64,000 nt of DNA from Opitutaceae bacterium (GTDB lineage Bacteria > Verrucomicrobiota > Verrucomicrobiia > Opitutales > Opitutaceae). The position numbers and the translations under genes were made by a program. The notes below the pieces were generated by a model that saw nothing but the letters and a program-made list of their open reading frames with translations, was not told the DNA's origin and ran no database searches. Location of the stretch: NCBI GenBank assembly GCA_018402455.1, contig JAGYIG010000006.1:62001-126000 (forward strand), in the 5' to 3' direction. Shown in pieces: positions 1 through 64,000 of this stretch; the first letter of the stretch is position 1, and every line of letters starts with the position of its first letter.

Positions 1-204
1 CGAGTGGCGGCCAACGACGATTGGTTTCGCGACGGGAATGCCGGCAATCTCGGACAACTCATGGGGCAAGTGGGGGCCTTTCCGCTTCCGGCTGCATCCC
101 GGGACGCCGTGAGCGTGGTCGAACTTGCGCCCGGTTCCTACACTGTTCTGGTCAGCGCGACCTCACCCGGCATCGCCCTGGTGGAGATTTACGCGATCGA
201 CTAG
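1..204 (+). CDS. C-terminal end of a secreted protein (5' truncated by window)
   Basis: The frame is open from the first base and ends at a TAG at 202-204, so only the last 67 or so residues of a longer protein are visible. The pattern is a short beta-rich C-terminal module: a region rich in G, N and D, then 'GAFPLPAASRDAV', then 'LAPGSYTVLVSA' and finally 'GIALVEIYAID'. I know this ending from many large secreted or surface proteins of Opitutaceae, where it closes the last repeat or Ig-like domain. Function of the whole protein cannot be told from this fragment. Confidence 0.6.
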   Translation, partial: RVAANDDWFRDGNAGNLGQLMGQVGAFPLPAASRDAVSVVELAPGSYTVLVSATSPGIALVEIYAID

Positions 205-292
205 CGTTTTCCGCCAACGCGAAAGGAGCCGGACTTGCGGCCCCACCCCGGCGATTGACCGGCCCGGGACGCTCCGTCTGGGTGGGCCCCGC

Positions 293-1240
293 TTGAATGC
301 TCAACCCAATCCCGTTTCACCCGGTCGCGCGGTGGGGCTGTCGGCGATCTACCTCCTGTTTACCATGGGAGCCGCGATCGCTGCAGTCGGCGGTCTGTTG
401 ATTGCGGGATTGTGGTGGCCCGAGGTGAACCTCACCGCCCTCGATTCCCCGTGGTTGATCATCGTGGCCAACACCATCGCGGCCTTTTGTCTGATCGAAG
501 TGGAGAAACGCTGGCGAGGCTCGGTCTGGCCCGGCCTGCCGCGGCCCCGAATATCCGCCGACCGTGCATGGCCGCCCGGCCTTTTGGCCGGGCTGGGGTT
601 GGTGCTGATGGTGCTTTGGTTTGTCATCGTGACGGATCCGTGGGCGCAGTCCTTGGATTGGTGGGCTCCGCCGTCCATTGATTGGATGAACTTGGCGACC
701 CACCCCCTTTCGGCCCCCTTGGTGTTGATGGTGGTGGCGCCGCTGACCGAAGAATTCATCAGCCGCTACATGGTTTTGGGAGGGCTGCTCCGCACGGTCA
801 AACCCACCAAAGCGATCGTGCTCAGTGCGCTGCTCTTCAGTGCGCTTCACCTCAACCTCTGGCAGATTCCGGCCACGTTTCTGATCGGATTGCTGTTGGG
901 CTGGGTCTACTACCGCACCCGTTCCCTCCTCCTGTGCATGGGGATGCATGCGCTGCACAACGGGGTGGCGCTCCTGGTCGCCACCGCGACCTCTCCCGGC
1001 GAAGGCTCGGGGCTGGACATCGCGGCCTCCGGGATGGGTTGGATCACCTCGCCCGGTGTCCTGGCCGTGGGCGCACTCCTCCTTGGTTTGGGGTGGTGGC
1101 GCTTGGATCGAATCACCCCAGCGGCCCCGATGGATCTCATGCCGCCACCGCCACCGCTCCCGCCAACCCTCCCGCCCCCGTTGCCGGCTCAATCGCAAGT
1201 TTCCCCTTTTCAGGCGGGGGCAAATGGGCGTTCTAAAGGG
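293..1240 (+). CDS. CPBP-family intramembrane metalloprotease, read through in frame into proA
   Basis: A polytopic membrane protein with the CPBP (Abi/Rce1-like) signature. It has EEFISR followed by a hydrophobic helix, then a conserved His in 'FSALHLN' and another His in 'GMHALHNG'; these Glu and His residues are the expected metal ligands. Several hydrophobic segments lie between about 330 and 1110. The start is uncertain: TTG at 293 with a purine-rich 'gggtggg' upstream fits the first membrane helix, and ATG at 365 would cut into that helix. After the last helix comes a Pro-rich tail of about 35 residues. There is no stop codon before the ProA start at 1241 and the frames agree, so a fused protein is possible; I list the two parts separately. 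Family members are CAAX-type or bacteriocin-immunity proteases; the substrate here is unknown. Confidence 0.75.
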
Positions 1241-2515
1241 ATGTCCGAAGATCTTGCCGCTCTTGTCACCGCCATCGCCGAGCGCGCCCGTGCCGCGTCC
1301 CACGTGCTGGCGACGGTGCCGACCGCGCAGAAAAACGCCGCGCTGGAGAAATTGGCCGAACTCCTCCCGGCCGCCGCCGAATCGTTGCAGGCCGCCAATC
1401 AAAAAGACCTCGATGCGGCCGAGGCCAACGGCCTGACCCCGGCCCAGATCGACCGACTCACCCTCACCCCGGATCGCCTGGCGCAACTGGCGGAGTCGGT
1501 TCGCCAAGTGGTGGCACTCCCCGACCCGGTGGGCGTCGCTCTGGAAACCACCACCCGGCCCAATGGCCTCGTAATCGAAAAACGCCGCGTGCCCATCGGG
1601 GTGATCGGAATCATCTATGAGGCGCGGCCCAACGTGACCATCGACTGCGCGATCCTGTGCCTCAAATCCGGCAACGCCGCCATCCTGCGCGGGGGCAAGG
1701 AGATCTTCCACACCAACACCGCCTTGGCCGCCTTGGTTGCCGAAGCACTGTCCGCCGCCGACCTGCCCGCTGACGCCGTCCAGCTCATTCCCACCACGGA
1801 CCGCGCCGCCCTCCATACCCTGCTGCAACTCGACGAGCTCATCCACTGCATCATCCCGCGCGGAGGTGAGGGCCTGATTCGATTTGTGGCCCAGAACAGC
1901 ACCATCCCCGTGATCAAACACTACACCGGTGTCTGTTTCGTGCACCTCGACAAGGCCGCCGACCCGGCTCTGGCCGAGGCCATCACCGTCAACGCGAAGA
2001 CCCAACGTCCCGGCGTGTGCAATGCCGCGGAACAGCTGCTGATCGATGCCAACGCCCCGGACACCTTGTTGCCTCGGGTCGCCCGGGCGCTGACCACCGC
2101 GGGTGTCGAACTCCGGGTGGACCCGCGCATCGCCGCCGCCCTGGCCGCGGCCGACATCCCGCATGTCCCCGGCACTGACGCCGATTTTAAGGACGAGTTT
2201 CTTGGCCCGGTGATGGGGGTGCGGATGGTCGATTCCCTCGAAGCCGCCATCGCCCTGATCAACGCGGATAGCAGCGGCCATAGCGAAACCATCGTCACCA
2301 CCGACGCCACCGCCGCCGCCCGCTTTCAAGCCGCCGTCGACAGCTCGGCCGTGTTTTGGAACGCCAGCACCCGCTTCAACGACGGCTTCGAATTCGGTTT
2401 CGGAGCGGAAATCGGCATCAGCACCGACCGACTCCACGCCCGGGGCCCCATGGGATTGCCCGAGCTCTGCTCCTACAAATACGTGGTCACCGGAACCGGC
2501 CAGATTCGCACCTGA
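1241..2515 (+). CDS. proA: Glutamate-5-semialdehyde dehydrogenase (gamma-glutamyl phosphate reductase)
   Basis: ProA reduces gamma-glutamyl phosphate with NADPH to glutamate-5-semialdehyde, the second step of proline synthesis in the cytoplasm. The 424-residue length is normal. Visible signatures are 'YEARPNVTIDCA', 'LKSGNAAILRGGKE' and the catalytic-cysteine region 'KTQRPGVCNAAEQLL', followed by 'DEFLGPVMGVR' and 'GFGAEIGISTDRLHARGP'. I set the start at ATG 1241 because 'MSEDLAALVTAIAERARAA' matches a normal ProA N-terminus. The purine stretch AAAGGG touches the ATG directly, which is too close for an ordinary ribosome-binding site. The upstream CPBP frame runs into this gene without a stop. 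proB is not in the window. Confidence 0.93.
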   Translation: MSEDLAALVTAIAERARAASHVLATVPTAQKNAALEKLAELLPAAAESLQAANQKDLDAAEANGLTPAQIDRLTLTPDRLAQLAESVRQVVALPDPVGVALETTTRPNGLVIEKRRVPIGVIGIIYEARPNVTIDCAILCLKSGNAAILRGGKEIFHTNTALAALVAEALSAADLPADAVQLIPTTDRAALHTLLQLDELIHCIIPRGGEGLIRFVAQNSTIPVIKHYTGVCFVHLDKAADPALAEAITVNAKTQRPGVCNAAEQLLIDANAPDTLLPRVARALTTAGVELRVDPRIAAALAAADIPHVPGTDADFKDEFLGPVMGVRMVDSLEAAIALINADSSGHSETIVTTDATAAARFQAAVDSSAVFWNASTRFNDGFEFGFGAEIGISTDRLHARGPMGLPELCSYKYVVTGTGQIRT

Positions 2516-2516
2516 C

Positions 2517-2545
2517 TTGATTCAAGGAACTTTGAACTCTATAGT
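2517..2545 (+). promoter_or_regulatory. Putative sigma-70 promoter for the secreted hypothetical gene
   Basis: TTGATT at 2517-2522, a 17-base spacer, then TATAGT at 2540-2545. It lies just after the proA stop and 22 bases before the next start codon, so a transcript from here would have a very short leader. Recognised by consensus only. Confidence 0.45.
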
Positions 2546-2566
2546 GCGCTGGTAGTCTTATTTCCC

Positions 2567-3139
2567 ATGCCCGCCCTTCTCCGCCTGCTTCCCGCTCTCC
2601 TGGTTTTCGCCCTGAACCTTCCGGTCTCTGCGCAGGAGGACACGTCGGAACGCACCCGGGCTGTTTCAGACAACCTCGCAGCGGCCTTGGCGGATACCAT
2701 GCCCAAATTCAATCCGCCGCCGCCTCCTTCGGAGGAGCCGGAGGAAGATCCCTTTGACCAGCCCAAGAACGGTATCGTGCGGTTGCCCACCGTGGTGGTG
2801 GAAGGCGAACGCCCGCCGGTGTTCAGCGAGCGCCAGCTCAATACGGACAAGGGGCTCAAGGACCTGGCGGTGAAGCGTTACTATTCCGGATTTGGGGCGG
2901 CTCTGAATTCAACGGAGATTCCCCTCCTCGGCGCCTTGGCGGAAAAAACGGCCATTCAAATGTGGGAGGAAGATGAGCGCCTTCGTCTCATGGCTGACTA
3001 CAACGAACGCGCCGACATGGAGGCCGCGCTCGGGGAGGACGAGAAGTCAAAGGAAACCCGCCGCCTCATCCAAGAGGCCACCGCCCGCGACAGCGGCATG
3101 CCCCCTTCCGCCCTGCACCGCGAAGCCAAGGGCAACTAG
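2567..3139 (+). CDS. Secreted hypothetical protein
   Basis: 190 residues with a clear Sec signal peptide: a hydrophobic stretch from about residue 4 to 20 ending in 'PVSAQ', a likely signal peptidase I site. Next comes a low-complexity segment rich in Pro and Glu (about 48-65), a short beta-like motif 'RLPTVVVEGERPPVF' near 70-85, and an acidic, helical C-terminus with many Glu and Arg. The Thr-Val-Val-Val-Glu motif resembles periplasmic proteins of this phylum, but I cannot assign a family. It is probably periplasmic or surface-associated. Confidence 0.7.
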   Translation: MPALLRLLPALLVFALNLPVSAQEDTSERTRAVSDNLAAALADTMPKFNPPPPPSEEPEEDPFDQPKNGIVRLPTVVVEGERPPVFSERQLNTDKGLKDLAVKRYYSGFGAALNSTEIPLLGALAEKTAIQMWEEDERLRLMADYNERADMEAALGEDEKSKETRRLIQEATARDSGMPPSALHREAKGN

Positions 3140-3465
3140 GGGTCTTTTAATTTAAGGGGGGGGACGCCCAAAATCGAGCCCGTCGCATGGGTCTCCTTTG
3201 CTGATGCTGCTGCCGTCGGAGTGGGTAGGGCGGCGCTTGACGCCGCCCGCTGCGGTGGAGTGGACGCGGCGACAGAGGATGCGGACGGTATGCCGTCAGC
3301 CTGAAACGGCGGTTTCGGCGAAACCGCCCTACCTCGGTGCGATGGTCTTGAGCATGTTAAGGTAAACCCCAGCCAACCGGGGGAACGGCCATCACCGACC
3401 GCGTCGCATGGGTCTCCTTTGCTGATGCTGCCGTCGCCGCCTCCCTCGCCGCGGCCGAGAACGGT
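3140..3465. repeat. Convergent intergenic region with two hairpins and a 30-bp direct repeat
   Basis: No gene is visible in these 326 bases between convergent genes. Two perfect palindromes are present: 3228-3248 (arms GGCGGCG/CGCCGCC around CTTGA) and 3308-3328 (arms GGCGGTTTC/GAAACCGCC around GGC). A 30-base stretch at 3181-3210 is repeated exactly at 3402-3431. The hairpins belong to the family seen at every convergent junction in the window, and may act as bidirectional terminators or REP-like elements. Confidence 0.8.
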
Positions 3466-3756
3466 TCAGCTCTCCCGGGTGAGCAACTCCGTGGCAATCG
3501 CATCCCACTCGGTTTCCCACGGGACCCCGGCCCCCACCGGTTCACGGCCTGCCCGCGCATACCAATACCCGGCGTTGCCCACATCACCTTCCTTACGGTG
3601 CAGGTAGGCATGGACCCAGTCGCCGTCCCGGTTGTCGGCGGCCTGCGCCAGCGTGTGCGCGCGATCCCAGTTGCCGCAGCGGTCTTCCCACAAAGCCTGC
3701 AGCACCGGGCTCAACGCGGATGAATCTTCCAATGCCTTCAGCTCGTCCAGAGTCAT
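3466..3756 (-). CDS. Conserved hypothetical protein, about 96 residues
   Basis: A small soluble protein without signal peptide or membrane segment. The middle reads 'LWEDRCGNWDRAHTLAQ' and then 'WVHAYLHRKEGDVGNAGYW'. I recognise this as a widespread family of unknown function in Gram-negative bacteria, with a conserved HAYLHRKEGD core and TPR-like helical character. It is transcribed divergently from nadC with 132 bases between the starts. The only Met near the N-terminus gives a normal family length, so the start is likely right. Confidence 0.75.
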   Translation of the reverse strand: MTLDELKALEDSSALSPVLQALWEDRCGNWDRAHTLAQAADNRDGDWVHAYLHRKEGDVGNAGYWYARAGREPVGAGVPWETEWDAIATELLTRES

Positions 3757-3888
3757 ATCCTCACCTTGCAGTGAACGAGCCAGGTGTCAGGTATCAAGTG
3801 TCAGCAACCCGACCCCGGCCGTGTTTCCAACCGTGGTTCCGATTTCAGCATTTCAGTTTTTGGCATTTTCCACATTTCATTCCCTTTC

Positions 3889-4809
3889 ATGTCCGCCGCC
3901 CTTTCCGATGCTCTCCTCCACCGCTTGACCTGGGACGACCTCGACCGGTCTCACCTGCGGCGCTTGATCGAAATGGCCCGCGACGAAGACCTCGCCGGAT
4001 TGGGGCTACTGAGGCCCCCGGTCCGGCCCGGCGACCATTCCACCGGGAGCATCCCCAGCGCTCCCCGACTCGCCGAGGCCCACCTCACCGCCCGCCAGGA
4101 CCTCACCGTCTGCGGGCTCCCCCTGCTGTCCCTTATTCTCTCCGCCTACGGCCCGGGTTGCAGTGTCCAACTCCGCACCCGGGATGGCGCCGCGGCCCGA
4201 TCCGGCGATCGGTTGGCCACCGTCTCCGGAGACCCGCGCACCCTCCTTTCCGCCGAGCGGGTCGCCCTGAACTTCATCCAACGCCTCTCCGGCATCGCCA
4301 CGTTGACCCGCCGCTATGTCACCGCCCTCGGAGAGGGCCGCACCCGCTTGCTCGACACCCGCAAAACCACCCCGGGCTACCGGATGCTGGAAAAGTATGC
4401 CGTGGCCGCCGGCGGGGGCTGGAACCACCGCCTCGGATTGTTCGACCGGGTGATGCTGAAGGACAACCACCTCGCACTCCTCGGTTCCGGGGCCGATCTG
4501 GCGGGAGCCGTCGCCCAAGCCCGTCGGCACGCCCCCCAGTTGCCCGTGGAAGTGGAAGTGGACCGACTCGATCAGATTCCCCCCGTGCTCGCCGCGGGAG
4601 CGGATGTCATTCTGCTCGATAATTTCAACGCCTCTCAGCTTCGGGAAGCCCTCGCCTTGATCAACGGCCGCGCGCTCACCGAGGCCAGCGGCGGCATCAC
4701 CCTCGATACCCTGCCCCATCTCGCCGGACTCGGGCTCGATTTCATTTCCACCGGCGCTCTCGTTCACCAAAGCACGTGGGTCGACATCGGCCTCGATTGG
4801 TCCGCATGA
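3889..4809 (+). CDS. nadC: Nicotinate-nucleotide pyrophosphorylase (carboxylating)
   Basis: NadC (quinolinate phosphoribosyltransferase) converts quinolinate and PRPP to nicotinate mononucleotide in de novo NAD synthesis. Signatures seen are 'ERVALNFIQRLSGIATLTR', 'LLDTRKTTPGYRMLEKYA', 'AGGGWNHRLGLFDRVMLKD' with the substrate-binding His, Arg and Lys residues, and 'EVEVDRLDQI' with a C-terminal 'LDNF'. I chose ATG 3889 because 'MSAALSDALLHRLTWDDLD' is a normal start and the in-frame codons upstream are low-complexity. Length is 306 residues. The stop overlaps the birA start as ATGA, so the two are translationally coupled. nadA and nadB are not in the window. Confidence 0.93.
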   Translation: MSAALSDALLHRLTWDDLDRSHLRRLIEMARDEDLAGLGLLRPPVRPGDHSTGSIPSAPRLAEAHLTARQDLTVCGLPLLSLILSAYGPGCSVQLRTRDGAAARSGDRLATVSGDPRTLLSAERVALNFIQRLSGIATLTRRYVTALGEGRTRLLDTRKTTPGYRMLEKYAVAAGGGWNHRLGLFDRVMLKDNHLALLGSGADLAGAVAQARRHAPQLPVEVEVDRLDQIPPVLAAGADVILLDNFNASQLREALALINGRALTEASGGITLDTLPHLAGLGLDFISTGALVHQSTWVDIGLDWSA

Positions 4810-5795
4810 AAACCGTCGAACCCGACCTGGTCATCGTGCGCGAATTGCTTCGCGCCGGGGACGAATTTGTCTCGGGGAGCGATCTCGCGCAAGCCCTCGG
4901 CGTCAGCCGGGTGGCCGTGTGGCAACACATGGAAAAGCTCCGTGATCGCGGTTTCGCCTTCGAGGCGATCCGCTCCCGCGGCTACCGGATCACCGGCCGC
5001 CCCACCCAGCTCGATGCCTTGATGATCCGAGCCCGACTCCCCAAGAAGGACCGCTGCCAAATCATCACCCTCGATACCGTCGACAGCACCAACGACGAAG
5101 CCATGCGCCAGGCCAGCAAGGGCGCCGAAATGCCCCTCGTGGTGATCGCCCGGGAGCAAACGAAGGGCCGCGGCCGACTCGGACGGGACTGGCTCAGTGA
5201 GCCCAACGGCAACCTCTACCTCTCCTTTGTTTTCCAACCGCAAGTCGCGCCCGAGCAACTCCCCACCATCACGCCCTGGGTCGGCGTCAACCTGTGCAGC
5301 TTGATCGCCGACTATGCCTCCATCGCTCCCGCCGTGAAGTGGCCCAACGACCTGTTGGTCGACGGACTCAAGCTGGGTGGCATCCTCACCGAGGCCCGCC
5401 TTGATGCCGATCGCATCCGGGATCTGGTGATCGGCTGCGGCCTCAATCTCTCCCCGCCCCGGCAGGGCTGGCGCGGCGACCTCAAGGGTCGGGCCGTGGC
5501 GCTCAATGAACTCACCCCCAAGCCCATCGACCTGAATCACTTTGCCGCCGCCCTGGTGCACCGCCTGCTCAAAGCCTGCCAGGAATTTCAACGCGGCACC
5601 TTTGCCGATCGACTGGCGGAGCTGTGGCATCGCTACGATACCTTACGCGGTTGCGAGATCACCCTCCTCCACGGCCGCGAGACCGTCACCGGCATCGGCC
5701 ACGGCATCGACCACGCGGGTTGCCTGTTGCTCGAAACCCGACCGGGAACCCTCGAGCGGTTCCGGGCGGGCGAAGTCACCCTCGCCAAACGCTGA
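4806..5795 (+). CDS. birA: Biotin--[acetyl-CoA-carboxylase] ligase / biotin operon repressor type (BirA)
   Basis: BirA activates biotin with ATP and attaches it to the carboxyl carrier protein. The N-terminal 60 or so residues form a winged helix-turn-helix ('SGSDLAQALGVSRVAVWQHM'), so this is the long form able to bind DNA. The catalytic part carries 'TNDEAMRQA', the biotin-binding loop 'TKGRGRLGRDWLS', 'NLYLSFVF' and 'KWPNDLLVDGLKLGGIL'. The C-terminal SH3-like domain is present ('RFRAGEVTL'). Length is 329 residues from ATG 4806, which overlaps the nadC stop by four bases. coaX starts 14 bases after the stop, so the three genes probably form a cofactor operon. Confidence 0.92.
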   Translation: MKTVEPDLVIVRELLRAGDEFVSGSDLAQALGVSRVAVWQHMEKLRDRGFAFEAIRSRGYRITGRPTQLDALMIRARLPKKDRCQIITLDTVDSTNDEAMRQASKGAEMPLVVIAREQTKGRGRLGRDWLSEPNGNLYLSFVFQPQVAPEQLPTITPWVGVNLCSLIADYASIAPAVKWPNDLLVDGLKLGGILTEARLDADRIRDLVIGCGLNLSPPRQGWRGDLKGRAVALNELTPKPIDLNHFAAALVHRLLKACQEFQRGTFADRLAELWHRYDTLRGCEITLLHGRETVTGIGHGIDHAGCLLLETRPGTLERFRAGEVTLAKR

Positions 5796-5809
5796 TCCCC
5801 TTTCGCCGC

Positions 5810-6577
5810 ATGCTCCTCTGTATCGACATTGGCAATACACACACCCACTTGGGCTACGTCGAGCCCGGCGGCCGGACGGAGGCCCGCGCCAGCACGGAAC
5901 TGCCCACCCGGGACCTCGGGGAGATCGCCGGGGCGATTCGTAGCCTGGGTCCCGGAGAACACCGCCCCACGGCCATCGCCTTTTGCAGCGTGGTCCCCGC
6001 CGCCACCTTGCGCCTGCGGCATCTGCTCCAGGCCCAGTCCTGCCCCGTCTGGCAACTGACCCATGAGGTGAACCTCGGGGTGCCCATCAGCTACCCCCAG
6101 CCTGCGGAAATTGGGCACGACCGGCTGGCCAACGCCGCCGGCGCCAAAGCCCTCGGGGAACTGCCGGTGGTGGTCATCGATCTGGGCACGGCGGTCACCT
6201 TTGACATTGTCACGCGCAAGGGCGGTTACGAGGGCGGCATCATTACCCCCGGTCCGGCCCTGATGACCCGTTACCTGCACGAGCGCACGGCCCAACTTCC
6301 CATTGTCGAGGACGTCATCACCCCGGTGCAGACGGCCATCGGCAAATCCACCAGCGAAGCCATGCGCATCGGCGCAGTGCTGGGATTTCTCGGCGCTATC
6401 CAGGCCTGCCTCGACGGCGTCATGACCGAGTTGGCCGCAGCCGGCGAACCCACCCCGCGCGTGCTGACCGCGGGCGGGGCCGCCGCCATCATTTCGGGCC
6501 GCCTCCGCCAACCCACCACGGAAATCCCCAACCTTACGCTCCGAGGCCTGGCCGCCGCCTGGGCGCTGAATAATTAA
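5810..6577 (+). CDS. coaX: Type III pantothenate kinase
   Basis: CoaX phosphorylates pantothenate, the first step of coenzyme A synthesis. It is an ASKHA-fold enzyme. The start shows the phosphate motif 'LLCIDIGNTHTHLGYV'; further on are 'IGHDRLANAAGAKAL' and the second phosphate region 'VVIDLGTAVTFDIV' with 'GGYEGGIITPGPALM', and near the end 'LTAGGAAAI'. These are the type III markers. ATG 5810 gives a normal 255-residue length; in-frame sequence upstream is a shadow of birA. It is the last gene of the nadC-birA-coaX group. Confidence 0.92.
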   Translation: MLLCIDIGNTHTHLGYVEPGGRTEARASTELPTRDLGEIAGAIRSLGPGEHRPTAIAFCSVVPAATLRLRHLLQAQSCPVWQLTHEVNLGVPISYPQPAEIGHDRLANAAGAKALGELPVVVIDLGTAVTFDIVTRKGGYEGGIITPGPALMTRYLHERTAQLPIVEDVITPVQTAIGKSTSEAMRIGAVLGFLGAIQACLDGVMTELAAAGEPTPRVLTAGGAAAIISGRLRQPTTEIPNLTLRGLAAAWALNN

Positions 6578-6759
6578 AACGGGTCAGGGGCCCCCGGGGG
6601 AGGACCGTCGCTCGACGGCGCCCGCAGTGGAAGGATTGGAGGCAGACTCGGGCATCATCAAGCGACGCCCCACCCAGCCTCGACCCGGTTGGAGAGGTTT
6701 CTTTCATCATCTTTCATGTCGCTCCGTCAGGGTTAAACACGGCTAACTCCCGGTGCCTT
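6578..6759. repeat. Intergenic gap with a CG-rich hairpin
   Basis: After the coaX stop there is a GC-rich palindrome-like run near 6590-6600. A hairpin follows at 6605-6618, with arms CCGTCG and CGACGG around CT. It resembles the CTTGA-loop hairpins elsewhere in the window. No gene is visible in this gap. Confidence 0.5.
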
Positions 6760-9108
6760 ATGAGCTCAGCCCACTCCGTTTCCTTCGCGCTGTCTGTGCA
6801 GCCCATCACCTTCCCCTCCAAGTCAATTCCGGCCGAGAAAACCGCGGCGGTGGAACTGGCCCGGCTTACCGGCGCCGCCTGCAAGGCGGGCACCCGCCCC
6901 AAGGCCAAGGGCTTCAATATCGCGCTCGGCTCCCGAGGGTGGTCGGCCGACGCGACCCGGGCCGCGCAGGCCGCCAACGCGGAACACTGGATGTGGCTGC
7001 GACTGACGGAAGACGGAGCCGGCGAAATCATTGCCAGTGAGGGCTCCGGGCTCTTCGCGGCCGCCCGGCTGCTGGTCCATCGCCTCTCTACCACCGCCCA
7101 GGAAAAACTGGCGTCAGGCATCCTGATTCAGCGCAGCTTCGCCATGAACCGCCCCATCTGGGACGGTTCCTTTGCCCAATACTGGCGCACCAACCGCAAG
7201 TTCTCGCCGGAGCACTACGCCGCCACCCTGGCCGAGTCCGGCTTCACCCACATCGAGGTCAACAGCCTGCAGGCCAGCTTCCCCTATGAGGACTCCGTGC
7301 CCGGGGAATACTACTCGCAGTTCTACAACTACTGCCCCGGCTTCAACCATTTCATCGACACGCCGCTGACCCGGGGGATCTGGCCGGCCCACTACCTTGA
7401 TGCCAACCTCGAGCGCCTCAAAAACCTCGCCGCCCTCGGCCGAAAATTTGGCCTCAAACCCAGCGTTTGCCTCTACGAACCCCGCAGCCTGCCGGAGCGC
7501 TTTTTTCAACGCTATCCCAACCTCCGCGGGGCCCGCATCGACCATCCGTTTCGCTCCCGCCTGCCCCGCTACACCCTGGCGCAGGACCACCCGGTCACGA
7601 AGCACCACTTCCGCCTCGCCACCCTCGCGCTGATGAAGGCGGTGCCGGATCTCGACGCCATGTCGATCTGGACCAACGACAGCGGCGGCGGCTTCGAGCA
7701 CTCCGCTTCGCTCTACATCGGCCGCAACGGCGGCCCCTACATGATCCGCGAGTGGCGCAGTCACGACAAGATCGCCGAGGCCGCCGGCAAGAGCATGGGC
7801 GCCTTCCTGCGCAACCTGCGCGAGGCCGCCGCCACCGTGAATCCCGACTTCAAGCTCAGCCTGCGCATCGAGCCGTTCAAGGTGGAGCACGACCACCTCA
7901 AGTCCGAGCTCGGCCGCGGCATCCATTGGGAGGGACCCTCCCTGCTCGCCCGCGGTTACGAGCTCCCGTATTCACACCCCAAATACAAAGACCAGCTGGG
8001 CGTGGCCGGTGGCATGTTCCATTGCCAAATGGACGAGCGCGAGAAACCCGAGCTGGCCCGGGAACGGGCTCAAGGCATCGAGCCCATCCTCACCTACGCG
8101 GCGGGGCCGGTCTGGAATCAGGAGCCGTTGATCGGCATTCCGTGGCCACGGATGATTCACGCCCGTCTGACCCAGTTGCAGGAGATCGGCACGAATCTGA
8201 TCAGCGCCATGGGCGGCCTGGCCAACACCGCCGCCGCTCCCTACTGGCCCAACCCGATCGCCATCCGCGCCGCCCAGTTCACGCCGGAAATTCCCATCGA
8301 CGAGGTGTTGGCCGACGAGGCCGTCCGCTTGGTCGGCCCCCGCCATGGCCCGGCCGTGGCGAAGGCGTGGGAGCTGTTTGAGGACGCCGTCACCCACCAG
8401 CCGATCGTGCCGCTGTTCTGCGGTTTCGGCTGGTGCTGGCAACGCACCTGGGACCGCCCCATCGTGCCCGACATCGAGGCCATTCCCGCCGCCGATCGCC
8501 ACTACTACGAGCGCCACGGCTGCTTTCAGCACAACAACCCCGGGGTCAATGACCTCGGCAAGGACGTATTGTTTGAACTCATCACCCGCGAGGCCGCCGA
8601 CCAGATGGTGCCGCGCTTCGACCGCAAGCTGTTGCCCCGGATCGCCAAGGCCGAAAAACACGTCGCCCGGGCCCTCACGCAGGCCAAGGGCGATGCGCAG
8701 GCCACGGCGGTTCTGGCTGATCTGCGCGATCGCCTGCGCGCCTACCGCCACTGGGCCACGACCCTGCGCACCGTCGTCGCCTGGTGTTCGGGAGTCTACG
8801 GCTACCTCGCCAGCAAAACCGCCCGACAAAAGCAGCGGCACGAGCAATTCCTCCAGCACGCGATCGATATCGAATTGGAGAACGCGCGGGGATTCCTCGA
8901 CCACTTCGAAAACTCACCCACCGAGTTCATGGTGGTTTCCGCCACCGGCGAGAACACGTTTATCTATGGGGAAAATCTCGGCGACCATGTGCGCAACAAG
9001 ATCCGCCTGATGGAAAAATATCGCCATCGGAAGCCCTGTATCGACCAACACATCCTCTGGCGCCCGGCCGAAGGCCAACCCTGGCCCGAGGGTTTCCCCA
9101 CCAAGTGA
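6760..9108 (+). CDS. Glycoside-hydrolase-like protein (GH20/GH67-type N-terminal domain plus TIM barrel), specificity unknown
   Basis: 782 residues, no obvious signal peptide, so probably cytoplasmic. Residues 10-125 look like the alpha/beta domain that precedes the barrel in GH20 and GH67 enzymes (end of domain 'GLFAAARLLVHRLS'). A barrel-like region follows with 'RSFAMNRPIWDGSFAQYW', 'GFTHIEVNSL', 'LGRKFGLKPSVCLYEPRSL', 'DLDAMSIWTNDSGGGFEHS' and 'IHARLTQLQEIGTNLISAM'. An Asp in the WTNDSGGG motif and acidic residues in 'LSLRIEPF' could be catalytic, but I cannot prove it. The C-terminal 200 residues are helical. The nearby secreted xylanase suggests plant or algal polysaccharide breakdown. 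Naming a GH family would need a profile search. Confidence 0.6.
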   Translation: MSSAHSVSFALSVQPITFPSKSIPAEKTAAVELARLTGAACKAGTRPKAKGFNIALGSRGWSADATRAAQAANAEHWMWLRLTEDGAGEIIASEGSGLFAAARLLVHRLSTTAQEKLASGILIQRSFAMNRPIWDGSFAQYWRTNRKFSPEHYAATLAESGFTHIEVNSLQASFPYEDSVPGEYYSQFYNYCPGFNHFIDTPLTRGIWPAHYLDANLERLKNLAALGRKFGLKPSVCLYEPRSLPERFFQRYPNLRGARIDHPFRSRLPRYTLAQDHPVTKHHFRLATLALMKAVPDLDAMSIWTNDSGGGFEHSASLYIGRNGGPYMIREWRSHDKIAEAAGKSMGAFLRNLREAAATVNPDFKLSLRIEPFKVEHDHLKSELGRGIHWEGPSLLARGYELPYSHPKYKDQLGVAGGMFHCQMDEREKPELARERAQGIEPILTYAAGPVWNQEPLIGIPWPRMIHARLTQLQEIGTNLISAMGGLANTAAAPYWPNPIAIRAAQFTPEIPIDEVLADEAVRLVGPRHGPAVAKAWELFEDAVTHQPIVPLFCGFGWCWQRTWDRPIVPDIEAIPAADRHYYERHGCFQHNNPGVNDLGKDVLFELITREAADQMVPRFDRKLLPRIAKAEKHVARALTQAKGDAQATAVLADLRDRLRAYRHWATTLRTVVAWCSGVYGYLASKTARQKQRHEQFLQHAIDIELENARGFLDHFENSPTEFMVVSATGENTFIYGENLGDHVRNKIRLMEKYRHRKPCIDQHILWRPAEGQPWPEGFPTK

Positions 9109-9338
9109 GGCGGCACCCGTCCAGTGCGACCTGAGGGCAACGTTTGCCCGCCGGGCGGGGCCAGGGATCCCGGCATCAGCCGCACCACCGCTGCTCGGCA
9201 CGCCGTAGGGGGCTTCGCTTGACGAAGCCTGTTCCACCCTGTCCGGCCACTCCCGCGGCGGGCGGCGTCAAGCGCCGCCCCTACCCACGCCACTCCACCC
9301 AGTCGGCGCTGGCCGCGGGTGACCCAGGCGCCGCCCCG
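9109..9338. repeat. Convergent intergenic region with two hairpins
   Basis: Two palindromes lie between the convergent genes. One is at 9211-9229 (arms GGCTTCG and CGAAGCC around CTTGA). The other is at 9260-9280 (arms GGGCGGCG and CGCCGCCC around TCAAG), the reverse complement of the type at 3228-3248. 'GTAGGG' and 'CCCTAC'-like words flank them. Confidence 0.75.
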
Positions 9339-10811
9339 TCACCCGGTTGAGCGCATCGACTGCTCCAACTCGGTGCCGTGGCGGACCACCTCGGTGAGGA
9401 ACAGATCCAGGTCGGCCAGGGTGGTGCGGTGGTTGTTGATCGCAACCCGCAGCGCATGGTGGCCCCGCACCGTGGTGTCCGAAGGCATCGCCGTGCCGGC
9501 CTCTTGGATACGGAGCATGATTTCGGTGTTGAGGGCTTTGGTCGTCGCCTCGTCCGCTCCCGCCACCTCATAGCGAAAGCAGACGATGTTGATCGAGGTG
9601 GGCGCCATCAGTTTCAGCCGGGGATGCTTCGCGATCTGCGCGGTCAGGTAGCGGCCTTGCTCGATGTTTTGATCGATCAAGCGGCCGAATTTTTCGACGC
9701 CCTGTTCCTTGAGGGACATCCAGATTTTGAGTGCCTTGAACCCCCGCGAGAGTTCGAAACTGTAGTCGGACAGAAACTCACCGGCGGCCAGCCCGCGGGG
9801 CTTTTCCTCCAGATACTCCCCATGGAGGGCGAGGGTATTGCGGTGGAGTTCGGCATTCCGCACCAACGCGCACCCGGCTTCAAAGGGCGTGTGCATCCAC
9901 TTGTGGGGATCGAGCGCCACCGAATCGGCCTGCTCCAGTCCATCGACCAGGTGGCGATGGCCGGGGGCGATTTTGATCAGCGCTCCGATGCAGCCGTCGA
10001 TGTGAAACCAAAGGCCCTCGCGGCGGCAGAGGGCGCCAATGGCTTTGAGGTCATCGATGGCCCCGGTGTTGGTCGTGCCGGCGGCCGCGATCACCGCCAC
10101 GGGTTGCCGCCCGGCGGCCCGATCCTCGGCGATGGCCGCCGCCAAGGCGTTGAGGTCCATGCGAAACGCCTCGTCACTGGCGACCAGGCGGAGCGACCGG
10201 CTGCCCAATCCCAGAATCTCCAGCGCTTTCTGATGGGCGGTGTGCGCCTGATCCGAGGTGTAGAACCGCAGGCCGCGAGGCAGGGCCGTGATGCCCTCGG
10301 TCCGCACATCCACCCCGGCGAGGGCATTACGGGCGACCGTCAACCCCACCATGTTGGCCATCGAACCCCCGGAAGTCAGGGTGCCGCTGGCCGTGGCCGG
10401 AAACCCCATCATCTCCGTCAGCCAGGCCACCACCTGGCGATCGGTGGCCGCCGCGGCCGTGTCGCCGCCCCCGAGATTGGATCCGTCGATGGCCGCCAGA
10501 AAATCGCCCAACGCTCCGGTGAAATTTCCCGCCCCCATATACCACCCCCAGAACCGCGGGTGGATGTTGCCCATGGCATAGGGCTGCAGGTTTCGCTGCA
10601 TCTCCGCATAGACCCGCTCCAAGGGCATGGGCCCCATCGGCAAGGGTGCGTGATAGCTCGCGCGGACGTCCTCCGGCATCGACTGCCACACCGGTCGATC
10701 CCGCACCGTGCGCAGGTGGGTGATGGCATCATCGACCATCCGATGAGCCAAAGCCCGGGTGGCGGCCCAATCCTGAGGATCGAGACTTTCCGTCGAATCT
10801 CCATTCGTCAT
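9339..10811 (-). CDS. Group II pyridoxal-phosphate-dependent decarboxylase (aromatic amino acid / DDC-like)
   Basis: 490 residues, a normal length for the DDC/GAD group II family. 'MGNIHPRFWGWYMGAGNF' matches the N-terminal substrate region. 'GTLTSGGSMANMVGL' is the PLP phosphate loop, 'FHIDGCIGAL' carries the PLP-binding Asp, and 'VALDPHKWMHTPFEAG' holds the Lys that forms the Schiff base. The family removes CO2 from aromatic amino acids, glutamate or diaminobutyrate; substrate cannot be told from sequence alone. It is divergent from the xylanase gene with 139 bases between starts, and its 3' end faces the glycoside-hydrolase-like gene. Confidence 0.85.
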   Translation of the reverse strand: MTNGDSTESLDPQDWAATRALAHRMVDDAITHLRTVRDRPVWQSMPEDVRASYHAPLPMGPMPLERVYAEMQRNLQPYAMGNIHPRFWGWYMGAGNFTGALGDFLAAIDGSNLGGGDTAAAATDRQVVAWLTEMMGFPATASGTLTSGGSMANMVGLTVARNALAGVDVRTEGITALPRGLRFYTSDQAHTAHQKALEILGLGSRSLRLVASDEAFRMDLNALAAAIAEDRAAGRQPVAVIAAAGTTNTGAIDDLKAIGALCRREGLWFHIDGCIGALIKIAPGHRHLVDGLEQADSVALDPHKWMHTPFEAGCALVRNAELHRNTLALHGEYLEEKPRGLAAGEFLSDYSFELSRGFKALKIWMSLKEQGVEKFGRLIDQNIEQGRYLTAQIAKHPRLKLMAPTSINIVCFRYEVAGADEATTKALNTEIMLRIQEAGTAMPSDTTVRGHHALRVAINNHRTTLADLDLFLTEVVRHGTELEQSMRSTG

Positions 10812-10950
10812 GCGTTCGAGATGATCTCATCCCCACCCCGAGGCGAGCGCGGAACGTGCGAAACAACGCGCGATGCCCGGGCGGCCGAGGGCGCCAGGGA
10901 CTATAGATAGAGCGATCGCACGATTCCCCGGTTGCTGACGCTGCGCTGGC

Positions 10951-12105
10951 ATGGACACTCATACTCCCATGAAAAACCTCCCCAAATTGGTGCTCACGTT
11001 CTGCGTGGGTGCTGCCGTTTCCCTGCCTGCTGCCACGACTCTCAAGACGGCGTTCGCCCACGCTTTCAAAGTCGGCACGGCCACCAACGCCCAAATCGAC
11101 GCGTGGCAAGACCTCGATACGCAGCGCATCGTGATCGAGCAGTTCAATACGATCACGGCCGAAAATGAACTCAAGGCCGGCCCCCTGTGCCCGGCACCCG
11201 GCGTTTACGATTTTACCGCCGCGGATCAGTTCGTCTCCTTCGGCGAGTCTCACGACATGTTCATGGTCGGTCACACCCTGGTCTGGCACAACCAGACGCC
11301 GGCGTGGTTTTTCACCGACGAGACCGGGGAGCCCAACTCGCCCGCGGCGCAGCTCGAAGTCATGCGAGCCCACATTGCCAAAGTGGCCGGACGCTATGCC
11401 GGGCGGCTTCACGCTTGGGATGTCGTCAATGAAGTGATCGCCGACGATGGCTCCTATCGGCCCACCACCTGGGTGGAAGGTGTGGGGGGCGGTGATGAAC
11501 TCGTGAAGCATGCCTTCAAGTATGCTGAAAAATACGCGCCGGACACGGAGTTGTATTACAATGACTTCAACGCGTGGCGGCCGGAAAAACGGGATGGCAT
11601 CGTGCGGATGGTCCAGATGCTGCAGCGCGAGGGCATTCGCATCGACGGGGTGGGAATCCAAGGTCACTGGGGCCTCAATTTTCCCAAAAACGAATACATC
11701 ACGGCGGCGATCGACGCCTTTGCCGCGTTGGGGATCAAAGTCATGATCACCGAGCTGGACCTCGATGTGCTGCCCTTGACCAAGGAGGGCCAGATTATTG
11801 GTCAGGGCATGATGCATCCCCAGTTCCAGCTCGAAGAGTTCGAGACCTACCTCGATCCCTACCAAGCGGGTTTGCCGCCCGATGTTGAAGCCCAATTCAC
11901 CGAACGTTATGTGGAGTTGTTCCGCATCTTCTACGACCGTCGTGACAAGATCGACCGCGTCACGCTCTGGGGGGTGCACGACGGCGGCTCGTGGAAAAAC
12001 GGCTACCCCATCCCGGACCGCACCAATTACCCGCTGCTCTGGGACCGAGCCAAACAACCCAAACCGGCGGTGCCGGAAATCCTCAAGATTCCCACCGAAG
12101 GCTGA
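10951..12105 (+). CDS. Secreted endo-1,4-beta-xylanase, GH10
   Basis: A GH10 enzyme that cleaves beta-1,4-xylan with retention. A signal peptide is visible at about residues 7-28 ('LVLTFCVGAAVSLPAA'), so it is exported. The acid/base Glu is E161 in 'AWDVVNEVIAD' and the nucleophile is E269 in 'MITELDLDV'; 'HTLVWHNQTPAWFF' and 'GIQGHWGL' are the other barrel motifs. The region after the first xylan motif ends in 'VTLWGVHDGGSW', the typical C-terminal strand. No carbohydrate-binding module follows. A second in-frame ATG at 10969 starts exactly at the signal peptide and may be the true start. A TATAGA-like box lies near 10902. Confidence 0.95.
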   Translation: MDTHTPMKNLPKLVLTFCVGAAVSLPAATTLKTAFAHAFKVGTATNAQIDAWQDLDTQRIVIEQFNTITAENELKAGPLCPAPGVYDFTAADQFVSFGESHDMFMVGHTLVWHNQTPAWFFTDETGEPNSPAAQLEVMRAHIAKVAGRYAGRLHAWDVVNEVIADDGSYRPTTWVEGVGGGDELVKHAFKYAEKYAPDTELYYNDFNAWRPEKRDGIVRMVQMLQREGIRIDGVGIQGHWGLNFPKNEYITAAIDAFAALGIKVMITELDLDVLPLTKEGQIIGQGMMHPQFQLEEFETYLDPYQAGLPPDVEAQFTERYVELFRIFYDRRDKIDRVTLWGVHDGGSWKNGYPIPDRTNYPLLWDRAKQPKPAVPEILKIPTEG

Positions 12106-12277
12106 GCCAAACCACCGGCTGCGGAAGTCCGGCCGCTCCCACCATGGTAGGTCGGTTTCGCTGAAACTGCCGCTTCAGGCTGGCGGCAATACCGGCCACC
12201 CACCTGCCGCCGCTACACCACTCCGCGGCGGATTCTGCCCTTCAGCTTTTCAGTCCTTCAGTCCTTCAGCCTTTCAT
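12106..12277. repeat. Convergent intergenic region with a hairpin and a CCTTCAGT tandem
   Basis: A stem-loop element at about 12148-12180 has GTTTC and GAAAC arms and the words 'GTAGGTCGG' and 'GCTTCAGGC' found in other elements here. At 12242-12275 there is a short tandem of CCTTCAGT/TTTCAG units, of the kind also seen at 58530-58568. No gene is visible. Confidence 0.65.
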
Positions 12278-13381
12278 TCATTCCTCCCCTTCGGTCAGGT
12301 CCACTGTGCGGCCTTCGCGGAAGGATTGATCGGCGGCGAGCACGATCCGGAGGCTGTCCACGGCGCTGCGGAGGTGATCGGTAAGGTCGGCGTTGCCGTG
12401 GATCGCCGCGAGAAACAGGGCCTGTTCGCGGCGACAGAGTTCGTCGTGATCGGGTTCGTCGGTGATTTCGATCAACTCGTCGGCGCGGGCAAAGGTGCCG
12501 TCGGCTTTGAGCTCCCCATGGTGCAGGCGCAGGGACTCGGTTTGGGTGTGGGCATTCACGTCGGCGGACCGGCCCGCGCCCGACGACTGGGTGGCCACAA
12601 TCGAGAGGCTGCCTTTGGGGCCCACCACGTCTTTCACGAAGAAGGCGGTCTCGCTCATCATCGGCCCCCACCCCGCTTCATACCAGCCCACCGATCCGTC
12701 AGCGAAGGTCACCTGCAGGTGGCCGTAGTTGATCGCGCCGGCGGGCAACTCAGCCGTGAGGCGCGCGCCGATGCCGTTGACCCGAATCGGGCGGGAACCA
12801 GTCATGCGGCACATCACGTCCACGTAGTGCACCCCACAGTCCACCACGGGGGAGATCGTGCTCACAAGGTTGCGGTGGGTCTGCCAGGCATCGCCCGAGC
12901 TTTGCTGGTTCAAGTTCATGCGCATGACCAAGGGCCGCCCCAGGTCACTCGCCATGCTGGTGAAGCGTTTCCACGCCGGGTGCACCTGCAGGATGTAGCC
13001 GACCATGACCTTGCGGCCCACTGCGGCCGCGCGGAGCACCACCGCCTCCGCATCCGCCACCGTGGTGGCGAGCGGTTTTTCCAAAAACACGTGGGCACCC
13101 GCATCCAGCGCGGCCAGGGCATAGGCGGCGTGGGTTTCGGGATAGGTGCTCAGGCAGACCACGTCGGGCCGGGTCTCCGCCAGGGCCGCCGCATAGTCGC
13201 CAAATTCCGGATACCCACCGCCGAGACGGGCATTGAGTTTCCCGCGGGAGGCGGCGCCCCGGGACACCAGGCCGACGATGGCAAAATCCGCGGACAGATG
13301 GTGGTAGGCCAGCGCATGGGAGGCGCCCATGTGGCCACAGCCCACCACCAGGGTGCGCAAACGATTGGAGGGAGTAGGCAT
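12278..13381 (-). CDS. Gfo/Idh/MocA family oxidoreductase
   Basis: A soluble NAD(P)-dependent sugar or cyclitol oxidoreductase family member, 367 residues. The Rossmann motif 'LRTLVVGCGHMGASHALAY' is at the N-terminus, followed by 'PDVVCLSTYPETHAAYAL' and the Lys of 'GAHVFLEKPLATT', the family hallmark. The C-terminal half has the 'VDCGVHYVDVM' His region. I chose ATG 13381 because it sits directly before the Rossmann fold; an upstream in-frame Met at 13513 would add 44 residues of unlikely composition. Substrate is unknown. Two more family members lie in the window. Confidence 0.85.
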   Translation of the reverse strand: MPTPSNRLRTLVVGCGHMGASHALAYHHLSADFAIVGLVSRGAASRGKLNARLGGGYPEFGDYAAALAETRPDVVCLSTYPETHAAYALAALDAGAHVFLEKPLATTVADAEAVVLRAAAVGRKVMVGYILQVHPAWKRFTSMASDLGRPLVMRMNLNQQSSGDAWQTHRNLVSTISPVVDCGVHYVDVMCRMTGSRPIRVNGIGARLTAELPAGAINYGHLQVTFADGSVGWYEAGWGPMMSETAFFVKDVVGPKGSLSIVATQSSGAGRSADVNAHTQTESLRLHHGELKADGTFARADELIEITDEPDHDELCRREQALFLAAIHGNADLTDHLRSAVDSLRIVLAADQSFREGRTVDLTEGEE

Positions 13382-13580
13382 GATGGGAACGGGAGTTTGA
13401 GGCGATAGACTGGGTGATTCGCCAGGGTTGTCGGAAGCGCCGGGAAAATCGTGCGGGAATGGGGTCACGTCGAAAAACGTAATTCCGTCCCGCGCCTGCG
13501 GGACTGCATTCACGTTTTAACGACATGACCCCATAGGCAATCGATCATCTGAACGACCTGCAAAGCTGATCGCTCGGGGG

Positions 13581-14945
13581 CTATCCCAGTCCCTCTACCG
13601 CCCAGCCCTCGCGCGGTTGATTGCGCAGGTAGTTGTTGGCCGTGGGTTCATTGGTAAACTGCAAGCCCGCCGCATCCCAGGCCAAGGTCTGGTGCGGATA
13701 CCGCACCGCCACGCAGCCCAGCAGCACGGCTTCCGTCAGCGGTCCGGCGTAATCGAAGGGGGTCGAAACCTCGTCTTCGCCGAGGCAGGCGTCGACCCAC
13801 TGAATCCAGTGGTGGTTGGATTTGATCCGCGGTCGCGGGTAATCCCTGAACTTCGCGCGGGGGAAAATCGTGGCCGGCTTGTAGTGCGGCAGGAGGAGCG
13901 TGCCTTCGGTGCCGATGATGACCGAGCCCTGATCAGGAATGGGTGGCGGAGGCCGCTCCCCCGCCGGGGGATTCTCCTCGGTCACGTGCGCCAGCACTTC
14001 GGCCGGCGGCTTCTGGTCGCCGTCATACCAGACAAACTCGATGCCGCCTTCCACCGTGTAATCGGTCGAAGGGAATTGGTAATGAATCTTGGCATCGGTG
14101 GCCCAGTTCCATTCGTCCGGTGCCGGCCCTTCGGAACGCACGGAGAGGGGCGCCTTCAAGTCCAGGGCCTTGTAGACCGGATCAAAAATATGGCAGCCCA
14201 TGTCGCCGAACGTGCCGGTGCCGAAGTCGAGCCGCTTCCGCCACTGGCCGGGATGAAAGTATTGGTCGCCGATGAACGGGCGGTCGGCCGCGACGCCCAA
14301 CCAACCGTCCCAATCGAAGTGGTCCGGGACAACAAAATCGCCCTCCGGCGGTGCACCCGCATCGCCCCATTTTTTGTCACTCCAGAGGTGCACTTCCTTG
14401 ACCCGGCCCAGCACCCCGCTGCGCACGAGCGAGACGGCTTCCAGGTAAACCGCCTCGGAGTGGATCTGAATGCCCATCTGGGTCACGAGCCCATGGGCTC
14501 GCGCGTAGGTGGTGAGTTGGCGGACATCGTGGATGTCATGCGCCAAGGGCTTTTGGCAGTAGACGTGTTTGCCGAGTTGCATCGCCGCCATCGCCATGGG
14601 CGCGTGCATGTGGTCGGGGGTGGAGACGTTGACCGAATCCAGATTGTCCGCCTCCCGGGCCAACAGCTCCCGCCAGTCCTGATAGACCCGCACGCCGGGA
14701 TATTTTTGGACCACATCGAGGGTGCGAGTCAGGTCCACATCGGCGACTGCCACCAAGTCAACCTTGCCCGATCCACAGATCATATCGATGTCCAGACCGG
14801 CCATGCCCCCCGTGCCGAAACTGGCGTGACGCAGCCGGGGACCGGGGGCGGCGGCGGCGAGGTTGCGGGTGAGCAGCGGAGCCGCCAGCCCGGCGGTGCC
14901 GAGGGCTTGGAGAAAGGAACGACGCTTGAGACGGGCAGGATTCAT
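13581..14945 (-). CDS. Gfo/Idh/MocA family oxidoreductase with Tat signal
   Basis: 454 residues with a twin-arginine signal 'LKRRSFLQALGTAGLAAPLL', so it is exported folded to the periplasm, probably with its nicotinamide cofactor bound. The Rossmann part reads 'SFGTGGMAGLDIDMI' and 'KVDLVAVADVD'. The hallmark is 'GKHVYCQKPLAHDIHDV'. The C-terminal half has 'FGDMGCHIFDPVYKALDL' and tryptophan-rich segments. This exported subfamily is abundant in Planctomycetota and Verrucomicrobiota. The next gene downstream on this strand is 67 bases away and belongs to the same family; the DUF1080 gene lies 22 bases upstream, suggesting one transcript. Confidence 0.88.
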   Translation of the reverse strand: MNPARLKRRSFLQALGTAGLAAPLLTRNLAAAAPGPRLRHASFGTGGMAGLDIDMICGSGKVDLVAVADVDLTRTLDVVQKYPGVRVYQDWRELLAREADNLDSVNVSTPDHMHAPMAMAAMQLGKHVYCQKPLAHDIHDVRQLTTYARAHGLVTQMGIQIHSEAVYLEAVSLVRSGVLGRVKEVHLWSDKKWGDAGAPPEGDFVVPDHFDWDGWLGVAADRPFIGDQYFHPGQWRKRLDFGTGTFGDMGCHIFDPVYKALDLKAPLSVRSEGPAPDEWNWATDAKIHYQFPSTDYTVEGGIEFVWYDGDQKPPAEVLAHVTEENPPAGERPPPPIPDQGSVIIGTEGTLLLPHYKPATIFPRAKFRDYPRPRIKSNHHWIQWVDACLGEDEVSTPFDYAGPLTEAVLLGCVAVRYPHQTLAWDAAGLQFTNEPTANNYLRNQPREGWAVEGLG

Positions 14946-14967
14946 GGAGGGAAAAACGGTGGTTGGA

Positions 14968-16304
14968 TCAGGGCAGGCGTTTGACCGCGAGACTACGAAA
15001 CGCCACCGGGCTCCGGTGGCCGGCCAATCCGAGGTGGCCCGCGGTGAGGTCTTTGCCGGGATGCGGTTTGTCCTGATAGGCGTCCGTCACCGCGGCCAGG
15101 TCTGTATCCAATATTATATTACCATTCAGCTCCACGCGGAGGGTGGAGCCCTGCACGGTTACCTCCTGGAAATTCCACTCGCCCACGGCGCGCAGGTAGC
15201 CCCGGAAAGCCGGCACCAGGCCATACGCCGAGCCATGATATTGCCGGGAATCCAACGCCTGAAATTTGGGGCCGGTGTTATCGAGCACCTGGATCTCGGT
15301 CATGCCGTCGTAAGCCGGGTTCCCGTGACCGGGGTAACGGATGGCCAACCCATTGTTGCCGCCGGTGGGCAGCTTGAATTCCACCCGCAGCACGAAGTCC
15401 GCGTAGGTTTCGCGGGTGAACAGGGTGCCGCCGGCGCTGGCCCGCCCCACGATGGCCCCGTCGACCACGTCATAACCCTCCAGCGCGCCCTGCCAGCCAC
15501 TGAGGTTGCGCCCGTTGAAGAGGGGCTCGAAGTCCTCCGGCGCCCGTTCCCGGAGGCGGCGGTTGGCTTCGGCCGGTTCGATTTCCCGCACAAAAACGTT
15601 CCGCCAACGGATTTCGCCGCCGTGGGTCTGCAGCTGGATGGGTCCACGCGCCGGCAGGGGAATCCGGCGGGCGGGGTCGAAGTAATTTTCCAGCACCGCT
15701 CCGTCCACCACCAACTCGTGATTCAGCCAGACCCAGGTGCGGGCCCCCACTTGGACGATGCGAAAGGCGTTCCATTCGCCGAACGCGCGGTCGGCGTGAA
15801 CCAGCGGGTCCTTGCCCGGCTGCCCGGGGGTATTGTTCCACAATCCCCCCGATCCCCGGTCCGCGCCCCGGTCCCATTTTCCGCCGGCGGCCGTGGTGTC
15901 CCAGATCTGCACCTGCGGACAGCCTTTGAGATAGATCCCACTGTCCGCGCCCGCGACGGTCCGGTATTCGAGTCGCAATTCGTAATCGCCAAAGTGGGCT
16001 TCGGTCGTGAGGTAGAGCCCCTCCCCGGCGTTGACCAAAACGCCGTCTTCGACGGTCCAGTGGCGGTGGATATCCGCCTGACTGGCCGCCTTCTTTTCCG
16101 CCAGGGCTTCCGGGGCAAGTGCCTGCCATTCCCGGGGATTTTCGGTGGCGGCGCCCACCATCCCGCGAGGTTCTCCCCGTTGAACAGGGCCCGAAATCCC
16201 ACCGGGGGCGCATTGAGGGGCTCGGCAACCGCAGCGCCGATTCCGGTGAGGGCGGCGAGGACCGTGGTGCTGCCCAGGACGCGAAAAAAAGAGGGAATGA
16301 CCAT
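14968..16304 (-). pseudogene. Secreted two-domain DUF1080 (3-keto-disaccharide hydrolase-like) protein, frameshifted near its N-terminus
   Basis: The N-terminus is in one frame from ATG 16304: a signal peptide ('VLGSTTVLAALTGIGAAVAE') and the first DUF1080 strand 'FRALFNGENLAGWW'. The rest, from 'GAATENPREWQALAPEAL' to the stop at 14968, is in another frame. Restoring one G in the GGG run at about 16154-16156 joins them into a normal 'GWWGAATENPREW' sequence. Two DUF1080 domains follow, each with 'LFNGxNLxGW' and 'GDYELRLEY' or 'ADFVLRVEF' type strands and 'SGIYLKG' or 'NGLAIRY'. The family is concanavalin-like and may act on 3-keto-glycosides. The single-base loss in a homopolymer could be a real mutation or a sequencing error. 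Confidence 0.75.
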
Positions 16305-16396
16305 GGCGCAGGGGATTAAAACGCTTAACCGAACCCCGGAGCTTGTCGGCGGATGAAGTCCGCGGCCAGCCCCGTTTCATTCCGGCCGACCGGGAA

Positions 16397-17390
16397 TCAA
16401 CTCCAGGGGTCAAACAGCACCTTGACGGCCTGCTTCTGGCGCAGTTGTTCGACGCCCTCGAGATAGCGACTCATCGGCAGCGTGGTGGTGATGAGCGCGG
16501 AGAGGTCCAGCTCGCCGGACTCGACCGCCGCGTAGGCGGTTTCCGCCGCGGTGCGGTTGTGGTCGCCGTAGCCCACCAGACTGACCCCAGGGCCCCACAT
16601 CAATCCGCCGGCGTAGCGGATCTCCTCCCGCACGACGCCAAACAAGGCGACCGCCAGCCGTGTGCGGTGGAGCAGAAACTCGACTACCGCGGCGATCCCG
16701 GTGCAATCGATGGCCACGTCGGCCGCCATTTCATCGCTGCGACCGGCCGAGCCAGGCGGCGGCCTCGCCCGAGTGCACCACCGCCGCTCCGAGCGATGCG
16801 GCCAGCTCACGCCGGTCGGCCACCGGATCAATGCCGATGACTTCAGCCGCCCCGTGGTAACGGGCCAGTTGCACGGCGACCAAACCCGCCGGACCGAGCC
16901 CGGCGATCGCGACCCGCCTGCCCTTCACTCCACCGAAAGGCGCCAGCTGCTGGAAGCTCACCTCGACACACATGGCGAGTTCCAGTGACGCCAGCTGGGC
17001 CGGACGATACGCGTCCGAGACCGCCAGCAGATCGACGGCGCGAAACGCATTGAACTGCGCGTAAAATCCGGGCCGGGGTTCGCCCGGGTCGCGCCAGGCG
17101 ACCACCGGTTGACCCACGGTGAGGTGGTGCACGGCGGCACCGACCGCCATCACCACGCCCACCGCCTCATGGCCGGGTTGCCCGGGGTGATAAGGGTAGG
17201 CCAGCACCTGGCCGGGAAACATGGGTTCCCCCCCCACGATGTGCAGGTCCCAGTGTGGACAAGTGGATACGCCGCTCACCCGCACCAGCGCTTCATCGGG
17301 CAAAGGGGTGGGCACCGGCGCGTCCGTCCAAGCGACCTGCCCCGGCGCGGTGATCACGAGTTGTTTCATGGTTTCGGGGACGATGTTCAT
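16397..17390 (-). pseudogene. Zinc-dependent alcohol dehydrogenase family protein, frameshifted
   Basis: The upstream part runs in one frame from ATG 17390: 'GVSTCPHWDLHIVGGEP' with the catalytic Cys, 'GHEAVGVVMAVGAAVHHL' and the Rossmann motif 'AGLGPAGLVAVQLARYHG'. It ends at 'AAAWLGRSQR' and a stop near 16731. The downstream part in another frame continues as 'DEMAADVAIDCTG' and 'YLEGVEQLRQKQAVKVLF' to the stop at 16397. The break lies at about 16738-16752 in a CCGGCCG run; removing one base restores a continuous medium-chain dehydrogenase of about 330 residues. ATG 17390 overlaps the upstream gene's stop as ATGA, so the two were built as a coupled pair. Error or real lesion cannot be told apart here. 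Confidence 0.75.
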
Positions 17391-18406
17391 ACCGCGCCTC
17401 CGTCCTTCCACTGCAGGATCACGCCCAGGACGGGTTCACGTTTATTTTCAATCAGGTCCCAAGCCTCGGCGGCTTGGTGGACCGGGAAGCGGTGGGTGAT
17501 GAGGCTTCGGGTGTCCATCTTGCCTTCGGCCACCCATTTGATCGTGGCATCGACGCGTTCGCGGGTGATACCGGCGACCAAATCGAACGCGATTTCGCGA
17601 AACCGGTAACGTTGAATCTCGATAAAGCCCTCGAGCCCATAAAAGCCCGCCGCGGCGATCGTGCCGCCATGTTTCAGGTGGGGCAGATAGGCATCAAACA
17701 ACTTGGTATCCCCCACGGTATCGACCAGCACGGAAATCGGCTCCTCCGTGATGGCGCACACCTCTTCGACGCCGTCGCTCGCGACCTTCAAGGCGCGGCC
17801 CCATCCCCCTTTGCTGAAGTGGTCCAAACGGTCCTGGTGGCGACCGGTCATGATGACATGGGCTCCGCGCTGATGCAGGACCTGGCCCGTCCACTGTCCC
17901 ACCAGCCCATCGCCCACGACCACGGCGATCTCGCCCGGTTCGATTCGGGGGCGGGTGCCACAGTTGTAGCCCACCTGCGTGAGCACCATGCCGCAGTAGG
18001 CCTCCGGGTCGTCCCGGGCCTCGGGCGGCAGCTTGTGCACAAAATGTTGGGCACAGACCGACGGCGACACGTGGCCGGCAAACTGGTTGTCAAACATGCC
18101 CTCGACCGAGCTCATCACCGCGAAGACAAAATCGCCCACCGCAAAATCCTGCACCTCAGCCCCCACCGAGCGCACCCATCCGACCTTTTGGTATCCGGCG
18201 ATCATCGGAAACGGTTCGGGGTCGCCCGGAGCCTTGGCCGTATCGCCCGCGAGTCGCTCACCGCGCAAAAACGACCCCTCCGTGCCATTGCTGATCCACG
18301 AGTGAGTCACCTCGATGACCAAGTCGGTGGGACCCGGCTCGGGACATGAAACATCCTGAAATTTCACGACTCCAGGGGCGGTAAAGACAACAGCTTGGGC
18401 TTGCAT
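17387..18406 (-). CDS. Medium-chain dehydrogenase/reductase (alcohol dehydrogenase-like), SxGTE type
   Basis: 339 residues with the GroES-like N-terminus ('PTDLVIEVTHSWISNGTEG') and a Rossmann domain ('GEIAVVVGDGLVGQWTGQVLHQRG'). The usual catalytic Cys of zinc alcohol dehydrogenases is replaced: the motif reads SNGTE, as in BchC-like and related sugar dehydrogenases. It may therefore act on sugars, cyclitols or their acids rather than simple alcohols. Its stop overlaps the start of the next, frameshifted dehydrogenase (ATGA), which makes a joint pathway likely. The serine hydrolase gene is divergent, with 143 bases between the starts. Confidence 0.82.
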   Translation of the reverse strand: MQAQAVVFTAPGVVKFQDVSCPEPGPTDLVIEVTHSWISNGTEGSFLRGERLAGDTAKAPGDPEPFPMIAGYQKVGWVRSVGAEVQDFAVGDFVFAVMSSVEGMFDNQFAGHVSPSVCAQHFVHKLPPEARDDPEAYCGMVLTQVGYNCGTRPRIEPGEIAVVVGDGLVGQWTGQVLHQRGAHVIMTGRHQDRLDHFSKGGWGRALKVASDGVEEVCAITEEPISVLVDTVGDTKLFDAYLPHLKHGGTIAAAGFYGLEGFIEIQRYRFREIAFDLVAGITRERVDATIKWVAEGKMDTRSLITHRFPVHQAAEAWDLIENKREPVLGVILQWKDGGAV

Positions 18407-18549
18407 AATACGGGGGTAAACGGGGTGTCCCCAACCTGTTGAGACAAATCACGGCCGGTCAATCGGAAGCCAACCTCTCGGGAAATATTCATAAATTTTC
18501 AGACGATTCCCGTAGCGGAGGGCGAGCCACTCAGCTAAGCGGTGGGGAC

Positions 18550-19611
18550 ATGGTCATCGGCCCGCGCTCCTCGTCCACGCCAACCGCAATCCCCGCTCTC
18601 GCTACGCTCGATTCCTATGTGCACGAGACGATGGCACGGCTGCACCCCAGCTCGGCGGCGATCCTGGTTTCGCGGGGCGAGCGGGTGATCCACGAGCGCT
18701 ACGTGACGGGCAGCTTCGCGGGGATGCCTCCCTCGCCGATCAACGCCGAATCCCTGTTTCCGCTGGCTTCAGTCACCAAGGCGTTCACGGCCGGCGTGTT
18801 GATGGCTCTGGTGGACCGCGGGCGGGTCGACCTCGATGCCCCCATCGCGACGTATCTGCCCGAGATGGCCCGGCCCGGCACCGGTCCCCATTCCCGCGCC
18901 CAGGTGACGCTTCGCCACCTCGCCTCCCACACCTCGGGTCTGCAGTATCCGCGCAACGAACCCGACGGCCCCATCGGATCCGTCGAAGCCATCACCGCCC
19001 CCGGCCACGATTTTTGTTACTCCGAAACCGGGATGAACGTGCTGCAAGCGGTGCTGGAGGCCGCCACGGGGCAGCCCTGGCAGGATCTGCTGCAAACGCT
19101 GTTGCTTGATCCCCTCGACCTGACGTCCACCCGCTACATCCGCAAGCTGGATCCGGCTCTGGCTCTGGTCCCGGCCAGAGCCGGCGACTTTGCCGATCCC
19201 GCCGACCACTATTTTTTCACCCGCGCCCGGGGGCTCACGGGCAGCGGGCTCTATGCTCCGGCCCGCGAGGTCAATCGCTACAGCCAGGCGTGGGCTCAGC
19301 ACGGAACGGTCGGCGGCAAGCGCCTGTTTTCCGCTGAGCAGGTCGCCGCCGCCGCTCGACCCCATGCGATGCTGGATGCTTCGAGCGCCGCGTATGGCCT
19401 GTTGTGGTGGGTGTTTCCCGCGGCGGGCGCGTTGGTGATGTCGGGCGCGACCCACACCGTAAGCGCAATCGTGCCGGCCACCGCCACGGTGGTCACGGTG
19501 ATGCGCAATTTTTATGGGGACCTGCCGGCCGGGTTCCGCTTCGCGGCGGACAAACAGCGGCTGGTGGATCTGGCCGTGAGCATCGGTCGCGCCCACGTCT
19601 CCCCGCCTTGA
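18550..19611 (+). CDS. Serine hydrolase, beta-lactamase class C / esterase family
   Basis: Family of penicillin-binding-like esterases and class C beta-lactamases. The catalytic motif SxxK is in 'FPLASVTKAFTAGVL'. The second motif is the Tyr of 'FCYSETGMNVLQAV'. 'LRHLASHTSGLQYP' is the typical following segment. I chose ATG 18550, with 'ggtgggg' eight bases upstream as a ribosome-binding site; in-frame sequence further upstream is not protein-like. No signal peptide is clear from this start, so it is probably cytoplasmic. Length is 353 residues. Substrate unknown. Confidence 0.82.
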   Translation: MVIGPRSSSTPTAIPALATLDSYVHETMARLHPSSAAILVSRGERVIHERYVTGSFAGMPPSPINAESLFPLASVTKAFTAGVLMALVDRGRVDLDAPIATYLPEMARPGTGPHSRAQVTLRHLASHTSGLQYPRNEPDGPIGSVEAITAPGHDFCYSETGMNVLQAVLEAATGQPWQDLLQTLLLDPLDLTSTRYIRKLDPALALVPARAGDFADPADHYFFTRARGLTGSGLYAPAREVNRYSQAWAQHGTVGGKRLFSAEQVAAAARPHAMLDASSAAYGLLWWVFPAAGALVMSGATHTVSAIVPATATVVTVMRNFYGDLPAGFRFAADKQRLVDLAVSIGRAHVSPP

Positions 19612-19669
19612 GGCGGGCAACCGCATTTTTGTGTTTCCGGCGACGCGCAAATGCGACGCGATCCTTCCC

Positions 19670-20362
19670 ATGCAACGACAGATCATCGCTCTCGGTGGAG
19701 GCGGGTTCTCCATGGAGCCCGACAACCCCTTGCTGGACCACTATGTGCTCGACGCGGCGCCCGTCGCCTCGCCTCGCATCACCCTGCTGCCCACGGCCAG
19801 CGGAGACGCGGACCGCATCGTCACCCAGTTCTACACCACCTTCAACCGCTGTGACTGCCGGCCGCAGCATGTGTCGCTGTTCCGCCAGGCGCCCGATATG
19901 GCGGCGCGGTTTCTCGACACCGACATTATCTACGTGAGCGGCGGCAACACCCGCAACATGCTCGCGATCTGGCGCGCGGCCGGAGTGGACCAACTCATCC
20001 GCCAGGCTTGGGAACGCGGGATCGTATTGGCGGGGGTGAGCGCGGGAGCGATCTGCTGGTTCCAACAAGGACACACGGATTCCGAAGGCGATCTGAGCAC
20101 GCTGGAGTGTCTGGGTTGGCTGGCGGGCAGCTGCTCGCCCCACTACGATGGCGAACTCAACCGCCAACCCTCTTATCACGAGCTGATGAAATCGGGCGGG
20201 ATCCGGCCGGGGATCGCCATGGACGACGGGGTGGCCGCTCATTACGTCGGCGTCGACCGGGAGCGCCTTGTCAGCTCACGGCCGCGGGCCCGGGCCTTCG
20301 CGGTCGATACGCGGGACGGCGAGGTCGAGGAAACGCCCTTGGCCGTGGCCTACCTCGGGTGA
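19670..20362 (+). CDS. Peptidase E-like type 1 glutamine amidotransferase-like protein (S51)
   Basis: 230 residues. The fold is like class I glutamine amidotransferases, with the serine nucleophile in 'AGVSAGAICWF' (G-x-S-A-G) and a His in 'YVGVDRERL' or 'GVAAHYVG' nearby. 'IIALGGGGFSMEPDNPLLD' opens the protein and 'DIIYVSGGNTRNMLAIW' is the second signature. Family members cleave Asp-X dipeptides or cyanophycin-derived peptides. ATG 19670 puts the opening strand at residue 4. It follows the serine hydrolase by 58 bases, on the same strand. Confidence 0.85.
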   Translation: MQRQIIALGGGGFSMEPDNPLLDHYVLDAAPVASPRITLLPTASGDADRIVTQFYTTFNRCDCRPQHVSLFRQAPDMAARFLDTDIIYVSGGNTRNMLAIWRAAGVDQLIRQAWERGIVLAGVSAGAICWFQQGHTDSEGDLSTLECLGWLAGSCSPHYDGELNRQPSYHELMKSGGIRPGIAMDDGVAAHYVGVDRERLVSSRPRARAFAVDTRDGEVEETPLAVAYLG

Positions 20363-20485
20363 TCCTCGGCCGCTGTCCCGACCCTCAGATGGCACTTGCC
20401 CCGGGATCTCCGGTCTCACCCCTTTCGTCCGCCACGCGTCAAATTCACGCTCCGCCCTTGTGCTCCCCCCCTCCTTCGCGACACT

Positions 20486-21517
20486 ATGCAGGTTGCGCCT
20501 AACATGTCCGACTCGCCCGCCGCCATTGCCGTCTCCCATCTGGTGAAAAACTACGCCGGGGTGACGGCGGTCAGTAACATCAGTTTCAGCGTCGCACAGG
20601 GCGAGATTCTGGGATTTCTCGGCCCCAACGGGGCGGGGAAATCGACCACCATGCGTATCCTGACCGGGTTCCTCCCGGCCACGGCGGGCACGGTGGAGAT
20701 TTGCGGACATTCGGTGGCCACCGAGACCGCCGCCGTCAAACGCCTCATCGGCTACATGCCGGAAAACAATCCCCTCCCGGAAGACATGCGGGTCTCCGAA
20801 TACCTCTACTACCGCGGCCGCCTCAAGGAAATGAGCCGACGGCAGTTGGGTCCGCGGATTGATGAGCTGTTGGAACTGTGCGACCTCAAGCGCGTGCGCC
20901 ACCGCATCATCGGCAAACTCTCCAAAGGATTCCGGCAGCGCATCGGCATTGCCGAGGCCATCCTGGCCGAGCCGCCGGTGATCATCATGGACGAACCGAC
21001 GATTGGGTTGGATCCGCATCAGATTTTGATTGTGCGTGATTTGATTGCACGACTGCGCGGCCGCATGACGGTGATCATCTCCTCGCACATTCTGCCGGAG
21101 ATCGAAATGACCTGTGACCGGGTGCTCATCATCAACCAAGGTCGGGTGGTGGCCGCCGGCGAACCCGCGGCACTGAAACGGGAGCTGCTCGGTCACGCCC
21201 GCTACGAAGTCGAAGTCATGGCGGAGAGCGCCGATCTGGCCGCCGTGATCGCGACCATCGAGCCCTCACTGGAAATCACCGCCGAAACCACGCCCGACGC
21301 CACCGGTTTCCGCACGTTTGAATTGAGCACGCACCACGAGTCGGATTTCAGCGAGGACCTGCTCCGGGCGCTGGCTTCCGATGAACGTTTCCGCCTGCGG
21401 GCGCTCAGTCGGGCCAATCCGACCCTGGAGGACGTTTTTCTCGCCGCCACCAAGCGCAGTTGGGATGTGATTGATCGCGCCGCGCCCAAACCCGCCACCG
21501 CCCCCCCTCAGCCCTAG
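20486..21517 (+). CDS. gldA: ABC transporter ATP-binding protein, GldA-like
   Basis: The nucleotide-binding subunit of an ABC-2 exporter. Walker A is 'FLGPNGAGKSTTMRIL', the Q-loop-like segment is 'IGYMPENNPLPEDM', the signature is 'LSKGFRQRIGIAEAIL' and Walker B 'PPVIIMDEPTIGLDP', then the switch His in 'IISSHILPEIE'. About 100 C-terminal residues are typical of the GldA/CcmA-like branch. ATG 20486 and ATG 20504 are both possible starts; neither has a strong ribosome-binding site. The next three genes form the rest of the system: permease 6 bases after, then a GldG-like protein, then DUF4340. Confidence 0.9.
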   Translation: MQVAPNMSDSPAAIAVSHLVKNYAGVTAVSNISFSVAQGEILGFLGPNGAGKSTTMRILTGFLPATAGTVEICGHSVATETAAVKRLIGYMPENNPLPEDMRVSEYLYYRGRLKEMSRRQLGPRIDELLELCDLKRVRHRIIGKLSKGFRQRIGIAEAILAEPPVIIMDEPTIGLDPHQILIVRDLIARLRGRMTVIISSHILPEIEMTCDRVLIINQGRVVAAGEPAALKRELLGHARYEVEVMAESADLAAVIATIEPSLEITAETTPDATGFRTFELSTHHESDFSEDLLRALASDERFRLRALSRANPTLEDVFLAATKRSWDVIDRAAPKPATAPPQP

Positions 21518-21523
21518 TTTACG

Positions 21524-22285
21524 ATGCGCCATTTTTTGACCATTCTGGGACATGAAGTCCGCATGTTGTTGGTAAGTCCCAGCACCTACATCGCGGCGGT
21601 CACGTTTCTGGCGTTCATGGGTTTCATCTTCGCGGGCATCCTCGCCGAGTATTCGACCACCCCGCAGGAGAACTCTCCGGCGGTGGCGTTTTTTGAACTC
21701 TTCTGGGTGCCGGTCATTTTCATGGTGCCGCTGTTGACGATGAAGAGCATCTCGGAGGAACGCCGCCTCGGCACGCTGGAAACCCTGCTCACCACCCCCG
21801 TCTCCACCGGCGAAGTGGTGTTGGGCAAATATGGAGCCGCCTACCTGCTCTACCTCAGCCTGTGGGCGGGCACCGGCGGGCTCTTCTACATCCTGCACCG
21901 CTTCACCCGCGACACCTTCCTCCTCGATCTCGGCCCCCTGCTGGGGGGCTACCTGTTCATCGCCGTATCCGGGCTGCTGTTTGTGGCGGTCGGCATGCTG
22001 GCAAGTTCGCTCTCCCGTAACCAGGCCGTCGCGGGCATCCTCGGCGTCGTCGCCCTCTTCGGGCTCATCATCGGGACCCACCTGCTCGGCGGCTTGACCA
22101 CGGTCAACCTCGAAGTCTTCGCCCCGCTGAAGGCCGGCCTCGAGTATGCCCACGTCTTTCAACACCTCGACGATTTCAGTCGGGGCATTGTGGATACCCG
22201 CCAAGTGCTGTTCTACGTGAGCGGCGCCGGGCTCACCCTCGTCCTCAGCGTCCTCGGTCTCGAGGTCAAATTGCTCCACAGCTGA
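21524..22285 (+). CDS. gldF: ABC-2 transporter permease, GldF-like
   Basis: 253 residues with six hydrophobic segments, the first at about 22-42 ('TYIAAVTFLAFMGFIFAGIL'). It has the typical 'ISEERRLGTLETLLTTPVST' coupling motif of ABC-2 permeases near residue 70-90. It lies six bases after the ATPase gene, and its stop overlaps the start of the next gene by one base (TGATG). Together with the GldG-like protein this matches the GldAFG set, which supports gliding in Bacteroidota; in Verrucomicrobiota the role is not established. Confidence 0.9.
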   Translation: MRHFLTILGHEVRMLLVSPSTYIAAVTFLAFMGFIFAGILAEYSTTPQENSPAVAFFELFWVPVIFMVPLLTMKSISEERRLGTLETLLTTPVSTGEVVLGKYGAAYLLYLSLWAGTGGLFYILHRFTRDTFLLDLGPLLGGYLFIAVSGLLFVAVGMLASSLSRNQAVAGILGVVALFGLIIGTHLLGGLTTVNLEVFAPLKAGLEYAHVFQHLDDFSRGIVDTRQVLFYVSGAGLTLVLSVLGLEVKLLHS

Positions 22286-23778
22286 TGACGGCATTTCGAC
22301 AGTCCTTCGCCTTCGCCCGCTGGATGCGGACCCTCAATCTGGTGCTGCAAGCCGGGCTGCTGCTCACCCTCTTCGGCGGGCTCAATTATCTGGCCCGCAA
22401 CCATGGGTGGCGCTGGGACCTGACCCACCACAGCCGCTACACCCTGTCCGAGGAGACCCAGGCCTACCTCCGGTCGTTGGATCAGCCCGTGCGCCTGATC
22501 ATCACGGCGAACGTCAACGACAGCAACGCCGACGCCAATCAAGCGTTTCGCGACATCCGCGGACTGCTGCGCGAATACGCCACCGCCACCGCCGCCAAAC
22601 GCGACGGCCGGGTCGTCATCGAAGAGATCGACATCTACCGCGACCAACGCGCCGCCGATGCGCTGGGTATCACCGAGCCCAACCTCGTCGTGGCCTTGTG
22701 CAATGATCGCGCGAAATTCATTCCGTGGTCCGATTTCTACGAGACCCGGGAACGCGTGGCCGTGGCTTTCCGCGGCGAACAGGTCGTCACCTCGGCCATC
22801 CTCAGCGTGTCCAATCCCGACCGCCCCAAAATATATTTCCTCGCCGGGCACGGGGAGATGCGCCCGTCCGATGTGGATGCCGGGCGCGGTCTTTCCGTGT
22901 TCGCCGACGAACTGCGGCAGCGCAATCTGCAGATTGAGTCCATTGATCTGAGCCAGTCGCGCGCCGTGCCCGACGATGCGAATCTGGTGGTGATCGCCGC
23001 CCCGCAGGGGCCGTTTGATGCCATGGAGGTGGAGCTGTTGCGGCGCTATCTGAGCGAGCGGGCCGGGCGCGTGCTGGTGATGTTGCCCCCGGCCTACCGC
23101 CACGGCCTGGACGATCTGCTCTTCGATTGGGGCTTGGTGGCGGATGACGTGATGGTGCTCGAGGCGGACCCCACCCATGTGACGGAAACCGGCGAACTAC
23201 GCATCTCGGCCTTCCTGCCCCACCCCATCACCCAATCTTTGATCAACAATCAATTCCCCGTCTTTTTTGGCCTCACCCGGGTGGTGCGGCCGGACCCCGG
23301 CCGCCCGCTCGACAACGCGTTGCGACTGGAGGTGATTGCCGCCACCTCCCCTACCGCCTGGGGAGAGCGGGACTACCGTTCGAAGAGCGCGACCTTCAAT
23401 CCCGGGTTTGACCTTAAAGGGCTGGCGGGCTTCCAACCCCTCAATCGCCTCGGGGTCGCGGTGGTCTCGGAGCGGGTCACCCCCCCCAAGGATCTGCCCT
23501 TCAGTGTGCGGGGGGGACGGTTGGTGGTGTTCGGCAACGCCGACTTCGCCGCCAACGCCCGGATCGTGGCCCCCGGCAACCTCACCCTCGCCCTCAACGC
23601 GGTGGAGTGGTGCGTGGATCGCGAGGTCCAACTCAACACCCCGCCCCGACCGATCGAGCGCTATCAAATCAACCTCAGCAAGGCCGAGCTGAGCAAACTG
23701 CGCATCAGCCTCCTGGTGATTCTGCCGGGGCTCGCGGCTTTGTTCGGGGTCATCATTTACTGGACCCGCCGCTCATGA
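22285..23778 (+). CDS. gldG: GldG family protein (membrane-anchored ABC transporter partner)
   Basis: 497 residues. A membrane segment at about 18-38 ('LNLVLQAGLLLTLFGGLNYLA') is followed by a large periplasmic domain opening with 'HSRYTLSEETQAYLRSLDQPV', the typical GldG start, and 'IYFLAGHGEMRP' in the middle. A second hydrophobic segment lies at the C-terminus ('ISLLVILPGLAALFGVIIYW'), so the large domain sits between two helices. The start overlaps the permease stop by one base, so the three genes are coupled. Related to the auxiliary transport component of ABC-2 systems (DUF4350/GldG). The DUF4340 gene lies 87 bases later. Confidence 0.87.
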   Translation: MTAFRQSFAFARWMRTLNLVLQAGLLLTLFGGLNYLARNHGWRWDLTHHSRYTLSEETQAYLRSLDQPVRLIITANVNDSNADANQAFRDIRGLLREYATATAAKRDGRVVIEEIDIYRDQRAADALGITEPNLVVALCNDRAKFIPWSDFYETRERVAVAFRGEQVVTSAILSVSNPDRPKIYFLAGHGEMRPSDVDAGRGLSVFADELRQRNLQIESIDLSQSRAVPDDANLVVIAAPQGPFDAMEVELLRRYLSERAGRVLVMLPPAYRHGLDDLLFDWGLVADDVMVLEADPTHVTETGELRISAFLPHPITQSLINNQFPVFFGLTRVVRPDPGRPLDNALRLEVIAATSPTAWGERDYRSKSATFNPGFDLKGLAGFQPLNRLGVAVVSERVTPPKDLPFSVRGGRLVVFGNADFAANARIVAPGNLTLALNAVEWCVDREVQLNTPPRPIERYQINLSKAELSKLRISLLVILPGLAALFGVIIYWTRRS

Positions 23779-23865
23779 ACGGGTCGACCTCCTGCCCTGA
23801 TCACCTTCCGCGGCGCGAGCGGCCCGCTCACCGCGAAATTCATCCTGCCTAGAACCGGTTCCGCC

Positions 23866-25878
23866 ATGCGCACGAAAATCACCCTCCTGCTCCTGCTGCT
23901 CAACGTCGTCCTGTTCTTTTTCATCTTCGGGTTCGAACGCCAGTGGCATACGGAAGCGCTCGCAGCCGAAACGCGCACCCGCGTGCTCGGCCCCAATGCG
24001 GCCAACATCCATACGCTGGTCATCTCCGGCAACGCTCTCGAAAACGAGGTCCGGCTGGAGCGCGAGGGCGACGCCTGGTCCATCACCGCCCCCTACGAGT
24101 GGCCGGCCAACCCCCACGCGGTGAGCCGCATCGTCAACGAACTCCAGTTTCTCGAACACGACACCAGTTTTTCCGTGGCCAATCTGGGCACCACCGGCCT
24201 CTCCCTGGCCGATTACGGATTGGACGATCCCACGCTGAGCGTGACGTTCGAATCGGGCGCCGCGCCCAACTCCACGACCACGACCCTGGCCATCGGTGAC
24301 CGCACGGAAATCGGGCAACGCCTCTACGTCCTCGCTCCCGATGGCTCCAAGGTCCACGTGGTGCCGGACAGCCTCGCGAACAGCCTCTCGCTCGACCTCG
24401 CCCAACTCCGCGCCAACTCCTGCTTCACCATCCCGGTGTTTGAGGTCCGCTCACTCAACCTCCAGAACGATGGCCCCGCCAACGTGCGGGTGCGGCTGCG
24501 CCGCGACGGCAACCGCTGGACCTTCGAGTCGCCGGTAGTGACCCGGGCCTCCAAAATCGCCACCGAAGTGGTGCTCAACGACATCACCGCGCTGCGCACC
24601 AACGACTTCCTGGGCGCCCCCTCCCGTCAACCCGAACTCCTCGCCCTCGCCGGCGTCAACACGCCGACCCTGCGCATCACCCTGGAGGGCAACAACCGGC
24701 GGGAAACCCTCCTGCTGGGCAATGAGGTCGCGGCCAACCCACCCGCGCCGAGTGCCGACGACGCCGCCCCGTCGCCGACCCCCAACCGCGCGTTCTACGG
24801 GCAGATGGAAGAGCGCGACGCCATCTTCACGGTGGTGTTGCCGGAGCGGCTGGCTTCGGACCTGCGCAACGCCCAGAGCGAGCTGCGGGACCGGGCGGTG
24901 CTGGACCTGAATGGCCGCACCATCGACGCCATCACCCTGACCGACGAAAACGGCGACGAGGTGGTCCTGCAGAAACTGGAGACCGTTGCCAGCGTCACCC
25001 CTGAATCGATCGGGGCCTGGCAAGTCGTGCGGCGGGCGTCCGACGGCACCCTGCGCCCCCAGTCCGCCGATGCCGACGTGGTGACCAACGAGCTCATCCA
25101 AACCCTGCGGGAATTGCGGGCGACCAGTTTTGAGCGCGATGTGCCGACCGATGCCGAGTTGGAGGCATGGGGTCTGACCCGGCCCACCCGCACCATCACC
25201 CTCTCCTTTGCCCCAGGCCTCGCCGGCACCGCCGCCCCCGCCACCACCACCCTGCTGATCGGCACCGACCAGACCGGGCAACGCGCCTTTACCCGGACCA
25301 ACCGCGAGACCTTCGTCTACGGGGTCGACCCCATCATTCTGGAGCGCACTCCCGTGGACCCGCTGCACTACCAGAATCGCCTGGTGCAGGAACTGCCGGC
25401 CGGGGCGCGCATCACCGGGATTTCGCTCTATGATCTGGAGGCCTCCGCCCCCCTCTACGCCGGCGCGCTGGAGGGCGATGCCACGTGGAGTGACGTGCTG
25501 GCCGGGCTGCCACCGGCCCGCCGCAACGCGCTCGAAACCCTCCGCGACGAGCTGGCCAAGCTCCGGGCCCAACGGGTGGTACAGGACACCTTCCCGGACG
25601 CGGTCTGGGTCAATGGCCAGATCCGCCCCTGGCGTTACCGCATCGACGTGGCGTTGTTGGTCAGCGGCGACGAGGGCGAACAAATTCAAACCCGCAGTTT
25701 CTTTCTCGCCGAGCGGGACGGTGGGGATCGCCAATTGGTGGGATCACCCGACTACGAAGTGGTGTTCGAAGCCCGGCCCGAGCTGATCAACGCCGTCTGG
25801 AACCTGACCTACGCCGAACGTGACCCCGGACCGATCGAGTTGACCGATCCGCCCGCCGACGGCGAACCTGAGCTTTAA
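23866..25878 (+). CDS. DUF4340 domain-containing protein
   Basis: 670 residues. A membrane anchor lies at about 4-22 ('KITLLLLLLNVVLFFFIF'), and the rest is periplasmic. The domain repeats a beta-rich unit in which a short helix ends a phrase such as 'WSITAPYEWPANPHAVSRI', followed by 'ADYGLDDPTLSVTF' and later 'WGLTRPTRTITLSF'. This repeated pattern identifies DUF4340, usually found next to GldG-like genes. It follows the GldA/F/G genes on the same strand. It may assemble with the ABC exporter; exact role unknown. Confidence 0.85.
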   Translation: MRTKITLLLLLLNVVLFFFIFGFERQWHTEALAAETRTRVLGPNAANIHTLVISGNALENEVRLEREGDAWSITAPYEWPANPHAVSRIVNELQFLEHDTSFSVANLGTTGLSLADYGLDDPTLSVTFESGAAPNSTTTTLAIGDRTEIGQRLYVLAPDGSKVHVVPDSLANSLSLDLAQLRANSCFTIPVFEVRSLNLQNDGPANVRVRLRRDGNRWTFESPVVTRASKIATEVVLNDITALRTNDFLGAPSRQPELLALAGVNTPTLRITLEGNNRRETLLLGNEVAANPPAPSADDAAPSPTPNRAFYGQMEERDAIFTVVLPERLASDLRNAQSELRDRAVLDLNGRTIDAITLTDENGDEVVLQKLETVASVTPESIGAWQVVRRASDGTLRPQSADADVVTNELIQTLRELRATSFERDVPTDAELEAWGLTRPTRTITLSFAPGLAGTAAPATTTLLIGTDQTGQRAFTRTNRETFVYGVDPIILERTPVDPLHYQNRLVQELPAGARITGISLYDLEASAPLYAGALEGDATWSDVLAGLPPARRNALETLRDELAKLRAQRVVQDTFPDAVWVNGQIRPWRYRIDVALLVSGDEGEQIQTRSFFLAERDGGDRQLVGSPDYEVVFEARPELINAVWNLTYAERDPGPIELTDPPADGEPEL

Positions 25879-25915
25879 CCCCGCCGGTTCCCCCCCGCCG
25901 CCCGCTCGACCCGCG

Positions 25916-28712
25916 ATGCCCGCCCCCCACTGGTTAAAAACCTGCTGGCAAGGCTGCCGCTACTGTGGGCAGGGCCTCCTGCGACTGGTGCGCTGGTGCT
26001 GCTGGCTACTCTTGATTTTCACCGCCGTGGGGCAGGTCGTCATCCTCACCTCCCGCAACCTGCGGGTGCCCGACTTTGTGCTGCGGGAAATCGAAGCCAA
26101 CCTCCAGGTGGCCGGGCTGCAGGCCGCGTTCGGCGACGTGGCCTTTGATCCCGCCGGGCGCATCCTCCTGCGCGAAGTCAATCTGAGTATCGCGAAGATC
26201 GGCACCCCGATCATGCGCGCCGATGCCATCTATTTGGAGGTGGATCCCTGGGACCTGTGGTGGCGCGAGATCAATCCCCGTCGCGTGCAATTCACCGGGG
26301 TCGATTTTTTGATTCCCGCCGCGCTGTCGCCCAGCGGCCGGTCCCAGGCGTTGGTGGAAGGCATTGACGCCACCCTGAACCCGACCACGACCCACGGGCA
26401 GCTTGTCCTCGAAAACTTCACCGCCCGGATCGGCCCGATTCCCGTCACCATCCGGGGTGCGATTCAGCTCCCCCCGCGGCGTTCCGACGCCATGGCGCCG
26501 TGGGACCAAATCATGAGCGAGTTTGGCGCGCACTACCTCCAAGGGTGCCGCGAGGCCGGTCGATGGTTGAAACACCTGCACGCCCTGCCAGAGCTGCAAC
26601 TCGATCTCGAACTCGAGCCCGACCCAGCTAACCTCGCCCGCGTTTCCCTGCACGCGCGGGCCACCGCCATGGACCTGGCGGATGACGCTGACCCCTCCCG
26701 GCGGGTGCGGCTCAGCGACGCGCGGCTGCGGACCCGTTTCTCCCTCGGGGCCGCCGCCCACAGAGCTGCCCGTCGAGCTGGACGGCCTGCCGGGTGGAGG
26801 CGCCCTTCGATCTGATTCTGGAGCACGTTCGATTGCGCACCGAGGTGGCGGTGGCGCCCGGGGGCCGGGGCGTGGCGGGGCCTGCGGAAATTGTCGATCG
26901 ACCGGGATCGTGCACCCGCTGCCACCCTGTCCGGGGTGACCACCTGCACCGACCTGCGACCCTCCCTCTGGCAAGCGACGACCACTGGGCGACTGGCCGG
27001 CGAACCGTGGCAGTCTTCACTCGCCGATTTGGACCCTTCGCGACCGCGGCGGGGCGGATCGATTTCGAAGGTTTGCTGGGCGCTCCGGTGCTCGACATCG
27101 TCGCCCGACAGATGGGTATTGATCTTCCGGCCCTGCTCCACTGGGAACAGCCCTCATCTCGTCGCGGCCCTTGAACTCGGCCCGCGCGGTCAACCGCTTC
27201 GGCTGGACGCGAAATTCGCGACCGGAGAGCGGTCGAAGCCTGCGCCCTTTCCGCCACTCCGCCCGGGTGCAGGGACGATGCGCGCCGCTCCCCTCATGTT
27301 GCACGGTTCCAGCCATGACGGGAAGTTACGAAATGGACTCGCCAACCACGACTTTAGTTTCGCTGCGCGGGCAGTTGGACCCCGCCAGCATCAACGGCTG
27401 GTTTCGGGACTGGTGGCCCCGGCTGTTCGCCCAGTTTGATTTCGAGGCGGGCTGCCGGAAGCCAGCGGAAGGAGCGGACGCTGGGGAGCCCCGTTGAGAC
27501 CCGGGTATTTGTGGCCGCTAATGCCACGGGGCCGATCGTGCGGGAGATACCGATGAACCGGATGTGCGCAATTCGCCTGTTTATCCGCCCGCTGGGCTGA
27601 TGTGCTCCACTTCTTACGAGCGCCCCATCGACGGTGGAAGGCACATTTTTGCGGCAGTGGCGGTTGACAGCCGGCGTTGACCCGCGTCGCCATCCACGCG
27701 GGAGGCGTGACCGATTTGAGTCCCACGCCGAAGCTTTGACCCGCACCGGTGACGCTCATCGCGCCCTTCCTTTGCTGAGCCCCCAGAGATTCGTGCCCCG
27801 ACGGCACGGCGGAGAGGTGGCATTGGCGCCCCGGGTGCGCGAGACGTTCACCCTGACCGCCGCGCCTCCGCCGTGGCGATTCAAACAGTTCCCGCTGCAA
27901 GGCGTGGAGTTCGCCACGCGTCTGGCGGGAAGGTGACCGTATTTTGATCGATCGTTCACGCCGGCCTGGCGGGAGGGCGAGTTGGGGGCCGCATCGAACC
28001 GTAAGGGAGCGGTGACGACCAACAGATTGCCTTTGATTTGAATCTGCCGCCTCCTTGGGCGAGACCCTGCATGACGTCAGCACCTGCTGACGGACGGCGG
28101 GCGAAGCCAGCGAGGAGCACACCGATTTCGAAAAACAAATGGCCGATGGCAGCCTCTCCCTGACTTTGACGGGCCGAAGGCAAGTCGGAACACCCTGCTG
28201 GGGCTGGCAGCGGCAGTGCCGCCATCAGCAACGCCAATTTTTCCAATATCAATCTGTTCGGCGTGCCTCCGCCTTGCTGCAACGCACCATCCTGAACTTC
28301 AGCACCCTGCAGCTCAATCACGCCAATGCCGACTTCACGCTCGCCGGGCCCGAGTTGGTTTTTTCCCAAATCAAGGCGACGGGGCGACGGGGCGCGGTGG
28401 ATGCCTCGGGACCTATTCGCTGGCGGACCGGTCATTGAATTTAACACCCGCGCCCTTCGAAGGAGGAGAAGGCCTGTTGACGCGGTGTTCGCCCCGTTTT
28501 CCACTGTTCTGGAAGTCAAACTCGGGGGTGAACTGAGCGATCCGAAATGGACCTTCTATGGGCCCACCAACCTGCTGAGAAACCTGACGGGCGAAAATGC
28601 CTGCACCGCACCGGCACGCCTGCCGCTGCAGCCGACGCCGAATCCATGGTCCCAGATGCCGCCGACCCCCCCCGCGATCAGGGGAATTCCAGTCGCCCGA
28701 AAAGGACGCTGA
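25916..28712 (+). pseudogene. AsmA-like / large periplasmic protein gene broken by many frameshifts
   Basis: The first 270 or so residues are intact: an N-terminal membrane anchor ('CCWLLLIFTAVGQVVIL') and a beta-rich domain with 'LREVNLSIAKIGTPIMRADAIYLEVD', as in AsmA/DUF3971-type lipid-transport proteins. After about 26750 the frame changes repeatedly. Protein-like pieces are visible in successive frames: near 26794-26850 ('FDLILEHVRLRTEV'), 26920-27020, 27050-27150 ('GRIDFEGLLGAPVLDIV'), 27160-27260, 27330-27470 ('LVSLRGQLDPASINGWFRDW'), 28290-28420 and 28490-28620 ('VFAPFSTVLEVKLGGELSDP'). The last pieces look like the usual AsmA C-terminus. Reading gaps continue to 28712. Either the gene has decayed or this 2 kb has sequencing indels; the genes on both sides are intact. 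Confidence 0.7.
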
Positions 28713-28774
28713 GACGGATTTGGAATGAGGGTTGCGCCCTTCCGCAGATCTTATTCACATGAGGGAATAACCCT

Positions 28775-31700
28775 ATGAGCGATAAGCTGAATCCATTTGC
28801 CGTCGATTGGCCCAAGCGGGTGTGCCTCGTGTTGGGGACGGTGTTGGTCGTGCTGATGCTCATCCCCCTGTTCGGCTGGGTTTCCAGCAATCAGCAATTG
28901 CTCGTGTTGCGTTCGCATTCGGAGCCGATCCGGGCCAATGCCGTGATCGCCATTTTTCTCCTGGCCGTGATTTTGGTGGGCATCGAATTGGGGTTCCGGC
29001 GGCTGGCGTGGCTCGCCCTTATTCCCGCCGCGATCGGCTCATTCACTTTTCTGCAGGACGTCACCGGGCAGAACTTCTCCATCGACGAGGCGATTTTTCC
29101 CTATTTCCCGATGAGTGCGGCCAGCAATGCGGGGCGCATGTCGCCGGCCGTCTCGGTGCCGATTCTGCTCGCGGGCTACGTCATCGTCATGCTCGCGTTC
29201 GACCGTCTCAGTCAGCGGCAGACCCTGTTGCTGGCCCTGGTGGCCTCGGCCGTCGTTTCGATCGGTGCCGCCACCCTGTTGGGCTATGTGCTGGAATTGA
29301 ATCTGGCCTACCGCTGGGGCTACAACCACGACACCTCGCCGCTCGCCGCCACGGCGATCGGCCTGCTGGGAATTGCCCTCCTCGCCCGGGCCTGGCGGGA
29401 AAACACGCTCGCTGATGCCGGCGCCCCGATCTGGCTGCCGTTGCCCGTGGTGGTGGGTTCCGCCACGCTGACCATCATCCTCTACCTGGGCCTGCAGGAT
29501 CAGGAACTGGTCCGATTGCGGGACGCCACCTCCCGCAACGCGATCAATCTGGCCCGGGAATTGGAGGACCGGATGAAGACCCAAGCCAATGAACTCGGCT
29601 ACCTCGCCCGGGATTGGTTGGAGGGCGAAAAGAACGCCACCATCCGCTCCATTGAGGCCGAGAATTTTTTGCGCAACAACATCGGGGGCCGCGGGGGACA
29701 ATCGATCTCCTACGTGGAAGGTTTCCCCTCGTTGAAGGTGCGGGAGGTCTATCCGGAGGTGGGCAATGAACACCTGGCGGCGTTTGACCACAGCCGCGAT
29801 CCGGAGCGCATCCTCACGGCCCAAAAATCACTGGCCGCCTCCAACACCCCGCAGATTTCCGGCACCCTCGACATTGCGCCCTTTGGGCTCGGCTACGCGA
29901 TCTATGTGCCCGTGCGCTATCCCGAATCCAACTGGGACTTTCTGGTCGGCGCCTACCTCTACGAGCGGGTCATCAGCGATTTGATCGAGCGCGACGAGCG
30001 GTTGCGGGAGGACTACATCAGCCGGGTGGAGATCGCGGAGCAGCCGATTTACGACAACTCCTTCGGCTCGCGTTCCATCGACGACGTCCTGACCTCCCGC
30101 GGAGGCGTCTCCATCGTGTTTCCCATTTTCGAGCGCCGGGTTCGGTTTACGGTGGTGCGCACGGCCGAGGCCTTCGCCCGGGATCGGCGCAATTTGCCGG
30201 AGTTGATGGGCGCGGCGGGCCTGGGCATCACGATTCTGCTCGGACTCAGCGTCCACCTGGCCCGCACAGCCTACACCTCGCTGCGCACGGCCGAGCGATC
30301 CAACCAGCGACTGAAAGCCGAGAACGAGGAGCGCCGGCGCATCGAGGCGATGTTGAAAGTCTCGGACGAACGGCTGCGTCTCGCCCTCGACTCCACTCAG
30401 ATCGGGATCTTCGAATGGAATCTCACGACCAACCAGATTTACTACAGTCCGGGTTTGTGGGCTATCCTGGACTATGTCCCGGGGGATATCGCCGACTCCC
30501 CCGAAGCCTGGACGGAACTGATCCATCCCGACGACCTGCCCTCCTACCGCACGGCCGTGGAATCCCAACTCTCCGGCCAAGAGACCTTCATCGCCCCGGA
30601 ATACCGCCTGCGCAACGGCAAGGGGGAGTGGCGTTGGATCTACGCCCGGGCCAAAACCGTCGCCCACGCATCGAGCTCCGCTCCGTTGCGCGTGATCGGC
30701 ACGCTGCAGGACATCACCGAACGCAAACAGGCGGAAGCCGCCCTGCGCGAATCCCAAGCCGAATCCCGCAAGCTTTCCCTCGTCGCTTCCCGCACCGACA
30801 ATCTCGTGATCATCAGCACGCCCGATGGCCGCATCGATTGGGTCAACGAGAGCTTTACCCGGGTGATGGAATACAACCTTGAGGAGATCCGCGGGCGCAC
30901 CCCCGACAGTTTCCTCCTCGGCCCCGATTCCGTCTCCCGGGACGTGGCCCGGATCCGCGCGGCCATGGCGCGGGGCCGCGGGATCACCAGCGACATCGTC
31001 AACTACTCGAAGTCCGGCCGCAAATATCACCTGCATCTCGAGTTGCAGCCGATCCGCAACCACCAGGGGGATGTCGACACCTACATCGCCATCCTGGCCG
31101 ATATCACCACGCGGGTGGAGACGGAAAGTGCGCTGCGCCGGGCCAAGGCCGAAGCCGATGCCGCCTCCCGGGCCAAGTCGGACTTCCTCGCCTCGATGTC
31201 TCACGAAATTCGCACCCCGATGAACGGGGTGATCGGCATGACCAGTCTGTTGATGGACACCGCGCTCGACCCCGAGCAGCGCGACTTCGTGAACACCATT
31301 CGCACGTCCGGCGAAGCCCTGCTGACCATCATCAACGACATTCTGGACTTCTCAAAAATCGAGTCCGGCAAGATGGAGTTGGAGCAACTGCCGTTCTCCC
31401 TGCCCGCGTGTTTGGAGGAATCCCTCGAACTGTTTTCCATGCAGGCCGCGGACAAGAATCTCGATCTGGCCTACCACATCGCCGACGACGTGCCGGCGTG
31501 GATCATGGGCGACGTCACCCGGCTGCGCCAAATCCTCGTCAATCTGGTCAACAACGCGATCAAGTTTACGCCCGCGGGCAGCATCACCGTCACGGTGCGC
31601 AAGCGGCTGCGCCCCATCCCGACCGGCGAGGCCGACCGCTACGGCCTGGAGTTTGCGGTGACCGACACGGGCATCGGCATTCCGGCCAATCGGATTTCAA

Positions 31701-32737
31701 GTCTCTTCAAACCTTTCAGTCAGGTCGATTCTTCCACGACCCGGAAATACGGCGGCACCGGGCTGGGATTGGCGATCTGTCACCGCCTGAGCGAGCTGAT
31801 GGGCGGCGGCATCCGGATCGAAAGCGAAGTGGGCAAGGGCACGAGTTTCATTTTCACCATCACCACTTCAGCCGCGCATGCGGAAAATGCCGACCCCCTT
31901 CCGATCCTGCCCGCCGCGCTCGGCAAGTCGCCGGTGCTCATCATCGAAGATCAACCCATTGGCCGGCGCCGGATGGTTCAGTTCATCACCCAATGGGGCG
32001 CGCAACCGCAGGAGGCCTCTAGCGTCAATGAGGCCGCCCAACTCATGCAGGCGGGCCGCCCTCCCGGCTTGGTGCTCCTCGACGAGGACGTGATCCGACA
32101 GCCCGGCGGCGAGTCCCTTCTCGCCACGGTGCGGCAGCGCCAACTGCCCACGCTGGTGCTGCTCTCACCCGGACCGGAGGCGTTCGACATCGGCCCCACC
32201 AACGCGCACCTGAACACCATCTACAAACCGCTGCGCACCCCGACCTTGGTCCGTCGGATCCATGCCCTCTTCCAGATCTCCGAAGAGATGACCCAGGTCA
32301 AACCGACCAAGCGCACCAAACTGGCCGATCAACTCCCCCTGCGGGTGCTGCTGGTCGAAGACAACATCGTCAATCAGAAGGTGGCCCTGCGTTTCCTGGA
32401 GCGGTTGGGCTACAAAGCGGATCTGGCCAACAATGGGGTCGAGGGCCTGGCCGCCGCCGATGCGAACCGCTACGACCTCATCCTGATGGACGTGCAAATG
32501 CCGGAAATGGATGGGTTCACGGCCTCGCGGGAAATCCGCCGCCGTCTCCAAGCCAATCAACAACCCAAGATCGTAGCGCTCACGGCCAACGCCCTCCAAG
32601 GCGATCGGGAGCTTTGTATCGAAGCCGGCATGAACGATTACATCACCAAACCGGTGAAGCTCCACGAACTGAGCGAGGTCATTCAACGGCAGTTTCTCAA
32701 CACCCCGGGCTCGGCTGTGCCCGTCGAAATCGCCTGA
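28775..32737 (+). CDS. Hybrid sensor histidine kinase with CHASE, PAS, HisKA, HATPase and two receiver domains
   Basis: 1320 residues. Residues 1-240 hold about seven membrane helices. A CHASE-type sensor domain follows at about 245-455 (typical 'GFPSLKVREVYPEVGNE'), then one helix near 470-490 and a coiled-coil-like linker. Two PAS/PAC domains lie at about 515-650 and 655-780 (with 'WTELIHPDDLPSYR' and 'GTLQDITERK'). HisKA carries H810 in 'SMSHEIRTPMNGVIGM'; HATPase has 'LVNLVNNAIKFTPAG', 'DTGIGIP' and 'GGTGLGLAICHRL'. A first receiver at about 1055-1165 looks divergent, and a canonical receiver follows with D1239 in 'LILMDVQMPEMDG' and the later Lys in 'YITKPVK'. No response-regulator partner lies next to it. 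Ligand unknown. Confidence 0.9.
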   Translation: MSDKLNPFAVDWPKRVCLVLGTVLVVLMLIPLFGWVSSNQQLLVLRSHSEPIRANAVIAIFLLAVILVGIELGFRRLAWLALIPAAIGSFTFLQDVTGQNFSIDEAIFPYFPMSAASNAGRMSPAVSVPILLAGYVIVMLAFDRLSQRQTLLLALVASAVVSIGAATLLGYVLELNLAYRWGYNHDTSPLAATAIGLLGIALLARAWRENTLADAGAPIWLPLPVVVGSATLTIILYLGLQDQELVRLRDATSRNAINLARELEDRMKTQANELGYLARDWLEGEKNATIRSIEAENFLRNNIGGRGGQSISYVEGFPSLKVREVYPEVGNEHLAAFDHSRDPERILTAQKSLAASNTPQISGTLDIAPFGLGYAIYVPVRYPESNWDFLVGAYLYERVISDLIERDERLREDYISRVEIAEQPIYDNSFGSRSIDDVLTSRGGVSIVFPIFERRVRFTVVRTAEAFARDRRNLPELMGAAGLGITILLGLSVHLARTAYTSLRTAERSNQRLKAENEERRRIEAMLKVSDERLRLALDSTQIGIFEWNLTTNQIYYSPGLWAILDYVPGDIADSPEAWTELIHPDDLPSYRTAVESQLSGQETFIAPEYRLRNGKGEWRWIYARAKTVAHASSSAPLRVIGTLQDITERKQAEAALRESQAESRKLSLVASRTDNLVIISTPDGRIDWVNESFTRVMEYNLEEIRGRTPDSFLLGPDSVSRDVARIRAAMARGRGITSDIVNYSKSGRKYHLHLELQPIRNHQGDVDTYIAILADITTRVETESALRRAKAEADAASRAKSDFLASMSHEIRTPMNGVIGMTSLLMDTALDPEQRDFVNTIRTSGEALLTIINDILDFSKIESGKMELEQLPFSLPACLEESLELFSMQAADKNLDLAYHIADDVPAWIMGDVTRLRQILVNLVNNAIKFTPAGSITVTVRKRLRPIPTGEADRYGLEFAVTDTGIGIPANRISSLFKPFSQVDSSTTRKYGGTGLGLAICHRLSELMGGGIRIESEVGKGTSFIFTITTSAAHAENADPLPILPAALGKSPVLIIEDQPIGRRRMVQFITQWGAQPQEASSVNEAAQLMQAGRPPGLVLLDEDVIRQPGGESLLATVRQRQLPTLVLLSPGPEAFDIGPTNAHLNTIYKPLRTPTLVRRIHALFQISEEMTQVKPTKRTKLADQLPLRVLLVEDNIVNQKVALRFLERLGYKADLANNGVEGLAAADANRYDLILMDVQMPEMDGFTASREIRRRLQANQQPKIVALTANALQGDRELCIEAGMNDYITKPVKLHELSEVIQRQFLNTPGSAVPVEIA

Positions 32738-32758
32738 GCCGCCCCCGGGCGGGTCAAG

Positions 32759-32772
32759 CCCCGGCGCCGGGG
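32759..32772. terminator. GC palindrome after the histidine kinase gene
   Basis: A perfect 14-base palindrome, CCCCGGCGCCGGGG, lies 22 bases after the stop. There is no U-run behind it, so it is at best a weak or Rho-assisted terminator. Confidence 0.3.
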
Positions 32773-32885
32773 GATCACCGCCATTTTCGGGATCGGTGGC
32801 AATCAGTTACTCAACGTAAAGTAGAGATTGCTAGGCGTTAACTATTTCGCCATGATTTTCCGTTTCACCCTTCTCTCGTTACCCC

Positions 32886-34004
32886 ATGCGACGTCACTCC
32901 AACACCCCTTCCCTGGGACGAATCGCGGAACAGGCCGGCGTTTCCCGCGCGGCTGTTTCCATGGCCCTGCGCAACCATCCGCGGATCCCTGCCTCCACGC
33001 GGGAGCGTATTCAATCCATCGCCAAGGACATGGGGTGGAAGCCCAACCCACTGCTGGCGGAAGCGATGAGCGCCATTCGGGCGGGTCAACCGCCGATCGA
33101 CCGCGTCACGCTGGCTTGGGTCACCACGGGAGCCCATCGCAACGAGTGGAAGGAAAGCGCCTTCGATTTACGCTGCCACGAGGGGGCCAAGGAGCGGGCT
33201 GACAACGCGGGCTACCGGCTCGAAACTTTCTGGCTCGGTGATGCCAACAACAACCCCGAACGCCTCGGCGACATCCTCTACAACCGCGGCATCAGCGGCA
33301 TGTTGATTTCTCCTCTCCGCGACCCGGGCACCCTCTCGCTCCAATGGGAGCGATTCGCCGCCGCCACGGTGGCCCACACCCTCATCACCCCCCGCCTCCA
33401 CTCGGCCAACGACAATCATGTCGCCAGCGCCCGCGTGTGTGTCGCGCGCATGCATGCCTGCGGACGGCGGCGGATCGGCTTTGCGCTATCCGCCAAACTC
33501 GACCACCGCGTGGCGGACTTGTGGAGCGCCGGCTACCTGTTGGAAACCTTTGAGGAGGGTTTGGCGGACCCCAAACTCCTGCACCGGCCGGAGGAATCGG
33601 TCGACGAGGCGACGTTCATCCGCTGGGTCAAGAAAGCGAAGCCCGACGGGGTGATCGGCACCAATCGCCAAATTCCCCAGTGGTTGAAAACCGCCGGCCT
33701 GCGCGTCCCGCAGGACGTCGCCTACGCCAATTTGGACCTCAACTCCACCGCCGGTGAGCATGCCGGGATTTTTCAGGACGCCCGGGCCATCGGTGCCGGG
33801 GCGATCGATATGATCGCCGGTCAGCTCCTGCGGCACGAGCGCGGCGTGCCGGAAAAACCCAAGACCAGCATCATCGACGGCCATTGGATCGACGGCGCCA
33901 CCATGCCCAAGAAAATCCATCACCCGGAATTCATCGAGCGCGCCAAAAACATGCTCCACAACGTCGGCGACCCCGAGCCGAACCGCCCCGTGGTCTACGA
34001 TTGA
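32886..34004 (+). CDS. LacI family transcriptional regulator
   Basis: 372 residues. The N-terminal helix-turn-helix reads 'LGRIAEQAGVSRAAVSMALR' and is followed by a hinge with 'IQSIAKDMGWKPNPLLAEAM'. The effector-binding domain is a periplasmic-binding-protein fold, with 'GISGMLISPL', 'CGRRRIGFALS', 'KPDGVIGTNRQIPQWL' and 'YANLDLNSTAGEHAGI'. The last of these matches the Verrucomicrobiota/Planctomycetota subfamily of LacI-type sugar regulators. Its ligand is likely a sugar. The enolase-superfamily gene is convergent to it. The target genes are not evident. Confidence 0.9.
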   Translation: MRRHSNTPSLGRIAEQAGVSRAAVSMALRNHPRIPASTRERIQSIAKDMGWKPNPLLAEAMSAIRAGQPPIDRVTLAWVTTGAHRNEWKESAFDLRCHEGAKERADNAGYRLETFWLGDANNNPERLGDILYNRGISGMLISPLRDPGTLSLQWERFAAATVAHTLITPRLHSANDNHVASARVCVARMHACGRRRIGFALSAKLDHRVADLWSAGYLLETFEEGLADPKLLHRPEESVDEATFIRWVKKAKPDGVIGTNRQIPQWLKTAGLRVPQDVAYANLDLNSTAGEHAGIFQDARAIGAGAIDMIAGQLLRHERGVPEKPKTSIIDGHWIDGATMPKKIHHPEFIERAKNMLHNVGDPEPNRPVVYD

Positions 34005-34223
34005 GGGGACTTGCCTCCTAAAAGCGCCCTGCCTTCCGGCTGGAGACCTCCCTGCAGGGTCATGCTGGTGGGGCTTCGCTTGAGGTAGCCCGTTTCAGTC
34101 GGTGCGGCCACACGACCGCAGCGGGCGGCGTCGAGCGCCGCCCCTACCCACTCCGCCGCTCCGGGGTCGGCGACCCCGGCTCCCGCCACGGCGACCCTCT
34201 CGACGCGCTTCACGCTGGCCGCC
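34005..34223. repeat. Convergent intergenic region with two hairpins
   Basis: Hairpins at 34123-34143 (GGGCGGCG/CGCCGCCC arms around TCGAG) and at 34161-34179 (arms CCGGGGTC and GACCCCGG around GGC). 'CCCCTACCC'-like words lie between them. The region also has 'GGGGCTTCGCTTGAGGTAGCCC' like that at 9211. No gene is visible. Confidence 0.75.
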
Positions 34224-35642
34224 TCATCCCTGCTCCAGCCAAGGCCCGGGAGCCCCGGATTCCAAACCGATCAGCGCCCCCCCAAACGCATGCCGGTTGA
34301 CGTCCCCACAGCGGAGCTGTCCCGCCGAGATCTGAATCCAGGCGCCACTACCGGCGGCGGCGGCATATAGGTCAGGGTATTTGGCCACGACCTGGGCGGC
34401 GATGGCCGCGGGCCACTCCTGCAAACCATTAAAATAGTGGTGGCCGTTGCGCTCCACCGAGGCATTGCCGAGGGCCGCTTGGACCGCGAGGTCCTGCGGC
34501 AAAGCGAGGGGCCCCACGTTGGAGAGGTCCTCCCCGCTCATACGCAGGACCGCCCCGCCCCGACGCGTCAGGAGACAGCGATTCGCCGCCCCGTGGATCA
34601 CGCCTTTGCAGTTCTTGTGGCTCACGCCCACGTAACCCAGATCCAAGGCCCGCCGCAGGTCGGCGGCGGTGGCCCCGGACTCATCGATCAACAGCGGCGG
34701 AGCATCGGCCCAGCCCTTGAGGGCCTCGCCTACCGCGTCCGCCAGGGCATGGTCACGGTGAATCGGTTGCTCGACAAAAATCAGGTGCGCCCAAAAATCC
34801 GCCAGGCCTGGTCGGGCCTGCGCCAACTCCCAGAACTCGCGGAAATCCGCCACCGAAGTAAAGGTTTCGTTGCCATCCAAACTGGCCGCATAATCGCCCC
34901 CGGTTTCTGCCGCGATCAACCGGGTCACCCGTTCGAGCCGATCGACCGCCGCACCCATCTCCCCCGCCACCTTGATTTTGAAATCACGCAGGCGGTAGCG
35001 GCGGATCACCTCGCGCAAGCTCACGGGGAGATTGTCCGGCGGGCGCTCTGCGGCGACGACTTCCGACTCTTCCAAAGGATCACCCAACCCAACGGTGTGC
35101 CGACTGGCCACGGTCGCCAACGACGAGACGGGCAGACCGTCCGCCGGCGCCATTCCCGTCAGCTCGGGATGCAGGTCCGCCAGGACAATGCCCAACCCAT
35201 TGCCGCGCAGGGCCGCACCCACCGTCGTTTGGTGCCGACGACAAAAGGCGTCGATGAGCGCCCGTTCGACAAAGGTCACGCCAAAGTGACTGAGCAACGC
35301 GGGTAGCCCGGCTGCCGTCGCCCATGCCGACTGGGCGGCCGCCACGTCCTGCATCAACGCGTGCACCGTCGGGGCGGTGCGCCCCACCGCTCCGCTCCCG
35401 GCCTGGGCGAGCACCGTTTTCATTTCCGCCACCTCATCGGCGAGTCCCCGCGTCGCGTCCTTGGTAAACCACTTGGGCGGCAAATGGTCCGCCGCTTGCC
35501 CGATCACCCGCTCGCCGGCCACCGTCGCCGTCACTTCCAGCCACACGTGGGGCACCTTCACCATGGTGGCGATGCCGTATTTAAAAGGGATCCGGGTGTG
35601 CAGTTCGCGTTCGAACCAACGAAGTCGATGGACGGTGATCAT
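34224..35642 (-). CDS. Mandelate racemase/muconate-lactonizing (enolase) superfamily protein
   Basis: 472 residues. The barrel shows the 'DFKIKVAGEMGAAV' KxK motif, which supplies the catalytic Lys pair of this superfamily. Metal ligands are visible as the Asp in 'ASLDGNETF', the Glu in 'FVEQPIHRDHAL' and the acidic pair in 'LLIDESGAT'. 'YVGVSHKNCKGVIHG' is another typical strand with a His/Lys. Length and the long N-terminal domain fit. Substrate class is unknown, likely a sugar acid or a related hydroxy acid. ATG 35642 was chosen because it begins the capping domain ('MITVHRLRWF'). It lies on the minus strand with an AraC-type gene 150 bases upstream. Confidence 0.82.
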   Translation of the reverse strand: MITVHRLRWFERELHTRIPFKYGIATMVKVPHVWLEVTATVAGERVIGQAADHLPPKWFTKDATRGLADEVAEMKTVLAQAGSGAVGRTAPTVHALMQDVAAAQSAWATAAGLPALLSHFGVTFVERALIDAFCRRHQTTVGAALRGNGLGIVLADLHPELTGMAPADGLPVSSLATVASRHTVGLGDPLEESEVVAAERPPDNLPVSLREVIRRYRLRDFKIKVAGEMGAAVDRLERVTRLIAAETGGDYAASLDGNETFTSVADFREFWELAQARPGLADFWAHLIFVEQPIHRDHALADAVGEALKGWADAPPLLIDESGATAADLRRALDLGYVGVSHKNCKGVIHGAANRCLLTRRGGAVLRMSGEDLSNVGPLALPQDLAVQAALGNASVERNGHHYFNGLQEWPAAIAAQVVAKYPDLYAAAAGSGAWIQISAGQLRCGDVNRHAFGGALIGLESGAPGPWLEQG

Positions 35643-35792
35643 AAAAAGGTAACTTAACGGGCCGGGGCTCCCCAATGCCAGCGAATCGCCTCGAAGAGTC
35701 CGAATTGATCGGTCAACCGGCCTGCGCCGCCGCACGGGGTATGATCCCCGTCGCGCCAGTCGAGGTCCGTGCGATGACCAAAAGGTCTGCCG

Positions 35793-36653
35793 TCATGAGG
35801 CTTGAGCATCGGCCTGCTCCATGGACCAAGCCCGCGGGGGCTTGCCGAAGCGTTGCCGAAAGGTCCGGTAAAAGTGCGAGACATCATGGTAGCCGCAGGC
35901 AAACATCACCCCGGTCACCGAGTGCTCCCCCGCGCGCAACAAGCGGGCCGCATGGGCCAGCCGCAACTCACTCAAAAATTCCCCAAAGGTGCGGTCGTTG
36001 GCCGCTCGAAACAAAGCGGTGAAGCGACGGCGCGACAATCCCGCGCGGGCCGACGCCCGATCCAGGTCCCACTCGTCGTAAAACGTCTCGGCGATTTCGT
36101 CCCGCACCGCTTCTACCCGATCCCGCGCCGATGCGCCGCCACTCTCCCGCGGCAGCCGCGAAAGCAACACGATGGTTTGGGCCGCGAGCGCCCGCGCCGC
36201 GCGCATCCCGCCAATCCGTTGGTGCTCCCACTCAAACATCGCCCGGCGCCACATGCTCTCCAAACGCTGCCGCGAGGGGCGCGATAGCCTCACCGGGCGG
36301 AACGCCCCCTTCACCAACGCCTGCCACAACCCCTCGATGTCGGCGTCGGCTTCCACCAATTCCTCGCGAAAACACAGGAGCAGCAAGGTGGAGGGCTCGA
36401 GATCGGTGATCTGATGCTCCCTCCCCGCCGAGACCACCACGACGGAACCGGCGCGCGCCGCAAAGGTCTGGGCCGGCTCGGATTCCCGATAAGCCACCTC
36501 TCCCGCGAGCACGTAGAGCACCTTGTGGTAGGGGTCCCGCCGCGGCGCCATGCGGAAATCACTGGCATGGGAACTCTCCACAAACAGCACGCCGTGGCTG
36601 GGCAACTTGATCGTGATCGGACTGGAAACCCGTTGCGTCATCGGAATCTGCAA
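35793..36653 (-). CDS. AraC family transcriptional regulator
   Basis: 286 residues. Residues 15-110 form a cupin-like ligand-binding half ('YHKVLYVLAGEVAYRES', 'AGSVVVVSAGREHQITD'). The C-terminal 100 residues are the double helix-turn-helix domain: 'WDLDRASARAGLSRRRFTALFRAA' and 'SVTGVMFACGYHDVSHFYRTFRQRFGKPP'. It is divergent from the methyltransferase operon, and only 88 bases separate the two starts. That makes it a good candidate for the regulator of that operon; the ligand would then be the operon's substrate or a product. This is inference from position only. Confidence 0.9.
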   Translation of the reverse strand: MQIPMTQRVSSPITIKLPSHGVLFVESSHASDFRMAPRRDPYHKVLYVLAGEVAYRESEPAQTFAARAGSVVVVSAGREHQITDLEPSTLLLLCFREELVEADADIEGLWQALVKGAFRPVRLSRPSRQRLESMWRRAMFEWEHQRIGGMRAARALAAQTIVLLSRLPRESGGASARDRVEAVRDEIAETFYDEWDLDRASARAGLSRRRFTALFRAANDRTFGEFLSELRLAHAARLLRAGEHSVTGVMFACGYHDVSHFYRTFRQRFGKPPRAWSMEQADAQAS

Positions 36654-36741
36654 CAGATTGCCCGATTTGCCAATCGTCGCAAGCTCTATGCGCCAAGACG
36701 TATCCGTTGCGATCCGGTAAGATCAGGTTTCTTTTTTCACC

Positions 36742-37806
36742 ATGCCCATTCCTCCCCACCCCACTGCCACGCGTGCGGAAGTTGAATCCGTCCTCCGATG
36801 CGATCCCAACGCCCGCAAGATGCCCCTGTTCCTGCCGGCCATCTACGAACACAAGGCGGCCTTCATCGGCAGCACCCCCTCCGCCATTTCCCGCGACGCC
36901 GATCTCCTGACCAAGGCCCTGCTCGCCGAATTTGAAGCGATCGGTCCCGACGCCCTCGCTGTCGGCGTCGATGTTTATAATCTCGAAGCCGAAACCGTGG
37001 GCTGTGCGGTTTCTTTCTACGAGGGCGACGACACCTCGATTCCCGGGATCAAACCGGGCAACCACGTGATCAAGATCGGCGACGATCTGAGTAACGCCCC
37101 GCTCCCCAATCCGTTGAAGGACGGCCGCATGCCGATCAACATCACGGCCGCCGCCAATCTGCGCCGGGAATTGGGCGACGACTATTGGATCCGCGGGGCC
37201 ATCTCCGGCCCGTTCTCCCTCGCCATTTCGCTGGTGGGAGCCGAGGACCTGTTCCTCGCCTGTCTGGACGAGCCGGACTGGGTGGAGGACGTCCTCGCCT
37301 ACTCCGGGCGCATCATCAAGGAGTTTTCCAAGGCGTATATCGATGTCGGCGCCGAGCTCATCGTCTTCGACTCCCAAGCCTCTCCCGAGCTGCTCTCCCC
37401 CACCATGTATGAGGAGATCGTGCTGCCCGTGACGCAGGACCTCGTCAAGTGGTCGGCCGAGAACGGCGTCCGTGACTTGCCGCTCATCATCGGGGGCAAC
37501 ACCACCCCGATTGCGCAACTGCTCGCCGAATCCGGCGCCAACAATCTTCTCTGCGACTTCACCTCCGACTTCGACGAATGGGCCGACATTTGCCAGCAGC
37601 ATGGCCGCTCCTTCCGCCGCAACATCTCGCCGCGCCTCATCGAGACCGGGACGCCCGAGGAGGTCTACGAAACGGCGGCCCGCGAAATCGCCCGCGGCAA
37701 GGGCATTCCCGGCTTCATTCTCGGCACCGCCGTCGTTCCCTTCGGCTCGCCCACCCGCAACCTTCTCGCGATCAAACAAGCCTGCATCGACAGCGCCCAA
37801 GCTTAA
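36742..37806 (+). CDS. Uroporphyrinogen decarboxylase-family (MtaA/CmuA-like) corrinoid methyltransferase, zinc ligands absent
   Basis: 354 residues with the UroD-like barrel of methyltransferases such as MtaA, MtbA and CmuA. 'DALAVGVDVYNLEAETVGC' and 'RGAISGPFSLAISLVGAE' are family regions. In MtaA the zinc ligands are His-x-Cys in 'HICGN' and a Cys near 'GPGC'. Here the first site reads 'LIIGGNTTPIAQL' and the last reads 'FILGTAVVPFGSPTRN', so all three ligands are missing. It is the first gene of a ten-gene operon, followed by a corrinoid protein 18 bases later. It most likely moves a methyl group between an unknown substrate and the corrinoid. Direction and substrate cannot be told from sequence. 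Confidence 0.82.
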   Translation: MPIPPHPTATRAEVESVLRCDPNARKMPLFLPAIYEHKAAFIGSTPSAISRDADLLTKALLAEFEAIGPDALAVGVDVYNLEAETVGCAVSFYEGDDTSIPGIKPGNHVIKIGDDLSNAPLPNPLKDGRMPINITAAANLRRELGDDYWIRGAISGPFSLAISLVGAEDLFLACLDEPDWVEDVLAYSGRIIKEFSKAYIDVGAELIVFDSQASPELLSPTMYEEIVLPVTQDLVKWSAENGVRDLPLIIGGNTTPIAQLLAESGANNLLCDFTSDFDEWADICQQHGRSFRRNISPRLIETGTPEEVYETAAREIARGKGIPGFILGTAVVPFGSPTRNLLAIKQACIDSAQA

Positions 37807-37824
37807 CCCCCCCCTGAAAAACTC

Positions 37825-38466
37825 ATGCCCGATTACGCGCTCATCAATCAACTCCTCTACGAGGGCAAAGCCAAGAACGTCGCCGAACTGGTCCAGCAGG
37901 CCATCGACGAAGGCACCCCGGTGGACCAAGTCCTCAACGAGGGCCTCATTGCCGGCATGTCGGTCGTGGGTGAGGATTTTAAATACAACGTTCTCTACGT
38001 GCCGGAGGTGCTGGTGGCCGCCCGGGCCATGAAGGCCGGCATGGCCATCCTGAAGCCCCTGCTCGTCGCCGACGCGGAGAACAACCCCCCGCGAGGGACC
38101 GTCATCATGGGCACCGTGAAGGGCGACCTCCACGACATCGGCAAGAACCTCGTCTCCATGATGGCCGAGGGCGCCGGCTTTCAGATCATCGATATCGGGG
38201 TGGATCAACCCGTGGATGCCTTCAAGGACGCGTGCCGCGAGCACAAGGCGCACATCGTCGGCATGTCCGCCCTCCTCACCACGACCATGCCCTACATGAA
38301 GACGGTGATCGACGCCTTCCGCGCCGACCCCGAGTTCGCCAACGTCAAAATCGCCGTCGGCGGCGCCCCGGTGAACCGGATGTTTGCCGATGAGATTGAA
38401 GCCGATGGCTACGGCCCCGATGCGCCCTCGAGCGTCGAGCTCTTCCTCGAGATGGTCGCCGCCTGA
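37825..38466 (+). CDS. Corrinoid methyl-carrier protein (MtaC/MtbC-like, B12-binding)
   Basis: 213 residues, the usual size. An N-terminal helical bundle (about residues 5-85, 'VDQVLNEGLIAGMSVVGEDF') precedes the cobalamin-binding Rossmann-like domain. The cobalt-ligand motif DxHxxG is present as 'GDLHDIGKNLV' with H103. 'IIDIGVDQPVDAFKDAC' and 'GMSALLTTTMPYMK' and 'KIAVGGAPVN' are the expected following elements. It is the shuttle between the UroD-like enzyme upstream and the methyl-THF methyltransferase two genes downstream, both in the same operon. Confidence 0.93.
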   Translation: MPDYALINQLLYEGKAKNVAELVQQAIDEGTPVDQVLNEGLIAGMSVVGEDFKYNVLYVPEVLVAARAMKAGMAILKPLLVADAENNPPRGTVIMGTVKGDLHDIGKNLVSMMAEGAGFQIIDIGVDQPVDAFKDACREHKAHIVGMSALLTTTMPYMKTVIDAFRADPEFANVKIAVGGAPVNRMFADEIEADGYGPDAPSSVELFLEMVAA

Positions 38467-38496
38467 GCCTCCGCCCCGACCGCCACTGCCCACGCT

Positions 38497-40086
38497 ATGA
38501 CGCTGCCCGAAAAATTTGCGGACACCCAGCGTTTCCTGGTGGGCGTGGAGCTGGTCTCGACCCGGGGGACGGTGGTGGAAACGCGGGCCGCCAAGTCGGT
38601 GGACTTCGCCGAGGCGCTCTCCGCCAACGACGACATTGATTGGGTCTCCATCACCGACAACGCCGGGGGCAACCCGCAGCTGGCACCGGCCGCGCTCGGG
38701 GATCTGATTCGGGCCGCCGGGCGCGAGGTGGTGGTGCACCTCTCGTGCAAGGATTTCAATCGCAACGGGCTGGAGTCCGAGGCCTGGCACCTGTCCACCC
38801 TCGGCCTGCACAATCTCCTGGCGCTGTCCGGCGATTACTCCGGCAAAGGCGTTCACGGCGGCGCCAAACCCGTCTTCGACATCGATGCGGTCGGCCTGCT
38901 CACCCTGCTCGCCCAGATGAACAGCGGCATGGACGTCACCCGGCCCGGCGCGAAGCAACTCACCCGGCTCGGCGCCACCCAATTCTACTCCGGCTGCGTG
39001 GTGACCAACTTCAAACGCCACGAAAACGAGGTCATCCCGCAACTGCTCAAGCTGGAAAAGAAACTCGAGTGCGGCGCCCAGTGGATCGTCAACCAGATCG
39101 GCTACGACTCGCGCAAGATCCACGAGCTCATCCTGTGGCTGCGCCAGCGCGGCTGGGGCCACGTGCCCCTGGTGGGCAACGTTTACGTGCTCAACCCGGG
39201 CGTGGCGAAACTCTTTCGGTCGCAGAAAATTCCCGGCGTGGTCGTCTCGGACGAACTGGCGGAGATCTGCGCGGCGCACGCCGATTCACCCGACCGCGGC
39301 AAGGCGTTCTTCCTCGAACTCGCCGCCAAGCAACTCGCGATCTACCGCGGCCTGGGCTACCGCGGCGGTTACTTGGGCGGGGTGCATCGCATCGCCGACG
39401 TCGAACGGGTGCTGGAAATCGAACGCGGCTTCGGACCGGATGATTGGCGGACTTTCGCCCGCGAGATTCGCTACAGCCGCCCCGGGGAGTTCTTTTGCTA
39501 CGCCGAGGATGCCACCACCGGCCTGGCCGACGCCGCCGTCCCGAACCCCAGCCTGACCGCCCCCGGCGAGCGCACCCGCAACGTGACCTACTCCTACCGC
39601 TTTTCCAAATTCGTGCACGGCCTCATGTTCGAGCCGGATCGCGGCCTCTGGAACGTCGGCAAAAAACTCACCGCGCAAGCCGCGGATCCCCGGCAGGGTC
39701 CCGGCTGGATGCGATTGATGGAGCATGCCGGCAAGGCCGCCATGTTTGGCTGCAAGGACTGCGGCGACTGCTCGCTGCCCGACATGGAATTCCTCTGCCC
39801 GGAATCCGCCTGCGCCAAAAACCAGCGCAATGGCCCCTGCGGCGGCACCCGCGACGGGCTCTGCGAAGTGGATGACTTTGAGTGCGTCTGGTCCCGCGCC
39901 TACGACCGGGCCAAATTCGCGGGCCGCGCCGAGCAGTTGCTCGATCATGCCCCGGTCCTGCAGGACCAACACCTGCGGGGCACCTCCAGCTGGGCCAACA
40001 CCTGGCACGGCCGCGATCACCTGGCCCACCCCATCACCGTCCCCACCGCGCAGACCCCCATCCCGGTCACCGACCGTGAAACCTGA
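38497..40086 (+). CDS. metF: Methylenetetrahydrofolate reductase fused to a MetV-like cysteine-rich domain
   Basis: 529 residues. Residues 1-300 or so are a MetF barrel ('YLGGVHRIADV' near its end, 'ALSGDYSGKGVHGG', 'GATQFYSGCVVTNFKRHENEV'). The rest contains a C-terminal cluster with eight Cys: 'GCKDCGDCSLPDMEFLC', 'CAKNQRNGPCGG' and 'GLCEVDDFEC'. That is the MTHFR C-terminal (MetV-like) pattern, which in acetogens is a separate or fused iron-sulfur or zinc subunit. It interconverts methyl- and methylene-tetrahydrofolate. In an operon with a corrinoid methyltransferase set it most likely oxidises methyl-THF. Gaps to neighbours are 30 and 38 bases. Confidence 0.88.
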   Translation: MTLPEKFADTQRFLVGVELVSTRGTVVETRAAKSVDFAEALSANDDIDWVSITDNAGGNPQLAPAALGDLIRAAGREVVVHLSCKDFNRNGLESEAWHLSTLGLHNLLALSGDYSGKGVHGGAKPVFDIDAVGLLTLLAQMNSGMDVTRPGAKQLTRLGATQFYSGCVVTNFKRHENEVIPQLLKLEKKLECGAQWIVNQIGYDSRKIHELILWLRQRGWGHVPLVGNVYVLNPGVAKLFRSQKIPGVVVSDELAEICAAHADSPDRGKAFFLELAAKQLAIYRGLGYRGGYLGGVHRIADVERVLEIERGFGPDDWRTFAREIRYSRPGEFFCYAEDATTGLADAAVPNPSLTAPGERTRNVTYSYRFSKFVHGLMFEPDRGLWNVGKKLTAQAADPRQGPGWMRLMEHAGKAAMFGCKDCGDCSLPDMEFLCPESACAKNQRNGPCGGTRDGLCEVDDFECVWSRAYDRAKFAGRAEQLLDHAPVLQDQHLRGTSSWANTWHGRDHLAHPITVPTAQTPIPVTDRET

Positions 40087-40124
40087 TCCTGCGCCCCCGC
40101 CCCCCGCGCCAACGCATCCATTTT

Positions 40125-41090
40125 ATGAATACTGAGACTTCCCTCCCCGCCGCGAGCCCTGCCGTGGCTCCGCCCAAAATCATCGGCGAACTGATCAACA
40201 ACGCCTACGCCCGCGCCCGTCGCGCCTGGGAAGCCCGGGATGTGTCCGGCTTCCAGCATCTGGCCAAGCTCCAGGCCGACGCCGGAGCGGAGTTGGTGAA
40301 CCTCAACGTCGACGGCACGCAAAAGGTCTCCGTGCGCGTGGAGGAGATGCTCGAGTTTCTGCCCATTGTCATTCCCGCCATTCAAGCGGTCACCGATGTC
40401 TCCCTGAGCTTCGACAATCCCAACATCGACTACCACAAGGTGGCCCTAGGGGTCTTCGATCGCAGCAAGAGCCGCGGCAAACCGCTGTTCAACTCCCTGG
40501 CCGCCTCGCGCCACGATCTCGACGGCATGATTGAACTGATCCGGGAGCATGACATGCGTTGCATCGTGATGGCCTCGGAGTGTTTCCGTCCCGACGGCAC
40601 CACGGGCCAGAGCCTCGATCCCCAGGACAGCTACGAAACCGTGGTTCGCTTCGTGGACCTGTTGGTCTCGAAAGCCGATCGCACCGTCGACGACATCATC
40701 GTGGACCCGGGGCTTGCGCCCGTCGGCGCCGACACCTACGGCCTCGTCAACATCGGCCTCGATACGATGCGTCTGTGTGCCGCCGACCCTCAGCTCAAAG
40801 GCCTGCACTACTCCGTGGGGCTCTCCAATTTTGCGTGGGGCACGCCCAAGGCCATCAAGCCCCTTTTGGAACGCGCCTACCTGACCATCGCCGGGCGTCT
40901 CGGCCTCGACTACGCCCTCGCCAATGTCGAAGCCAACGCCCTCCCTCTGGAAGCGGATCATCCGCTGATCGATGCCCTCGAAGCCGCCCTCGCCGGCGGC
41001 CGCACTCAAGCCGGCGAGACCGCCGAAGACGCGGGTTTTCGTCAGGCGGAAATGGTGATGGACCTCTGCGCCGAGTATATCGACGAATGA
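40125..41090 (+). CDS. Methyltetrahydrofolate:corrinoid methyltransferase (DHPS-like, MeTr/MtvA type)
   Basis: 321 residues with the dihydropteroate-synthase-like barrel used by AcsE, MtvA, MtgA and the MetH folate domain. Visible elements are 'KIIGELINNAYARARRAWEARD', 'LQADAGAELVNLNVDG', 'DVSLSFDNPN', 'DIIVDPGLAPVGADTYGLVN' and 'HYSVGLSNFAWGTPK'. The Asp and Asn residues of these strands bind the pterin. It would carry the methyl from the corrinoid protein to tetrahydrofolate. The stop overlaps the following amidohydrolase start as ATGA. Confidence 0.88.
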   Translation: MNTETSLPAASPAVAPPKIIGELINNAYARARRAWEARDVSGFQHLAKLQADAGAELVNLNVDGTQKVSVRVEEMLEFLPIVIPAIQAVTDVSLSFDNPNIDYHKVALGVFDRSKSRGKPLFNSLAASRHDLDGMIELIREHDMRCIVMASECFRPDGTTGQSLDPQDSYETVVRFVDLLVSKADRTVDDIIVDPGLAPVGADTYGLVNIGLDTMRLCAADPQLKGLHYSVGLSNFAWGTPKAIKPLLERAYLTIAGRLGLDYALANVEANALPLEADHPLIDALEAALAGGRTQAGETAEDAGFRQAEMVMDLCAEYIDE

Positions 41091-42385
41091 GTTCCCCCGC
41101 GCCTTCACTCGCCGACGAGCTCCGTCGGTTGCACGCGAGCCCCCACCCCATCTGGCTGCAGGTGGGGAACGTTTTTCGGGGCCTCGACACCTCGGTGCTG
41201 CCGCAGGGCCATGCCGTTTATACGGCTGAGGGCATCGACTACGTGGGCGCCGAGCCCCCCCGGTCAGAGCTCCTTCGGCCAGGGCAAACCGCGCCCGATC
41301 TGCGGTTGCCGGAGCACACCCTCCTGCCCGGCCTGACCGACGCCCATACCCACCTTTTCCTCGCCGGTGGCGAGACCGATCCGGCCGCCCGTTCCCTCCA
41401 CCTCAACCTCCCCGCGCCGGAGCAATTGACCCAGGCGCACACCCGCCTGACCCGTTTGGTCGCCCTCGGCGTCACGGCGGTGCGAGAGGCCGGCGACAAG
41501 GCCAACATCGGCCTCGACCTGCAGTCCCGCTACCGTTCGGCCGCGCGCGGCATCATGCCCTATGTCGATGCGCCCGGCGCGGCCATCAACCATCAGAAGC
41601 GCTACGGCTCGTTCATGGCCCGCCCGATGGAGGACTCGGCACCCGGCGGCTGCCGTGGCGACCGCGTCGCCGCCGGAGCGCATCGCATCAAGCTCCTGGC
41701 CACCGGCATCATCAATTTTGAGAAGGGAGCGGTGACCGCCAAGCCGCAGATGCCAGTGGACGAGTTGCGTGAATTTGTCGCCGCGGCCGAGGACCACGGT
41801 CAGCAGACCATGGTTCACTGCTCGGGGCACGATGGGGTCGACAACTGCATTGCCGCCAAAGTGGACTCCGTCGAACACGGCTACTTCATCGACGATGACC
41901 AGCTGGCGCGGATGCGTGACCTCGACATGGTCTGGGTGCCCACCTTCGCACCCGTGCAGTTTCAATTGGATCAGCCGCACCACATCGGCTGGAGCGAGGT
42001 GGTCTGCGAGCACCTGCGCCGGATCATCGACGCCCACTCCCGCCGCCTGCAACGGGCGACCACCATCGGCGTTCGGGTCGTCGCCGGCAGCGATGCCGGA
42101 TCGCATGGCGTCGCCCACGGCTGGGGGTTCCTTCGCGAATTGGAGCTGATGCAGGCAGCGGGGTTGACGGCCGCCCAAGTGCTGCACACGGCCACGGGCG
42201 CCGGGTTTCAGCGGATGGGCTACGCCGACACCTTTGGGGTCCTCGCGCCCGCAGCCAAGGCCCGCTTTATCCTCACCGACCGGGACGTGCTCTCCTCGGT
42301 CAGCCACCTTCGGGCGGACAAAGTGGTGGTGTTTGATCACCACGTGCTCGATCAAAACGATCAGGAATCCGTTCCCGGTCTCTAG
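41087..42385 (+). CDS. Amidohydrolase family protein
   Basis: 432 residues. The metal-binding HxH motif is in 'GLTDAHTHLFLA'. Further ligands are the His in 'QTMVHCSGHDGVDN', the His in 'DSVEHGYFID' and the Asp in 'VVAGSDAGSHG'. A C-terminal beta segment follows, as in imidazolonepropionase-like hydrolases. The start overlaps the MeTr stop by four bases, so the gene is coupled to the methyl-transfer set. It might release the methylated substrate or process the demethylated product; the nitrogen compound is not known. Confidence 0.85.
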   Translation: MSSPAPSLADELRRLHASPHPIWLQVGNVFRGLDTSVLPQGHAVYTAEGIDYVGAEPPRSELLRPGQTAPDLRLPEHTLLPGLTDAHTHLFLAGGETDPAARSLHLNLPAPEQLTQAHTRLTRLVALGVTAVREAGDKANIGLDLQSRYRSAARGIMPYVDAPGAAINHQKRYGSFMARPMEDSAPGGCRGDRVAAGAHRIKLLATGIINFEKGAVTAKPQMPVDELREFVAAAEDHGQQTMVHCSGHDGVDNCIAAKVDSVEHGYFIDDDQLARMRDLDMVWVPTFAPVQFQLDQPHHIGWSEVVCEHLRRIIDAHSRRLQRATTIGVRVVAGSDAGSHGVAHGWGFLRELELMQAAGLTAAQVLHTATGAGFQRMGYADTFGVLAPAAKARFILTDRDVLSSVSHLRADKVVVFDHHVLDQNDQESVPGL

Positions 42386-42391
42386 TCAGCC

Positions 42392-44035
42392 ATGTCTAAA
42401 AAAGTTACGATCAATCAATGCGTGGGCGAATTTCCCGTCGGCGCCTCACTTTTTGACATCGGGGAATCCCTCGGTCTCGCCGTGCCTTCCTCCTGCCGGG
42501 GACAGGGGAAGTGCCGCGAATGCCTGATGGAGATCACCGTCGGCATGGAGAGTCTCAGCCCCAAGGTCGCGGAAGAGAGCCACCTGCAGGAAAACTTCCG
42601 GCTCTCGTGTTGCACCCGATTGACCGAAGAGCCCGGGGAGGTCCAGGCCCACACCATGCGCCGCGCCTCCATCAACATCGAGGAAGGCGCCATGAACCTG
42701 CCGCCCGAGGCGACCCCCGCATCCTATGATCCGGCGGTGACCCGGGACGGGGAACGCATTCTGATCGAAGGCACGGCAGTCGCCACCGGCACCGGCCCCC
42801 TGCTGGGCCTGGCCATCGATATCGGCACCACCACGGTGGTCGTGCGCGCGGTGGATTTGGAGTCGGGCACCATCATCGCGGCGACCTCGTTGGAGAACCC
42901 GCAGCGCTTCGGCGGCACCGATGTGATGTCGCGTATTCAATACGACACCGACCACCCCGGGCGGCTCCTGCAACGCACGCTGCTGGGCTATCTGACCCGG
43001 GCCATCAACCAGCTACCGATCGACCCCAACGACATCTACGAAATCGTGGTCGCGGGCAATCCCACCATGCGGGATCTGTTTCTCGGACTGGACGTCACCA
43101 CCATCGGGCAGCGCCCCTACCAGTCGCTCACCGAAAAGGCGTGGAAGGCCGGCGAGAGCACGACCACGGCCGTGGTGATGCCCGCCCGCAAACTGCGTCT
43201 GCCCAGCAATCCCGCCGCCCGCATCTACGCCATGCCGGTGGTGAGTGGCCACGTCGGCGGCGACGCCGCCGCCTGCCTGCTGGCCGTCGCCGGCGACCGC
43301 AGCGAAGAGATCATTGCGATCATGGACATCGGCACCAACACGGAGGTGTTCATCGGGCAACGCGACCGCCTGCTTGCCGCATCGTGTCCCGCCGGTCCGG
43401 CCTTTGAGGGCCGCGCGATCAGCCGGGGGATGCCCGGTCTCGCCGGCGCCATCGAAAAGGTGCACATCAGGGAGGATGATACCGTGCAATGCGACGTCAT
43501 CGGGCAAGGCCCGCCCGAAGGCATCTGCGGATCGGGCCTCATTTCCCTGCTGGCGGAACTCAAGCGCACCGAGCACATGAATGCCTTTGGCCGTTTTGAG
43601 GATGGTGAATCGTCGTTCGCCGTCGCCCCCGATCACGGCATCACGTTCCTCGAAAGCGACATCAACGAACTCGCTCAAGCCAAAGGCGCGAATGTGGCCG
43701 GCCTGCGCATCGTCGCCCAAGCCTACGGCATCAGCCTCGCCGACGTGGATAAATTCTACCTGGCGGGGGGCTTTGGTCGCCACCTCGACATCGCAGCCTC
43801 CCAGGAGATCGGACTGATTCCCGACCTGCCCCGGGAAAAGATCATCCAGATCGGCAACGCGGCCATCGAAGGCGCCACCCTCGCCCTGCTGTCCCTCACC
43901 CGGCGACGGGAGTTGGAGGAGCGCATCAAAACCATCGAACACGTGGAATTGGAAACCAACCCCGACTTCTTCGACCACTTTGTCGAAGGCTGCCAATTCC
44001 AGCGTTTTGGGGTCGAGGAGGGAGAGCTCGCCTGA
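42392..44035 (+). CDS. RACo-type reductive activator of corrinoid protein (2Fe-2S ferredoxin plus ASKHA domain)
   Basis: 547 residues. The N-terminal ferredoxin has 'SCRGQGKCREC' (C35, C41, C44) and a further Cys pair at C73/C74. A linker follows, then the ASKHA ATPase-like domain: 'GLAIDIGTTTVVVRAVDL', 'GHVGGDAAACLLAV', 'IMDIGTNTEVFIG' and 'FYLAGGFGRHLDIAASQEIGLIP'. This is the RACo architecture, which uses ATP to return an inactive Co(II) corrinoid to Co(I). It starts six bases after the amidohydrolase; its stop overlaps the next gene by one base (TGATG). Confidence 0.92.
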   Translation: MSKKVTINQCVGEFPVGASLFDIGESLGLAVPSSCRGQGKCRECLMEITVGMESLSPKVAEESHLQENFRLSCCTRLTEEPGEVQAHTMRRASINIEEGAMNLPPEATPASYDPAVTRDGERILIEGTAVATGTGPLLGLAIDIGTTTVVVRAVDLESGTIIAATSLENPQRFGGTDVMSRIQYDTDHPGRLLQRTLLGYLTRAINQLPIDPNDIYEIVVAGNPTMRDLFLGLDVTTIGQRPYQSLTEKAWKAGESTTTAVVMPARKLRLPSNPAARIYAMPVVSGHVGGDAAACLLAVAGDRSEEIIAIMDIGTNTEVFIGQRDRLLAASCPAGPAFEGRAISRGMPGLAGAIEKVHIREDDTVQCDVIGQGPPEGICGSGLISLLAELKRTEHMNAFGRFEDGESSFAVAPDHGITFLESDINELAQAKGANVAGLRIVAQAYGISLADVDKFYLAGGFGRHLDIAASQEIGLIPDLPREKIIQIGNAAIEGATLALLSLTRRRELEERIKTIEHVELETNPDFFDHFVEGCQFQRFGVEEGELA

Positions 44036-44586
44036 TGGTGCTGCATGAGGAGATTCACCCGTCGATCGACGTCGATGAGGCCACGTTCAAGCGCTTCTTG
44101 CGTTTCCCGCCGACCCGGGAGTTTGAAGGCGCCATGGCCGAGGCGGCGCAATGGGCCCGGGAGTGGTTCATGGCCCACGGCAAGCCTTGGATTGTCGCCC
44201 TCCCCGCCGATGAAGCGATCCGCGCCTTGACGGCCAACCGGTGGCCGGCCACGACCCCGTTGGGCGTGATCATAACCAGTGCCGGGCCCGAGGCCGAAGC
44301 CCACGCGGGGGTCTGTTTTGAGGCGGACGAGCCCGACCGCTACTACTTTTTGGAATGCTACGCCTCGGCCGTGGTCGATCAGCTGCTCACCCGCACGCGG
44401 AACGCGCTGGGCGCCACCCGCCACTACTCTCCCGGTTATCCGGAATGGGGCATCGAAGCCAATCCCCCCTTGCTTGCCGCGATCAATGGTCTGGTTTCCC
44501 TGCCCGGTCCCCTGCGAACCTTGGACTCTGGCATGCTGGTCCCTAAAAAATCCCAAATCGCCGTCTTCGCCCTCCCGCCCAAATGA
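44035..44586 (+). CDS. MetH activation-domain-like protein (stand-alone)
   Basis: 183 residues. The C-terminal half matches stand-alone relatives of the MetH activation domain: 'HYSPGYPEWGIEA' and 'SGMLVPKKSQIAVFAL'. The MetH activation domain binds AdoMet and helps return cob(II)alamin to the active state. The N-terminal part ('TREFEGAMAEAAQWAREWF') is helical. It follows the RACo gene with a one-base overlap, so the operon carries two kinds of corrinoid reactivation proteins. It could instead be an accessory for a split MetH; no MetH is in the window. Confidence 0.75.
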   Translation: MVLHEEIHPSIDVDEATFKRFLRFPPTREFEGAMAEAAQWAREWFMAHGKPWIVALPADEAIRALTANRWPATTPLGVIITSAGPEAEAHAGVCFEADEPDRYYFLECYASAVVDQLLTRTRNALGATRHYSPGYPEWGIEANPPLLAAINGLVSLPGPLRTLDSGMLVPKKSQIAVFALPPK

Positions 44587-45107
44587 CCGAATCAAACCAA
44601 GCGCCCACCTCAAACGATGCCGCCGGGGTCGTTGACTCCGGGAACCCCAGCGCGGCGGCTCCCGCCCCCGCCTACAGCTTCACCCCCCGGGTCCTCGAGC
44701 GGTGGGCACGCAGCAACCTGCAACTCACGCCGCGCGCCGATGGCGGACATGATGCCGTGTTTCGGTTCCACGGCAGCACCTGCGGGAACATCGAATTCGA
44801 TTTGATCTATCACGCCACTGTCGGCTCGGCCGCCGAAGGGCATCCCCTGCGCACACTCCATTGTGAACCGGCCCCGCATGGCGATGGCCACACGCGCATG
44901 TGCTGCTGGCGCGAGAACGCGGAAAAGGTCAGAGACTGGATGCAGCGCGAAACCCCTCTGCTCGGGCAGCCCCTCGCCGATGCCCTGTCATGGAACCCCC
45001 AAAAGTCCGCCTCCGGCTGCCTGTGCCATGTCGATGGCCGCCGGCACAAGTGGAACGCCGTATTCCAAACCCTCCATTTCGCTCTCGCTCAAAATTCCCC
45101 CTCCTAA
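44583..45107 (+). CDS. Hypothetical protein with six cysteines, in the corrinoid operon
   Basis: 174 residues, start overlapping the previous stop (ATGA). The first 30 residues are low-complexity, rich in Ala and Pro. The rest is soluble with Cys at 67 ('GSTCGNIEF'), 94, 107 and 108 ('HTRMCCWRE'), 146 and 148 ('SGCLCHVDGRRHKW'). The pairs and the nearby His residues suggest a metal or iron-sulfur site. I do not recognise a family. Its place makes a role in the methyl-transfer system likely, perhaps as an electron carrier to the corrinoid or as a scaffold. Confidence 0.7.
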   Translation: MTESNQAPTSNDAAGVVDSGNPSAAAPAPAYSFTPRVLERWARSNLQLTPRADGGHDAVFRFHGSTCGNIEFDLIYHATVGSAAEGHPLRTLHCEPAPHGDGHTRMCCWRENAEKVRDWMQRETPLLGQPLADALSWNPQKSASGCLCHVDGRRHKWNAVFQTLHFALAQNSPS

Positions 45108-45119
45108 CCCTCTATCGCT

Positions 45120-45467
45120 ATGAAAACTGAACTCGCTCCCCTCAATCCCGATCTCGAAGCCGCCCTGCGGCCCGAAAAAAACGACCGTTCCGGAGTGGGC
45201 GTGCACTACGCCGATGCCTACCTCAAGCCCCTCAAAAAGAAGATCGAGCTGCCCGATGGCACCAAGTTTTCCGCCAAACGCCGGGGGCTTAAAATCACCC
45301 TGACCTGGGGCACCAACAGTGGCGAGGGCCTGCTGCGCCGCCTCGAGAACGGGCCCGACCCGAAGAACATGCTGCAAGGCGCGCTCGATGAAGCCGCCGA
45401 GGCCCTCGGGGCCAAACTGATCGCGGAAGACGGCAAACTTTGGCTCGAATCCGCCCCGACCGCCTGA
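45120..45467 (+). CDS. Hypothetical protein, corrinoid operon
   Basis: 115 residues, no Cys, no signal or membrane segment. It has basic stretches ('LKPLKKKIELPDGTKFSAKRRG') and a later acidic, helical part ('LQGALDEAAEALGAKLIAEDG'). I cannot place it in a family. It starts 12 bases after the six-cysteine gene and the next gene starts 26 bases after it. Constant close spacing supports membership of the operon. Confidence 0.65.
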   Translation: MKTELAPLNPDLEAALRPEKNDRSGVGVHYADAYLKPLKKKIELPDGTKFSAKRRGLKITLTWGTNSGEGLLRRLENGPDPKNMLQGALDEAAEALGAKLIAEDGKLWLESAPTA

Positions 45468-45493
45468 CCCACTGCCGGTAACCCCATCGTCTC

Positions 45494-46339
45494 ATGTCCA
45501 CCCCCACCCTTGTTCTTCAAGCCAATCTCTGGAGCCTCACCAACCAGCAAAATGCGGACGGCACTGATTGGAGCACCCTGCAAAAAATCGAGGCCATCCA
45601 GGCCGCGGGCTTCGACGCCTGCACCACCGGCATCGGCGCGCCCGGGCTGAAGGCGGCCCTCACCACCACCGGCCTGCGCTACGGCGGCTTCTTCGATGCG
45701 GGCAAGGTGGAGCACTTCGCGCCGCGGATCGCCGCCGCGCTCGAACTCGATCGTGGCCCGATCAATTGTCAGCTTGCCGACCACGACACCCCCGTCGAGG
45801 AGGCCATCGAGCTCACCGCCGAACTCATGGCGGAAGCCGACCGCCAAGGCGCCGAGGTCCACCTCGAGGTGCATCGCGACACCTGCACCGAAACCCCGGA
45901 GAAAACCAGCGCCATCGCCGCCGGGGTCAAAGCCAGGACCGGAAAGTATCCGCGTATCAACTACGATTTCTCCCACCCCGCCTCGGTCAAACACCTCGGC
46001 CCCCAGAATTACGTGGAACGGCTGTTCGACAACATCCCCCTGTTCCAAGCCTCGACCCTCTGGCACATGCGGCCCTTCAACGGCCACCACTGCCAGGTGC
46101 CGGTCACCGACGGCACCGCCACCCACTCGCCGGAATACCTCGAGCTGCGGCCCTTCATCCGCACCGCCTTCGATCGGTGGCTCGCCGGTCCCCGCCCCGG
46201 CAATACCTTCTGGGTCTGCCCGGAGGTCGGCCCCAAAATCGGCTACGGCTTGAGCTGCTTTCCCGACAGCTGGCATGAAGCCCAGGAGCTCGGCAAAGAC
46301 CTCCGTGTCCTCTGGGCCGAAGCCTTGGCCGAAGCCTAA
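45494..46339 (+). CDS. Sugar phosphate isomerase/epimerase-like TIM-barrel protein
   Basis: 281 residues, related to the xylose-isomerase-like TIM-barrel superfamily. Visible pieces are 'EAIQAAGFDACTTGIG' and 'GAEVHLEVHRDTCTETP' with the metal-ligand Glu, and 'YDFSHPASVKHLG' with Asp and His, and 'STLWHMRPFNGHHCQ'. Members bind a divalent metal and isomerise or epimerise sugars, inositols or hydroxy-acids. It closes the close-packed operon. A role on the carbon skeleton left after methyl removal is plausible but inferred from position. Confidence 0.75.
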   Translation: MSTPTLVLQANLWSLTNQQNADGTDWSTLQKIEAIQAAGFDACTTGIGAPGLKAALTTTGLRYGGFFDAGKVEHFAPRIAAALELDRGPINCQLADHDTPVEEAIELTAELMAEADRQGAEVHLEVHRDTCTETPEKTSAIAAGVKARTGKYPRINYDFSHPASVKHLGPQNYVERLFDNIPLFQASTLWHMRPFNGHHCQVPVTDGTATHSPEYLELRPFIRTAFDRWLAGPRPGNTFWVCPEVGPKIGYGLSCFPDSWHEAQELGKDLRVLWAEALAEA

Positions 46340-46349
46340 TCCACCGTAG

Positions 46350-46520
46350 TTTTCTTAACCACGTCTATGAAAGAAGAGAATGGCCTGACTTGGACACGAA
46401 TTCACCCGAATGGCGTTCCGCCTACCGGCTCCACATTTTTCAAAATAAAACCCGCGCTGGCGTAGGTTTCAGTGCGTAGCGGTAGCGAAGCCCGTTCGTG
46501 TCCATTCGTGGTTAAAAACA
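46350..46520. repeat. Inverted TTAACCACGAATGGACAC-type repeat pair upstream of the molybdopterin oxidoreductase gene
   Basis: Left part 'TTTTCTTAACCACG' at 46350-46363 and 'GGACACGAATTCACCCGAATGG' spread over 46392-46413. Right part at 46493-46520 reads, in reverse complement, TTTTTAACCACGAATGGACA and on. The two face each other. The right copy ends directly at the ATG of the next gene. A matching pair lies after that gene at 48843-48955. Confidence 0.6.
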
Positions 46521-48824
46521 ATGTCTGCCTCTCAGCACCCCACCGCCGATCCTGAGCCGCCGCGCAAGCTGCGGCGGCTGACTCAGTCCGCTCCGCCCAA
46601 CCAGGCCGTCGGGGCGACCGCCGTGCTCAATTCGATGCGCCACATTCAGGCGCAAGCCGGTCTCGCCCGGGGCACCAAGGCCCTGCTTCGCGCCAACCAA
46701 AAAGGGGGGTTCGATTGCCCCAGTTGTGCCTGGCCCGACCCCGATGACGATCGCTCCAGTTTCGAGTTCTGCGAAAACGGGGCCAAGGCGATCGCCACCG
46801 AAGCCACCCGCAAACGGGCGACCCCTGAGCTCTTCGCCCAGCACACCCTTGCCGACCTCGCCGCGTGGTCCGATTTCGAGCTCAACGACGCGGGCCGGCT
46901 GACCGAACCCATGGTGCTCGACGCCGGGGCCACCCACTACCGACCGATCGCCTGGGACGATGCCTTCGCTTTGATCGCCGAGGAGCTCAACGCCACCGAC
47001 CCCAACGAGGCCATCTTTTACACCTCCGGCCGCGCCAGCAACGAGGCCGCGTTTCTCTACCAACTCTTCGTCCGGCAATACGGCACCAACAACCTGCCCG
47101 ATTGCTCCAACATGTGCCACGAGTCCAGCGGGGCGGCCCTCAAGATGACCATCGGTATCGGCAAGGGCACGGTGACGCTCGACGACCTTGAGCACACCGA
47201 CTGCGTGATGGTGATCGGCCAAAATCCCGGGACCAATCACCCCCGGATGCTCACCTCGTTGGAGAAAACCGTCAAAAACGGCGGGCGGATTGTTTCCGTC
47301 AATCCCCTGCTGGAGACCGGCGTCAAAGCCTTTGCCCACCCGCAAAAACTGTCGGGGCTGTTGGGCGTCGCCACCCCGTTGCAATCACTGCACGTGCCCG
47401 TGCGCCTCAACGGCGACCTGCCCTTCGTGAAGGGCCTGCTGAAGTGCGTGCTCGAGGCGGAGGCCGCCCAACCCGGCACGGTGGTTGACCGGAAATTCAT
47501 CGCCGAGCACACCGAAGGCTACGAGCAATTGATCGCCGCTTTGGCCGAAGTTTCGTGGCCGGATCTCTGCCAGCAGTCCGGCCTCACCGTTGCGCAAATT
47601 CGCGAAGCTGCGGCGGTTTTCATTTCCGCCCCGGAGTGCATCACCTGCTGGGCGATGGGACTCACCCAGCACCACAATGCGGTCGAAACGATTCAGGAGC
47701 TGGTCAACCTGCACCTCCTCACCGGCAAAATCGGCCGGCCCCGCAGCGGTCTGTGCCCCGTGCGTGGTCACAGCAACGTGCAGGGCGACCGCACCATGGG
47801 CATCTGGGAACGCCCGCCGCCGCCGTTCCTCGACCAACTCGATGCGGAGTTTGGCTTCAAGTCTCCCCGGGCGTTTGGCTACGACACGGTCGAGGCGATT
47901 ACCGCCATGCACGAGGGCAAGGCCCGCGTGTTTTTCGCCCTGGGCGGCAATTTCCTTTCGGCGTCGCCAGACACCCACTACACGGCGGCGGCTCTGCGCC
48001 GCTGCGCGTTGACCGTGCAGGTTTCGACCAAGCTCAATCGCAGTCACCTCATCACCGGTCAACGCGCGCTCATCCTGCCCTGCCTCGGCCGGACCGAAAC
48101 CGACCTGCGCAACGGCCAACCGCAATTCGTCACCGTGGAGAATTCCATGGGCGTGGTCCACAGCTCCGAGGGCAAACTTGCGCCCGCCTCGCCCCACCTG
48201 CTGAGCGAGGTCGCCATCATCTGTTGCCTCGCCGCGGCCACGCTGGGCGAGCGCAGCACAGTGCCCTGGGCGGCCCTGGCCCAGAACTACGACCTAATCC
48301 GTGAACGGATTGAACGGGTGGTGCCGGGTTTCGATAAATTCAACCTCCGCATCCACCAGCCGGGTGGTTTCTATTTGCCAAACGGGGTCAAGGAGCGGCG
48401 CTGGGATACCAAGACCGGCAAGGCCCGGTTCACCGTCAATCCCCTCAATCCGCTCAAACTCGAACCCGGCCAACTGCTGCTGCAGACCTTCCGCAGCCAC
48501 GATCAGTTCAACACCACGATCTACGGCCACAACGACCGCTACCGCGGCATCACCAACGAACGCCGGGTGATTTTCCTCAACCGCGAGGATATGCGCGAAC
48601 GCGGCGTCGAGCCGCAGCAACCGATCGACATCACGAGTCACTTCCAAGGCGAAACCCGCACGGCGGAACTTTTTTTGGCCATTCCCTACGATACCCCGAA
48701 AGGCTGCGCCGCCGCCTACTACCCGGAGGCCAACGTTCTCGTGCCCATCGGGGCCAAAGCCAACATCAGCCAAACCCCCACGTCCAAATCGATCGTGATC
48801 ACGATCACCCCATCCACCGGGTGA
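46521..48824 (+). CDS. FdhF/YdeP-family molybdopterin oxidoreductase
   Basis: 767 residues, similar to E. coli YdeP. An N-terminal Cys set C66, C69 and C84 ('FDCPSCAWPD' and 'FEFCENG') may hold an iron-sulfur cluster. 'YTSGRASNEAAFLYQLF' and 'LPDCSNMCHESSGAAL' are the molybdopterin-dinucleotide-binding parts, and 'GIWERPPPPFLDQL' follows. YdeP-family enzymes are formate-dehydrogenase-like but often of unproven activity. It follows the methyl-transfer operon by 181 bases, with its own repeat-bearing upstream region, and so may have separate transcription. If it oxidises formate, it would complete an oxidative one-carbon route; this is inferred. Confidence 0.85.
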   Translation: MSASQHPTADPEPPRKLRRLTQSAPPNQAVGATAVLNSMRHIQAQAGLARGTKALLRANQKGGFDCPSCAWPDPDDDRSSFEFCENGAKAIATEATRKRATPELFAQHTLADLAAWSDFELNDAGRLTEPMVLDAGATHYRPIAWDDAFALIAEELNATDPNEAIFYTSGRASNEAAFLYQLFVRQYGTNNLPDCSNMCHESSGAALKMTIGIGKGTVTLDDLEHTDCVMVIGQNPGTNHPRMLTSLEKTVKNGGRIVSVNPLLETGVKAFAHPQKLSGLLGVATPLQSLHVPVRLNGDLPFVKGLLKCVLEAEAAQPGTVVDRKFIAEHTEGYEQLIAALAEVSWPDLCQQSGLTVAQIREAAAVFISAPECITCWAMGLTQHHNAVETIQELVNLHLLTGKIGRPRSGLCPVRGHSNVQGDRTMGIWERPPPPFLDQLDAEFGFKSPRAFGYDTVEAITAMHEGKARVFFALGGNFLSASPDTHYTAAALRRCALTVQVSTKLNRSHLITGQRALILPCLGRTETDLRNGQPQFVTVENSMGVVHSSEGKLAPASPHLLSEVAIICCLAAATLGERSTVPWAALAQNYDLIRERIERVVPGFDKFNLRIHQPGGFYLPNGVKERRWDTKTGKARFTVNPLNPLKLEPGQLLLQTFRSHDQFNTTIYGHNDRYRGITNERRVIFLNREDMRERGVEPQQPIDITSHFQGETRTAELFLAIPYDTPKGCAAAYYPEANVLVPIGAKANISQTPTSKSIVITITPSTG

Positions 48825-48842
48825 AGCGGCCACTCCACCGCT

Positions 48843-48955
48843 GGTTTTTAACCACCGCCAAACCCGGATGGACCCAGAACCATCTGTTGCCATGGGCTGG
48901 CCTGTTGCCGCTTCGTCGTGAGAGTTAATCCGGGTTCATCCGTCGTTAAAAAAAC
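48843..48955. repeat. Inverted TTAACCACxxxTGGAC-type repeat pair downstream of the molybdopterin oxidoreductase gene
   Basis: Left arm at 48843-48875 starts GGTTTTTAACCACC and contains CCCGGATGGACCC. Right arm at 48924-48955, read in reverse complement, starts with GTTTTTTTAACG and contains GATGAACCCGGAT. The two arms share a TTTTTAAC-GGATG-CCC core. Same type as at 46350-46520. Confidence 0.6.
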
Positions 48956-48976
48956 TCGGGCTTCTTTCGTCCCAAA

Positions 48977-49135
48977 ATGAAAACCCACGGTCGAATCGCG
49001 ACTCTTTTGATCCTCGTGCTTTGTTGGGTCGGCTGCAGCACTCCGCCGCTGGAAGACCACGGGCAGACCCGCTTCGAGCAAAAGCAGGAACAGCAACAAC
49101 GCCGCGATCTGTCCGACGGCGAACGGTTTCCGTGA
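48977..49135 (+). CDS. Small lipoprotein, 52 residues
   Basis: A short reading frame, ATG 48977 to TGA 49133-49135. A signal peptide of about 20 residues ('IATLLILVLCWVGCS') ends in a lipobox with the Cys of 'VGC', then 'STPPLEDHGQT' and a Glu/Gln/Arg-rich tail ('EQKQEQQQRRDL'). It would be a small outer- or inner-membrane lipoprotein. No Shine-Dalgarno sequence is visible. Function unknown. It is the only gene between the molybdopterin oxidoreductase and the convergent Gfo/Idh/MocA gene. Confidence 0.6.
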   Translation: MKTHGRIATLLILVLCWVGCSTPPLEDHGQTRFEQKQEQQQRRDLSDGERFP

Positions 49136-49324
49136 GGCACTCCTCAGCTGTGCTTCGTCACCGAGAACCCGGAGGAAGCACAGAGGCCGTCGGAAGACAG
49201 AACCGCGCAGGTAGGGCGCGTCCCGCCGAGACCGCCGTCGGCGGAGTGGTCGGAACCAGATAATTGAAACGGCGCTCTCGGCGAGAACGCCCTACCTCAA
49301 AACCATACCGGCCTCTCGGTGTCC
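49136..49324. repeat. Convergent intergenic region with hairpins
   Basis: A palindromic element at 49211-49236 ('GTAGGGCGCG...' with CCGCCG/CGGCGG) and a hairpin at 49271-49291 with arms GGCGCTCTC and GAGAACGCC around GGC, flanked by CCCTACCTC. The arms match the class seen at 3308-3328, but with a different sequence. Confidence 0.75.
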
Positions 49325-50404
49325 TTACTTCGCGGCGTCGGCCATCGCCTGGGCGCGGAGGGATATCTCGGCGGACTTGAAAATGTGCGCCTGGGTCATC
49401 GCCTTCTCGGTGCCGTGGATCAGATCGAGGATCATCTCTCCGAAGAACGGGAATCCCACTTTATCCGCGCACTCGATGAGCTGGCTGCCGTCGTCATTGA
49501 CGAGGTAAAGGCGATCGCGCGGATCCCCCGGCTGCACCGGATCCCAATACTTGCGGATCTCCACGGTCCCGTTGGTCCCCACCACAAACACGCGGCCGTC
49601 ACCCCACACCGGCGAGTTGTCGTGGGTGAACCAATCCACCCGAAAATAACCCGACGCGCCGCTGCTCATCGTATAGGACACCTCGCCGAAGTCCTCGAAC
49701 TCGGGGTGGTCGGCATTGGCGAAGTTGGCCACGCGGGCGAAGTTGATTTTCGCATCGGTCGAACCGGTGAAGGTCAACAACTGGTCGCACTGGTGGGAGC
49801 CGATGTCGGTCAGGATGCCGCCGTATTGCTGCTTGTCCCAAAACCAGTCCGGCCGACTGGCCTTGGACAGGCGATGCGGCGCCAGATTGATCACCTGCAC
49901 CACGTCGCCAATGGCGCCGCCTTGAATGAGTTCGGTGGCCTTCACCGCCGACTCCACGTGCAGCCGCTCGCTGAAGTAAACCAGGTAGCGCCGTCCGGTC
50001 TCCGCCACCTTGGCCTTCACGGCAGCCAACTGGGCCAGGGTGGTGAACGGGCACTTGTCGGTGAAATAGTCTTTGCCGGCATCCATCACTTGGATACCAA
50101 GATCCGCCCGGCGGTTAGGAATCGCGGCGGCCGCGACCAACTTGATTTCCGGATCCGCCAGGACCGCGTCCCACGACGCGGCCACCGGGGTGCCGGGGTG
50201 GCTGGCCAAAAAGGTGGCCACCTTGTCCGGATCGGGGTCGAAGACGCACTTGAGCTCCGCGCCGGCCTCCAACAGTCCGTTCACCTGTCCATAAATATGG
50301 CCGTGATCCAAAAATGCGGCGGCGAACTTATACTCGCCGGGCCCGACAACTTTTTCGGCGTGAGCGGCTTGGGGGGCGTAATCGAATCCGGTTTTTGCGG
50401 CCAT
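49325..50404 (-). CDS. Gfo/Idh/MocA family oxidoreductase
   Basis: 359 residues, without a signal peptide. It opens with 'YKFAAAFLDHGHIYGQVNGL' instead of the common GxGxxG, so the nucleotide loop is unusual and may bind differently. 'AAAIPNRRADLGIQVMDAG' and 'DYFTDKCPFTTLAQL' (a variant of the EKP motif, with Lys) follow, then 'GGILTDIGSHQCDQLLTF' with the conserved His. It sits next to an AraC regulator and rhaB-rhaA, so a role in rhamnose or a related sugar is possible. Confidence 0.8.
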   Translation of the reverse strand: MAAKTGFDYAPQAAHAEKVVGPGEYKFAAAFLDHGHIYGQVNGLLEAGAELKCVFDPDPDKVATFLASHPGTPVAASWDAVLADPEIKLVAAAAIPNRRADLGIQVMDAGKDYFTDKCPFTTLAQLAAVKAKVAETGRRYLVYFSERLHVESAVKATELIQGGAIGDVVQVINLAPHRLSKASRPDWFWDKQQYGGILTDIGSHQCDQLLTFTGSTDAKINFARVANFANADHPEFEDFGEVSYTMSSGASGYFRVDWFTHDNSPVWGDGRVFVVGTNGTVEIRKYWDPVQPGDPRDRLYLVNDDGSQLIECADKVGFPFFGEMILDLIHGTEKAMTQAHIFKSAEISLRAQAMADAAK

Positions 50405-50494
50405 GGTTCCCTAGGACAAGCACGCCCGGGCCGGGAGGACGAGACGCTTTTGCAGAAACCGTTGCCCCCCACCGGCGACCTTGGTTCCGATCAG

Positions 50495-51391
50495 CTAATC
50501 CGCGAGGGCGGAAAGCGCCCGCCATTGCTTGGGTGAAATCCCGAACTCCGCCTTGAACGCCGCCGACAAATGGAAGGCCGAACTATAACCCAATCGATCG
50601 GCCAGTTCATCCAACCCCACTCCACTGGCGCCCAGCAGGCGACGCGCTCGGTCCAAGCGAAGCCGCGCCAGATAACGATGCGGCGCCATGCCGGTAAGGC
50701 GTCGAAACTCCCGTCGAAAATGAGAGTAGGACACCCCGAGCTTTTTCGCCAGGACCTCCGCGCGCGGGGCATTGCGCAAATCGGACGCGATGAGCTGCTC
50801 GGCCCGCCGCACCCACGCCACGCGCTCGGGGTGAGCACCGCCCGAGGACTTGTCGCCCAACACCATCGCCAAGGCCTGCAAGCCAAGCGCCCCCCGCTCC
50901 GCGTCATGGGAGGACGCCTGCGTGCCCGACAGCTTGGCGTGCACTTCGCTCAACACCCGTTCCAGCTCCTTCGGGCGGCGACAGGGAATCACCCGGGCCC
51001 CCGGTTCCAAGGGTCCGGCTTCCATCAGTCGTTCCACGACCGGCCCCTCCAATTCGATCCACCGTTCCTCCCATCCCGTCGTCGGGTTCGGCGCGTAGCG
51101 GTGCCAGCTTTGGGGCGGCAGCACAAAAACGTCGCCCGGACCCACCGTGCGCAGGGCGAGATCCCGGGATTCAAACCGACCGCCTCCGCTCTGGATAAAA
51201 ACCAACTGCAAGGCACCCAACACCCGTCCCTCCGCCCACGTAAACCCGTGGTCGGCCGGGTGACCCTCCGGCGGATAGGGCTCACCCGCGGCCACCCGCT
51301 GAGCGCCTCCTCCAGTGACCGCCACTCCCCAGGTCCGGGCCATCGGAGAGGAGGGGAGATACCGCGCAAAGGAGGAAAATTTTTTGGTCAT
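50495..51391 (-). CDS. AraC family transcriptional regulator
   Basis: 298 residues. The N-terminal half is cupin-like ('AEGRVLGALQLVFIQSGGGRFES', 'VGPGDVFVLPPQSWHRYAP'). The C-terminal domain holds two helix-turn-helix motifs: 'AEVLAKKLGVSYSHFRREFRRLTG' and 'LDELADRLGYSSAFHLSAAFKAEFG', as in RhaS/AraC. It is divergent from rhaB with 129 bases between starts, a usual arrangement for a rhamnose-responsive activator. The ligand is inferred, not shown. Confidence 0.9.
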   Translation of the reverse strand: MTKKFSSFARYLPSSPMARTWGVAVTGGGAQRVAAGEPYPPEGHPADHGFTWAEGRVLGALQLVFIQSGGGRFESRDLALRTVGPGDVFVLPPQSWHRYAPNPTTGWEERWIELEGPVVERLMEAGPLEPGARVIPCRRPKELERVLSEVHAKLSGTQASSHDAERGALGLQALAMVLGDKSSGGAHPERVAWVRRAEQLIASDLRNAPRAEVLAKKLGVSYSHFRREFRRLTGMAPHRYLARLRLDRARRLLGASGVGLDELADRLGYSSAFHLSAAFKAEFGISPKQWRALSALAD

Positions 51392-51421
51392 ATTCTGTAT
51401 GTTTTTTGATCAGTCTCTACA

Positions 51422-51459
51422 TTCAATTCAAGGCCGTCTTGCGGTATAGTGTATCCGCA
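51422..51459 (+). promoter_or_regulatory. Putative rhaB promoter with overlapping imperfect inverted repeat
   Basis: TTCAAT at 51422-51427 and TATAGT at 51445-51450 are separated by 17 bases. The -10 lies inside an imperfect inverted repeat TGCGG...CCGCA at 51440-51459, a candidate operator for the divergent AraC regulator. rhaB starts at 51521. Recognised by consensus only. Confidence 0.4.
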
Positions 51460-51520
51460 TTTAGTTATGTCCCCCCGGCCGGGCCGTGATCCGGCCACTT
51501 TCAGTATTCCTCCGCCTGCC

Positions 51521-52957
51521 ATGAAAAGACCCCCTCTCCTGCACTGCGCCGCCGTGGATCTCGGTGCCACTTCGGGCCGAGTCATGATCGGCACGTGGGG
51601 GCAAAAGAAACTCACCCTGCGGGAGATCCATCGTTTCCCCAACGGGGTGCGGCAGATCGGCGAGCGGGCGTATTGGGACATCGCCGGGCTCTGGGAGAAC
51701 GTGCGGCACGGGCTGGTCCTGGCCGCCCAAAGTCTGCCGGCGGGGGAGCACCTCAGTAGCGTGGGGGTGGACACGTGGGGCGTCGACACGGTGCTGGTGG
51801 ATGCCAACGGCCGCCCGGTCTACCCCACCCACGCCTACCGCGACAGCCGCACGCAGGAAGGCCTCCAGGCCCTCGAATCCGATCCCGCGGTCTTGGCGAA
51901 AATCTACCGCGCCACGGGCATTCCCGCCGTGTTCTACAATTCATCCCTCCAGTTGGCGGAGACGGTGAAGACGCATCCCGGCATCGCGGCCCTGGCATCA
52001 CGTTGCCTGTTTTTGCCGGACTATTTCAATTTTCTGCTCAGCGGCAAAATGGCCAACGGCCAAGCCATCGCTGGCACCGCTCAGCTCCTCGACGTGAAAC
52101 GCGGGTCATGGTCTCGCCGCACGCTCAACCACTTCGGCATCCCGGCGCGGTGGTTCACCCCACCCGTCCGCAGTGGCACCCGACTCGGTGCCGTGCGCGC
52201 CCTGCCCGACCTGAAGAAAACCAAAGTCATCGCGGTGCCGGGCCATGACACGACCTGCGCCTATGACGCCATCCCCGCCGCCGCCGACGGTTCCGACATC
52301 CTGCTCAGCTCGGGAACCTGGTCGATTGTGGGCATGGAACACGACCGCCCGCTGCTCGACCGCTTCGCCGCCCAGGCCCGCGTCGCCAACGATCAAACCG
52401 GCCGCGGTGACTACCGCCCGTTGATCAACGTCATCGGTCTTTGGCTGATGGAAGAAACGCTCAAGGACTTCAAAAGCCGGCCGACCACGGCGAGTGGATG
52501 GACCCAACTCATCCGCGCCGCCGAGGCGTTACCCGCGCCGGTCGCACTGCTCGAAGTCAAGGACCCCGCGTTCGCCAATCCGCCCTCCATGCGCCAGGCC
52601 ATCGATGCCCAACTCAAACGCCGGCGGCTCAAGCCGCCGTCCGAATTGGTCGGCTACGTGCGCCTGATCTGTGATTCCCTCGGTCAGGGGCACGCCGATG
52701 TCATCGACGTGCTCAGCACCCTCTCCGGTCGCACCTTCAAACGCATCATCATGGTCGGCGGTGGATCGCGCAATGCCCTGCTGTGTCAGGCCACCGCCGA
52801 CGCCGCCGGACTGCCGGTCGTGTCCTGCGAACTGGAGGGTTCCGCCGTCGGCAATATCGCCAACCAACTCATCGCCCTGAAGGCCGTGAAACACCTTGCC
52901 GAGTTCCGTTCCCACCTCGCCGCTCAACTGAAAACCAAAACCTACCGCCCGCGCTAA
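51521..52957 (+). CDS. rhaB: Rhamnulokinase
   Basis: RhaB phosphorylates L-rhamnulose to L-rhamnulose-1-phosphate. It is a FGGY-type kinase of the ASKHA fold: 'AVDLGATSGRVMIGTW' and 'VGVDTWGVDTVLVD' at the N-terminus, 'VPGHDTTCAYDAIPAA' and 'LLSSGTWSIVGME' in the middle, and 'IIMVGGGSRNALLCQATADA' at the C-terminus. These match rhamnulokinase rather than xylulokinase. ATG 51521 gives 478 residues, a normal length. The upstream in-frame ATGs lie in the promoter region. rhaA follows 178 bases later. Confidence 0.93.
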   Translation: MKRPPLLHCAAVDLGATSGRVMIGTWGQKKLTLREIHRFPNGVRQIGERAYWDIAGLWENVRHGLVLAAQSLPAGEHLSSVGVDTWGVDTVLVDANGRPVYPTHAYRDSRTQEGLQALESDPAVLAKIYRATGIPAVFYNSSLQLAETVKTHPGIAALASRCLFLPDYFNFLLSGKMANGQAIAGTAQLLDVKRGSWSRRTLNHFGIPARWFTPPVRSGTRLGAVRALPDLKKTKVIAVPGHDTTCAYDAIPAAADGSDILLSSGTWSIVGMEHDRPLLDRFAAQARVANDQTGRGDYRPLINVIGLWLMEETLKDFKSRPTTASGWTQLIRAAEALPAPVALLEVKDPAFANPPSMRQAIDAQLKRRRLKPPSELVGYVRLICDSLGQGHADVIDVLSTLSGRTFKRIIMVGGGSRNALLCQATADAAGLPVVSCELEGSAVGNIANQLIALKAVKHLAEFRSHLAAQLKTKTYRPR

Positions 52958-53135
52958 GCGCGCGAAGATCCAAGTCACAAGTGGACCCCTCCTCCAGTCC
53001 GGGCTCAGCGAGCCCGGCGACAACCCATCCGATGAAACACCCCTTTCTCCAGCTGTAGCCGAGGTCGCCGACCTCGGTTCGCCTGCCCTCCCCCTGCAAT
53101 CCCTATTCGCCAACCCCAAATCGTAAATTTTCCCT
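52958..53135. repeat. Intergenic gap between rhaB and rhaA with two hairpins
   Basis: Hairpins at 52999-53017 (arms CCGGGCTC and GAGCCCGG around AGC) and 53059-53077 (arms CCGAGGTC and GACCTCGG around GCC). Both are of the TC-xGC-GA loop type. This is a gap with hairpins between genes of the same direction. Confidence 0.8.
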
Positions 53136-54410
53136 ATGCCCACCGCCAAAAAGATCTCCGCCGCCTACAAACTCGCCCAAGACGCCTATGCCGCCGTCGG
53201 TGTGGACACCGAAAAAGCGATCAAACGCGCCCTCGCCCTGCCCATTTCGTTGCACTGTTGGCAAACCGATGATGTCGCGGGACTCGAACCTCCTCGCGAA
53301 GGCCTCGATGGTGGCGGGATCATGGCGACCGGCGGCTATCCCGGCCGCGCCCGCAACGGCGACGAAATGCGCAGCGACCTCAGCAAGGTCCTTTCCCTCC
53401 TGCCGGGCAAACAACGGCTCAACCTGCACGCCTTCTATGCCGAAACGGACGGCAAACCGGTCGACCGGGATGCCCTGCAACCGGAACATTTCAGCAACTG
53501 GGTGAGCTGGGCCCGGCGCGAACGCATTGGGCTGGACTTCAACCCCACCTACTTCGCGCATCCGCTCGCCAACGCGGGCTTCACGCTGGCTCACGCCGAC
53601 CCGTCGGTGCGTCAGTTCTGGATCGAGCATGGCAAGGTGAGCCGGCGCATCGCTCAGCACTTTGCCGAGAAACTGCGCACGCCCTGCGTGAACAACCACT
53701 GGGTCCCGGACGGTGCCAAGGATGCTCCGGCGGATCGGTTTGCCCCGCGCCACCGTCTCGCCGAATCCTATGACGCCATCTTCGCCGACGAGTCGGTGGA
53801 TACCGCCAAGTGCATCGATGCGGTGGAGGGCAAGTTGTTCGGACTGGGCAGTGAGGAATACGTGGTGGGCTCGCAGGAGTTCTACTCCAACTACGCGCTC
53901 ACCCGTCAGAAAATGCTCTGCCTCGATCTCGGTCACTACCACCCCACCGAATCCGTCGCCGACAAGGTCTCCGCCCACCTTGAATTCCATCCGAAACTCC
54001 TCGTCCATACGAGCCGACCGGTGCGTTGGGACAGCGACCACGTCGTCACGCTCGACGATGCCGTGCGCAACTTCTTCCTCGAAATCGCCCGCGGCAACGC
54101 GTGGAACCGCATCACCATCGCCCTCGATTTTTTCGACGCCTCCATCAACCGCATTGCCGCCTACGTGATCGGCACCCGCGCCACGCGCCAGGCCATGCTC
54201 TGCGGACTGCTCGACCCCACCGCTCAATTGCAAGCGGCCGAGAACGAGGGCCGGGGACACGAGCGCCTCGCCTTGATGGAGTATACCCGCGCCCTGCCCT
54301 GGGGGGCGGTCTGGGACGAACTGTGCCGCCGGGACGATGTGCCCGCCGGAGCCGATTGGCTCAAAGAGGTGGCGCGCTACGAAAAGGCCGTATTGTCGAA
54401 ACGGGACTGA
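53136..54410 (+). CDS. rhaA: L-rhamnose isomerase
   Basis: Converts L-rhamnose to L-rhamnulose, the first step of rhamnose breakdown. 424 residues, usual length. Typical motifs are 'LPISLHCWQTDDVAGLE', 'ATGGYPGRARNGDEMRSDL', 'GLDFNPTYFAHPLA', 'TPCVNNHWVPDGAKD', 'CLDLGHYHPTESVADKVSA' and 'VRWDSDHVVTLDD'. These contain the metal-binding Glu, Asp and His residues. It follows rhaB, and no rhaD (aldolase) is seen; that step may be encoded elsewhere. Confidence 0.95.
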   Translation: MPTAKKISAAYKLAQDAYAAVGVDTEKAIKRALALPISLHCWQTDDVAGLEPPREGLDGGGIMATGGYPGRARNGDEMRSDLSKVLSLLPGKQRLNLHAFYAETDGKPVDRDALQPEHFSNWVSWARRERIGLDFNPTYFAHPLANAGFTLAHADPSVRQFWIEHGKVSRRIAQHFAEKLRTPCVNNHWVPDGAKDAPADRFAPRHRLAESYDAIFADESVDTAKCIDAVEGKLFGLGSEEYVVGSQEFYSNYALTRQKMLCLDLGHYHPTESVADKVSAHLEFHPKLLVHTSRPVRWDSDHVVTLDDAVRNFFLEIARGNAWNRITIALDFFDASINRIAAYVIGTRATRQAMLCGLLDPTAQLQAAENEGRGHERLALMEYTRALPWGAVWDELCRRDDVPAGADWLKEVARYEKAVLSKRD

Positions 54411-54669
54411 TTCGGGCGCGGCCGCTTCCGCGACGCCTTCGTCCGAGGATAAAACGCCAGCACTTCATTCAGCCAACGCCGCCCAAGCCAACCGCGATGC
54501 CCCGCCTCTCCGCCCCTCCCTTTCTTTTCTTCCCAAGCCACGGCCCTACGCCGAAAGTGAGGCCGCACCCGATCCACCAAACCCGCGTCCATCGCTGGCC
54601 TTTTGCGGAGGCCCCCGCCCCCCGCGGGTAAACCCTTCCTGCTCTCCCCACTCTCCTCTCCCTGTTATC

Positions 54670-56169
54670 ATGAACTCCTCCGACTCCGACGTTGTGCTCA
54701 TTGGCAGCGGCATCATGTCCTCCACGCTGGGCGTGTTGCTGAAGCGCTTGAACCCGAAACTCCGCATCACCCTCTATGAGGTGGCGGATGAACTGTCGCC
54801 CGAGGCATCGGACGGCTGGCACAACGCTGGCACCGGCCACGCCGGCATTTGCGAACTCAGCTACACGCCCCACCCCGAGCCCGATGGATCGGTCAACGTC
54901 ACGAAGGCGATCGACATTTTCCAAGAATTCGAGGCCTCCCTCCAGTTCTGGGCGCAGGGGGTGGCCGATGGCGTGCTCTCCCGGCCCACCGATTTCATCA
55001 ACCCCGTGCCGCACATCAGCTTCGTGCGCACGGAAGAACAGGTGGCCTACCTGCGGGCCCGGCATGCCGGCATGTCCGCCCATCATTTCTTCACGCCCAT
55101 GGAGTTTTCGACCGACCCCGCCAAGATCGCCGCATGGGCTCCCCTCTTGACGGAATCCCGGGGCGACGAGGCCATCGCCGCCACCAAGATGAACGGCGGC
55201 AGCGATGTGAATTTCGGGGCCATCGCCCGCCAGCTCTGCGCTTGGTTGGACGCGCAGGAGGGCTGCAAGGTCCTGACCGGTCATCGCGTCACCGATCTCC
55301 AGCGCCGGGCGGATGGCAAGAGCTGGGACGTCACCACTCAGCGCCGCTTCGACGACAGCGCGTTCACCGCTTCCACCGATTTCATTTTTGTGGGGGCCGG
55401 TGGTGGCAGCATCCTGCTGTTGCAAAAAGCCGGCTTGCCCGAGGCCTGGGGGCTGGGTGGTTTCCCGATCGGCGGCGAATGGTTGGTCTGCGACAACCCC
55501 GCAGTGGTGTCCCGTCACGAAGCCAAAGTCTACGGCCAGTCGCCCGGCGCGGCGCCCACGATGGCCGTGCCTCATCTCGACACCCGCATCATCGATGGCC
55601 GCAAGAGCCTGCTCTTCGGCCCCTACGCCGCGTGGACGACGAAATACCTGCACCGTCACGGCAGCTACACCGACCTGCCCCGTTCCATCAAATTTCACAA
55701 CCTGGCGACCCTGCTGAAAATCGGCATCAGCAACCTCGATTTGATTGGCTACCTCGTGCAGCAGGGCACCCAAAGCATGGAAGACCGGCTGGAGGTGCTG
55801 CGCGAATTCTACCCGGCGGCCAAGGCGACCGACTGGCGCCTGATCGAGGCCGGGATTCGCGTGCAAGCCATCAAACAGACCGATGGCGAGGCCGGCATCG
55901 TGCACTATGGCACCGAGGTGCTCACGAGTGCCGATCGCAGTGTGTCCGCCCTGCTCGGGGCCTCCCCCGGAGCCTCCACCTCCGTGCACATCGTCACGGA
56001 GGTAATCCGGAAGAGCTTCCCGGATCTGCTCGCAGGCGAGGAGGGCGTGGCCCGGATGCGGGCCATCGTTCCCACCTTTGACCGGGACCTGAAGTCGCCC
56101 GAGGCCGCGAGCACTTTCCGTGAACTGGCTCGCCCCGCCCGCGAAAAATTGGGTTTGGCGTTCGATTAG
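54670..56169 (+). CDS. mqo: Malate:quinone oxidoreductase
   Basis: Oxidises malate to oxaloacetate and passes electrons to quinones, an FAD enzyme at the membrane. The FAD-binding start reads 'DVVLIGSGIMSSTLGVLLK', the typical Mqo motif; 'SDGWHNAGTGHAGICELSY' and 'FIFVGAGGGSILLLQKAGL' are the family signatures. I chose ATG 54670 since 'MNSSDSDVVLIGSG' gives 499 residues; upstream in-frame sequence overlaps the rhaA 3' end. Neighbours give no clear link to rhamnose. Confidence 0.95.
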   Translation: MNSSDSDVVLIGSGIMSSTLGVLLKRLNPKLRITLYEVADELSPEASDGWHNAGTGHAGICELSYTPHPEPDGSVNVTKAIDIFQEFEASLQFWAQGVADGVLSRPTDFINPVPHISFVRTEEQVAYLRARHAGMSAHHFFTPMEFSTDPAKIAAWAPLLTESRGDEAIAATKMNGGSDVNFGAIARQLCAWLDAQEGCKVLTGHRVTDLQRRADGKSWDVTTQRRFDDSAFTASTDFIFVGAGGGSILLLQKAGLPEAWGLGGFPIGGEWLVCDNPAVVSRHEAKVYGQSPGAAPTMAVPHLDTRIIDGRKSLLFGPYAAWTTKYLHRHGSYTDLPRSIKFHNLATLLKIGISNLDLIGYLVQQGTQSMEDRLEVLREFYPAAKATDWRLIEAGIRVQAIKQTDGEAGIVHYGTEVLTSADRSVSALLGASPGASTSVHIVTEVIRKSFPDLLAGEEGVARMRAIVPTFDRDLKSPEAASTFRELARPAREKLGLAFD

Positions 56170-56235
56170 ATTTCACCCGGGAAAACGTTTCACAAAGCGT
56201 TTGCGCCCCTCGCCTTCTTTCCAACGCTCCCCGCG

Positions 56236-57297
56236 ATGAATCTCGCGAGCACGCCCGGGCGACTGCGGGGCCTCATGGCCTTGGCGTTGGCGTGCGTCCC
56301 TTTGGCCGGAAGCGAAGTGCCTCCGGCCACCGATACCCCGCCGGACACCGAAGCCGAAGCGGCGGCGCCGCCGACCCCGCTTTTGGATCGATTCGAGGCG
56401 AGTATCGCCAACACCGTCAATGGATCGGCCCGGTGGGTGGACGGTTTTTTCGGCGATTCCCGTCAGTCCCCGGATTCTCCGGCGGCGTTCGGTCGTCTCT
56501 ATTTCATGCCCTATTTCTACGAATACAATGGGCTCAAAACCGAAACCCGCTTTCGCGCCTACTATCCTTTGGATAATTTCAATGCTCGCTTCAGCGCCGT
56601 GATCGGTCGCGGCGACGAGGATGAGCTCATCGCCAATGATCACGGTTTCGAAAGCCTGCTCCCGCGCAACAACAGTGAAGATGCCTGGCTGGCAGGGTTT
56701 GGCTACAAGCCCCCCTGGGGCCAGGACGGTCGCTTCTCCCTCGGGGCCGGGGTCAAGTTTGACTGGCCCGTCGACCCCTACGTCCGCGCTTCCTATCGCC
56801 TGATACACAATTTCAACGAGGCCAACATGCTCCGGTTTCGCCAATCGGTGTATTGGCAGAACACCGAAAACATTGGGGGGATTACCAGCATCGACCTCGA
56901 GCGACGGACTACGGCGGACAACCTTTTGCGGTGGTCCAACTGGTTCAAGATGTCCGGCAAAACCGAGGAGGTTCGCTATGATTCCCGCCTCGCCCTCTAT
57001 CGAAACCTGAAAAACGATCGCGGGGTGGTGTTCGCCCTGGCCATCCGCGGGGATTCGGGCGCCCCGGTGCCCGTGCGCGACTACGGCATCTACGGGGTCT
57101 ACCGCCAGCGGATGTGGCGGGAATGGTTCTACGGCCAGATGCTGGCCGGCGTCGCCGGCTATCGGGAAGACCAATGGAGCGAGCGCCGCCTGGCCGTGAT
57201 CTTTGGGATCGGTTTCGAGATTTTCTTTTCCGCCAATCAGAACTCCACCGACGATCTGAGCGCCGCCATGCCGTGGACTTTGAACGGGCGCCGTTAG
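56236..57297 (+). CDS. Outer-membrane-type beta-barrel hypothetical protein
   Basis: 353 residues. A signal peptide of about 25 residues ('GLMALALACVPLAGSE') is followed by a Pro/Ala/Glu-rich segment, then a region of alternating aromatic and polar strands: 'RLYFMPYFYEYNGLK', 'RFRAYYPLDNFNARFSAVIG', 'ASYRLIHNFNEANMLRFRQ', 'YGVYRQRMWREWFYGQ' and a final 'GFEIFFSANQ'. That pattern fits an outer-membrane barrel of unknown role. The YbaY-META lipoprotein starts 41 bases later. Confidence 0.75.
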   Translation: MNLASTPGRLRGLMALALACVPLAGSEVPPATDTPPDTEAEAAAPPTPLLDRFEASIANTVNGSARWVDGFFGDSRQSPDSPAAFGRLYFMPYFYEYNGLKTETRFRAYYPLDNFNARFSAVIGRGDEDELIANDHGFESLLPRNNSEDAWLAGFGYKPPWGQDGRFSLGAGVKFDWPVDPYVRASYRLIHNFNEANMLRFRQSVYWQNTENIGGITSIDLERRTTADNLLRWSNWFKMSGKTEEVRYDSRLALYRNLKNDRGVVFALAIRGDSGAPVPVRDYGIYGVYRQRMWREWFYGQMLAGVAGYREDQWSERRLAVIFGIGFEIFFSANQNSTDDLSAAMPWTLNGRR

Positions 57298-57338
57298 AAA
57301 AAATTCTAAGCTCTCCCCCCGCCAACCGTTGGACCGAT

Positions 57339-58148
57339 ATGCATTGGTATTACTTTCGAAAATGGGGCCTCTTGGCCGCCTGCCTTCCCTTGCTCGCCGG
57401 CTGCCAAACGCAGCCCCGGTCGGTGGTCGAGTCGTCCGCCGAACTCCATGGCACCATCACCTACCGCGAACGGATGCTGCTGCCGCCGGAGGCCGAAATC
57501 ACCGTTAGCTTGGAAGATGTTTCGCGGATGGATGTGGCCTCAACTGTTCTCGCCCAAAGTTCCTTTGCCGCCGACGGTTCCCCTCCCTACGCCTTCAAGC
57601 TGCCGTATGATCCCGAAGCCCTGGTCGCCGGTCATCGCTACGGACTACGGGTGCGTATCGAGCACGAGGGGCAACTCCTGTTTAGCAATGACACCCACAT
57701 CGACCCCTTCGCAGGGACCGCTGGGGAACCCCTCGCCATCGTGGTCCGCCGCGCGGGGGGCCCTTCCGACGCTCCCCGCGATCCCGCCCGGATGCCCCCC
57801 GCGGCCCTGACCAACACCTACTGGAAGGTCCTTCTCATCGACCAGGTCGCCCCCGTGGTGCCCGCCACCCAACGCGAGATCCATCTGGTCCTCCAAGACG
57901 ACGGCATCGCTCGCGGCCACGCGGGCTGCAACCGCTTTCGCGGCAGCTTCAGTCAGCCAGCGGCCGGCCTGAGTTTTGGCGGTCTCATCTCCACCCGCAT
58001 GGCGTGCGCGGAAGGCATGGACCAAGAGCAACGTTTTCTCCAAGCGCTGGCGGCCACCACCGGTTTTCAGCTCGAGGGAGATACCCTCGCCCTGATCGAC
58101 GCCGAGGGCACCCGCCGGCTCTATTTCGAAGCCGTCTATCTGCCCTGA
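57339..58148 (+). CDS. Lipoprotein with YbaY-like and META domains
   Basis: 269 residues. The signal peptide ends in a lipobox 'LLAGCQTQ' with C22 as the anchor, so it is a lipoprotein. Residues 35-130 match the YbaY type (beta-barrel, 'HGTITYRERMLLPPEAEITVSLED'). Residues 155-265 match the META/HslJ type ('YWKVLLIDQ', 'GHAGCNRFRGSFSQP', 'RMACAEGMDQEQRFL'). This pairing is common in outer-membrane stress lipoproteins. I chose ATG 57339 because it begins the signal peptide. Confidence 0.82.
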   Translation: MHWYYFRKWGLLAACLPLLAGCQTQPRSVVESSAELHGTITYRERMLLPPEAEITVSLEDVSRMDVASTVLAQSSFAADGSPPYAFKLPYDPEALVAGHRYGLRVRIEHEGQLLFSNDTHIDPFAGTAGEPLAIVVRRAGGPSDAPRDPARMPPAALTNTYWKVLLIDQVAPVVPATQREIHLVLQDDGIARGHAGCNRFRGSFSQPAAGLSFGGLISTRMACAEGMDQEQRFLQALAATTGFQLEGDTLALIDAEGTRRLYFEAVYLP

Positions 58149-58672
58149 TGCGTGAGGCGGGAGCTTCCGGGTGGGCTTCGCTCCTCTGCCACCACTGTTG
58201 CGGCGGGCGCGGCGTCAAGCGCCGCTCACGCCACCACCTCCGTCCTAGGCTCGCTGTAGGGGCTTCGCCAGATTTCAAGCCCGTCAGCCTGACCACGCCA
58301 TGCCACTCGCCGCGGTGGGCGGCGTCGCTGCCGCCTCTACCTACTCGCCGCGGCGGGCGGCGCGCCGGGCGCCGCCCCTACCTACCTGTTGCGGCGCGGC
58401 GCCGCGCCGCCTCACGACCGACTGCTTGAGGCTGTGACTGGGGCGGTTTCGCCGAAACCGCCGCTTCAGGCTGAAGGCCTACCGTCCGCGGCCTCTGCCG
58501 CTCCCGCCCACGCCACCGCCACCCCTCCAGCCTTTCAGTCCTTCAGTCCTTCAGTCTTTCAGTCTTCCCCTCCCACCGCTCCGGGGTCAGCGGCCCCGAC
58601 CCCCGCAAAGGTGCCCTTTCCGTGTGCTCAATCATGCCGTCGCCGGTTGGCCGGCGTTTAAATTAAAATCCG
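58149..58672. repeat. Large convergent intergenic region filled with hairpin elements
   Basis: No gene is visible in these 524 bases. At least five hairpin elements follow each other. They include GGCGTCAAGCGCC near 58210, a GGGGCTTCGCC element near 58260, GGGCGGCG-type copies near 58320-58380, GGCGGTTTCGCCGAAACCGCC near 58443-58463 and CCGGGGTCAGCGGCCCCGA near 58580. A short CCTTCAGT tandem is at 58530-58568. Confidence 0.8.
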
Positions 58673-59422
58673 CTAGAGAGTGGGCAGGTAGTCTTCGATA
58701 TTGGGCAGGACTTTTTTGCGGGCCCCACTCAGATGCCGGGCCAGGTATTCGTCTTCATCCCCATCGACTTCGTCCTCCGCATCGTCTCCCTCGGCTTCAT
58801 CGATGATGAGGGTCTCCGCATCCGTCACGAAGGATTTCCAATCGGCGTCTGCCTCCGCGTCGAACCAGTGCGAAAGCCGCCGGGTCTGGAGGTCGAGCAC
58901 CAGCGCCGGATTCTTGATCCGCCCTTTCTTCACCATGTCGACCAGACACGGGATGTGGCGCTTGGCGAAACGGGCCATATACTCGGACAGCCATTTGTTC
59001 GCCACATCCTCCCGCCGGTTGAGGAGCGCAATATCGGAAAAATGGATACACGCGTCATACCAGTGCAGCAGGGGCGGGTGCTGCTCCAGCATCCGGCAAT
59101 GCACGACACAGATCACCCGGGCGAGCTCCACCCCGGTCCGCTGCAACCAAGCCTTGAAGGCCTCAATCTGGTCCACCGGATTCGCCCGGCCATCGAGGAT
59201 GAAAAACCCCACCCCAGCGTCCGCCGGCCATGCCGCGGCCATTTCGCCGTCATCGTCCCAGCGCCACACGGTTTCGGTGGCGGTCGCCTCGGATTCCGCG
59301 CCGAAGACCACGGACCGATCATTTTCATCCAGCCCACCGGCGATCAAATCCTGCACCACGTCGCGCCGGCCCGACCCCACCGCGCCCAACACGAGGTAAA
59401 CGATCGGCGGTTCGTCGCTCAT
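58673..59422 (-). CDS. Hypothetical protein with degenerate P-loop
   Basis: 249 residues, acidic at the C-terminus ('[18 protein letters not shown]'). It starts with '[21 protein letters not shown]', a P-loop-like motif in which the usual Lys and Ser/Thr are both Arg. '[17 protein letters not shown]' and '[15 protein letters not shown]' resemble the switch and strand regions of CobW-type GTPases. It may have lost nucleotide hydrolysis. The start overlaps the aroC stop (ATGA), so the two are coupled. Confidence 0.7.
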
Positions 59423-60507
59423 GAGGCAAAGGTGGCTGTCTGGGCCTGATGACGCATGGCGTGGTCGACCAGCACCAGCGCCGCCATGGCCTCCACGATG
59501 GGCACGGCGCGCGGGACCACGCAGGGGTCGTGACGCCCCCGGCCCATCAGCTCCGTTGCGGTGCCGGCGGTGTCAACGGTGGCTTGGGCCTGCAAAATCG
59601 TGGCGGTGGGTTTGAAGGCGACCCGAAAGACCAGTTCCTCGCCGTTGGAGATGCCCCCCTGCACCCCGCCCGAGCGGTTGGATTGCGTGCGCACTGTGCC
59701 GTCCCGGTTTTCGAACAGGTCATTGTGTTCACTGCCCTTTTGCCAGGTGCCGCCAAATCCACTGCCCACCTCAAAACCTTTGGTGGCCGGCAACGACAGC
59801 ATGGCCTTGGCCAGGTCGGCCTCCAAGCGGTCAAACACCGGCTCCCCCCAGCCCACCGGCAATCCCTGCACCCGGCACTCAATCACGCCCCCCACCGAAT
59901 CGCCGGCGGACCGCACCGCCTTGATGCGCTCAATCATAGCCGCCGCCGTGGCCGGATGGGGACAGCGCACCGGCGTCGCCTCAATCGCCTCAGGGCTGGG
60001 AAACTCCGTCAATGCGCCCTCGGGCACCGCAATGTCATGGACCCGGGTGATAAAGGCGCGCACCTGAATCCCGCCCAGGAGTTTCTTGGCGAAAACCCCC
60101 GCCGCCACGCGACCAACGGTCTCGCGGGCCGAACTGCGCCCCCCTCCCCGGTGGTCGCGATGGCCATATTTGGTCGCGTAGGTGAAGTCCGCATGAGACG
60201 GGCGGAACTTGTCCTTCATCTCATCGTAGGCTCCGGGACGCTGATCGGCGTTGCGCACCATCAAGGAAATTGGCGTGCCGGTCGTGCGGCCCTCGAAGAC
60301 GCCGGAAAGGATTTCGACCTGATCGGCCTCCTTGCGGGGCGTCACAATGTCACTTTGCCCCGGACGGCGACGGTCGAGTTCCGCCTGAATCTCCGCGGCG
60401 GTGATTTCGAGCCGCGGAGGACATCCGTCAATGACCACGCCGACGGCGGGCCCATGGCTTTCGCCCCAAGTGGTGATTTGAAAGAGTTTGCCGAAAGTGT
60501 TGGGCAT
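59419..60507 (-). CDS. aroC: Chorismate synthase
   Basis: Converts EPSP to chorismate with FMN, the last step of the shikimate pathway. 362 residues. Family motifs seen are '[19 protein letters not shown]', '[19 protein letters not shown]', '[23 protein letters not shown]', '[16 protein letters not shown]' and '[20 protein letters not shown]'. ATG 60507 is the natural start ('[12 protein letters not shown]'). The stop overlaps the next gene's start (ATGA). Confidence 0.96.
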
Positions 60508-60688
60508 GTCTGGGCAGACGGTTAGAGGAGCAAACTTCGCTCGCAAGTGCCAAAATAACGCAACTTCCCCACCGATTGGGCGTCTGTAGATCACATCCAA
60601 CCCACATCGCGATTTACATAGTGGCCTGCTTCCTCTTCGTTTTGCCCTCGGAGCCGTTCTGACTCCCCCCCAATTTTTCGAACTTCTC

Positions 60689-62734
60689 ATGCGATTCACC
60701 GCCACGATCCTCCGCCTCACCTGCTTGGCCTTGCTGTTGGTGGGGGGACCCTTGAGCGCTCAAGAGGACGCCGCAGCCCGTCCCGCGACCCTGCTTTCCC
60801 CCAGCCTCACCCCCCTCTCCAATGAAGTGCTGGCCGATGGGATCAATATCCCCGAAGGGCCCATTGACGCGGCCCTCGGGCTGATCGAGATTCTGACCGG
60901 ACGCACCGTGCTGCGGGCCCAGAGCCTGCCGCAGACCCCCTTCACGCTGATCATCGCGCAACCCGTGACCCACGCGGAGGCCCTCCTCGCCATCGAAACG
61001 ACCCTGGCGTTGAACGGCGTCGCCGTCGCCCCCCTGGGCGAGCGTTTTGTCAAAGTCGTGCCCATCGGGTCCGTGCGAATCGAATCTCCCGAGTTGATCG
61101 AGGGCTCGACCCTGAACCTCAACCCCAGCGGCCGGATCGCCACCAAGTTGTTTACCTTCGAGTTCGTGCAGGTGGGGCAATTCGGCGGCAAGATCGCCTC
61201 CTTGCTCAACCCGCAGCTCGGTGGCGCCATGCCCTTTGAGCAGGCCAACGCCCTGCTGGTCACGGACAGTATCAGCACCCTGCAACGCATCGAGTTGCTC
61301 GTGGAGCAACTCGACCAGCCCAACGTCTCTTCCCTCGAGCCGAAATTCTACCCGTTGGTCTACGCCAAGGCCTCCGACCTGGCGAACCAGATGCGCAACA
61401 TCCTGCAGGGCCCCGCCTCCCAACAGCTCGGCACGAGCACCTCGTTCAATGCCGACGACCGCACCAACCAGATCATCGTCATCTCCGACCAGCGGTTGCA
61501 CCCGTTTTTCGACAAGCTGATCGCGCGCCTCGATGTGCGATCCGACCCCAATACCCGCAATGAGATCATCTATCTCAAACACGCCGACGCGACCGAGGTC
61601 GCCTCGTTGGTGAGCAATTTGGTGTCGGGGCAAAATCAAGCCACTTCCCGCTCGGAGTCCGCTCGCCGACCCAGCAATCAGGCCACCCCCACCCCTGCGG
61701 TCCAAACCGTCGCCGCCAACGTCGGCGTGGCCTCCAACGAGTTCAGCCAACTCGTCACCATCCTGCCCGACGAACGCAGCAACGCCGTCGTCGTCAGCGG
61801 CACGGTGGAAGACATTCGCTTGATCAAGGAATTGATTGATCAAATCGACGTGCTGCTGGCCCAGGTGCGGATCGAAGTGGTGATCGCCGAAGTCACCCTC
61901 ACCGATGCCGCCAGCACCGGCATCAGTGAACTCGGCCTGCTCGTGCAGGACGGCAAGCTGGTCGGTTTCAACGGCGGCGGGCCCGGCTTCGGCATTTCCG
62001 GAACCGGTTTTGAAACGGCCGGCGGCGGCGTCGAGGACTTCGCCTCCCAAAACTTCGCACTGCTGTCGGGCTATACCCTCACCGGCGTCATCAGCCTCGG
62101 CACCACCCCCCGGACCAACAACGCGGAATTCCTCCAAGTGCCCGCCGTGGTCACGACCCACAACAAGGAAGCGGAGTTCTTTGTCGGCCAAGACATCCCC
62201 GTCCTCGGCAGCTTCATTCCCGATGCCGCCGGGTCCAACGTGACCACCGGCTCCACCGCCTACCGCACCACCGTGAACAACCGGCAGGTGGGTATCCGCC
62301 TGATCGTCAAACCGCTCATCGGCAGCAACGGCTCGGTGCAACTGGAGATTGAACAGGTGGTCGAGGACGTGATCGGCAACACCACCATCGACGGCAACCC
62401 GCAACCCATCGTCGGCCAACGGGAAATGAAGTCCTTCATCAGCGTGCAGGACGGCGAGATCATCGTCATGGGCGGCCTCCAACGCGGCAACAATCGCAAG
62501 GAGACCAACCGCTTCGGCCCCCTCCCCTTTATCGGCGATCTGCTGGGCCTGCGCACCCGCTCCAATGAAAAGACCGACCTGATCTTTTTTCTCCGGCCCA
62601 CCATCCTGAGTGCGGGCGGCACGGATAACGAGGGTGCCATGAACCGGGTCGATAAAATGCCCAACGCGGAACAGGTAAAACGCGCGTTGAACAGAGAGCC
62701 GTTGGAAAAACCCAAGACCAACTTTTTCCCCTAA
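60689..62734 (+). CDS. gspD: Type II secretion system secretin / GspD family protein
   Basis: 681 residues. A signal peptide of about 24 residues ('[15 protein letters not shown]') leads. Periplasmic N-domains follow ('[18 protein letters not shown]', '[23 protein letters not shown]', '[20 protein letters not shown]', '[18 protein letters not shown]'). The secretin core is at the C-terminus: '[15 protein letters not shown]', '[21 protein letters not shown]' and '[12 protein letters not shown]', with '[21 protein letters not shown]'. It forms the outer-membrane pore of a type II secretion or type IV pilus-like machine. gspE follows nine bases later. Confidence 0.92.
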
Positions 62735-62743
62735 TCGCGACCC

Positions 62744-64000
62744 ATGGCACTGCTTGCCTCCGATCAACTGCCGGACCGCTTCACCGCCGCGTTGTCCGCA
62801 GAGCAACAGCTCATCGTCCTTGAGGCGGAGCGGCATCACCGGGTGGCCGCCATGGCCACCGCCCTCGATCGCAGTGAAGCCGAAGTGCTGCGCGAAATCG
62901 GCGAGGCCGCCGCCATCGATCTCGCCTCCGACCTGCGCGCCGACCACTCCGCCCTGCGCCTGCTACCCGCCCGGTTGGTTCACGAGTATCAGATCCTGCC
63001 CATCGACCTGAGTGGACCGCCCACCGCCCCCGATCCGGGCGCACCGGAAATCGATCCCGTGGAGCCGGGACCCGAGACCCCCCTGCACCTCGCCACGGCC
63101 TGGCTGCCGGATGACGTCATGTCCGACTGGATCCGGACCTTCACTCCGCGGCCCGTGGTCTGGCATCTCGCCGTCGCCGAACGGGTGCACCAACTCATCG
63201 TGGAACATTTCGGCGTCGGGGCCGCCTCGCTCGACGAGGGCGACGAGGATTACCTCGCCCCCGAGGCCGCCGATGCCGCCGGAGAGATCGCCGACGAAGA
63301 TGCCGCCGTGGTGCGGTTTGTCACCGAGGTGATTTCTCAGGCCATCACCGACGAAGCAACCGACATCCATTTTGAACCCCAGGACGGGCAGCTGCGCATT
63401 CGTTACCGGGTCGATGGTTTGCTGGTGCCCGTGCCGGTGCCGGAAAACCTGCTGCGCTACCAGGACGCCATCATCTCGCGGGTGAAGATCATGGCCAAAT
63501 TGAACATTTCGGAAAAACGCCTGCCCCAGGATGGCCGGATCAACTTCAAGGCCAACGGCGTGACCCTCGATATCCGCGTATCGACCTTTCCCACCATCTA
63601 CGCCGAGTCCATTTCCCTGCGGTTGCTCAATCAGAAGAAGCAGGCCTTTTCCATGGAGAAGCTGGGCATGAGCCGGCAGGAACAGGACATCATCGCCGAG
63701 GTTCTCAACTACCCTCATGGCATCATCCTCGTCACGGGCCCCACCGGCTCGGGCAAGTCCACTTCGCTCAACGCCTTTCTGCGCAAGATCAACTCCACCG
63801 ACCTGCGCATCATCACCATCGAGGATCCCATTGAATACGAGATCGAGGGCGTCAACCAACTGCAGGTGCGCTCGGAAATCGGCCTGACCTTTGCCAGCGC
63901 CCTGCGCCACGTGCTGCGGCAGGATCCCGACGTGATCATGGTCGGCGAGATTCGCGACCGCGAAACCGCCGATATCGCGATTCGGGCGTCCCTCACCGGT
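62744..64000 (+). CDS. gspE: GspE-like type II secretion ATPase (3' end cut by window)
   Basis: 419 residues are visible. The N-terminal half is an adapter domain ('LDRSEAEVLREIGEAAAIDL'). Then 'EATDIHFEPQDGQLRIRYRVDGL' and 'AKLNISEKRLPQDGRI' match GspE/PilB. Walker A is 'VTGPTGSGKSTSLN' at about residues 332-341; the Asp box is 'IITIEDPIEYEIEG'. Walker B is 'DVIMVGEIRDRETADIAIRASLTG', and the window ends there. It powers pseudopilus or pilus assembly from the cytoplasm. ATG 62744 starts right after gspD. Confidence 0.93.
   Translation, partial: MALLASDQLPDRFTAALSAEQQLIVLEAERHHRVAAMATALDRSEAEVLREIGEAAAIDLASDLRADHSALRLLPARLVHEYQILPIDLSGPPTAPDPGAPEIDPVEPGPETPLHLATAWLPDDVMSDWIRTFTPRPVVWHLAVAERVHQLIVEHFGVGAASLDEGDEDYLAPEAADAAGEIADEDAAVVRFVTEVISQAITDEATDIHFEPQDGQLRIRYRVDGLLVPVPVPENLLRYQDAIISRVKIMAKLNISEKRLPQDGRINFKANGVTLDIRVSTFPTIYAESISLRLLNQKKQAFSMEKLGMSRQEQDIIAEVLNYPHGIILVTGPTGSGKSTSLNAFLRKINSTDLRIITIEDPIEYEIEGVNQLQVRSEIGLTFASALRHVLRQDPDVIMVGEIRDRETADIAIRASLTG

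Follow-up and report, generated by a model that had tools for sequence, protein, structure and literature searches.

The window is a 64,000-nucleotide stretch of contig JAGYIG010000006.1 from an Opitutaceae bacterium. A sequence-only reading had placed ten ORFs on one strand, with gaps of −4 to 38 bases, and all ten (g1–g10) were recovered at the same coordinates on the + strand. g1 (36742..37806) is a UroD-superfamily methyltransferase (PF01208, 116 bits), proposed as the substrate:corrinoid methyltransferase (MTI). g2 (37825..38466) is a corrinoid protein (PF02310 and PF02607) with a DxHxxG motif, DLHDIG, at residue 101. g3 (38497..40086) is a MetF-MetV fusion (MTHFR plus DUF5981; PF02219 and PF12225) with a proposed role in methyl-THF oxidation. 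g4 (40125..41090; PF00809, Pterin_bind) is the proposed methyl-corrinoid:THF methyltransferase (MTII) and scores 88.8 bits against PRK07535, under the cut-off of 259. g5 (41087..42385) is a prolidase/imidazolonepropionase-like amidohydrolase (PF01979, Amidohydro_1, and PDB relatives), and g6 (42392..44035) is a RACo-type reductive activator of corrinoid with an N-terminal 2Fe-2S domain (PF14574, PF17651, PF00111). They are followed by g7 (44035..44586), a MetH reactivation-domain-like protein; g8 (44583..45107), a domain with five invariant cysteines; g9 (45120..45467), a small protein of 115 aa; and g10 (45494..46339), a putative isomerase/epimerase-like ORF whose TIM-barrel fold name comes from the sequence-only reading. 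Intergenic gaps are, in order, 18, 30, 38, −4, 6, −1, −4, 12, and 26 bases. Pfam/NCBIfam matches cover g1–g6 (UroD, B12-binding corrinoid, MTHFR plus DUF5981, Pterin_bind, Amidohydro_1, and RACo); g7, g8, g9, and g10 had no hit in either collection at E 0.001. An AraC-type regulator (35793..36653, − strand, PF12833) lies divergently upstream of g1. By eye, the protein encoded at 34224..35642 (− strand) shows motifs like those of the enolase superfamily, and a molybdo-oxidoreductase of the FdhF/YdeP family (46521..48824, + strand; TIGR01701, 917.8 bits, cut-off 582) begins 181 bases past g10.

g1–g9 are collinear on one strand in 16/16 further loci of the full-operon type from at least seven genera; L061 alone among them lacks g5. 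This locus type was picked by gene content, so the count supports gene order and not frequency. With 31–90% protein identity, the shared order across genera hardly arose by chance. g10 occurs in 2/16 loci (L001 and L003), both apparently from the window's genus, and the FdhF/YdeP-family gene is likewise present in 2/16 and seen only in the genus. The conserved unit is therefore the nine genes g1–g9 rather than the ten-gene operon first described. An AraC homologue is found in 15/16 full-operon loci and also at loci where g1 accompanies LigM or Rieske genes. The enolase-like neighbour lies close to the operon in 4/16 loci and matched nothing in Pfam, NCBIfam, or PDB. g1 homologues were found in ten genomes of other families. 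Seven of these ten places were inspected, and at none of the seven does an operon gene lie beside the homologue, a UroD gene 31–34% identical to g1 (L171 spans only 3.8 kb), so these look like other paralogues.

The fold of g1 resembles MtbA (TM 0.84). In the alignment, g1 does not have what we take to be the zinc ligands of the CoM methyltransferases MtaA/MtbA (HxC...C; columns H→I, C→G, and C→T/A), and its score against TIGR01463 (MtaA/CmuA family) is 107.6 bits, under the cut-off of 235.4. A haem decarboxylase was considered and dropped: in a quick tree, seven HemE sequences form their own clade apart from g1, the RQAGRY motif of HemE was not found in the g1 sequence, and the window genome encodes a true HemE elsewhere (G000:C47, 372 bits). 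The nearest g1 relatives in the tree, 37–38% identical, carry a fused corrinoid domain. Our preferred reading makes g1 a putative zinc-free substrate methyltransferase akin to the acetogen O-demethylases. In the passages of PMC13222342 that treat these enzymes, zinc is present in the O-demethylases for veratrole and vanillate but lacking in CdmB and in the O-demethylase of Moorella, and MtvB, OdmB, VdmB, and MtoB, all placed in the UroD superfamily, demethylate methoxylated aromatics. The absence of MttB/MtaB from the window, as stated in the sequence-only reading and taken there to leave no classical pathway evident, would not carry that meaning, given these UroD-superfamily enzymes.

A profile comparison matched g7 to 1j6r, a solved methionine-synthase reactivation domain (E 1.7e-6). 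g8 does contain the six cysteines that had been noted, but an alignment of 19 sequences shows only five to be invariant. Its AF2 model has a pLDDT of 89; g8 had no PDB match by sequence, and its best match by fold reached E 0.2. An IscU/NifU-like scaffold, guessed from the cysteine pattern, found no support, that fold match being unrelated. g9, aligned in 21 sequences, is present in 47/252 family genomes; g9 and g10 had no convincing PDB match. Both g8 and g9 accompany the corrinoid module as conserved but uncharacterised proteins. g5 is found in 41/47 genomes with g9, 11 genomes have g5 without g9, and an amidohydrolase is also encoded in a sister operon, whose UroD methyltransferase (protein X) differs from g1. 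The amidohydrolase thus mostly accompanies the corrinoid module, and the earlier suggestion that it and the epimerase point to an amide or sugar part of the donor is not supported, g10 having been observed in the window's genus alone. The idea that g5 replaces formyl-THF hydrolase was dropped because PurU is encoded in 228/252 family genomes, the window genome included. In the sister operon, X immediately precedes g2 in 9/10 X loci, as g1 does in the window, and g7 and g8 are one fused protein. Genes for a UxuA-like mannonate dehydratase and a homocysteine methyltransferase-like protein each lie near X in 8/10 sister loci.

g1 stands without the operon's corrinoid genes alongside in 19/35 g1 loci, where its copies are 62–73% identical to the window's g1. 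A g1 kept there would need a corrinoid protein encoded elsewhere, or have another role. Possible partners are paralogues (45–52% identity) in LigM and some other genomes and X-operon orthologues of the corrinoid protein in other genomes without a corrinoid gene beside g1. Nine g1 loci have a LigM/DesA-type protein after MetF-MetV and no corrinoid gene; these loci may go back to few origin events. Four loci also lack g1 and hold AraC, MetF-MetV, LigM, and PurU together. The replacement loci share the window operon's MetF-MetV gene and have an AraC regulator related to its own. At three loci the gene row of g1 includes a Rieske/VanA_C-type oxygenase, which matched no vanillate equivalog. The LigM-like copy at L073 matched the solved LigM at E 6e-136, and the R, Y, and W that are presumably catalytic in LigM are conserved in 18/18 copies; the LigM-like protein scores under the curated cut-offs for DesA (566/800 bits) and LigM (519/580 bits). 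The window genome has no LigM match at E 1e-60. Across 252 genomes, exclusion between LigM and the corrinoid marker g9 was not significant (g9 in 2/31 LigM genomes vs 45/221 others, p 0.083). Among 48 g1 genomes, g9 is found in 1/10 with LigM vs 31/38 without (p 6e-5, with no correction for kinship). Judged from gene sets, displacement would have run from B12 machinery to another demethylase.

By family and motif, an MTI, a corrinoid protein, an MTII, and an activator are united in one conserved operon. From the gene content, order, families, and neighbour sets observed, we infer the reaction, its direction, and the donor class: the operon probably encodes a cobalamin-dependent O-demethylation system feeding tetrahydrofolate. 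The donor would be a methoxy compound, with an aromatic acid (vanillate, syringate, or a relative) the likeliest. g1 would transfer its methyl to the Co(I) of g2, and g4 would move the methyl from g2 to tetrahydrofolate. The g3 fusion would oxidise methyl-THF to methylene-THF, which general folate enzymes including PurU would carry to formate. In the window's genus, formate is perhaps oxidised by the neighbouring FdhF/YdeP-family enzyme. Return of oxidised cobalt to Co(I) would fall to RACo (g6) together with g7 and, probably, g8, and AraC would sense the substrate. Corrinoid methyl transfer to tetrahydrofolate was also the core of the sequence-only reading, which had named two contrary outcomes beforehand, a gene order lost in relatives and a g1 grouping with true haem decarboxylases. 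Neither was observed, and this core is supported. So is the catabolic direction, with MetF-MetV, LigM, and PurU side by side in relatives; the methyl would be oxidised through folate to formate, probably as a source of energy.

VanA is an aromatic O-demethylase. LigM and DesA are also aromatic O-demethylases where characterised, according to PMC12585457 and passages of PMC5547118, and in Sphingobium SYK-6 LigM is coupled to an MTHFR working oxidatively (PMC12585457). The LigM/DesA- and VanA-type enzymes at related loci point to a methoxy donor, which the sequence-only reading had left fully open, and this donor is probably an aromatic acid. Two ring-cleavage families are each found in 3/18 genomes, neither in the window genome, so an aromatic donor might be demethylated and otherwise left intact. 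The same scarcity leaves room for methoxy sugars. That the same machinery acts on an O-methylated sugar or sugar acid (methyl-rhamnose/fucose, 4-O-methyl-glucuronate) is unlikely, though several neighbours fit it: a rhamnose isomerase and a rhamnulokinase-like gene (under its cut-off) at 51–54 kb, a homologue of the latter near LigM locus L149, a fucose-isomerase-like gene adjoining L058, and the UxuA-like gene of the sister operon. Against it, the substitutes are of aromatic O-demethylase types, and the sugar-gene neighbours of g1 vary between loci.

The retention of g1 at high identity where corrinoid genes do not adjoin could mean that g1 catalyses another step on the same substrate, such as a decarboxylation, and is kept beside LigM and Rieske genes for that reason. 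We consider this improbable: the full-operon type would then have no other candidate MTI, relatives carry a UroD-corrinoid fusion, X takes the equivalent position in the sister operon, and g1 is absent from the four loci that combine LigM with this MetF-MetV and AraC. A Cmu-like system for chloromethane or another halomethane was also considered, since the fusion shares the two-domain make-up of CmuA. As far as described in part of PMC3621897, the cmu region holds a methyltransferase/corrinoid protein, a THF methyltransferase, metF2, purU, and hutI, and g5 is imidazolonepropionase-like among others. However, g1 and g2 are separate proteins, the donor indicated by LigM/VanA-type displacement differs, and g1 falls short of TIGR01463, making such a system very unlikely. 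Corrinoid methyl-transfer chemistry can be reversible, and the homocysteine methyltransferase-like gene near X would suit a biosynthetic or salvage route from methyl-THF through the corrinoid to some acceptor. The adjacency of MetF-MetV, LigM, and PurU and an AraC regulator of the inducible type oppose this direction, the least probable of those considered.

The proposed O-demethylation system is of a type already known; its accessory proteins are unexplained and the displacement series is unusual. Mtv, Odm, Vdm, and Mto also combine a UroD-type MTI, a corrinoid protein, an MTII, and an activator, and MtoD, the Mto activator, has an N-terminal 2Fe-2S domain like g6 (parts of PMC8630106 and PMC13222342). 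The window operon adds the MetF-MetV fusion, the amidohydrolase, g7, g8, and g9, and unlike those acetogen/archaeal systems it is found in Opitutaceae, apparently for methyl oxidation. g1 is likened to MtvB/OdmB by superfamily and operon parts only. Type 1 mlp clusters share UroD-superfamily proteins, a corrinoid protein, and an activator (PMC10418091, Kountz and Balskus preprint); as defined in part of PMC10418091, they have no THF methyltransferase and at least two Mlps (Mlp2 and Mlp3 together), whereas the window operon has an MTII and a single UroD protein and falls outside that definition. The net reaction (methoxy donor plus THF to methyl-THF to methylene-THF) would equal that of LigM/DesA with reverse MTHFR in Sphingobium SYK-6, and LigM/DesA-type genes occupy the place of the corrinoid genes in related loci.

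To our knowledge, LigM uses no cobalamin. Opitutaceae also have demethylase genes of oxygen-dependent and folate-dependent types that seem to serve a similar purpose. The proposed donor class is testable, and related loci offer a natural comparison of three chemistries. A broader reading, which we hold tentatively and think somewhat less likely than its negation, joins an in-place series of chemistries in the Opitutaceae operon with g7/g8/g9 as a new corrinoid-reactivation set. The series would run from corrinoid methyltransferase plus RACo to g1 plus LigM to LigM alone, with Rieske types as side branches, and the five-cysteine g8 would pass electrons to MetH-like g7, beside or with RACo. The g7/g8/g9 set may represent an oxygen adaptation. 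Lignin and algal glycans store a large pool of methyl as methoxy groups, which makes the operon's donor relevant to carbon turnover. A process known chiefly from anaerobes, B12-dependent O-demethylation would now be placed in a Verrucomicrobiota family; among the matches listed from openly licensed papers, no title concerned corrinoid O-demethylation in Opitutaceae or Verrucomicrobiota. In a search that scored up to 14 candidates per genome, g8 occurs in at least 4/235 genomes of the phylum, at least one of them outside the family (G307), where RACo and g7 adjoin it.

The ten ORFs at 36742–46339 (forward strand) lie as the sequence-only reading described, with intergenic gaps of −4 to 38 bases. 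Pfam and NCBIfam searches placed g1 in the UroD family and identified g2 as a corrinoid protein with DxHxxG, g3 as MTHFR plus DUF5981 (the MetF-MetV fusion, MetFV), g4 as Pterin_bind, g5 as an amidohydrolase, and g6 as the 2Fe-2S activator RACo. No Pfam or NCBIfam model matched g7–g10; g7 is related to the MetH reactivation domain (match 1j6r, E 1.7e-6). The observation of a corrinoid methyl-transfer operon was confirmed, and its interpretation, a demethylation system with no assigned donor, was sharpened and partly corrected: this is probably a UroD-type O-demethylation system of a known kind in variant form.

The best Foldseek match of the g1 model (pLDDT 94) is the zinc CoM methyltransferase MtbA (TM 0.84). 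In a profile alignment, g1 has I, G, and T/A at three columns that we take to be the MtbA zinc ligands. A tree of 54 UroD proteins, a quick tree with long branches of which the programme warns, sets seven true haem decarboxylases (HemE) apart and groups g1 with UroD-corrinoid fusions of 592–598 residues (SH-aLRT 99). These fusion proteins (L046–L050) are 37–38% identical to g1 and resemble CmuA of the chloromethane (cmu) system in domain make-up. A RACo-like gene is found at 5/5 fusion loci, and an MTHFR (cluster c20) and g4-family gene at four; the fifth, L046, is cut by a contig end. The joining of UroD and corrinoid units suggests that both act together in these relatives.

Orthologues of g1 (at least 58% identity) occur in 48/252 family genomes, one split in pieces. 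Thirty-seven g1 loci were read outside the window; in L002 and L005 a contig end falls within the operon, leaving 35 typed. These comprise whole blocks (type A, 16), g1-MetFV-LigM (type B, 9), g1-MetFV-g5-g7 (L039 only), loci with a Rieske gene (type C, 3), and g1 with none of g2–g9 seen (type D, 6); L156 (type B) and L065 (type D) are close to contig ends. Genes g1–g9 are collinear on one strand in 16/16 type A loci (L061 without g5), which is evidence on order and not frequency because types were named after looking. Two of the 16 carry g10 and an FdhF/YdeP gene.

Fourteen loci have an FAH-family gene and AraC on one side, and 12 of them share the downstream neighbour d3. Between these flanks, L039 has g1-MetFV-g5-g7, nine loci have g1-MetFV-LigM (g7 present in some), and L143, L144, L149, and L151 have MetFV-LigM-PurU with g1 missing. 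We infer the direction of change along this series; in the g1 tree, LigM rows sit among type A and D rows with modest support. PurU follows LigM in 8/9 of the LigM loci read without g1 versus 0/9 with g1, a count limited at L156, where sequence stops just after LigM. LigM, a THF-dependent O-demethylase type, occurs in 31/252 family genomes; ten also have g1, adjoining LigM in nine and on another contig in G157. Compared with solved LigM, the LigM-like protein gives E 6e-136, but it falls below the curated cut-offs of both DesA and LigM. No close g2 or RACo orthologue was found in the nine type B genomes, which encode a corrinoid protein (45–50% identity) about 3 kb or less from an activator (32–36%), and also MetH-like matches. 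One of these, the 3.6-Mb genome G169 (L092, L072), has 25 matches to the UroD family at E 1e-8 or better, nine of which surround a single corrinoid protein and activator in a stretch of 17 kb.

The VanA-type Rieske gene lies directly 3′ of g1 in L067, 1.5 kb after g1 in L074, and after g1-g3-g4-g5 in L042; of the three, those of L067 and L042 gave a Pfam match to VanA_C. A few kilobases from the Rieske-type locus of L042 (10907–18843) there is also a second corrinoid protein, with an activator and a UroD homologue.

Enzymes replacing the corrinoid module remove O-methyl groups where characterised, and LigM loci of the series keep MetFV. The simplest account of the operon is a methoxy donor whose methyl would pass to THF and then be oxidised. 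In SYK-6, MTHFR is reported to oxidise methyl-THF made by LigM (PMC12585457). UroD-type O-demethylases, some with and some without zinc, have been described (PMC13222342), as has Mto (PMC8630106). Ring-cleavage families PF00775 and PF02900, the two searched, were each found in 3/18 genomes tested and neither in the window genome. If the donor is aromatic, it might lose only its methyl group; acetogens, too, leave the aromatic ring intact.

PDB relatives of g5 are prolidase/imidazolonepropionase-type enzymes; the cmu regions described in PMC3621897 carry hutI, a parallel to g5. Gene g5 occurs in 41/47 genomes with g9 and 52/252 overall, and is kept in L039 and L042 with no g2 or RACo adjoining, so g5 and the corrinoid module are not strictly linked. 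Five cysteines of g8 are invariant, and its model is confident (pLDDT 89), with no PDB match in sequence and fold searches; a PDB search gave no convincing match for g9.

A second UroD protein, X, marks a sister operon in ten loci, one genome each. X directly precedes a g2 homologue in nine, the position of g1 in the window; at the window genome's own locus (L152:8709–10877, contig C35), X stands without one. Five X loci (L076–L079, L082) also carry g4–g9, three of them with g3; L153 is without g4 and g5, and L154 has g6–g9 on the other strand. In those five, g7 and g8 form one protein (407–424 aa), as apparently in L153 (406 aa). This fusion to MetH-like g7 suggests a part for g8 in corrinoid reactivation. 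In the nine genomes where X precedes g2, g1 stands alone in three and with Rieske in two (L067 and L074, the X operon lying elsewhere); two also have type A, one has the fusion form, and one (G133) has no g1 match. Where g1 is alone, the corrinoid protein of the X operon may serve it in trans. A UxuA-like mannonate dehydratase gene (clear PF03786 match, below the NCBIfam cut-off) is near X in 8/10 loci (L152, L076–L079, L081, L153, L154), the other two beginning near contig ends, and hints at 4-O-methyl-glucuronate as the donor of X. SDR and homocysteine methyltransferase-like genes are often nearby, with a LacI regulator in some.

A protein with enolase-like motifs by eye (34224–35642), with no match in Pfam, NCBIfam, or PDB, is encoded close to the operon in two genera, on its upstream side in one of them and on its downstream side in the second. 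Also near the window operon are an L-rhamnose isomerase and rhamnulokinase-like gene (51449–54407), beside an AraC regulator and Gfo/Idh gene (49325–51391).
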